In this document: piece by piece, positions 1 to 64,000 of the stretch
Layout: every line of letters begins with the position of its first letter
Numbering within the stretch: the stretch's first letter is position 1
Origin: Apostichopus japonicus
Lineage: Eukaryota > Echinodermata > Holothuroidea > Aspidochirotida > Stichopodidae
DNA: 64,000 nt
Direction: 5' to 3'
Assembly: GCF_037975245.1 (NCBI RefSeq)
Contig: NC_092571.1
Coordinates: forward strand, 13,123,917-13,187,916
Translations under genes and position numbers: made by a program
The notes under the pieces: generated by a model
The model's database searches: none
Seen by the model: the letters and a program-made list of their open reading frames with translations, nothing else
Told to the model about the DNA's origin: nothing

Positions 1-75
1 TTGCTATCTTTTGCCATCTACTCGTACATGATGAAAACATTTTCTTTCTTCTTTTTGTGTACAAACTGTTTATAG

Positions 76-3000
76 ACTCGCTCGCAAAAATGGCCTGTCG
101 TAACAACGTTATTATTCATCGCTCTGCTTGGCGTGATGGCGTTTGCCTTGTACGTTTCCTTTTCTCCTGGAGCTCAATACTCAATGACCGGGGACGCAGG
201 CTTTTCCGAAGTGGATTATGAGTTATTGGCTTCAGCAATGCAAACCAAACAGGTAAACAACAAGACGTTAAAATAGGTGACCAGTGTTGCCCACGAATAT
301 GCTAGAAAGTCCAACAAAGGTTAATCATGCTCCGCACACTTCAACAAACATTTTGCTACCACCCCACATTTTTTTTCTCACTTGAGACTTTAATTGTTTT
401 ATTCAACACTCCTCAATTTTCTGGGAATATATACGGTATTGGAGTATTGACATTGTTGGTGTTAAATGAATAAAATATCTGTTCGACTCCGAAAATTTCG
501 TCGCCCAGAGAATTTCATTCGGACCCAAGGAATTCTGACTTAAACTTAAAATGAATTAAATATTCACACATAATTAAACATCCGCCTATGTGTTACGAAG
601 ATATCTGGTTAGTTTTAACCTTTGTAAATATTAGCTATTATACATTAACATAGAATGTGTCGTCTGTCCTTCCATGAATATTTCATTTACGACTTTTCTG
701 TCATTAGAGCACGCAATAAGTACCTATTTGAAACTATTATTGAAATCGTTATTGTGCGTGGGAAAGTTTTCTTATAGTGGCTAATTTATACGCTACAATT
801 CTATAACTGCACAGTTGTATCTACTACGTTACTATGGGCATCCGTATAACCGAGCAGATTTAGGGTCTTTTCCTGAGAATACCAATGGTTGAAGCCTTGA
901 ACCTTACATCGCTTTTACAGGTGATTAGAATAATTGAATCATTAATGAATCATTAAATGAAAATTATCATTTTATTTTTTTCGCGATTTAGAATTTTAAC
1001 CTCCGCATTGATATCGATGGTGAGAAATGCACAGAATCTGTACACGCAGACGATAGACAGAACATAGTGACTTTCCACTACACTGGTGAAAACGGACGAG
1101 AGGGAGGTGTAGCTATGTATGATTTCAACCAGGTATGTTTATGTTATCGCAGTTACAAATCGCCGTATGCATCTTTGAACCACCATGTTTTGATAACATG
1201 TGAAACAATAAATTTGGAAACGATAGATGGGTGGTCGGCATTCGACATGATTGGTTGTCTTTTGTACAGTAGCATGCATACTAAAAGGAAATTTTAGGCA
1301 GGAATTTAGTCTTGATATTTTATAATTCTCCCCCTCTCCCCCACCATAGAGAAAAGAGAGGATCATGAGTGTTGCTCATGTTTGTGTAGCTGTTCCAGTT
1401 TTCACATTATTAGAAGATTGATCATTGAAAATGGTGTGTGATCTTGTAATTAGGTCAAATTTCTGGCACTGAAAGTATTTTGCACGCAACAATGTACCGG
1501 TACTGCAGGGTTTCATCAAATATCTCAGCTTTATATCATACACGTATTATTTATTTCTCATTTTTTGTATATTTCGAATCTTGGTTAAGAAAAAAAAGTC
1601 CGAATTTTCTCAAAGTTTCCACGATGATAAATATTGCCAAGGTTGATCATTCACATTCATTTAGCTTTTAAAACACTCTACTGGACTGACACTGTATTGG
1701 AAGGAGGTTGGCAAACTTACCCTCTTATAAATGAATGCCGTAAAAATAATCCCCGAGAAGAAGAAGAAGAAGAAGAAGAAGAAAGAGAAAAAAAAACCTT
1801 TGTGGAAATTCTAAAACAACAGCAGTTTTCACTATTTTAAGTAAAGCGTCACAACAGTGCCAGGCAGAGAGAGTCAGAAACATTAATGGTGCACAACTAT
1901 ACACATTGAAATTGAAGATAGAATAGTGACCATGACGGTCACTTTTCCCTATCTACACATTAAATTTATGGGAGGCCAAATTGTGTTGCGTTCTGTTGAA
2001 AGTGAGAACATGCACATGACACTTACGTAGTATCAATTTAAGCGCTAGCGTTCAGGACCGTATATAGGCGAGTCCATTTTAGATCCGAGTTTACGTCCGA
2101 TTCCAGCCCCAGTCCAATTACGAGACCGCATACGATGTTCGACAAAAAACAAAATTCATATACTAAGATATCCCCATTTCGAAACAACGAGAGTTCCCGA
2201 AATCAGATTTCAGAGCCCCTATATTTCGTTGAATATGATAAACTCTCGATTTTGGTTCCGGAGTCGTATAGAGTAAGAGTCCGGACTCGGGTACTGCTAC
2301 GTCTCTGGCCGCTGTGTTTTCCACATGGTCGGAAAGACTCTCTCTCACAACGTCTTCTGATTGCACTTTGTCGATGTTACCATAAATTAATAATCAACGG
2401 CAACATAGAACAACATAAATAACAAGTCGTGATAAGTTAATTGACTTTCTGTGTGTTTCATTCGCGTAATTACTGAACGTTTTTAAGTTCAAACGATATT
2501 GTTTTTCTCGAATATCTTCTTCACCCACTTTGTTTCCATATTTAAGGGTTTGGCAGCCTTAAAGGACAGCAATGGGACAGCCTGTTTCTTCATGAATGCC
2601 TATGACTTACCCGTAATTCAACTTAGTGATCTTCAGCTCAAGGCCCGGAATAAAGAGGTGAGTTTCGAAATTTCGAGGTAGGCCAGCGCGGGCCAGTATC
2701 CGAAGTAAAGTGACTGTCCCGAATACATCCGAGAATAATCGAATAACATAGCATCAAGAGAACTTTCCTTGACAACCAGTTTTTTGAGTTTATTTAAATG
2801 ATTTTCTGGACTAGTCAAATTTTATTGAAAAGAATGAAGTAACTACTCTATTTAACAAATTGATTTTTTGCCTTTTTAGAATGTGATTTATAATGCAAAT
2901 TCCCGGGTTATAAAAATCTATACGAATCTTAGTTTAATTAATTATAATATAATTTAGAGTTATCTTATGTTTGTTGATACCGCAACTGTAAAAATTAAAG

Positions 3001-3933
3001 CATAACTTAAAGACGTACCGGTATCATGCAAAGTCTTGAAACTGTGTAAAAAATATGTCTGCATGGTTGCCCCCCTCCCACATCCTCTTCTCCACCAAAG
3101 AATAGGTTACTAACTTTGCTGTGGTTTAGTGTGAATATTTAACCAGTCATGAATACAATAAATATATTTAAAAAAAAAAATACACATTCATACCCACCAT
3201 TTCTTTCTTCTGATCAGGTGTAAATGTTCATGTTTTTAGAGGCTGGATGTACATGATTTTGAAATTTTCCATAAACTCACATTGTTATGTTTTTCGAAAT
3301 GCTATTTCCAGAGCGTTTGTCCTTAATCATGACGTAGCTTATTCGTACTGGCGAAAATTAATTTAGTTACTACTTTTAATATACCTTTCAGGTCAGTGAG
3401 CGATACTGTGTATATACTGTTTCAAAGAATTCCAAATAATCACAAGATCTATATAAAAGCCAAAAAGCCGTGAAGAAAAGTCAGAGGTACAGTCGGTAAT
3501 ACTATTGTGTTGGGAAAGAGACTTGCATGATTGCGGACGAAATTACTTGTGAATGGGTTGGGAACATCCCTCGACCTTCTCCTGGCCTTATATATCATAC
3601 GTTGGGGCCATGTTCATTTCAATATTTACTTATTTACTTATTAAGTATTCATCTATTTTATAGGTTATGGCAATCAGAGAGGAAGTTACGATGCAAGTGA
3701 ATGGCGCCATTCCAGACGGATTTCTTGAAGTGAGCGCGGGTCCACTTTTCGCTGATCTTTGTCAGGATCTGTCGTCTTATTGGCTGGTCTTGGCGACAGA
3801 TCATACTACAGAAGACTCACGTAACAGAAGAGATGGTTTGACCCTCAGCATATCCGTCCCAGCCGGGGCAACAGCGGCCGTTATAGTCCTAGATGGTAGT
3901 GCAGCAGGAGGAACATTTGTTATTTCACTGTAA
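76..3933 (+). CDS. BRICHOS-domain single-pass membrane protein, 3' part (four last exons)
   Basis: Exons 76-252, 992-1132, 2547-2657 and 3664-3933 (stop 3931-3933) join in phase 0 throughout and give 232 residues; the cytoplasmic start lies left of the window. Visible order: a short basic flank, a transmembrane helix at about residues 6-29 (starting WPVVTTLLFI), a linker, then a BRICHOS-like domain. The domain shows the YDF..GL...KD...ACFFM pattern across exons 2-3, and its second conserved cysteine sits in exon 4 in LCQDLSSYW. BRICHOS proteins are type II membrane or secretory-pathway proteins whose domain acts as a chaperone for an aggregation-prone segment of the same chain. Here the tail after the domain is hydrophobic and beta-prone, as expected of such a client. 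The exon 3 acceptor is AAG, slightly weak. No close polyadenylation signal was found after the stop. Family call is firm; which BRICHOS subfamily is unknown. Confidence 0.82.
1755..1786. repeat. (GAA)n microsatellite
   Basis: About nine GAA triplets followed by an A-rich run, inside the intron between BRICHOS exons 2 and 3. The rest of this intron and of the next one (2658-3663) shows no further coding signal. Confidence 0.9.
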
Positions 3934-6900
3934 GCATATTTTTTTTGTAAAGAGCCATATTCAACGACTAATATAGCTTATGGAGTTAGGGCCTGCAGTG
4001 ACTCGAAGACAGTATTGTTCATGAGTCACGATAACGTTATCAGTAGAGTGACCAATCATCAAGCATCTTGTTGAGCTTGGTCGACTGTGCATGGAACGCG
4101 TAGCAGTTGCAAAGTACATACGGACGGAAACTCTCACATGATAGGAAATGTGGTTGTATGCCCGATGTTTAATCACTGATGTGTTTTTTTTTCAGTGTAC
4201 TTTATCGTTTTAATTTCGGATTTACCCACCCCCTCCCCCATCATTACAAACTTATGCAACGGTAAAATATATTATTAACAGCGCAGGTGAACTCGACTTT
4301 CCATGATCTGTTGGTTTGGTGCACAAAAGTTTAAAGATAGCATCATTGCAAAGTTGACTAAAATTATCCAGTAACACCCAGAATGCACGGGTCGCATTGC
4401 AAATAATTACTACTATTATTAAGCAAACAAGCTTAAACTGGTAATACAGTCGTTTTATATGCTATAATACCATCAACTTGTTGTTCTTCAAACGAACCAT
4501 GTCAGGTGGGTAACAAATGCTTTACTACAGGTGGCTGTGAAAAAGATGGTTTGCTTACTTTCAAAATCAACACAATAATTATTTAGGATTTCAAAGTCTT
4601 CATTCAAAAATAATTTAAGCTGAATCTTCTCCGCATATATATGTATATTAGGACGGGAAAGGATGGTTGTTAATAACCAGGACACTTACTTGCTAGCTAT
4701 AGTTTACAATTGATTTCAAACATAAAACATGTTACTAAGTGTTAATACGAAACAGTGGCATAATATCTCGGGTGAAGTGAAATAATGTGATGTTATTGCG
4801 GTATCAGTTGAGCCTGATCCCAGCTGGCTATTAACGAATCAAAGCTTTTTATCTTTTCTTTACACAGACCAAAGTCGAAATAATACAAGAAGCGCACAGA
4901 AGCAAATCAAAGTTTTATTAAACTACGTTAAATCACGCTATTATACCAGCATCATGACTGCATTGTACAACCGGAAGTGTGTGGGACCGGAAGTGTATAA
5001 GACCGGAAATGTGTGAGCATGCATGTGGCGGAGGTCTTAGAGAAGGCATGAAGGGACATTTCTCGTACATTGTGAACAAACACCGTCCGCACAAGTCGTC
5101 TGCACTTGAACGGCGGGGAGAGTGTTGAGACATGAAAAACTCTTCTCTGATGACTATTAATGTAGTTTCATTTGTTTTCTTTTATTGGCTTGATTACTTT
5201 AGTTTGCTTTGATTTGTTTATTCCGAATTGTTTTACTCTCTTTTTTTACATAAAAAATATAACAAAACCCTACAAAAACAGTTAATAAAGTTTGTTTTAT
5301 ACCACGAACCTGAATTTGATATATTTTATTATATTTCGCTTGCGATAAACGTAAGCAAAATAAGTAAATAAAAAATAAAGCAATAAAAAATAAAATGATA
5401 AATATAAAGTAAAGGGAAACGCAAGCGCTTTTCTGAACATTAAAACAAATTTAATTGTAATAAGTTACTGAAAACATTTGAAAAAAGTGAATTTCGAAAA
5501 TTTCTAATTTATGCAATGAGTTTGCAACGTGAATATTCACACAATATTACACAATGTTTATCTGGCATGACATTGATTTGAAACAAAAGTGAACAGAAAG
5601 TCAGACAGTTGGATAGCTAGTTGCATATAGGTGAACTTTGCAGTGACTCAACAAAGCGTGTATATATACCTAATTATGGACTTAATTTATGGCCTCATAA
5701 TGCACCATTTCAGGTATAATATTTTTTTCTGGACTATAGGACCCCCAAAACCCTTCTCCCCCGTTCTTGCGGCATTCGGCATCAACGATCTAAGGAATAC
5801 CACCCTTCCCTTTGGACCCTCCCATGCAACCAGGGGGGTAGGAAGCTTCCAAAAAGTGGGGGGGGGCACAACATCAGAGGGGCACTTTTCTCATTCCACA
5901 ACAACCCCTGCGTTATGCTATAAACCGATACTTACCGACCATATCACTTAAATATTTATGATTTGTAAGTATGCTATCAATTCTATTTATTGAGATTGTT
6001 TATTGTTAACTGTGCTGCACAAAGATATGGGATGGCATTTTAAAAATAGCATGTACAGACTAAAAATAAATAATTAAAATAAAATATTAAAATTAACAAA
6101 GGCTTAAGATATCCAAAAAACAGTTCTTCATCAAAGGGGCACATTTTATTTGCCTGTAGGGAACATTTGCTATTTTGGAAAAAAAGGGGGCACGTGCCCA
6201 CCCCCCCACCAACCGAACGCTTCTACACCCTATACCTGCAACCAATGTATGTAAAGTTGCATCATCTTCTATATCTCAAAAGAACCTTATATTTTAAGGT
6301 TGTTTTAGGAAAATGTTACAAATGGCAACTAAGTAGACTGCATGGTTACGACGTTTTCAAGGTGCCAAGAAATAATGAAATGCGGCATTTAACTGCACAA
6401 ATACAGCTCGTAGGATGTAACCGAAGTTTTCATCGATTAGTATTAGATTACCGCTAGACTTAGTCATATCCTTTGGCATTTCACTGGCAGTGACACAGAT
6501 ATAGCCTCTGGTTGCCTAGCCTAGCTACAAGTGTACTAGTACTAATATCACTGTCAAGTAAGCGTTGTAAATTGGTATTAAAGCTACAGTAGTAACTAAA
6601 GGCCTAGGCTATAGATCCAATTGCTAGGATCGGAAACAATATAATTCAACTCGAGTCATGGTGAGAACCAACTTTGTTGGGAATGAGATGACATTCTGTT
6701 TTTGTTGGTTATATAGGCCAAACTGCTTTGAAATTACTTATTCAGAAGCCTAAGATGCAACACGGCGGAGTCCTTGTTGTGGCCAATTCAAGCAAAACAC
6801 GACGAAGATTAAATGTTTGTGGTAAATGCTATGTGTCCTGTGATACATCCAATGATATACATATGGCATGGTTGAAATTACGTTGGTTGTAAATTATAAT

Positions 6901-7455
6901 CATTAGTCATTTTATATTAACTATCGCTTATCGTTTCCTTCCATGATACAGAAATTTGGCAGATGACACTTATTTCAGTGTAGAAGTTGCGAGTTAAAAT
7001 ATGTATAATGAATTAAGTCGGGAAGTAATTGAAATTAAAAAAATATTATCGATGAGCGTAAAGCTAGAATCGCTTTTTCTAGTTGGTCGATTAATATTGT
7101 AGGTAGGAAATTATGACCAAGACCACACTAACATAATCATTAACGATTGGACAGTTCTAATGTTAAGAAAATCAATGTTAAAATTAACCCCTAAAGTTCT
7201 TGAAGGCGTGACAGAAGATGATTTCAGGCTTTCTTTCGAGAGCAACTTCAAAGTGCATGCTTAATGTTTCCCTTAGGGTGGCGGTAACAAGCTGAACACA
7301 AAAGGATCTGTTATTGTGAATAAATTCAAGTCAGGTATCTTCTCTGCAGGGCGATTCACGCACATATACAACTCATATGGGATATCATAACTTGCTTTTT
7401 TGCCTGACGTAGACAAAGGTTTTATTTATAATAAATACCAGCACCACTTCATAGA
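3934..7455. other. Gene-free stretch downstream of the BRICHOS gene
   Basis: AT-rich sequence without supported exons. It contains a three-fold ETS-like motif cluster near 4971-5012. It also has two blocks with G/C homopolymers, about 5738-5902 and 6120-6225, where G-rich runs next to GGGGCAC motifs look like worn transposon ends, but I could not define element boundaries. Short open frames here have no domain or splice support. Confidence 0.6.
4971..5012 (+). promoter_or_regulatory. Three ETS-like sites at 16-bp spacing
   Basis: CCGGAAGT starts at 4971 and 4987, and CCGGAAAT starts at 5003, each preceded by A or AC. ACCGGAAGT is the classic ETS-family core. Equal 16-bp spacing shows a small tandem duplication; whether it binds anything is inference. 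No gene start was recognised next to it. Confidence 0.25.
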
Positions 7456-7839
7456 CAGTGGCGGAGCGTCCATACAGTCAGGGGGGCGGATGCCTCCCCT
7501 GACAGACTCAAATGGACTGCCGGCGCCTTTTTTTCAGCTCTTTACCACTTTTTACTTATGCGCGATTATTGACTTTTTTATTGCGCTCTCATCTACCTAT
7601 TGACATTTGTCACATTTTGTTGGTGTGATTTGGCGATGACACCTATGTATTCTTCGTTTATCTGCAAATTAGCCAGGCCATGAAAGGGTCATTTCCGGCG
7701 ATCTAGGGAGTATCTTTACTCAAAATATTTCTGTACGCTACGCGCCAACCTGTGGTGGCGCTCCGCTTAGATAGTGTCGAAAGCGCCCCTACAGACCATT
7801 CTCGCCCCTCCCTGACCAATACCCCTGGCTCCGCCACTG
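7456..7839. mobile_element. MITE-like element with GGCGGAGC terminal inverted repeats, copy 1
   Basis: Begins CAGTGGCGGAGC and ends GCTCCGCCACTG, a 12-bp perfect terminal inverted repeat. Length is 384 bp with no transposase frame, so it is non-autonomous. A 7-bp direct repeat TCATAGA flanks it at 7449-7455 and 7845-7851, with five extra bases on the right side. A second copy lies at 11060-11448 and shares internal sequence. Superfamily is uncertain; a target duplication of 7-8 bp would suit a cut-and-paste element of the hAT type. Confidence 0.75.
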
Positions 7840-10800
7840 CATGCTCATAGATGAGGTATAATCGAACTGATAATCAGATAAAATATTACTCAAGTGATCA
7901 AGATTGCTGTGACTAATCTGTGTCAAGAGAGTTATGTCAAATATATACGAAAGGCTCTCCATGTAAGCAACTAATTGAAGCTGATTTGTAGGTAAGCTTC
8001 TTATATTTAGGTGAAATAAAGAGAGCGCAGAGTGTTTGCATTGGATAAACTCTTTAAACTCATCACTACAAGGGATGAGATTTATACTAGCCTATCACTT
8101 AAAAATTTCTCCCATTTACTTTTCAAAAGTATTCCCATAATCACTGTGTGTGTATAGGTACATTTGATTTGAGTCTATACAAAAACGTTTTTAAAACGTT
8201 ATTAAAACGCTTCATCTTTTGTTTTGATGACGTTATTTGTGGTGTAATAAATATGTCACGAAAACGTTTTCAGGCTATTATTTCAAAACATGTTTTCGTT
8301 AAAACATTAATATAACATTAATATCTCATAAAAACTTTATGCCGACGTTTTTATAACACCACATTTAACGTTATAAAAACATATTTTAGAGGCTCCTTTA
8401 AAAATGTTATGATAACGTTTTGTGTTTGCTAGTCTATGAGGTTATTTGATGTTAATGCTTGATGAGTTAGCGTGAAAATTAAGTCGTAATAAGGAATTTC
8501 AGCAGTCGGGATCTTAAGCTTTGGTTATTGTAATATGTTTGGGTGTGTGATGTGTTGATGTAAATGTTGATGTGATGATTGTACGATGAGCCGTGTGTTG
8601 ATTTATACCTAGAGTGGGCTTTGAGAATGTGAGGGCGAGTATTTGTGAGTAAGGGTCGACGTGTCTGGAAGATACATTAAGTTGTAAAGGCATTGAAGAC
8701 TGCCCAAACCGCGTATGGCCATCTGAAAAAGTTGACTTTCTGTTGCTTGCAAGTCACGTTTTGTTCGTGTCGCTACAAAATGCAGACAGTAATGAAACGT
8801 GATACCTTGATATCTTTAGCTGGACCTGAGATTTCCATCGCTGTTTCGTTTGTATACTGTGTTGTGGGTATTGATCGCAGCTGTATGTACTGACTGTACA
8901 CTATAGCTAGTGTCTAATTACCGACGGTGGCAAGCTGTGTGTGTATTTTCTGGGATCGATGGTGGCGTTTAACACTTCTGTTACATCTCATCCGAAACTA
9001 GGTCAAATTACCGGCATTAGACGTTTCTTTTTGCGCGAGTCTTCACACTCTTTAAATTAATAGCGGTAGTGTTGATCCTCTATGATTCTAGTCATAATTC
9101 GTTTGTTATAAAGGATGATAGTTCTTAATGAGTGGTAGTGTTTAATTTCAGATTCTGAACACATCATACTTGATGTTCGTGTACACCAAGGTATTTACGA
9201 CTCACTAAAGTTTGGAATTCAAAGTGAAAACAACAAGTGAGGGCGCGTGTCATCATTTTGTGCCTAAAATTGTGCTTAAATGGCTCTAACACACTCACAA
9301 ACATTAAAACGGTCACTTTTGTTATTGACAATAATTCAGTGAGCACTTGGGAATGTGAAAGAGAAAGTTTACTGTGGGTTTTATTTTGCGAACTCAGACT
9401 ACTGTAAATGGCAGTATCAGGTAGCTTTCATTAGGAGGCTCCACCGGGGGGGGGGGGGGGACTAGGCCCCTCTGCAGTATCAGCAATTTTGATAAGCGAC
9501 AACAAAGAATGGAGAAGAATAAGTTATTCTAACGGTCAGATTTGTTTATCGTATGTAACCAAATGAAGCAAATAGTTATATGACATGTAATATAATTATG
9601 ATGTATTAAATGACTAAAATACCGAAAAATGAGAACTTTAATAAGTATGATATATATTGTTTATAAACCACGACCAAACGTTACAATAATAAACATTGCG
9701 TAAGCTTTAGTAATTGAGAGAATATTTAGAAAATTCATTTAGCAATATTGCATCAACTGGAGCAAAGTGGGGACAGCGCCAATCCAAGTTCAAAACATTA
9801 AAGTGAAGAATAGTAAAGAAAAATACATCGTTTTCTGTCAGTGTGGAACATCATATCACACCTGTTTGCTTCAAGTTCGTTTATATGGTATAAACTAACA
9901 ATATCTCGAAAATGCAATGAATGAATTTCATGCAAATTTCACCAGCCTAGTGCTTTGTTTATATTCGTCTTTCATTTAAAAAAAAAAAAGTTAATTTTAC
10001 ACTGGACTATCCTTTCAACTTATAAAATATTTTATAAGTGCTATATAGCACAATGCCACCAGGGAGTTGTTATGGATGCCACATACCAAAGTGTCTTTCC
10101 TACAGCCATGTCTAATTCATATACGTTTACAACCAGATCGAAGACCATGCAGTTACTATTATCTACACCTGTTACGTCAAATTTCTCCCAGCTCTTTCTA
10201 AAGATAACTTAGTGTTTAAAATCAAATTCCTATGTGATAGCTTAAAAGTGAAAAGCGGTCATTCCATGTTAAGTCACCAAATTTTTGAGGTATATTGTAG
10301 TTCGACCACTTTAAATATGACCAAATTTATTGTATGCGTCGAACATTTAAAGTTATTATTATTATTTATTTATCATTATTATTATTTTAAAATTTCAGTT
10401 GTATGCTTAAAATTGGTCGATTTATCACACTTTGAAATCCCGCAATTTGTCGCCACCGGGTTATCCCACGAATGACGTCACCGATTATGGCACGCTGTAC
10501 AGATCCAAATAAAATGAATGAACCTCACAATTTTCTGTTTCCACAATGAAAGAAAATATCATAATGTAGGTAGGACCAATGTGTTTGTTTTTACTTGCTC
10601 TGTATTATAAATATTTTTGTTTGCTATATCTTTGACTTCGTTTTTCTTATAAAGGATGGCTTTCGACAGCAGTTTCGTCTTGATATGTTCATAGTTCAAT
10701 TATAGATGTAACATTTGAGAGCTAGTAACGTTTCTATAGCTGTGCTGGTTATCACGATAATCACCGTTCAAATATGAGATATCTCTTGAATGCTCCTTCA

Positions 10801-10874
10801 AGGGTAAGTCGATGGTGCATATCGGCCCTCCTCGGTGCAGGCCTTAATTAAATCCATTGTTTCATGATTATAAT
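7840..10874. other. Gene-free stretch between the two MITE loci
   Basis: No exon, RNA gene or transposase was supported. It holds the AACGTT-rich repeat at about 8176-8428 and a long G run near 9447-9461 (sequence around it resembles a repeat end). The remaining sequence is AT-rich and unremarkable; short open frames such as those near 9955-10475 lack any recognisable feature. Confidence 0.55.
8176..8428. repeat. AACGTT-rich degenerate repeat
   Basis: The motif AAAACGTT or its reverse complement AACGTTTT, and close variants such as ACGTTATAAAAAC, recurs many times on both strands across about 250 bp. Much of the block can fold on itself. It looks like a satellite-like or MITE-derived repeat; clear ends and target duplications were not seen. 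Confidence 0.5.
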
Positions 10875-11729
10875 CATAGGCGTAGGAGGCGGGGGGCTGG
10901 GGGGGGGGGCTGCAGCCCCCCAACCAATTTTTTTGGTGAAAATTCGGGCAATATGCTGAGAATTTTTCGGGCATCTACTGAAAGAATAATAATTTGCATT
11001 TTTTTCAATTTTTTGGGGGAAAATTTGGGCAATATGCTGAGAATTTTGCGGGCACCTACCAGTGGCGGAGCGTCCATACAGTCAGAGGGGGCGGATGCCC
11101 CCCTGACGGACTCAAATGGACTGCTGGCGCCCTTTCAGTTTTTTACCACTTTTTACTTATTCGCGATTATTGACTTTTGTATTGCGCTCTCAAATACCTA
11201 TTGACATTTGTCACATTTTGTTGGTGCACTTTTCTGACAAATGGCGATGACACCTATTTATTCTTCGTTTATCTGCAAATTAGCAAGGACCGGAAAGGGT
11301 CATTTCCGGCGATCTAGGGAGTATCTTTACTCAAAAAAATTCTGTACGCTCCGTGCCAACCTGTGGTGGCGCTCCGCTTAGATAGTGTCAAAAGCACCAC
11401 TACAGACCATACCCCCCCCCCCGACCAATACCCCTAGCTCCGCCACTGGCACCTATTGATAGAAGAAGAATTTGCAATGTGTTTTTCAATGGTTAAACTA
11501 TTATCATTATTGTTGTAACGACTTCCCCAATAATTCTAACCAATATGGAAGGGTAATAACACGGAAAATGATTTTATGTTATTGGCAGGTGATGTAATAA
11601 CTGATAAATGCCTGTATGATATGCAAATTAACATGTAGAACGCGCGCTGAGCGCGCGAAAAATATTGGTTATATTTTTCGGGCAAGTCGTTACAGCCCCC
11701 CCAAATCAAATGAGGCTCCTACGCCTATG
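10875..11729. mobile_element. hAT-like MITE, host of a nested insertion
   Basis: Starts CATAGGCGTAGGAG and ends CTCCTACGCCTATG, a 14-bp perfect terminal inverted repeat. It is flanked by an 8-bp target duplication ATTATAAT at 10867-10874 and 11730-11737. An 8-bp duplication is typical of the hAT superfamily. Inside, the motif GGGCAATATGCTGAGAAT occurs twice about 100 bp apart. The element was about 460 bp before a second MITE (11060-11448) inserted into it. No transposase is encoded. Confidence 0.8.
11060..11448. mobile_element. MITE-like element with GGCGGAGC terminal inverted repeats, copy 2 (nested)
   Basis: Same terminal inverted repeats (CAGTGGCGGAGC ... GCTCCGCCACTG, one base changed just inside the right end) and same interior as the element at 7456-7839. 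It sits inside the hAT-like element at 10875-11729, so it jumped later. GCACCTA flanks it at 11052-11058 and 11449-11455, a 7-bp target duplication with one extra base on the left. Confidence 0.78.
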
Positions 11730-12100
11730 ATTATAATCACTCTACCAAATCATGTTCTTATGAATTCATATGGACCAACAGAACACCCGTATATAACATT
11801 CAACACCTTATCTCTTCGATTGATGTACTACTGCAACTCCCATGTTTTCCCTGTTGCGTTTATGTTGCTTCTGAACAACTGATCTAATGGGCTGTCTGTT
11901 AGACTAAGTAGTCCAGCCACTTATATTGATGAGCCGCAGATGTTTAAATGAACAATTAAGTTTGGGTATAGAAAATTAATGATATGCCTTTAAAGGATAG
12001 TCGATTTACGTCATCACACACCCACCTCCATAAAGTATAGTACCTTCAACGTAATGGAGAGAAAAAACGCTACGACGAGAATGGTATATTTCTCCGTCAT

Positions 12101-29909
<17,809 letters not shown>

Positions 29910-29978
29910 CTTATCGAGATAATATCACCTTCTTACGAATCTACCAAGTGGTCCCTGTTGTTGTTGCTCAAAGCGTAT
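29910..29978 (-). other. 5' untranslated part of the SLC22 first coding exon
   Basis: On the minus strand TTATTTCAG precedes this leader, giving a clean acceptor at 29979-29980 and a 69-nt leader before the ATG. This implies at least one non-coding first exon further right, so the promoter is not at the ATG. I could not place that exon. Confidence 0.5.
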
Positions 29979-32099
29979 CTGAAATAAGACTAAGTCGCGT
30001 TCAATGTTGTCGATTATTTAAATGAAGTTAAAAATATACTTCGTCAATGGTGTAGCGCTATTGCTCTTTTGAGCTAATACTTAGATTACCAAGCGTTCTA
30101 GTTGCTGTAATCTAGGACCACCGTAAACAAAGGTATAATAGTATCGTTGTGAAAAAAGCATGTACTTTATGTATGGGGTTATATCAAATGGGTTGCAGGT
30201 ATCCAAACTCCCATGTTTCAATGTGACTGTATATTCAGTTATAACACAGTACGTTACATGAAATCTTTTCCCATATCAATTATCATATTTACAGTTGCAG
30301 TTTCCTTCGCCAATCCTATAGCATAAACATTTCATCACTACCGATTTTATGTGCTAATATCTCGTAAACTTTTGATTTCTTAATTCTGTTTCTTGTTTTC
30401 GAATAGATGTTAGTCCTACGCAATGTTTTGCCCCATCTGTGTTTATGTGCTGCAATTTCGACATACACACAGGCTACACACGACGCTGTGTTTACCTAAT
30501 AATACAGACTGGAAATCACTTATCAACAGCTAAATTCGCTGTATGCATAACGATTAGGACGGGGAAGTGAAGTTGGACCTCCGATTATGGGTCTTTGTCT
30601 TTTGTTCTGCAGTTTAAATCTCTTCGCAACAGTCGTAGATATCGTACAATATAGTGTAAAGTAGTTTTATAACGGTAACCTTTGTAATATAATAATTAAA
30701 AATGGGAAGGAAAGTGAAAAGCGTAGCTTATTTTCATTAGATATTCTTGTAAAGTATAAACCTTGTATGTGATTCTTTTTGAAATCACTAACTGCTTTAT
30801 TTATTGTATTAATGCGGGTTTATTCTTTTTTATTCATCTATTAAACCATATTTTGCTTTCAAGGGTGCAGTCTTACAACTGGAAATTTTACAATTGACGG
30901 CGTTTTGTCCGTTGAATGATGTCGACTCCGAGTCGACATCATTCAACGGACAAAACTTTTTGCCATACTTGAAAGATGTAAAGTGCCTAAAAAATATACG
31001 TGGTGCTTACCTACAGTATTTATAATGAGTATTTTATTATTAATTTTGACTAAAAAAGTACTATTTCTACGCATTCTACTTTCTCGACCAACTAAAGAAT
31101 ATACTCTATATATATGCTATTGCAGTATATCACCTCAAATTTAGAAACTTACTTGCGAACTTTCCGTTCACTTTCAAATTTAGAAACGAGCTAACGGGAC
31201 CCCGCCCGTGTTCCGTACCCCTGCAGTATATATTCCCAAATCAAAATGTGAATTGGTAGTTTCTACTGACTGGCAAATACCCAGTACTATGTATTTTTTT
31301 TTTAATTTTCTTTGTTTTGACCATTACTTATTCAGGCTACACAAATTAGCACACGTCATTATCTTTTTGCGTCTTTTGATCGTAGATACAAACATAGTAC
31401 AGCACTGTAAATTGGTAATTAAACTTGAAACTTGTAATTACTTCAAAGTCTGCTCTTTAACCTCTCTTGCTTGTTGGTATTCATTTGTAAAAAAATATAT
31501 CTTGGAATAATAGAATGATTACGTTTATTAAGTTTTGCATCCATCAGATATTAGAATTATCTCTCAGAACTCTTGCCAGTTAGGTATACAAGAAACAAAT
31601 GAAATATCTTCGACACGTGAAGGTCACGATAATATGAACTATAACATGGAAAACCAACAATTTCGGAGTTCAATTCATCTATTGCCACACAGGTTCCATC
31701 CTAACAACAAACCCTGTAGCAAGCTACTCTGCACAATGATATCTTTTGTTAAGTTTACATTCCAGTGAAATGAATGGACATGTCTTCATTACTGAAAGAA
31801 TACGGCAGATCGGTTTGTGGTACACTTCTGATCAAAGTTTAATCCCGAAAGAATGCAACCTACTGCTGGTCGTTTATTGTATCAGTTCTGTCATTCATTT
31901 GCTTGAATTCTGATAAACTGGAAATCTATCATTACAGGACTGCCATAGGTTCACGTGGCTGTGTTGGATAATTGTTGTTGCTGATAGTTTAGTTACTAAT
32001 TTACTGTTCGGGTAAGGGTTTGGTTTTTAGAGCCTGTTAGTGCCATCGCGTTTTGGATGCCACTGGACTGCCCAAAGCCCCACCGTATACAGCATTTCG
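29979..32099. other. Gene-free stretch upstream of SLC22
   Basis: AT-rich sequence that must contain or flank the SLC22 promoter and its untranslated first exon, neither of which I can place. The only clear structure is the palindrome at 30902-30956. The open frames at 31208-31768 have no recognisable content. Confidence 0.5.
30902..30956. repeat. Perfect inverted repeat, 27-bp arms, 1-nt spacer
   Basis: Left arm 30902-30928 (starts GTTTTGTCCGTTG) and right arm 30930-30956 are exact reverse complements separated by one C. It would extrude as a cruciform or a near-loopless hairpin. It is not a terminator: there is no adjacent gene end and this is eukaryotic DNA. Confidence 0.95.
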
Positions 32100-33370
32100 C
32101 TCCATGGTTTTTCGTTTGATATCGTGGAGTGCAGACGGGGTTTTGTCACGTTTTCCACTCGACTACAGTTTTCGCAAGCGTGGGCTTTACTATAGTGTGC
32201 TGCAGTACAAATATACTGTATTAGGATTTATAGTGTGTCCCGTCAGACGGGTGGAGTAGCTTAACTGTGTGGTGTTAGCGTTAGTGTTCATATTTGCATA
32301 GCCTTTTTTTAGCGTGTCTCTCTCTATGCTATGGTTGTTTTGGTTTAATTTTCTCCTTCATTTGTGTCCAGGCCTCAAACGGTATCATCAATCTTCGCGC
32401 CGGGATAGCCGTATTGTTAAATTGATTTTTACAGGTGAACAAATTGTTACACCGGTACAAGTTGTATCTTTATTCAAGAATAAGTAGATCCGGAACTGCT
32501 ACGAGTAGACCTAAGACAGGACATTCCCGGTATCCCGGTCAGCCTCGTAAATGTTTCGGGTTTGTGTGAGACCTGGCATGAGACAAAGACCTGCGCAACG
32601 TCTTGGTCACGACAGTGCTAAATGTTCAAACGAGGTAGTTTTCTCTCGCGCCTGACCCATGTCATATATAGCAAAGGCGAAACGCGAGGAACAGCCGGCA
32701 ACGGGATCACACTGCCTCCAGTAATGAAGGGGTCTAGACAGTGAGAGAAGATGGAGGTCCATATACCTCTGCAGATTCGGTCGGCGGGGCTGGGAACGAT
32801 TCCGCTATTGCGTCGGTGGGTCCCCCTGCTGTTACTTGCCCCTCTCCGGCCTCAGATCCCCCTGTTGTAACTGACCTCTGTCGACTCTTGTGTCATTCGC
32901 TCCTCTCCGACCCCCCAATGTCGGTCAATACCTTCTCCCACAGGGGGAACAGAAACCGCATTATCGGTTGAATTCACCATTAAAATCAAATGTGAGGGTA
33001 TTCCTTCCCATCCTCCCATGACTTTTTAATAGTCACCCTCGTTGTGAAAAGCATGAGAGAGTCACAAAAACGTAGTCGCAATTTCAAGTTGTAGGTGTAT
33101 TAATGTCACTAAGTTTGTCTTCAGGAAACCCAAATAACTGAAGATGTCGATTTATGGATTAATGAATGGGGTGGTAGCCTACATGCTTTTTGGAACTTTT
33201 GTGCTAATTTCTCCATCTTGGGTTAATATACCGACCATGAATTAGGTCGATTGGGTTACAATACCCACAGGTTAAAAACATTACACTTATGTAACGTTTA
33301 CGCACCTAATCTTCTGCGCGAGGAAGGACCTTTTCAACTTTTCACCTTTTCTTTGTACAAGCTAATCATT
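32100..33370 (+). mobile_element. Decayed LINE copy: 5' leader, ORF1 and start of ORF2
   Basis: The leader keeps CGTGGAGTGC.GACG and the hairpin CCCGT-CAG-ACGGG (32239-32251). Near 32396 the frame reads RRDSRIVKLIFTGEQ, the start of ORF1. Near 33122 it reads QETQITEDVDLWINEWGG and later CNVYAPN, the endonuclease part of ORF2. Most of ORF1 is missing or shifted. The copy is much more diverged than the two near-intact ones, so it is old. The 3' fragment at 33994-34571 may be its other end. Confidence 0.75.
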
Positions 33371-33993
33371 TCTCTCTGGATTATTTGTAGACAGAAAAAA
33401 ATTCTTGTCATGTTTTTACCTTTTGGTACTTAATTTTGTGGAAAGCTGAAGGACCTCAACTTGCGTCACAATTACAATATGGATTCTTTAGAGATTTTGG
33501 CCTATTTTGTCAATCATTTTAGCTGATAACCCCTATTTGGATAACAGCGAGGAACACGTTTGTGTTAGTAACGTGGCGATTGATGGAAAGTGTTTCCTAT
33601 TGACATGTTTCAATAAATATTGAAATACAAGATATTTGGGAAGTACAGAATGAATTTTGTGATCACGAAACGGTATTATTGAACATTTGTATGGAGACTT
33701 TCTGAAAGTGTGGACGCATTGGAAAGAAAAGAATAGCATAGAAGAGACGAGAGAGAAACTAAAAACTTCTAGTATACTCACTGTATAAGGTTGTGGTATA
33801 GAGAGGAGAGATAATATATTTCGTTTACAACCCATCATTCTAAAATAATTAGTACGATAGTTAGCAATAGTGAGCATACACGTAGGTAATACCAATAGCA
33901 CTTCACACTAATACAGGCTACCAAACATTTGCTAATGCCTAGATTGAACACAAAACAAATTTTGTGAGTAATTCTCATATATAACTGTCATTT

Positions 33994-34571
33994 GAATTGC
34001 ACACGGTGCCTTGGTGACCAATCTGAAAAGGTATCATTGACGATTGGGTTATGTACTGTGCCCAAGGACCGGCAGTGACAGCTTAGCGAGTACTGCTCAT
34101 GTTGTTTTGGCATTGTTCCTTTGTTTTAAGCTTATGGGAGTTGTTTCAGACCTTGACCGACCGTGTAACGGGAGACCGTTCACGGTAAGTACGACAAGGC
34201 TTTGTTTTATATGGGGTAGATCCTCCAGATTGTTCTGTTGCTGTGTTGCACCGTATTATTTGTGTCTGTGCCTTTTTGAAAAAAAATCTTATTTGGAGGA
34301 ATAGATGCGATTTGACAGTTGGCAGGCAGTCCTGGAGGCGGTGAAGTGTGACATTCGCCTTCAGGTTGAAGGCGATTTTCGCCGTCTATCTGCAGATTAT
34401 TTTTTTTGTTTCGCTGGTTTTTTGAATGTTCCAGTGGGTGGTTGGGGTTTTTTCTGCTGGTCGGTGGGCGTACTTACTTTTTTGCCTTGTTTGTCTTGAT
34501 TTTTGTTCGACAGAGTTGGCTGGTTTGGTAGTGCCGTTTGGCCGCGGCGCAGAGGGGATCACGTAAAAAGT
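33994..34571 (+). mobile_element. LINE 3'-end fragment
   Basis: Starts at the codons for IAHGALVTNL and runs through the C-terminal zinc-finger region and the 3' leader to CACGTAAAAAG. Frame breaks are present and the terminal hairpin is damaged. About 600 bp of unrelated-looking sequence separate it from the endonuclease part at 33370. Confidence 0.8.
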
Positions 34572-35458
34572 ACAACGGCTGATAATGTAAATTTCACACA
34601 AGTAATATTAACAATAATCTGATGCAATGCAGCTAATTTAACAAATATTAAGCAATCTAGTCTTCTCTGAATCATAGGAATTGAAAGTATATGCAGAACC
34701 GTTAACAAATTGTGATGTTATTAAATCCCAACCAACAGTTTTTATTTAAAATAAATTTAGTTTTGATATAATTACTCATTTTCCTTGTGTGATTATCTTG
34801 TCTCGTTTTACATTTAATTTTAAAATATTGGTTTGTTGAATGGAATAAGTCTAAACCCTCTCATATTAAAATTATTACATTGAGCAGAAGTATAGGTTTC
34901 AATATAGCTCATATTCGGTTAAAGATACTATTAAACTAAAGAATCAATGACTGACGTAATTGTATTCTCTGATCGAAACCAATAGAAGTAGCTTCTATAT
35001 CAATCGCTCTCTAAGTTGTGCTCTCCTCCTTCTGCATGCTCTTCCCCTCTTATTTATCACACTGTTGTGTTCTCTGAATCTGTTTCAGAGTTATGGACTA
35101 TTTGAGCTTATCTTCAATCCTGCAGCTTCCATCTTCCTGGCTACTGATTCTCCGGGCCCATTATTTGTGATGTGTATAGCAATGTGGTCCCTGTACTGAC
35201 TGTTGCGTGAAAAATTGGTACTATGTTTTGGATTGGTCACCTCGAAAGCATTGTTGACTGCCTCTGTTTTTTGAGTGGAAGTCTCAAAACGAGTGGACCA
35301 AAATTGTTTTCTGCAGATACGTGTCTCAAGTATCTTGTTTATTTTAGTGCTGTCAGTGTGTGATACCAGCAGAGAATCCTTTGGATCATGTGGAATAAAT
35401 GGAAAGGTGTCCTTCCTGCTCCTCCTGCAAACAAATTACTGCTTTGGGCAATGTGAAT

Positions 35459-35947
35459 GATTTCCACTGTACAATTGTACATTCTTTTATCACTTCAAGG
35501 TTGGATATGGGCAATTCCTTACTCCTCGGTCTTCCACATGAACAGATTCATAGACTCCAATTAATCCAAAACTCAGCTGCACGTATTGTAACTCATTCTC
35601 ATAAGCATTGTCATATCCACCCTGTCTTAAAAAACCTGCACTGGCTACCTGTAAAATATCGTATTATGTATAAAATTCTCCTTATTGTTTATAAATCACT
35701 TAAAGGACATGGTCCAATGTATATTTCTGACTTATTACATATTTATGTCCCCTCTCGTAATCTAAGATCCAGCTCTCAATTTTTATTATCTGAAATTAAG
35801 TCCAAACATTCTTGGGGGGATAGGTCATTTATTGTTTCTGCCCCTCGCTTATGGAACCAACTTCCCTTAAAAATCAGAAAAACATCTACTCTCTCTAACT
35901 TTAAGAAGAGCATAAAATCCCATTTAATGACAAAAGCTTTTATATGA
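35459..35947 (+). mobile_element. CR1-like LINE, C-terminal part of reverse transcriptase
   Basis: An open frame of about 160 codons shows the [19 protein letters not shown] block, then [29 protein letters not shown] and [14 protein letters not shown]. This is the conserved tail of CR1/L2/Jockey-type reverse transcriptases. The catalytic core is absent, as usual for 5'-truncated copies. The tyrosine usual in the RLDYCNSLL motif is replaced by methionine. The frame ends with TGA at 35945-35947. The Tx1/L1-like LINE of this window is a different family. Confidence 0.85.
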
Positions 35948-36005
35948 TCTTATACCATTAAGTTTTTCTTCTGTCATTGTTTTGTATTATTCTGTATTAT
36001 TTGTA

Positions 36006-36871
36006 TCATTTCTCATTGTCATTTGCGCCATGAACATTCTTTGAGTGGTGTGTGCGCATTATAAGTCTTATTATTAGTCTTATTAGGCAGTCTAAACATG
36101 TTGACAAACCTTTAACAAGTTTGCAGTGGTCGTATTTGAGTGATTTCTTGCAAGTAGTCACGTATGCATGTAAAGGGTAGGTCATGTCCTCTGCAAAGCG
36201 CTTTTGTATCAAGCGCTTCTTAGTCACAGTCTTTGCAGGAAACATCAGAGGAGAATTCTGCTTTTGTCGGTACTCTGCGGAGTGATCTGTTTAGGTGGAC
36301 TTGGTCTAACAGGTTCTATTTTGCAGAATTTGTAGCTGCAGCCATTATACTACTGAACCATTTACATGCCTTGCCATCAGCATCAGTTACGAGGCACTTG
36401 CCCTTTACTGGGTTATTTGGATTCACAAATCTTCCCACAATTTTTTCATCTCCGATATTGGCATCTTCCCTTAGGTTTGCTAAACAACCCTTATGGCCTG
36501 GACATTGTACTTCTGACCCCTGTGATGGTAACCAATAAAAAATGTATCCATTGTGACATTCTTTACAATACATCCCTGTATTGACTTGCAGGATGGAAAG
36601 GAGTCTTACTTCTTGCATTACGTAGAGGGTTATGAAACTGACGACCATAGTCTGCATTAATTGGAGAGTCCTTTGAGAGGACACGTACTTGCATTGTCTC
36701 CTTTATTATACACCTCTTTTCGGCCTTATCGTAATTTAATTTCATTAAATGTCCAAACTGGTTAGCTGACTTTTGTTGCGGACTGATAGCAGGACTGGGA
36801 AGAGTGATGCTGCTGAGCAATCTCCGAGCTGCACTTGAGCTGATCGAAGAGTGATGCAAGCCTAACTGCAA
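36006..36871 (-). pseudogene. Mutator-like transposon protein, frameshifted relic
   Basis: The minus-strand frame 36871-36563 contains LQLGLHHSSISSSAARRLL and DSPINADYGR. After a frameshift, the frame 36684-36316 has CKECHNGY, GCLANLREDANIGDEKIVG and SIMAAATNSAK. After another break, 36245-36006 has KKRLIQKRFAEDM. This order resembles Mutator-domain proteins abundant in sea urchins and other marine invertebrates, with a cysteine/histidine cluster preceding the catalytic part. At least two frame breaks make it non-functional. Remains of its N-terminal side may reach about 37170. The assignment rests on remembered motif patterns, so it is moderately secure. Confidence 0.5.
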
Positions 36872-37641
36872 TGCAATGTTTAGTTCTGACAGATTCCTGC
36901 CAGGTTTGCTACTTTGGTTTAAACCTTTATAGAGGTGCTATAGAGAGTGCATCCAAACACAACCTTTGAGCAAGTCCCACCAATTCCTCCAACTCAGACA
37001 GAGATATGAGGATACCCCCACATTCATTGCTTGTCTCTCTGTAAGCCACCATAGCACTGTACTGACTCTTATTGAGACCAATTTACGAAGCAAATTTCGT
37101 GTAGATTTTGATAAACACCAGCAAAGCCATTATAAGCCATGTGATCAAAATTGCCAGCATGGTGCTTTTTAGGCCTGAGTAACATGGTTGGTTGTGACTA
37201 AGTTGCAAAAATCTCATGTCCTTTAAATGGTGAATTAAGTACTCTATCATACTCTTACTTGCTGAGCCTTTTATAAGCAGTTTGACAAGTGGGATAAGGT
37301 TACGTATCTACATGAGAAGGGTTAGGCATATCAGCAGAGCAATTGGTATCAAATTCATCAGCGGAGCGGGCTGTATAGCTGAACCTGTTACCAGGTTTAA
37401 TGGTTGTTGCACGCCTACGAAACTATCCGTCGGCTCATTTTTCTAAATAATAACAAGTTTTTATCCTTTAAGAAGTTTTCCAGTCACCTGTTCACTAGTT
37501 TTGTTTGTGAGCATTCATTGTTAGTCTAAGCAGTTTAAACGTGTCACAGTACAAGCTTTCCTAAGTATTTTTGTGCATTAAAATCTGACACTTGCAATGC
37601 CTTTGAAAAACAGTGCCAAAGTAACAAGTATCTTTATCTCC

Positions 37642-38445
37642 AGGGTCGTTATACGTATGATCTAAGTTTTACCAGTGGCGTGACCCTGCAGAAGGGTCAC
37701 ACATTCCTGAGTAATGTCGAGAGGTTGACAGATACTCCATACGAGCGGTTAACTCTCATCCACATAGGATTAGAGGTGCGGCAGAAACTTGTCGCCACTT
37801 TTTAGGTCGGTTTGTGGTTGTGCCCCACGCATAGGCCTCTGAGGTTATGATTGGTCACCGAAAAGTTCTAATCGACCTAAAACAGAAAACTCACATTGCC
37901 GGGCACAAAGCCAACTTTGCGTTATCCCGGTCAGCCTCGTACCTGCTGTGCATTTTGATTCAGAAGGAGGGTCGTGTTTTATGCGCTTGTCAACCATCTT
38001 TTGTCCATCTATGACAAAGGGGTAGGGGTCAAGTAGTGGCGTCAAGTTCCGAAGCATTTAATGCTTCAGAGGAACTTTCACTTAAAAAGGGGAAAGATGG
38101 TGAGAATCCATCCTATCCCGTCGGTGCAGACCTCAACCTTGTGTCAACACCGCCTTCACCAGATCATGAGGCGGAGATGGGGTCTCCACCAGCTCCCCCA
38201 CACCCTCGTTCAGTTCCGTCCCCAGTTCGACTCCGGTACCACCGACCCGTTTGCCACCAGATCCAGATCTGTCTGACAACGAATCCGAAGACTCGATGAT
38301 AATCGAGCCAAAACGTGCCACGGGGACGAGCTGGTACGTCCAGATGGTGGAATACTCCCAAAAGTGGTCGGCTTCAAGTGACGACTCAGACGATGATCTG
38401 TCGTCTAGGGCACGCTTGAAGCTGACTCGTCGTCGTCTATGACAA
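37642..38445 (+). mobile_element. Decayed LINE ORF1 fragment
   Basis: Codons for GRYTYDLSFTSG near 37646 match the ORF1 segment GRNTYDLRFTSD. PYERLTLIHIGLEVRQ follows, and the region 38280-38410 matches the acidic Ser/Asp-rich ORF1 tail (EPKRATGTSWY then SSDDSDDD). The zinc-knuckle segment is lost. Probably part of one internally deleted insertion together with 38764-39311. Confidence 0.7.
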
Positions 38446-38763
38446 TCCGCCCGAATGTTCTCTTTCAGGAAAAGTGCCAAAAAAGCAGCAGGAGAACAAC
38501 TCTTAGATATGTTATCAATCAGGATCTACTTTCTTGTTGAATGTTGAAGAGCATGCATTGCAGTACTTGCGATAAAAAACAATTGGGTGAATTAAGAGCA
38601 CTTTAGCCTGCCAAAGAGTTAAGAGGATTGTTTACAAGTGACGAATACTTCAGGCTCACATTGCACAAAATATTCACGGTTATGATACGGAAAATTGATA
38701 GTGCCATGAAAGGCCAACTTGTCAGCGTTAAGCTAGTGAGAACTTCTATCTAGACTTAGAGGC

Positions 38764-39311
38764 CATAGCAGGGTAGTACTCCAAGCAGGGTGGTGCGTGT
38801 CATTTGTTCCGCTCTTATTGAGTTGCCCCCTGTTGACCACTCACGGCCGGCCCTCGTTCACAGGTACCATTGGCGATTGGGTGATGGACTGTGCCCAAGG
38901 ACCGGCTATGACAGCTTAGAGAGTATTGCTCATGTTTTTGGGATTGTTCCTTTGTTTCAAGCTTGTGTGAGTTGTTTCAGAGTTTGACCGACCGTGTAAA
39001 GGGAGACCGTTCAAAGTCGGTGGAACAGGGCTATGGGTTATATGGGATGGACCGTCCGGTTTGTTCTGTTGCTGTGTTACACCGTGTTGTTTTTAAAAAA
39101 TAACTTATTTCGAGGAACAGATGCAATATAGATTTTTAGGGGGAAATTTGCCAGTTGGCAGGCAGTCCTGGAGGCAGTGGAGTGTAATATCGCCTTCAGG
39201 TTGAAGGCGATTTCGCCGTTTTTCTGGGGCTGCCTTTGTTGGACGCTGGTGTGCTAGGGAGGGGTGTTTTGTTTCGCTGCGTGCTGGTCGCCTTTTTGTG
39301 GTGTTTAGAAT
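38764..39311 (+). mobile_element. LINE 3' fragment
   Basis: Matches the end of ORF2 starting at the codons around STPSRVVRVICSALIELPP, with a short internal deletion before the zinc-finger region, then the 3' leader to about 39311. It does not reach the CACGTAAAAAGC terminus. It faces tail-to-tail the near-complete LINE starting at 39530. Confidence 0.8.
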
Positions 39312-39450
39312 CCTCGTTACCATAATAGATGAAAGCTACCATAATCTGATAACGTACGTGCTTAGAAAACGTTATATGCACGTTTAATTCATCTCTTTCC
39401 TTTTAAATTTCAAGAACTCACGAAGGTCAATAATATCACATTTGATTAAT

Positions 39451-42400
39451 TCATTCACATTGCACAAATATGATCCATAATATTATATTTCGAGGACTCA
39501 AAGAAGCCATTCTAACAAAAGGAACATGAGCACGCAGCGAAACAAAACACCCTTCCCCAGCACACCACCGTCCAAAAAAGGCAGCCCTAGATAAACGGCG
39601 AAAATCGCCTTCAACCTGAAGGCGAATGTCAGACTTCACCGCCTCCAGGACTGCCTGCCAACTGGCAAATTTCCCCCTAAAAACAACATCACATCTATTC
39701 CTCCAAATAAGTTTTTTTACAACAGAACAAACATAAATAATACGCTGCAACACAGCAACGGAACAAACTGGAGGATCTAATCCATACAAAACAAAACCCT
39801 GTCCTACCGACCAGGAACGGTCTCCCGTTAAACGGTCGGTCCAGGACTGAAACCACTCCCACAAGTTCAAAACAAAGGGGCAATGCCAAAAAACATGGGC
39901 AGTACTCTCTAAGCTGTCACAGCCGGTCCTCGGGCACAGTCCATCACCCAATCGCCAGTGATACCTTTTCAGATTGGTCACCAAGGCACCGTGTGCAATT
40001 CTCCATGCAAGGTCACGGAGCCTGCAACCATTCAGCCTTGAATGCACCGAACGCCATACTTCGACAGGATGACGTCCCTGTACAAAAATTGCATTCAAGG
40101 CCCTATCCCGCAACGAACTGTGAACGAGGGCCGGCTGTGACAGGTCAACAGGGGGCAACTCAATCAGAGCGGAGCAAATGACACGCACCACCCTGTTTGG
40201 AGTACTACTATGCGGTTCTCTGTTGCTAAACAGCGCCGGGACCCATCGACGCAGGTGCAAACCGCCCCAAAAACGTACAAAATATGAACAAGGCAACCCT
40301 GGGTCAGTTACCGCTACAAACAACTGCTTAAATAACAAACAAGTTAACTTACTTCCCAGATGAACCACCCCTAACCCACCCTTCTCCAGTTTTTGGTACA
40401 TTACCGCCCTTTTGACAAGCTCTGTACCACCCGACCAAATAAATGAAAATATCGCTCTCTCCAACCGCACCAGGACGCGACGCGGAATTGGATACACCGC
40501 GCCCGGGTACCACAAGATGGGCGAAACAAAACGATTAACTACGGTGACTTTCCCTAGGATCGAAAGCCAGCGGGTGCCAAAGGTTTCGAGCCTGCTCTCA
40601 AATACCTCAGCCCTCTCGCTCCAGGTGACATCACCAGGTGCATCGTAGCCGAACCATATACCATTAATTTTGATATTCTGATCCGACCACGACGCACCGA
40701 ATGGTAAGTCTCTGTATCTCCAGCTACCAAGACGAAGGCCCTTTGTCTTTTCTGGATTCAACTTCGCCCCGGTAGCTCTCTCAAAAATAGATAAATCCTG
40801 CGAGAGTGCGCGAAAGGAGCCCAGACTCGAAACAACACATGTCACGTCATCTGCATATTGAGCGCATTTCACTTTGGCACCCCCTGGCACAACGAATGGA
40901 ACAAGTCTGGAGTCCCTTTCCAAAAGACGAGAGAGGGACTCGCTAAACAAAACATAAAGTAATGGAGACAGAGGGCACCCCTGGCGCACCCCCCTCTCTA
41001 CGTTAAAAACCTCCGAACAAAACCCATTTACGATAACAGAACTGAAACTTTCTTCATACAAAACAGAAATCCAATTACGAAAATTTGGGTGCAACTGAAA
41101 CGTCTCCAATACATTCATTAAAAAACCGCGATCCACCATGTCAAAGGCCTTCTGCTGGTCCAGAGACACCAATGCACATGGCAGATCACGCTCAATAACA
41201 AAGTCGGTCAAGTCGCGCATCAACCACAAGTTCTGCTGGATGCAATGACCCTTCACTGCACAAGTCTGGAGATCACCCACAAGATGCGGCATGGCCAGTG
41301 CAAGGCGGTTGCACAAAGCCTTAGCCAGCAACTTGTAGTCCACATTTAACAAGGTGATCGGACGCTTGTTACGGGGATCCAAGGGGTCCCCAGACTTGGG
41401 CAGCAAAGTAATCATGCCCAGACGTTGACTTTGGTTTAACAGTCCGTTTTGGAAGGCGTCCTCGAAGACGGCTCTGATGTCGGGTCCTATTATTGCCCAG
41501 AAGGTTCGGTAGAACTCCCTCGGAAGCCCGTCCGAACCCGGGGACTTGCCATTCTTCATCTTCGAAAGCGCCTTCCAAAGCTCAACAGTGGTTATTTCGC
41601 CCCCAAAATATCATTGACATCGTGGGGAACGGTTTTTGAGATTCCCCTCAATAAATCAGCCTGTGCCGACAAGTCGACATTGCCACGCGTAAACAAACTC
41701 GAATAATACTCTTTATATACGCGGACAATGCCGTGAGGGTCACTAACCACGGTCCCATCAGTAGCGCGTACAGACGGGACGCGTCTGTCACCTGCCGATG
41801 AGCTAACGGACTGGTAAAACCTCAGTGAAGGGCGCTCCTCGGCTTCCACCGCTTCGACACGGGCCCTGACGCGGGCACCGTGGTACTTTTCATCGAGATA
41901 AGTCTGCAAAGCGATGACTGCCGAAGGGTCGCCAAACTTCACCTCCGCGCACAGCTTCGAGAATTTTTCTCTTCGACGCCGTGCGCGGGTCACGCAATAC
42001 TGAATTGCGTAGCGTTTGATGCGCAACTTGACCTCATCCCACCATTGAGATGTAGAAGCAAAGGCCGGCTTCAATGTTTGCCATCCTTTGTACCTGGTCT
42101 CGAAACCCTGGCGGAACTCTGCCTCGCCAAGAATCCGACAGTTAAGCTTCCATAGGCCCCGCCCGATGGGGAAAATGGAAGGCAAAACAAAACGTGCTAC
42201 TACAGTGTCATGGTCAGAGAGCGGACAGCTGAGCGTCTCGCAACCCGAAAATGTAAAACGTACGGGCGCATACACTCGATCTATCCTGGAGGCATCTTCT
42301 CCGTTAGGCCTCACCCACGTATACCCCGTACTACACGGGTGCATATGCCTCCAGACATCGGCTAAAAGGTGTGCCGAAGTGAATCTGTCCAATTCTGTGA

Positions 42401-42896
42401 TCCCAGCGTCGGGACTTGCAGACACAGAAGTTCCGAGTCTGTCAAGACCCGAGTCTGGGACACAGTTAAAGTCTCCGACCATGACACACGGCGCACTACC
42501 AGGAACAAAGGAAGGCAGCGTGTTAAAAAAATCTCGTCTAGCAGAAGGCCGATTGGGAGCATACACATTGCAAATGGCGATGTTACCCTGTGGATACTTG
42601 AATAGAATGCAAACCAATCGGCCCTCGTGATCCGTCTCCACCCTAGTGGCACAACCCGCCTGACGAGCTGACAGAAGGATGACAGTGCCACAGGATGAAG
42701 ACGAACCAAACGAAGCATGCAGCTCACCACCCCACTCATAAGCCCATAGAGGGACATCTTCTTCCAAAATATGTGTTTCTTGCAGGCAAACGCAGTCGAC
42801 CTCCATTGATTTACAATATTGGAAAATGCGACTGCGCTTGCGATGATCCCTCATGCCATTCACGTTCAAAGTGGCAACTGAAAGTGCATGGGCCAT
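39451..42896 (-). pseudogene. LINE ORF2 (endonuclease-reverse transcriptase), broken by one frameshift
   Basis: ATG at 42896 (MAHALSVATLNVNGM). Frame 1 runs to 41592 and encodes an apurinic-type endonuclease with TLNVNG, LQETH, VGDFNCVPDSGLDR and LSDHDTV. Near 41600 a run has five G where the copy at 59044-62467 has six, which shifts the frame. The second frame (first ATG 41559, stop 39451) has the reverse transcriptase: KSPGSDGLPREFY, LDQQKAFD, GVRQGCPLSPLL and QYADDVT, then the zinc-finger tail CPRTGCDSLESTAHVFWHC. The last ~25 codons come from flanking DNA because the element's 3' end is cut at 39530. Otherwise very similar to the plus-strand copy, so young. Confidence 0.9.
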
Positions 42897-44233
42897 GAGA
42901 GGGCAGTGGGGCAAAACTACGAAGACGACGATTCCGTAAGCTTCAAGCGCGCCCTTGACGACATATCGTCGTCTGAGTCGTCACTTGAAGCCGACCTTTT
43001 AAGAGAGGGTTCCCCCATTTCGTCGTACCAGCTCGTCCCAGTGGCACGTTTCGGCTCGCTGATCAGCGATTCACCGGAGTCGCTGTCAGACAGAGCCTCC
43101 GGAGAATCGATGACCACCGATTCTCCGTCAGACAAAGCCTCCGGATCTGGCGATACCGGCGGCGGACTGGGGACGGAACTGGACGAGTTGATGGGGGAAG
43201 CTGGTGGAGACTTTCTCGGTGCGGGCACGAGGTTGGGGTCTGCAACGACGGGGGAGGGTGAACCAGGTGCAGGGGAGGGTAAAATCCCACCAGATTCCCC
43301 CTCCTCTCGTGAAGTAGTAGGTGCGTCGGAACTTGACTTGCCCCCACTCTTAGTCCTAGAGACATAAGAGGAGGGACAAGCTCGAAAGACATGTCCCTCC
43401 TTCCCACATAGTGAGCACACAACCTCGTTTGGGCAAGCGGTGCTATCATGCCCAAGACGAAGGCAGCGCCCACATTTCTTGTTTGGGCAGCCCTTGGCTT
43501 CGTGCCCGGTCTCCCCACACCTGAAGCAGGTACGGGGCTGACCGGGATACCGCACGTGGGCTTTATGCCCTGCTATAAACAGGAAGGAGGGAATGTCCTG
43601 TTTCAGGTCGATCCGAACCTGTCGGTGCCCGTTCAACACCCCAGGGGCTTGTGCATAGGAGCACATTTTGGCAGCCTTGACAGCCCCGAACCGACCCAAA
43701 ACCGTTACGACAAGTTCCTGCCGCACCTCTAGTCCTACGTGGATGATAGTTACCCATACGGATCGCTCATATGGAGTAACTGTCATCCCCTCGACGTTAC
43801 TCAGCAACGTGACACCTTTCTGACGGGCCACGTCACTGGTAAAACGTAAATCGTACGTATTACGACCCTGGAGAGCTTGCAAAGCATCAACCTCTCCAGG
43901 CACAACAACACCCTTGCTCTTCAAAATACTAAAAACTTGCACCGGTGGAACAGCTTGTTCACCGGTGAACGACAACTTAACTATCCGAGAATCACGGCGC
44001 GATGCCATGATACCGAAGGTGGCTAGGCCACAGGGGAGTAACACAAAACAAACAAACGACAGGATAGTGAAACAACAAACGATAAACGAACTGAGGAAAA
44101 CACACGAACACAAGCTATCACACCCGCCTGGCGGGAAGTATAGCACAGCACAGCACAGTACAATAACAGCTGTAACAGATGAAGAGCGAAAACACGTCCG
44201 CACTCCACGAAAGCCAACTGCCAACTGCCAACT
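39530..44233 (-). mobile_element. Near-complete Tx1/L1-like non-LTR retrotransposon
   Basis: 4704 bp on the minus strand, flanked by the 9-bp duplication GGAACATGA (39521-39529 and 44234-44242). The 5' end shows GTTGGCA repeated in tandem three times, a leader of about 225 bp with hairpin CCCGC-CAG-GCGGG, ORF1 with three CCHC knuckles, a 20-nt gap, then ORF2 with endonuclease, reverse transcriptase and a C-terminal zinc finger. It lacks the last ~160 bp seen in other copies (ending CACGTAAAAAGC), so its 3' end is truncated at CGCTGCGTGC. Clade assignment follows the ORF1 knuckles plus the zf-RVT-type tail. Confidence 0.9.
42917..44008 (-). CDS. LINE ORF1, Gag-like protein with three CCHC zinc knuckles
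   Basis: Start chosen at ATG 44008 (MASRRDSRIVKLSF), since upstream in-frame codons belong to the leader; 363 residues. The N-terminal half (about 1-155) looks like the RNA-binding-type fold preceding knuckles in Tx1-group ORF1 proteins, with ERSVWVTIIHVGLEV at 81-95. Knuckles are CFRCGETGHEAKGC (161-174), CGRCLRLGHDSTAC (179-192) and CSLCGKEGHVFRAC (198-211). The rest is rich in Ser, Pro and Asp and ends SSDDSDDD..., a probable disordered acidic tail. It would bind LINE RNA to form the retrotransposition particle. The frame is intact. ORF2's first ATG (42896) follows the stop by 20 nt, which suggests reinitiation. Confidence 0.88.
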   Translation of the reverse strand: MASRRDSRIVKLSFTGEQAVPPVQVFSILKSKGVVVPGEVDALQALQGRNTYDLRFTSDVARQKGVTLLSNVEGMTVTPYERSVWVTIIHVGLEVRQELVVTVLGRFGAVKAAKMCSYAQAPGVLNGHRQVRIDLKQDIPSFLFIAGHKAHVRYPGQPRTCFRCGETGHEAKGCPNKKCGRCLRLGHDSTACPNEVVCSLCGKEGHVFRACPSSYVSRTKSGGKSSSDAPTTSREEGESGGILPSPAPGSPSPVVADPNLVPAPRKSPPASPINSSSSVPSPPPVSPDPEALSDGESVVIDSPEALSDSDSGESLISEPKRATGTSWYDEMGEPSLKRSASSDDSDDDMSSRARLKLTESSSS

Positions 44234-44242
44234 GGAACATGA

Positions 44243-47089
44243 TATGACGTATGCAAAACGATGGTAATGAGAGTGAAGCACCACTAGTATACTTCGCTCG
44301 TAAAAGCCAAATACTTTCCACTTATTTACCATAATGGCATCATTCAATCTGCTTTTGAAGTACGCACTCGAAAAGTGTTAGCAATTTCAGTATTTCAGTA
44401 ATGTCACCTTGCCATTTGCCATCAGAATTTAAGCCCTGTGAAACTAAAAGAATAAAAAACAGATCTAAAGCAATCTTTCAGAAACTGAAGGTATGCGCAG
44501 TCATTTATGAAGAATAATCAATATAGTAGTTAAGATAACTTCCTGTCGCTAAGTACTAAACTATTCAGTTTTTCGAACGATTTTATAATTCTTACATATG
44601 AAGCAGTTTTGCTTGTTCTCGGATACTTATGAGGTTATATCATGAACAACACTTTTACCTATATTACGGAATTTCCATTGTGCTGTTTAATCGTAATGAC
44701 TAAAATGTGAACCCTGTGCAATAATGTCATTTCCTTGTATGTAATCATGTGATGGGGTGGTGGGAGGTTGCTATTGATAACACAATATAAACGTTATTAC
44801 ATTCCTTTATGATATGATTAATAGTGTTATTGTTTTAGTAATATGTAAACGACTAAAAATATTCACAAAATGATCTTTGCACACGTAAAGGCTTGTTTCT
44901 AAATCAGCATACAAAAGTTTCATATACTTTCATATTGAAGTGAAAAGAGTAAGGAATAAGACACAAAGCACATTTGGAGTCGTAAAAACTTTCAATTGTT
45001 CATAAACCAATGGTTAGGCCTATTCACACCAAGGCACTGTATATTCCACAATACCTTTCCCGAATCTGTCAAATTAAAACGTTTTACGGATTCTTAACTG
45101 AAGCCTGCTATTCGTAGTATAAGTATATACAGAACAAAGATATTAACACCAAGATACAAGATATTTCCTTTAATGATGAATATTGTATTAATTGAGATAA
45201 TTCTGAATATTTTCAACTTTTGACGGGTGACATGTCTGGCATGTGAATTATTGTATGATGAGTCGTGTACAACATGGAAAGATACATTATATTTGGAATG
45301 CTTTTCGGCTTAGATTATGTGTAGTATCTGCTCCCTTTCGAGGGGAATGGTGATGCACACCAGACGATGATCACAGTCCAGATGTAAGGGGACTGGGGTT
45401 GAGAGCAGATCAGTCGTTCGGTGTTTGGTTTTTGTGCCCAGGTTCTTTCCTGGCGACTTTTTCTTAATGGGTATATTTACAATGTTTGCATGCAAATACA
45501 AAACAGAGGAAATGATTTTTTTCTCCATAGATTGTGAAAGTTGAGAATGCAACATTTTACACATTTTAATGCATGTATGTACATGTTTACTTTACACATG
45601 TGCTTGTTTGTTGAATCTAAATCTGTTGAACCGTTCGACACATCCACTTTACATATGTCACTTTACATATAAATTGAAATGTATTCCTTTTATTCTTGAA
45701 GATAAACACCAACAATTCAATGAAATAAAAAGAAATGCTCTCTTGGTTGGACAATTGGGTTTATTCAAGCAACATTTACATTGATTTGTCATGTCGAAAC
45801 GCTGACGTTATGCTACCGAAAAAACCCAATTTAAACAAGCAAAAAATTAATCGTCATGTTGGCGGCGACAATTTTTCCACGCCAACGCTGATCATCCCAC
45901 TCAGTACATGACCATACCACAAGCCTGTTCTGACACACGTCTCTATCATGTACCAACATGAATATTAAAAGAGTAATATAATCAGTGTCATAAACTGGAT
46001 TAATCAATAAGATACCCGAAGAAGGTCATACCCCAATTGATTCAAGCCGATAACACAGAATTAGCCATGCAGGTCATCGGCACATCAAGTTATAAATAAA
46101 TGTGTATGATAGGAAGTACACTTTCAGTGAACAAATGCATAGAGTAGACGAGATTGAAATATAAAATACAGTTATTACGATGTAAAATAATACAAGAACC
46201 GACAGTATTTTTATACACATATTGCAGAAAAAAGAACAATTTTATATTTATCACACAAACCATGCTTAAAACTAGTTTGTTGTTTGCTTTTATAAAGCGC
46301 GATACAAATATTGTTTGGTCACGCTGCGAAAACCGACAAAGGAACCCCAAAATATTGATTTGAATAACACAAACCAAATATGAACAAATATATCTCTTGG
46401 AAAGGAGTTGAGCCGATATGTCAACAAGTTGTACAGTTTATGATGTCGATGACGATGATAATAAATAATTAAAATTGCATCTGCTACGAATATGAAAACA
46501 GTCAGCAAACAAGTTAAACTGATATTATATAACCATCACTATCTAGTCTATACTGAAATATAAGCTGTTACAGGTTTTGAAAATGCATTAAGGCAAAGCG
46601 TGTATGGTGAATGGTGAAATTCAAGAATCAAACACGTTATATACTCAATACGAACGATGTCAGTTTTTTTTTCTCTTTGGTTCTATTCTGTTCTTAAAAT
46701 ACGGTGCTACGTGATCCTTTCATAGTTCTGCATATTTTAAAGCCTGCCTCTCGTTCGAAATTGAGGATCATTCACCGTTATCCGGCTGTCTGCTTGGAGA
46801 TGAAAGAACGCTCCGCCCCATCGGTGTATACAAACTTGATACCGGTATCTCATAGAAACTATTTTCTATTAACTTTTCGAATATCTATGAACCGAAAACA
46901 AAATACATACATATAAAATATAATATATATTGAATATATTCATATATATGGAAATATTTTCCGAATTAAAATTAGATAAGTAAGTAAACAACAGAAACCT
47001 GACAGAAAATTATAAACATTTTTTTTATAAACAAATTTGAAAATAAAGCAAAACAATTACGTGTGTTTAGCATGGGATTCGAACCATAC
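44243..47089. other. Gene-free stretch
   Basis: AT-rich with no supported exons. If the donor at 47134 of the pseudokinase gene is used, its last exons could lie here, but the open frames at 45310-45564 and 46090-46377 carry no recognisable motif. Near 47060-47085 (minus) GGTTCGAATCC stands alone as a B-box-like piece, perhaps a SINE remnant. Confidence 0.5.
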
Positions 47090-50000
47090 TCACTTCAGGA
47101 ATAAATTTAAATCAATACTTGACAAATTTCTTACCGATTTGAATGAAGATCTCAAATGATGAATAGACGGCCGCAGAGAGCAATTTTGATTCCAGCAGTC
47201 AAATAATGAAACATTTCTGTCGAATATGACCAGGAAATGAGTAAGTATGCAACCTGCGGGATCCAAAACGTCACGACCAAACGGCACTACCCAACCATCC
47301 CATTCTAACAAACAAAACTTAAGTCAAGCGAGCCAAAAAAAGTAAATACGCCCACCGACCTGCAGAGACAAACCCCCAACCAACCACACAAACATTCAAA
47401 AAACCACAAAAGAACGACCAGCACGCAGCGAAACGAAGCACCTCTCCCCAGCACACCAGCGTCCAAAAAAGGTAGCCCCAGATAAACGTATATACGTGAT
47501 GTGTTATGCCGTTATCGGATAAGTCTACCTAATTTCTTTTTAATTAAACAGAAATCGTCAGGGTAAGCAAATTAGACTTTACGTACCCCTTAATTATCAC
47601 CCATATGAGCCCCCACCTCACATAATTTCTTACAGAATTGCCTGCGTGTGTACTGTAAACGAATTTATAACCGCTCATTTCCATTGGTTAAATCATATGC
47701 TATACCTCCATGGCTATATTTACCTTAGTTGTAGGTTTCTAGGAGGCCACATTAATTTGGATGTATCGACATCTATTCCAGGCTTTACTTCCTCGTCAAT
47801 GGGAAACGGAGAGGTTCCTTAATATAAAAGACAAACCTCGTTCTTCTTCATCATTATTATTGCATTATACAGAAATACGGTGAATTGTGACTTGATTTTT
47901 AATATTAATGTATTAGTAAATGAGTAAGTGTTAAACAAAAGTGTACCCTTTTCGTTCGTTTGGATATATTTCTCCCCTTTTCCCTAACTCATTATCTCCT
48001 CATCCCCCCTCCCCTTCCCCCGTCTCTATCCACGTAGTTGTTGCTCTGGTTATGAAAACAACAAAACGGAAGTGACCGGCTTCGTTACGTATTTGAAGCT
48101 TTTTCACGATGTTCCGTTCATAATTTATTACCATAGAGTAGAATTAATGGAAAGAGACAACGTTGACTTCGGGGATGGTTGGGGCGGGGGTTGGTGGGTG
48201 GGTGGGGTTCGAGGTGATGAGTTAATGTCGCACTCATCTTCACAATTAGTGACCTCACAATTATGTTACCCACAACAACACACACTGTCGCAGTCCATCG
48301 GATCCATAAACGATACTAAAACTTTCTGAATGCAAACATACCGTGACAGCTGAAACTTTGGTCATAGTTTGAAAAGATTGTATAAATTGTCATGTAAACT
48401 TGAGAATATTTATTTGTGTATAATCACCATCTGACAAGATCTCCCATATTACTACAGCCGTTGACCATACGTCACTTTCATTTGTGTACTCATTCCGGAA
48501 TAATGATTCTGGAGGGAAGCGGTTTAAGGTGAAAAACCCCATCTATCGAAAAGGAAACAATTTTACTCAGGCTATAGAACATCTCTACTGATGATTGTTC
48601 TCCATATCTCCTAAAAGGAGAAACTCTAAGAGAATTTAAGATATTACGTACATGATATCACAGTTAGCAAAATAAGATACCAATGACACCTGAGACTATT
48701 TTAAGTGGAGTGCGGTCAACTGTGGTATAGCAGTGTAGTTCATTATATCTTGAATAGTCAAATTAGCTATTCAGAATTATATTCTCATCTTATAAATGTT
48801 TACTTGGTGAATTTTGTTTTTGAAATACAAATGCAATTAAAACCTCTTCAGTTTATGTTTAGCCTGTGTGAGGCAGAAACTCACTGTGGTAAATTGCAAT
48901 TTTATTTCCATCTACATTCGATATAGCTAGTTTGTTAGACACTTATTGAACAAACGAGTAAACTGTTACTAAAATTATTAAAGTAGACATATTTTCTTTT
49001 TAAATATTTTTGTGTATATTTATAATCTATACCTGTGCTTTCTTGAGAGATACGATCTTTGGTGCGTCCTCAGCTAGACAAAAATCGTATAATTTACATA
49101 TACCGTCTTTGGTGTATAAAACCTTCTTTGTTGATAAACCCGGATGTAAAAACTGTAAGTAATAAGAAAAAAACCGGGTTATTTTCCAACGATCACCGGC
49201 TTCATGTTTGCTAACTAACATATATTTGAAGTATGCACTGAACATTTGAAAAAAAAGAAGCTTCTTAGAAATTAACATGAATGAGTGGGCCTTACACAAA
49301 ACAAAGTAACGACAGTTGGTGTGCGTCTGGATGAGAATGTCACATATTTACTGGAAGGGGGAGGGAGGGGTAATAGATTGGGATTGAGGGGAGAGCGAAG
49401 TAAAGTGAGAGAGCGGAAGGTGGAGGGTAGGATTTACAAAACAAACCTATTTCAATGTAACTGACTTACCCCATATGATTTGATAACTTCCATTCCTTCT
49501 AAAATGCCAGATATATGCTTCATTACATCAGGTACTAACATTGGGCTCTGCGTGCCCATTGAATTGGGGTCAAAGGTCAGTCGGCTGGCCAAAGTATCAC
49601 TATCAACATGTCCAGTAATGAGGTAATATGTAACTGCAAATAAACCATAAATGTATAAGTAACCCTGAATGTACCATGAAGAGTGTGCATTTTACGTGAC
49701 CCGCCATCCGGGATCCAAAACGTCACGGCCAAACGGCACTACCCAACCATCCCATTATGAAAAACGAAACTCAAGTCCAGCGAGCCAAAAAAAGTAAATA
49801 CGCCCATCGACCTGCAGACACAAACCCCCAACCACCAAGAGAGTGTTGCTAATGGTCCAGGCGTAAGAAGTATAGGAACAGTTGACTTAAAAATAATTAT
49901 GAAGATTCTTATAAGAGAAATATTTGGACGCGACATGACTTCGAAAAGTGCCCTTGGGGGTAAGACTAAGAACGCACATGCGCAAATTCACTTCGAAATT

Positions 50001-53000
50001 CACTACATGCACTTTAAGAATCTGTCATATACCGGTATGATGCAACGAGGTTTACTTTTTATTATACATATAGTTTATCGATACACATAATTCATGAGAT
50101 GCCGCGAGAAAGGATTGTAACATGTGAGGGTAATGTCATGATCCTGTTTACGAGTGTTAGAAAAATAGAAACTAGATTAATTTCATTTCTTTATCAATAT
50201 ACCAACACAAAGTAAATATGTTTGGTTAAAATATACTTACTTTTCTTTACTCCAATTCCTTCAATGTTTATCAGGTGATCACTTTTGGGCAGATCAAGTG
50301 TTCGCTTAACAAATTCATGCCAGTGGATAATTTCCTTCTTTATAAGTTCCTCTGACGTCATAGAAAACAATGAAAATATTACAGAGTTCAGTCTCTTAAT
50401 ATCTAGACCAATATTCCTATGTCATAAATATTTCAAAAATTTGCATTGACAACTTTTCATAATTCGTTTTATCTTTCTAAAAAAAACGTTTAAGTTGAAT
50501 TAAAATGCCTCAGTGCATGCCCCCTCCCCCGCCCTAGTGCACACGTTTCGAACACAAACATAACCAACCAACACACATCTCCTAATTCACCTTATACCTT
50601 TCACCTCTTCACCATCTCCTTCACTTTTGTCCTTATTTCTACTCTCCATTCCCCTCTGCTCACAGACATCCTCTTCTGATGAAGACATATAAAGTTAAAT
50701 CAATATCACAACATTAATCTACCAATTCTTATTTACCGAATAATACAACCCATCGTGTCATTTGTATACACACCACTAACAATACTATTTGTAATCTTTT
50801 ACCTGGAATAGTCGTTAGAACAGCCACTTTATTGGCGTCAATTGTCCCCATCCATCTATTATATATTGTTCCCATCTTTATACTTGATAGCAGACAGAAA
50901 TCGTTCTCGCTGAAAATTCTGGATTTTTCTGCAGTATCTGTCGTCGTTGCTGAGTAATAATCTACTGATTGAAGAGGTGGAGGGTGGAAGGGAGAGATGA
51001 ATGAATGAGAGGACAAATCCCGTCATACTGATAAAGACACAGTTTAAGGATGTAATATATAGCTATATTTGACTGTTTGACAGAGATAAGTGATACGGTT
51101 TGCAGCTTCTTTTCATATTCAATCTACTATCGGAAAAGACATATCTGGATTAATAATAACCTGCAATACAATTGGTCATGACAAATAGTATAAAATATTG
51201 TGCTTATTACGTGGCCGCTCTGCGGGATCCAAAACGTCACGGCCAAACGGCACTACCCAACCATCCCATTCTGACAAACAAAACACAAGTCAAGCGAGCC
51301 AAAAAAGTAAATACGCACACCGAACTGCAGCGACAAAATATTGTTAATATAACTTACTACTTTCACTACATCCAGTCGAGTCATCACTAGGGATGCTTGG
51401 AAGATCGGATCTTAATCGAGAGACAGAGAGTATATTTAGAAAGATGTTCATTTCATTACAAGTTAACGTTTAACGGCTGATATTAAAAAAAGCACATTGT
51501 CCTTACCACTTTAAATTTATTCATTAATATACATAACGATGCAACATGGACTTTCCAGCTATATGCAATGAATATAACACCAGGTATTAGATTTGTTTTT
51601 CATCAAGTCCCAATTTACTCTATCTAATACGATTCCATGTTTCAAAGCACAGTCAGCCCGTAGCTTAATGAAATTCTAACAGTATACTATACGTATCTAT
51701 TAAGACCAATTGCTCAATAAAAATAACCGTACATATGTTCATTGTATACCTGTTGTGGATATAAATAATTAACGTTTGGAATCAAATGTAACTACATTTT
51801 TTTCTTCGGAATATTTTAAACATAATGAATCTATTTCTACAATATGTCTTATATCCTATTTTTTAAGAGAGGCTGCCCCGTCTCTTATTACGAAAACATA
51901 AAAAACCAACGAAATACAACGAAAACATAAATTCTTACCTTTGTTTTCTTTTGAAACTTCCTTGCAAGCTATTCTGCAAAACTAAGGAAGAAAATGTTAT
52001 AAATATCATTTCCATGTATTATAATTGTAAGGAATTGCTAGCCTATAATAGTGTATGGAATGTTGTGATATGACATACGTGATTGGTCGGTTAATGACAG
52101 GTTGTTCAATTGAATCTGCGTTGGTCCAGAGAGATTGGAATCTGTATTTCTAGTAAAAAAAAGGAAGAAAGGGAATTGCAGGTTATTGCAGGCTAACATT
52201 GTAAATTGCTGTATAATGTTATTAATGTTCTCTTTTGTTTTGCTGCAATAATCTTTAAGAACAAGTAAAGACACAAGAAATAACTTACATTGATACGTTA
52301 GCAGACATTGTAGCTACAAAAAAGTGGAAATAAGGAGAAAATTGTAAAAATAAGAACAAAAGAGTGTAATATTTGTGTCACAATTTCTTAAATAAATTAA
52401 TGAACACTCTTACAATGTGTCTTTCAGCTGGCGTTGTACACTTTTTGTCAAATTTCTCATTAATTAAAAACTGTATTTCATTAACTGCACTATCCTCTAT
52501 ATTACATTGAGAATTTTGTAAACAAAAGTATTCATTAAAAATTGTTACTTTAAATATTATAAAACACACTCACGTTTGAAGATTACCTTGTACCCATAAA
52601 AGGAGAGGATACACAATACAGCTACAATGGGACTCACCCACGGAAGAAAATGGGCAACTCCTATTTGAAAATAACAAAATGTATGAACCATTACAAAATA
52701 TAAATAGAGTTTTGTAACTGACCTTGAGTAAAATTTTAAAGGTATTTTTATTATGACGTAGGTAATCGCGCACCTGTTCTTTTAAGTAGTAGCTACCCGC
52801 GTGCGTATAGAACACCATGTTAATATTTATTTAATAATTACAGATATCTTCAACTGAATTCGAGATATCAAGAATTGTGCCATCTAAGCGGCAATTGCAT
52901 GGCTCTAGTTCAGTAAGTCTGTGATAAGCAGCATCGTGCATTAGTTCTACTATCAAAAATGAATTGCTTTTTACGTGACCCGACCTGTGGGATCCAAAAC

Positions 53001-53809
53001 GTCACGGCCAAACGGCACTACCCAACTGTCCCATTCTAACAAACAAAACTGCAAAAGGACGACCAGCACGCAGCGAAACGAAACACCCCTCCCCAGCACA
53101 CCAACGTCCAAAAAGGGCAGCCCCAGATAAACGGCGAAAATCGCCTTCAACCTGAAGGCGAATGTCACATTTCACTGCCTCCAGGACTGCCTGCCAACTG
53201 CCAAATTTTCCCCTAAAAACTATATCGCATCTATTCCTCCAAATCAGTTTTTTTTCTTCAAAATAGCACAAACACAAATAATACGATGCAACACAGCAAC
53301 AGAACAAACTGGAGGATCTATCCCAATATTAAACAAAGCCCTGTCCTACCGACCATGAACGGTCTCCCGTTACAAAAGCTGAAACAAAGGAACAATGCCA
53401 GAAAACATGAGCAATACTCTCTAATCTGTCAGAACCGGTCCTAGGGCACAGTTCATCACCCAATCGCCATTGATACCTTTTCAGATAGGTCACCAAGGCA
53501 CCGTGTACAATTCTCCATGCAAGATCACGGAGCCTGCAACCATTCAGCCTTGAAAGCACCGAACGCCATACTTCGGCAGAATGACGTCCCTGTACAAAAA
53601 TTGCATTCCAGTGGTATTCCAGGAATGTAATGACAACAACAAAACATGCAGAAATGATAGTGCCTTTTATAATTAAATTGTCTACGTTTCTTTTTCTGTA
53701 TATTACTTCATTGAGAGAGATAACGTGTATGTTCTTCATTCGATTCAAACATATTTAGCCATACCTGAAGACGAGGAACGCACTACACTGAGTGTTCTTG
53801 TTGATTCTT
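47090..53809 (-). CDS. Receptor-like transmembrane tyrosine pseudokinase, 3' part
   Basis: Exons on the minus strand: 53809-53765 (Ser/Thr-rich stalk), 52660-52587 (transmembrane), 51973-51939, 51410-51358, 50949-50803 (N-lobe), 50675-50598 (optional), 50351-50241 (helix C), 49633-49470 (hinge), 49152-49033, 48542-48428, 47817-47724, 47216-47090. Phases match at every junction. Order: stalk [15 protein letters not shown], helix [20 protein letters not shown], basic stop FKRKQR, juxtamembrane, kinase fold ending SPFPIDEEV and [12 protein letters not shown]. Catalytic motifs are lost: VAVLTTI lacks the beta-3 lysine, HPGLSTKKV replaces HRD, YDFCL replaces DFG, and the glycine loop is degenerate; PPES (APE) remains. 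It is therefore a predicted signalling scaffold rather than an enzyme. The extracellular part lies upstream. The last exon may instead splice at 47134. Confidence 0.8.
47253..47488 (-). mobile_element. LINE 3'-leader fragment
   Basis: About 235 bp matching the 3' end of the Tx1/L1-like LINE on the minus strand, lacking the last bases after the terminal hairpin. It lies in the intron between the last two pseudokinase exons. Confidence 0.85.
49687..49836 (-). mobile_element. LINE 3'-end fragment
   Basis: Short 3' terminal piece ending CACGTAAAATGC on the minus strand, in the intron next to the hinge exon. Duplicated at 54874-55023. Confidence 0.8.
50598..50675 (-). CDS. Symmetric cassette exon between kinase N-lobe and helix C
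   Basis: 78 nt, AG acceptor after CTTCATCAG and donor GTATAAGG, phase 1 on both sides, so inclusion or skipping keeps the frame. It adds 26 charged residues ([20 protein letters not shown] part) just after the beta-3 strand, where kinases normally have a short loop. Without it the neighbours join as TTIPEELIKKE. Alternative splicing is inference. An identical copy lies at 55785-55862. Confidence 0.6.
51202..51337 (-). mobile_element. LINE 3'-end fragment
   Basis: About 136 bp of the LINE 3' leader ending CACGTAATAAGC, immediately 3' (in gene sense) of the juxtamembrane exon 51358-51410, whose donor is only 20 bp away. Duplicated at 56389-56524. Confidence 0.8.
52966..53608 (-). mobile_element. 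LINE 3' fragment with zinc-finger region
   Basis: Starts (minus) within the codons for NAIFVQGRH, includes [17 protein letters not shown] and a zinc-finger region with a small deletion, and ends CACGTAAAAAGC at 52966. It lies in the intron between stalk and transmembrane exons. Duplicated at 58153-58795. No target duplication found. Confidence 0.85.
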
Positions 53810-53856
53810 CTGAAAGATACACAAAGTAACAACAGAAATGAAAAGAATGAATGAAT

Positions 53857-54623
53857 GAAGAAGATGTCCCTCTATGGGCTTATGAGTGGGGTGGTGAGCT
53901 GCATGCTTCGTTTGGTTCGTCTTCATCCTGTGGCACTGTCATCCTTCTGTCAGCTCGTCAGGCGGGTTGTGCCACTAGGGTGGAGACGGATCACGAGGGC
54001 CGATTGGTTTGCATTCTATTCAAGTATCCACAGGGTAACATCGCCATTTGCAATGTGTATGCTCCCAATCGGCCTTCTGCTAGACGAGATTTTTTTAACA
54101 CGCTGCCTTCCTTTGTTCCTGGTAGTGCGCCGTGTGTCATGGTCGGAGACTTTAACTGTGTCCCAGACTCGGGTCTTGACAGACTCGGAACTTCTGTGTC
54201 TGCAAGTCCCGACGCTGGGATCACAGAATTGGACAGATTCACTTCGGCACACCTTTTAGCCGATGTCTGGAGGCATATGCACCCGTGTAGTACGGTGTAT
54301 ACGTGGGTGAGGCCTAACGGAGAAGATGCCTCCAGGATAGATCGAGTGTATGCGCCCGTAAGTTTTACATTTTCGGGTTGCGAGACGCTCAGCTGTCCGC
54401 TCTCTGACCATGACACTGTAGTAGCACGTTTTGTTTTGCCTTCCATTTTCCCCATCGGGCGGGGCCTATGGAAGCTTAACTGTCGGATTCTTGGCGAGGC
54501 AGAGTTCCGCCAGGGTTTCGAGACCAGGTACAAAGGATGGCAAACATTGAAGCCGGCCTTTGCTTCTACATCCCAATGGTGGGATGAGGTCAAGTTGCGC
54601 ATCAAACGCTACGCAATTCAGTA
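53857..54623 (+). mobile_element. Truncated first part of the plus-strand LINE (duplication product)
   Basis: Identical to 59044-59810; cut at the duplication junction in the endonuclease-linker region of ORF2. The frame beginning at 53851 stops at 54649-54651 after a few codons of flanking DNA, giving 266 codons of endonuclease part without reverse transcriptase. Confidence 0.92.
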
Positions 54624-57600
54624 CAAAACAAACCTATTTCAATGTAACTGACTTACCCCATATGATTTGATAACTTCCATTCCTTCTAAAATGCCAGATA
54701 TATGCTTCATTACATCAGGTACTAACATTGGGCTCTGCGTGCCCATTGAATTGGGGTCAAAGGTCAGTCGGCTGGCCAAAGTATCACTATCAACATGTCC
54801 AGTAATGAGGTAATATGTAACTGCAAATAAACCATAAATGTATAAGTAACCCTGAATGTACCATGAAGAGTGTGCATTTTACGTGACCCGCCATCCGGGA
54901 TCCAAAACGTCACGGCCAAACGGCACTACCCAACCATCCCATTATGAAAAACGAAACTCAAGTCCAGCGAGCCAAAAAAAGTAAATACGCCCATCGACCT
55001 GCAGACACAAACCCCCAACCACCAAGAGAGTGTTGCTAATGGTCCAGGCGTAAGAAGTATAGGAACAGTTGACTTAAAAATAATTATGAAGATTCTTATA
55101 AGAGAAATATTTGGACGCGACATGACTTCGAAAAGTGCCCTTGGGGGTAAGACTAAGAACGCACATGCGCAAATTCACTTCGAAATTCACTACATGCACT
55201 TTAAGAATCTGTCATATACCGGTATGATGCAACGAGGTTTACTTTTTATTATACATATAGTTTATCGATACACATAATTCATGAGATGCCGCGAGAAAGG
55301 ATTGTAACATGTGAGGGTAATGTCATGATCCTGTTTACGAGTGTTAGAAAAATAGAAACTAGATTAATTTCATTTCTTTATCAATATACCAACACAAAGT
55401 AAATATGTTTGGTTAAAATATACTTACTTTTCTTTACTCCAATTCCTTCAATGTTTATCAGGTGATCACTTTTGGGCAGATCAAGTGTTCGCTTAACAAA
55501 TTCATGCCAGTGGATAATTTCCTTCTTTATAAGTTCCTCTGACGTCATAGAAAACAATGAAAATATTACAGAGTTCAGTCTCTTAATATCTAGACCAATA
55601 TTCCTATGTCATAAATATTTCAAAAATTTGCATTGACAACTTTTCATAATTCGTTTTATCTTTCTAAAAAAAACGTTTAAGTTGAATTAAAATGCCTCAG
55701 TGCATGCCCCCTCCCCCGCCCTAGTGCACACGTTTCGAACACAAACATAACCAACCAACACACATCTCCTAATTCACCTTATACCTTTCACCTCTTCACC
55801 ATCTCCTTCACTTTTGTCCTTATTTCTACTCTCCATTCCCCTCTGCTCACAGACATCCTCTTCTGATGAAGACATATAAAGTTAAATCAATATCACAACA
55901 TTAATCTACCAATTCTTATTTACCGAATAATACAACCCATCGTGTCATTTGTATACACACCACTAACAATACTATTTGTAATCTTTTACCTGGAATAGTC
56001 GTTAGAACAGCCACTTTATTGGCGTCAATTGTCCCCATCCATCTATTATATATTGTTCCCATCTTTATACTTGATAGCAGACAGAAATCGTTCTCGCTGA
56101 AAATTCTGGATTTTTCTGCAGTATCTGTCGTCGTTGCTGAGTAATAATCTACTGATTGAAGAGGTGGAGGGTGGAAGGGAGAGATGAATGAATGAGAGGA
56201 CAAATCCCGTCATACTGATAAAGACACAGTTTAAGGATGTAATATATAGCTATATTTGACTGTTTGACAGAGATAAGTGATACGGTTTGCAGCTTCTTTT
56301 CATATTCAATCTACTATCGGAAAAGACATATCTGGATTAATAATAACCTGCAATACAATTGGTCATGACAAATAGTATAAAATATTGTGCTTATTACGTG
56401 GCCGCTCTGCGGGATCCAAAACGTCACGGCCAAACGGCACTACCCAACCATCCCATTCTGACAAACAAAACACAAGTCAAGCGAGCCAAAAAAGTAAATA
56501 CGCACACCGAACTGCAGCGACAAAATATTGTTAATATAACTTACTACTTTCACTACATCCAGTCGAGTCATCACTAGGGATGCTTGGAAGATCGGATCTT
56601 AATCGAGAGACAGAGAGTATATTTAGAAAGATGTTCATTTCATTACAAGTTAACGTTTAACGGCTGATATTAAAAAAAGCACATTGTCCTTACCACTTTA
56701 AATTTATTCATTAATATACATAACGATGCAACATGGACTTTCCAGCTATATGCAATGAATATAACACCAGGTATTAGATTTGTTTTTCATCAAGTCCCAA
56801 TTTACTCTATCTAATACGATTCCATGTTTCAAAGCACAGTCAGCCCGTAGCTTAATGAAATTCTAACAGTATACTATACGTATCTATTAAGACCAATTGC
56901 TCAATAAAAATAACCGTACATATGTTCATTGTATACCTGTTGTGGATATAAATAATTAACGTTTGGAATCAAATGTAACTACATTTTTTTCTTCGGAATA
57001 TTTTAAACATAATGAATCTATTTCTACAATATGTCTTATATCCTATTTTTTAAGAGAGGCTGCCCCGTCTCTTATTACGAAAACATAAAAAACCAACGAA
57101 ATACAACGAAAACATAAATTCTTACCTTTGTTTTCTTTTGAAACTTCCTTGCAAGCTATTCTGCAAAACTAAGGAAGAAAATGTTATAAATATCATTTCC
57201 ATGTATTATAATTGTAAGGAATTGCTAGCCTATAATAGTGTATGGAATGTTGTGATATGACATACGTGATTGGTCGGTTAATGACAGGTTGTTCAATTGA
57301 ATCTGCGTTGGTCCAGAGAGATTGGAATCTGTATTTCTAGTAAAAAAAAGGAAGAAAGGGAATTGCAGGTTATTGCAGGCTAACATTGTAAATTGCTGTA
57401 TAATGTTATTAATGTTCTCTTTTGTTTTGCTGCAATAATCTTTAAGAACAAGTAAAGACACAAGAAATAACTTACATTGATACGTTAGCAGACATTGTAG
57501 CTACAAAAAAGTGGAAATAAGGAGAAAATTGTAAAAATAAGAACAAAAGAGTGTAATATTTGTGTCACAATTTCTTAAATAAATTAATGAACACTCTTAC

Positions 57601-59810
57601 AATGTGTCTTTCAGCTGGCGTTGTACACTTTTTGTCAAATTTCTCATTAATTAAAAACTGTATTTCATTAACTGCACTATCCTCTATATTACATTGAGAA
57701 TTTTGTAAACAAAAGTATTCATTAAAAATTGTTACTTTAAATATTATAAAACACACTCACGTTTGAAGATTACCTTGTACCCATAAAAGGAGAGGATACA
57801 CAATACAGCTACAATGGGACTCACCCACGGAAGAAAATGGGCAACTCCTATTTGAAAATAACAAAATGTATGAACCATTACAAAATATAAATAGAGTTTT
57901 GTAACTGACCTTGAGTAAAATTTTAAAGGTATTTTTATTATGACGTAGGTAATCGCGCACCTGTTCTTTTAAGTAGTAGCTACCCGCGTGCGTATAGAAC
58001 ACCATGTTAATATTTATTTAATAATTACAGATATCTTCAACTGAATTCGAGATATCAAGAATTGTGCCATCTAAGCGGCAATTGCATGGCTCTAGTTCAG
58101 TAAGTCTGTGATAAGCAGCATCGTGCATTAGTTCTACTATCAAAAATGAATTGCTTTTTACGTGACCCGACCTGTGGGATCCAAAACGTCACGGCCAAAC
58201 GGCACTACCCAACTGTCCCATTCTAACAAACAAAACTGCAAAAGGACGACCAGCACGCAGCGAAACGAAACACCCCTCCCCAGCACACCAACGTCCAAAA
58301 AGGGCAGCCCCAGATAAACGGCGAAAATCGCCTTCAACCTGAAGGCGAATGTCACATTTCACTGCCTCCAGGACTGCCTGCCAACTGCCAAATTTTCCCC
58401 TAAAAACTATATCGCATCTATTCCTCCAAATCAGTTTTTTTTCTTCAAAATAGCACAAACACAAATAATACGATGCAACACAGCAACAGAACAAACTGGA
58501 GGATCTATCCCAATATTAAACAAAGCCCTGTCCTACCGACCATGAACGGTCTCCCGTTACAAAAGCTGAAACAAAGGAACAATGCCAGAAAACATGAGCA
58601 ATACTCTCTAATCTGTCAGAACCGGTCCTAGGGCACAGTTCATCACCCAATCGCCATTGATACCTTTTCAGATAGGTCACCAAGGCACCGTGTACAATTC
58701 TCCATGCAAGATCACGGAGCCTGCAACCATTCAGCCTTGAAAGCACCGAACGCCATACTTCGGCAGAATGACGTCCCTGTACAAAAATTGCATTCCAGTG
58801 GTATTCCAGGAATGTAATGACAACAACAAAACATGCAGAAATGATAGTGCCTTTTATAATTAAATTGTCTACGTTTCTTTTTCTGTATATTACTTCATTG
58901 AGAGAGATAACGTGTATGTTCTTCATTCGATTCAAACATATTTAGCCATACCTGAAGACGAGGAACGCACTACACTGAGTGTTCTTGTTGATTCTTCTGA
59001 AAGATACACAAAGTAACAACAGAAATGAAAAGAATGAATGAATGAAGAAGATGTCCCTCTATGGGCTTATGAGTGGGGTGGTGAGCTGCATGCTTCGTTT
59101 GGTTCGTCTTCATCCTGTGGCACTGTCATCCTTCTGTCAGCTCGTCAGGCGGGTTGTGCCACTAGGGTGGAGACGGATCACGAGGGCCGATTGGTTTGCA
59201 TTCTATTCAAGTATCCACAGGGTAACATCGCCATTTGCAATGTGTATGCTCCCAATCGGCCTTCTGCTAGACGAGATTTTTTTAACACGCTGCCTTCCTT
59301 TGTTCCTGGTAGTGCGCCGTGTGTCATGGTCGGAGACTTTAACTGTGTCCCAGACTCGGGTCTTGACAGACTCGGAACTTCTGTGTCTGCAAGTCCCGAC
59401 GCTGGGATCACAGAATTGGACAGATTCACTTCGGCACACCTTTTAGCCGATGTCTGGAGGCATATGCACCCGTGTAGTACGGTGTATACGTGGGTGAGGC
59501 CTAACGGAGAAGATGCCTCCAGGATAGATCGAGTGTATGCGCCCGTAAGTTTTACATTTTCGGGTTGCGAGACGCTCAGCTGTCCGCTCTCTGACCATGA
59601 CACTGTAGTAGCACGTTTTGTTTTGCCTTCCATTTTCCCCATCGGGCGGGGCCTATGGAAGCTTAACTGTCGGATTCTTGGCGAGGCAGAGTTCCGCCAG
59701 GGTTTCGAGACCAGGTACAAAGGATGGCAAACATTGAAGCCGGCCTTTGCTTCTACATCCCAATGGTGGGATGAGGTCAAGTTGCGCATCAAACGCTACG
59801 CAATTCAGTA
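54624..59810. repeat. 5187-bp tandem duplication, unit 2
   Basis: Second copy; after 59810 the LINE continues uninterrupted to 62467, so this unit keeps the original right side while unit 1 keeps the original left side (the C-lobe exons). The duplication therefore happened after the LINE insertion. Confidence 0.97.
54657..58996 (-). pseudogene. Duplicated pseudokinase exons (stalk, transmembrane, N-lobe, hinge) without C-lobe
   Basis: Copies of the exons at +5187: 58996-58952, 57847-57774, 57160-57126, 56597-56545, 56136-55990, 55862-55785, 55538-55428, 54820-54657. After the hinge exon (donor at 54656) no activation-loop or C-lobe exon follows before the next stalk exon at 53809, which starts in a different phase. 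A straight transcript would therefore yield half a kinase domain, or would need to skip one set of exons. If the duplication is an assembly error, this entry collapses into the gene at 47090-53809. Confidence 0.6.
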
Positions 59811-62304
59811 TTGCGTGACCCGCGCACGGCGTCGAAGAGAAAAATTCTCGAAGCTGTGCGCGGAGGTGAAGTTTGGCGACCCTTTGGCTGTCATCGCTTT
59901 GCAGACTTATCTCGATGAAAAGTACCACGGTGCCCGCGTCAGGGCCCGTGTCGAAGCGGTGGAAGCCGAGGAGCGCCCTTCACTGAGGTTTTACCAGTCC
60001 GTTAGCTCATCGGCAGGTGACAGACGCGTCCCGTCTGTACGCGCTACTGATGGGACCGTGGTTAGTGACCCTCACGGCATTGTCCGCGTATATAAAGAGT
60101 ACTATTCGAGTTTGTTTACGCGTGGCAATGTCGACTTGTCGGCACAGGCCGATTTATTGAGGGGAATCTCAAAAACCGTTCCCCACGATGTCAATGATAT
60201 TTTGGGGGGCGAAATAACCACTGTTGAGCTTTGGAAGGCGCTTTCGAAGATGAAGAATGGCAAGTCCCCGGGTTCGGACGGGCTTCCGAGGGAGTTCTAC
60301 CGAACCTTCTGGGCAATAATAGGACCCGACATCAGAGCCGTCTTCGAAGACGCCTTCCAAAACGGACTGTTAAACGAAAGTCAACGTCTGGGCATGATTA
60401 CTTTGCTGCCAAAGTCTGGGGACCCCTTGGATCCCCATAACAAGCGTCCGATCACCTTGTTAAATGTGGACTACAAGTTGCTGGCTAAGGCCTTGTGCAA
60501 CCGCCTTGCACTGGCTATGCCGCATCTTGTTGGTGATCTCCAGACTTGTGCAGTGAAGGGTCATTGCATCCAGCAGAACTTGTGGTTGATGCGCGACTTG
60601 ACCGACTTTGTTATTGAGCGTGATCTGCCATGTGCATTGGTGTCTCTGGACCAGCAGAAGGCCTTTGACATGGTGGATCGCGGTTTTTTAATGAATGTAT
60701 TGGAGACGTTTCAGTTGCACCCAAATTTTCGTAAATGGATTTCTGTTTTGTATGAACAAAGTTTCAGTTCTGTTATCGTAAATGGGTTTTGTTCGGAGGT
60801 TTTTAACGTAGAGAGGGGGGTGCGCCAGGGGTGCCCTCTGTCTCCATTACTTTATGTTTTGTTTAGCGAGTCCCTCTCTCGTCTTTTGGAAAGGGACTCC
60901 AAACTTGTTCCATTCGTTGTGCCAGGGGGTGCCAAAGTGAAATGCGCTCAATATGCAGATGACGTGACATGTGTTGTTTCGAGTCTCGGCTCCTTTCGCG
61001 CACTCTCGCAGGATCTATCTATTTTTGAGAGAGCTACCGGGGCGAAGTTGAATCCAGAAAAGACAAAGGGCCTTCGTCTTGGTAGCTGGAGATACAGAAA
61101 CTTACCATTCGGTGCGTCGTGGTCGGATCAGAATATCAAAATTAATGGTATATGGTTCGGCTACGATGCACCTTGTCATGTCACCTGGAACGAGAGGGCT
61201 GAGGTATTTCAGAGCAGACTCGAAACCTTTGGCACCCGCTGGCTTTCGATCTTGGGGAAAGTCACTGTTATTAATCGTTTCGTTTCGCCCATCTTGTGGT
61301 ACCCTGGCGCGGTGTACCCTATTCCGCGTCGCGTCCTGGTACGGTTGGAGAGGGCGATTTTTTCATTCATATGGTCCGGTGGTACAGAGCTTGTCAAGAG
61401 GGCGGTATTGTACCAAAAACTGGAGAAGGGGGGACTAGGGGTGGTTCATCTGGAAAGTAAATTGACCTTTTTGTTATTTAAGCAGTTGTTTGTAGCGGTA
61501 ACTGACCCAGGGTTGCCTTGTTCATATTTTGTACGTTTTTGGGGCGGTTTGCACCTGCGTCGATGGGTCCCGGCGCTGTTTAGCAACAGAGAACCGCATA
61601 GTAGTACTCCAAACAGGGCGGTGCGTGCCATCTGCTCCGCGCTGATTGAGTTGCCCCCTGTTGACCTGTCACAGCCGGCCCTCGTTCACAGTTCGTTGAG
61701 GGATAAGGCCTTGAATGCAACTTTTGTCCAGGGACGTCATTCTGCAGAGGTATGGCGTTCGGTGCATTCAAGGCTGAATGGTTGCAGGCTCCGTGATCTT
61801 GCATGGAGAGTTGCACACGGTGCCTTGGTGACCAACCTAAAAAGATATCATTGGCGATTGGGTGATGGACTGTGCCCTAGGACCGGCTGTGACAGCTTAG
61901 AGAGTACTGCTCATGTTTTTTGGCATTGTTACTTTGTAGTAAACTTATGGGAGTGGTTCCAGACCTGGACCGACCGTGTTACGGGAGACCGTTCATGGTC
62001 GGTAGGGCAGGGCTTTATTTTATATGGGGTAGACCCACCAGTTTGTTCGGTAGCTGTGTTGCACCGCATCATTTTTGTTTGCTCTATTGTAAAAAAACAT
62101 GTTTGGCGGAATAGATGTAATTTGGTTTTTAGGGGGAATTTTGCCAGTTGGCAGGCAGTCCTGGAGGCGGTGAAGTCTGACATTCGCCTTCAGATTGAAG
62201 GCGATTTTCGCCGTTTATCTGGGGCTGCCTTTTTTGGACGCTGGTGTGCTGGGGAGGGGTTTTTCGTTTCGCTGCGTGCGGGTCGTCCTTCTGTACGTTT
62301 TTGA
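59038..62304 (+). CDS. LINE ORF2, N-terminally truncated endonuclease-reverse transcriptase (1088 codons, open)
   Basis: The frame opens at an ATG (59038) made by flank and filler, in frame with the LINE at EEDVPLWAYEWGG. The endonuclease part (about 1-235) lacks its first catalytic Asn and Glu segments (TLNVNG and LQETH) but has VGDFNCVPDSG and LSDHDTV. The reverse transcriptase follows: KSPGSDGLPREFY near 408, LDQQKAFD near 537, GVRQGCPLSPLL near 595, YADD near 639. A C-terminal zinc finger CPRTGCDSLESTAHVFWHC starts near 945 and ends in GRPSVRF. No stop or frameshift interrupts it, so the polymerase part could still fold. Endonuclease activity is not expected. No promoter of its own is likely, as the LINE leader is missing. 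Confidence 0.9.
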   Translation: MNEEDVPLWAYEWGGELHASFGSSSSCGTVILLSARQAGCATRVETDHEGRLVCILFKYPQGNIAICNVYAPNRPSARRDFFNTLPSFVPGSAPCVMVGDFNCVPDSGLDRLGTSVSASPDAGITELDRFTSAHLLADVWRHMHPCSTVYTWVRPNGEDASRIDRVYAPVSFTFSGCETLSCPLSDHDTVVARFVLPSIFPIGRGLWKLNCRILGEAEFRQGFETRYKGWQTLKPAFASTSQWWDEVKLRIKRYAIQYCVTRARRRREKFSKLCAEVKFGDPLAVIALQTYLDEKYHGARVRARVEAVEAEERPSLRFYQSVSSSAGDRRVPSVRATDGTVVSDPHGIVRVYKEYYSSLFTRGNVDLSAQADLLRGISKTVPHDVNDILGGEITTVELWKALSKMKNGKSPGSDGLPREFYRTFWAIIGPDIRAVFEDAFQNGLLNESQRLGMITLLPKSGDPLDPHNKRPITLLNVDYKLLAKALCNRLALAMPHLVGDLQTCAVKGHCIQQNLWLMRDLTDFVIERDLPCALVSLDQQKAFDMVDRGFLMNVLETFQLHPNFRKWISVLYEQSFSSVIVNGFCSEVFNVERGVRQGCPLSPLLYVLFSESLSRLLERDSKLVPFVVPGGAKVKCAQYADDVTCVVSSLGSFRALSQDLSIFERATGAKLNPEKTKGLRLGSWRYRNLPFGASWSDQNIKINGIWFGYDAPCHVTWNERAEVFQSRLETFGTRWLSILGKVTVINRFVSPILWYPGAVYPIPRRVLVRLERAIFSFIWSGGTELVKRAVLYQKLEKGGLGVVHLESKLTFLLFKQLFVAVTDPGLPCSYFVRFWGGLHLRRWVPALFSNREPHSSTPNRAVRAICSALIELPPVDLSQPALVHSSLRDKALNATFVQGRHSAEVWRSVHSRLNGCRLRDLAWRVAHGALVTNLKRYHWRLGDGLCPRTGCDSLESTAHVFWHCYFVVNLWEWFQTWTDRVTGDRSWSVGQGFILYGVDPPVCSVAVLHRIIFVCSIVKKHVWRNRCNLVFRGNFASWQAVLEAVKSDIRLQIEGDFRRLSGAAFFGRWCAGEGFFVSLRAGRPSVRF

Positions 62305-62467
62305 ATGTTTGAGTGGGGAGGGGGTTGGGCGTTTTGTCTCTGCAGGTCGGCGGGCGTATGTTTTTTTGGCTCGCTAGACCTTAGTTTCGTTTGTCAGAAT
62401 GGGATGGTTCGGTAGTGCCGTTTGGCCGTGACGTTTTGTATCCCGCATGGCGGGTCACGTAAAAAGC
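59044..62467 (+). mobile_element. 5'-truncated young Tx1/L1-like LINE with 19-bp target duplication
   Basis: ACAACAGAAATGAAAAGAA occurs at 59016-59034 and again at 62468-62486, directly after the 3' terminus CACGTAAAAAGC, which fixes the true 3' end of this family. At the 5' side nine bases of GAAT-type filler (59035-59043) separate the duplication from the LINE. The copy starts inside the endonuclease. There is no poly-A tail, only five A followed by GC. The 3' leader carries the hairpin CCCGC-ATG-GCGGG (62442-62454). Confidence 0.92.
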
Positions 62468-62486
62468 ACAACAGAAATGAAAAGAA

Positions 62487-63032
62487 ATACATGTCCTTCA
62501 TATCCATATCAAACAAATCAGCAGACTCGACGTTGATGCCTTGGGGCTATTTCAGTTGATTAGTTCCAATATGCATTCTACCGTAAAAATGATATAACGA
62601 TGACGTTTATATAGCTTGACCAGTAAACTTTTTATTTCGTTTAATAAACCCAGAGTCCAAAATTGACATTATCCAATTGGAATTAATGTTGATATGAAGA
62701 ATGTCTGGGAGACGAAATGTTGAGACTCGAATTAGGTCATTACATAGACTTACTCATAAACCTGCATTCCATGATATCAAACTAAAACAGTGTCTACGTT
62801 TGGTCAACTGCAGTCTTATCAGGAACGGATCCGAGATTTAATAATGATGTGGTGTATGGAGTATAAAAGAGGGGTGATTATCCACACCCCTCATCATAGC
62901 ACTTTTGCATCTGCGCCTTCTATTGTAAAATAATATACTTAACCGTAACTAGTGTTAACATTTTAAGCTCTCCATACACACAAGGAACAGATCATTCATA
63001 TTCGTGAGTGAATAATCATATTTGAGACAAAC
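62487..63032. other. Gene-free stretch between LINE and upstream stalk exon
   Basis: AT-rich intronic sequence of the pseudokinase gene; nothing recognised. It begins with the second copy of the LINE target duplication at 62468-62486. Confidence 0.5.
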
Positions 63033-63065
63033 CTGAGGGAAAAGACGAACGAGTTGTTGATTCAT
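63033..63065 (-). CDS. Ser/Thr-rich stalk exon (33 nt) of the pseudokinase gene or a paralogue
   Basis: Acceptor ATCTGTGAG reversed gives CTCACAG, the donor is GTTTGTC, and phase is 1 on both sides. It encodes ESTTRSSFPS, plainly related to [14 protein letters not shown] of the 45-nt stalk exons. Symmetric short exons of this kind can be added or skipped, changing stalk length just outside the membrane. Confidence 0.6.
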
Positions 63066-63280
63066 CTGTGAGAAAAATAAACATTTGTAAAAGAGGGACA
63101 TTCTAATGATCATTTTTCCATATCAAGTTTCACTTGTATAGAACTTCTTGCAATAGTATATATGGTCACTGGAGATACTGTGGATATTTAATTAACTAAT
63201 TTGTTACAGCATATTCTCCATAAAAGCTTGATTGCTTGAACATGACAGGGATTTCGGATACCATATTTATAAGTATGTGT

Positions 63281-63306
63281 GTTGGGGGGGGGGTGGGGGG
63301 GGGGGA
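63281..63306. repeat. G-homopolymer tract
   Basis: Two runs of G separated by a single T, about 25 bp in all, in intronic sequence. Length is likely polymorphic or error-prone. Confidence 0.9.
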
Positions 63307-63841
63307 GACTGAGATTCATTTAACTTTGTCCTTGGTGAATTCAAGAGCACAAGAGGTCAGAGAGGTTTTGCAGTGGCACTGACATGAAAACAATGTTGGG
63401 GCGAAGGTAGTCAAAACCTTTTTGCAAACGTTTGGGATTTTAACAATGTAAAGTTTTAGATTTTACAAAGACGTAAAACAATGCTAACCCCCACCAAACC
63501 AAGTTCGCCACTAATGCAGTATATTTGTTTAGACAGTTGGCACGATTGCATTCTTAGGTAGTTATAACCTTCCACTGTGTTAAGTTTAAATCGTGATGCT
63601 TACATATATACATCTATGGACGTTATTTTGATTATACCGTATCTCACATAAGCTTCGGAGAAAATCGAACGATTTTCTCCTTCGGAAACCTCGTAATGAC
63701 AACAACGAAACATGCAGAAATGATAGTGCCTTTGAAATTAAAACTGTTTTACGTTTCTTTTTCTGTATATTACTTCACTGAGAGAGATAACGTATATGTT
63801 ATGTTTGAATCTAATGAAGTAATTAATATGTTTAGCCATAC

Positions 63842-63886
63842 CTGAAGATGAGGAACGCACTACACTGAGTGTTCTTGTTGATTCTT
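63842..63886 (-). CDS. Ser/Thr-rich stalk exon (45 nt), divergent third copy
   Basis: Same length, phase (1-1) and splice sites as 53809-53765. One base differs in the exon, in the next-to-last codon region (CATCTTCAG versus CGTCTTCAG). The surrounding 63693-63897 resembles 53634-53822 with scattered changes and small indels, so this duplication is older than the 5187-bp one. Confidence 0.65.
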
Positions 63887-63897
63887 CTGAAATATAC

Positions 63898-64000
63898 ACA
63901 ATAATAATAATAATAATAATAAATGAACTTATAAAGCGCTAAAATCTACTAAGTATTCAATAGCGCTGTACAACCCTAATAGAAAGCCAACTTGAAAAAA
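63898..64000 (-). mobile_element. SINE- or LINE-like 3' tail with (ATT)n, cut by window end
   Basis: On the minus strand the sequence reads AGCGCTATTGAATAC..., then AGCGCTTTATAAGTTCATTT and an ATT repeat (63901-63921). The AGCGCTTTATAA block plus ATT repeat is typical of L2/CR1-mobilised tails. It abuts the third stalk-exon segment. The body lies right of the window. Confidence 0.45.

Follow-up and report, generated by a model that had tools for sequence, protein, structure and literature searches.

An identical 5187-bp tandem repeat in a receptor pseudokinase-like gene of Apostichopus japonicus, most likely a recent partial-gene duplication

We analyzed a stretch of 64,000 nucleotides from the Apostichopus japonicus genome (contig NC_092571.1, positions 13,123,917 to 13,187,916), hereafter the window. 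A putative receptor kinase gene lies on its minus strand, and we mapped nine exons of it (Table 1), all with AG/GT borders and continuous phases. Joined together, they encode 321 residues that match PF07714 (E 4.9e-21). The best solved-structure match of these residues is FGFR4 (4xcu, E 1.3e-14), and the gene is called FGFR-like in the sense of this best-match ranking among solved structures. Seven exons, namely stalk, transmembrane (TM), two juxtamembrane, N-lobe, alpha-C and hinge/alpha-E, are present in each of two copies of a 5187-bp unit; the catalytic-loop and alpha-F exons are single copy in the window and lie outside the unit. This exon mapping confirms the content of the unit that the original prediction had given. 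Two small candidate juxtamembrane exons were dropped because they broke the frame. Beyond alpha-F, no C-lobe exon was recognized by eye in minus-strand frames of at least 30 aa between 44.4 and 48.45 kb, and Pfam gave no match for one either; since these exons were not recognized, the gene may already be damaged in another way.

Table 1. Positions of the exons, repeat units and retrotransposon features in the window
Feature	Position	Strand	Remarks
Stalk exon	unit 1 53765..53809; unit 2 58952-58996	-	45 nt, phase 1-1
Transmembrane exon	unit 1 52587..52660; unit 2 57774-57847	-	
Juxtamembrane exon 1	unit 1 52079..52149; unit 2 57266-57336	-	
Juxtamembrane exon 2	unit 1 51358..51410; unit 2 56545-56597	-	
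Kinase N-lobe exon (glycine loop to beta-3)	unit 1 50803..50964; unit 2 55990-56151	-	
Alpha-C/beta-4 exon	unit 1 50241..50402; unit 2 55428-55589	-	
Hinge/alpha-E exon	unit 1 49470..49633; unit 2 54657-54820	-	ends in phase 0
Catalytic-loop/DFG exon	49033..49152	-	single copy in window, outside unit
Activation segment/alpha-F exon	48428..48542	-	single copy in window
Unit 1 of tandem duplication	49435..54623	.	5189 identical columns, offset 5187; first two bases are the shared TA
Unit 2 of tandem duplication	54622..59810	.	5189 identical columns, offset 5187
Unit junction	54613..54634	.	2-bp (TA) microhomology, no longer homology
LINE B	59035..62467	+	between its target-site duplications; 5'-truncated; endonuclease and reverse-transcriptase domains; unit ends inside
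LINE B left 19-bp target-site duplication	59016..59034	+	inside unit 2; unit 1 copy at 53829-53847
LINE B right 19-bp target-site duplication	62468..62486	+	outside unit
Extra 5' fragment of LINE B	53848..54623	+	in unit 1, cut at junction
Upstream stalk exon paralogue	63842..63886	-	44 of 45 nt identical; older duplication
Further stalk exon paralogue	65778-65734	-	4 of 45 different; beyond window

Like FGFR-class receptor tyrosine kinases, the gene has a TM exon followed by a tyrosine-kinase fold. FGFRs carry HRD, the loop Asn, DFG and APE, whereas alignment of the gene to FGFR gave HPG, Lys, DFC and PPE, respectively. The beta-3 Lys is apparently Leu, as read from the sequence by eye rather than from a tool alignment. 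Homology to the tyrosine-kinase fold and loss of the HRD Asp and the DFG Gly, the two marks of a pseudokinase, are both found here, and the kinase looks catalytically dead; the earlier call of a pseudokinase is upheld by HPG for HRD and DFC for DFG.

HPG and DFC are kept in 7/7 paralogous loci that we fetched with a catalytic-loop exon (two on C16, three on C17, one on C18 and one on C19), a sample of the closest loci by search rank that leans towards likeness, with the distant matches unread. Genome-wide, the catalytic-loop exon has at least 140 matches at E <=0.001 among the best 150 of 248 candidates. Against the nearest paralogue, differences in exons (12/448) and introns (83/2294) were not significantly unequal (Fisher P 0.40), and we dropped the idea of stronger constraint on the exons than on the introns of this copy. 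The paralogue at C11:13.295-13.300 Mb was considered as an older half-kinase, a reading also dropped: homology extends only as far as the position that corresponds to 49661 of the window, and at least 4441 bases of N follow, which mask the presence or absence of its C-lobe.

Upstream of the pseudokinase exons, on the same strand, are repeated exons of two kinds, one for a signal peptide plus an Ig-like domain, the other for a further domain of this type. They are presumably Ig-like, judging from their cysteine and DAGTY patterns; with Pfam, two of three such exons had no match, and the third had a V-set match at E 0.2, below the cut-off. In the genome-wide search with an Ig-like exon, 132 of the 148 matches listed (best 142 of 375 candidates) fall in C11:13.20-14.66 Mb, all 132 of them on the minus strand, and make up at least 118 groups more than 1 kb apart in this 1.46-Mb stretch. 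Several of the Ig-like matches contain internal stops. Among the matches listed for the catalytic-loop exon, none lies in C11:13.20-14.66 Mb; the nearest is that of the window gene itself, at C11:13.173 Mb, 28 kb left of the Ig-like stretch. The catalytic-loop exon of the paralogue at C11:13.295-13.300 Mb would fall within N.

A loose scan gave 48 TM-like exon candidates in 264 kb, some beside other Ig-like cassettes. Between 49 and 150 kb there were 28 of the 48, that is 0.28 per kb versus 0.12 elsewhere, and 10 of these 28 are in the two units. A stricter scan gave one match, located to the left of the 49-kb position, and failed to detect the known TM exon, hence it provides no evidence. In view of the TM-like candidates beside other cassettes, we dropped the reading of the Ig-like exons as variable first exons of one kinase; it appears at least as likely that the cassettes are separate genes. 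Chelicerate Dscam comprises clustered genes with tandem 5' Ig cassettes, according to the available part of PMC4835542, and the present locus likewise has many same-strand Ig-like exons beside a downstream module. Unlike in chelicerate Dscam, some cassettes here may have their own TM-like exons, and so may be separate genes.

We compared the two units column by column. As originally predicted, they lie at a constant offset without a difference (0 of 5187), and BLAST recovered the identical pair at 100% over 5189. No other exact run of more than 30 bases occurs at this offset in the window. The copies are adjacent and direct (head-to-tail) copies of one segment, the arrangement of a tandem duplication. 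The count of N is zero both in the window and in the surrounding 264 kb. Because the 264 kb around it contain no second pair of same-strand repeats that reaches both 500 bp and 98% identity, the 5187-bp repeat is far beyond chance. One further repeat pair in the 264 kb is part of a LINE, in opposite orientation. At the junction, CAATTCAGTA is followed by CAAAACAAACC and the shared bases are TA; this sequence and both outer edges of the repeat match the earlier description.

The right end of the unit had been placed inside a retrotransposon, and the domains of this element, LINE B, confirm it: an endonuclease (PF03372, E 3.8e-10) and a reverse transcriptase (PF00078, E 1.7e-31). Similarity of LINE B to its relative LINE A (about 39.5-44.4 kb, minus strand) starts at 59044, and the sequence upstream differs, which indicates 5' truncation. 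Both domains, a 19-bp target-site duplication and the truncation together characterize a non-LTR retrotransposon. Whether the duplication splits the LINE, as had been claimed, depends on what is meant: the unit does end inside the LINE reading frame, but LINE B itself is continuous and only the extra fragment is cut. In unit 1, the left target-site duplication and the start of the LINE both lack a partner. As the left target-site duplication is inside the unit and the right one outside, the insertion of LINE B is evidently older than the tandem duplication, and the tandem state is derived.

In the alignment of LINE A with LINE B, the first 1160 bases contain 7 differences, and the following 2075 contain 104. 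A template switch at this divergence boundary was dropped, as divergence rises near 61.2 kb and not at 59.81 kb. A 744-bp part of the LINE is present at about 100% in at least 38 further places, including LINE A (best 40 of 1132 candidates).

With 0/5187 differences, the divergence between the copies is below 5.8e-4. This sets an upper bound on age of about 29,000 generations if a rate of 1e-8 per site and generation is assumed, and of 290,000 if the rate is 1e-9; over all assumed rates, the bounds range from 14,000 to 290,000 generations. The duplication, which had been described as extremely recent, can thus be called recent, the divergence giving only an upper bound on its age. Gene conversion could alternatively have kept the copies identical.

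The TA at the junction had been offered as a hint of end-joining or replication slippage. However, among random pairs of positions with this spacing, 24% share at least 2 bp, so the TA is not above chance (P 0.24) and silent on mechanism, and we dropped it as mechanistic evidence. Since the unit ends share TA only and no long homology, they give no support to an origin by recombination between long repeats located there, and they do not discriminate between end-joining and replication slippage. Recent partial-gene tandem duplications without long homology likewise show head-to-tail, identical copies, unrelated break ends and exons of one gene. No tested difference sets the present repeat apart from them; particular features of this locus are its frame shift and its half-carried LINE.

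We propose that break repair or replication, acting without long homology, recently duplicated a 5187-bp segment head-to-tail. The segment would have held seven exons of an FGFR-like receptor pseudokinase and the start of a young LINE that was already in the upstream intron, and the second copy would sit in the intron that separates the alpha-E exon from the catalytic-loop exon. Exon phases are continuous within one unit and discontinuous across the junction, where the phase-0 end of alpha-E meets the phase-1 start of the stalk exon; under predicted splicing, the frame is lost across units. In a transcript of all exons, splicing from alpha-E of unit 2 into the unit 1 stalk exon would be out of frame, and this meeting of phases would give KNQQEHSV and then a stop. 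With at least eight exon junctions downstream of the stop, the transcript would probably be degraded, and any protein product would be a membrane receptor without the C-lobe. A normal protein would need the skipping of one seven-exon set. Taken together, the repeat is most likely a real, recent head-to-tail duplication that disrupts the gene and makes no new one. For the whole account, that is, a real and recent duplication, probably polymorphic, that as a copy-number change is hypomorphic or causes loss of function, with no new gene module, we estimate a probability of roughly 0.7.

An assembly error within one haplotype, with a single segment entered two times through an unmerged overlap or a chimeric read, seems unlikely. 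An unmerged overlap would likewise give zero differences, and the right end of the repeat falls in a LINE with many near-identical copies. On the other hand, the junction shares only 2 bp, which leaves a repeat-driven misjoin without a substrate. With assemblers that work by read overlap, moreover, a junction in a contig must occur in some read, which also counts against such an error. According to the available part of PMC9516828, false duplications can be recognized by read depth that is half or low, a gap separating the copies, discordant reads and one-copy k-mers; here there is no gap between the copies, nor any in the 264 kb. The marks that we checked in the sequence, a gap between copies and haplotype differences (0/5187), were both absent.

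The low-copy stretch 49837-51190 occurs at 100% in exactly two places in the 671.6-Mb assembly, with no third identical copy among the candidates (12/12 scored); therefore, the assembly contains no spare haplotig. The other matches in this scoring (12/12) were the paralogue at C11:13.295-13.300 Mb, split into parts of 95% and 90%, and the rest at <=79%. The genome searched has 671,581,487 bases in 35 contigs. In the available part of PMC10344927, an Apostichopus japonicus assembly is given as 671.64 Mb in 34 scaffolds, with chromosomes up to 46.02 Mb, assembled by hifiasm from HiFi reads with a mean of 14.7 kb at 64-fold. The two are near but unequal, 62 kb and one contig apart on those figures. 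If the genome searched is that assembly, about 17 reads would be expected to span both units and some 60 to cross the junction, taking all reads at the mean length stated there.

It is very improbable that the duplication yields a useful, selected half-kinase product, such as a decoy receptor with TM, N-lobe and hinge. Unit 2 and the exons upstream of it are predicted to encode a membrane protein that ends eight residues past alpha-E, and the region adjoins a large array of receptor-like Ig exons; yet the stop would be premature, with many junctions downstream, and the identical copies bear no trace of selection. The half-kinase gene module of the original prediction is not supported, as predicted unit-to-unit splicing shifts the frame and meets a stop after eight codons. 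A false join of two diverged haplotypes, the other option raised at that time and the main source of false duplication in the available part of PMC9516828, is hardly credible, given no difference in 5187 bases (P 0.07, 0.0056 and 5e-12 at assumed heterozygosities of 0.05%, 0.1% and 0.5%), no gap or N between the copies and no third copy.

A real duplication of this kind is in itself an ordinary event; its setting is less so. The repeat is a clean example of a partial-gene tandem duplication that can be ordered relative to a LINE insertion, and provides a useful test case for real duplications versus assembly errors. The locus also marks a large receptor pseudokinase family and, next to the locus, a megabase-long run of Ig-like exons; a literature search carried out mostly at title level yielded a description of neither. 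We tentatively consider, as a doubtful possibility, that the duplication is a step in the rapid gain and loss of copies within a large, lineage-specific receptor system, with more than 100 Ig-like exon places on one strand over 1.46 Mb, beside one or two pseudokinase modules, and at least 140 related catalytic-loop exon matches across the genome. The paralogues that we read retain HPG and DFC, which would be compatible with a functional system that serves signalling or recognition without catalysis, perhaps in immunity, and differs from one animal to the next. Such a system would be worth study in echinoderm immunity.

Older duplications of the stalk exon were also observed. The block around the upstream paralogue is 83% alike over 240 bases, and the exon itself did not differ significantly less than its flank (1/45 vs 21/178, P 0.055). 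The stalk exons are symmetrical: because their phases are 1-1, the gain of one leaves the reading frame intact, which is not so for the 5187-bp unit.

Beyond the 45-nt stalk exon carried once in each 5187-bp unit, two extra stalk exons were found, one of them outside the window (see the table), and both are products of older local duplications. Related catalytic-loop exons gave at least 140 matches across the genome. HPG (for HRD) and DFC (for DFG) were both kept in all seven of the close paralogues fetched. One paralogue of the unit itself lies at C11:13295093-13300445, on the contig of the window, with 90-95% identity in two parts about 4 kb apart, and is adjoined by an N run of at least 4441.

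The same contig also carries a long stretch of Ig-like exons. With the SP-Ig1-Ig2-like exon protein as query, 132 of the 148 listed genome matches fell inside C11:13.20-14.66 Mb, all on the minus strand, and the first listed match is about 13 kb beyond the right edge of the window. One or two pseudokinase modules were observed within or adjoining this stretch.

Features other than the duplicated unit

Feature	Position	Strand	Description
Extra stalk exon	63842-63886		symmetrical 1-1
Extra stalk exon	65734-65778 (outside window)		symmetrical 1-1
Tandem repeat, 159-bp period	15288-16874		ten copies, 96% matches
219-bp repeat pair	13857-14447		two copies, 98%, tRNA-like sequence in each
LINE A	39451-44377	minus	ORF1 with zinc knuckle; ORF2 split over two overlapping frames

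The minus-strand reading frames at about 25100-29924 bear a resemblance that we take to be to an SLC22-type transporter; Pfam gave no match for either of the two pieces tested from them. With its tRNA-like sequences, the 219-bp pair is perhaps a tRNA-derived SINE. LINE A and LINE B, the element in which the unit ends, belong to one common family. Among 40 scored of 1132 candidates, 29 of the 38 additional near-identical LINE places listed were on another contig, at C17:15.5-25.5 Mb.
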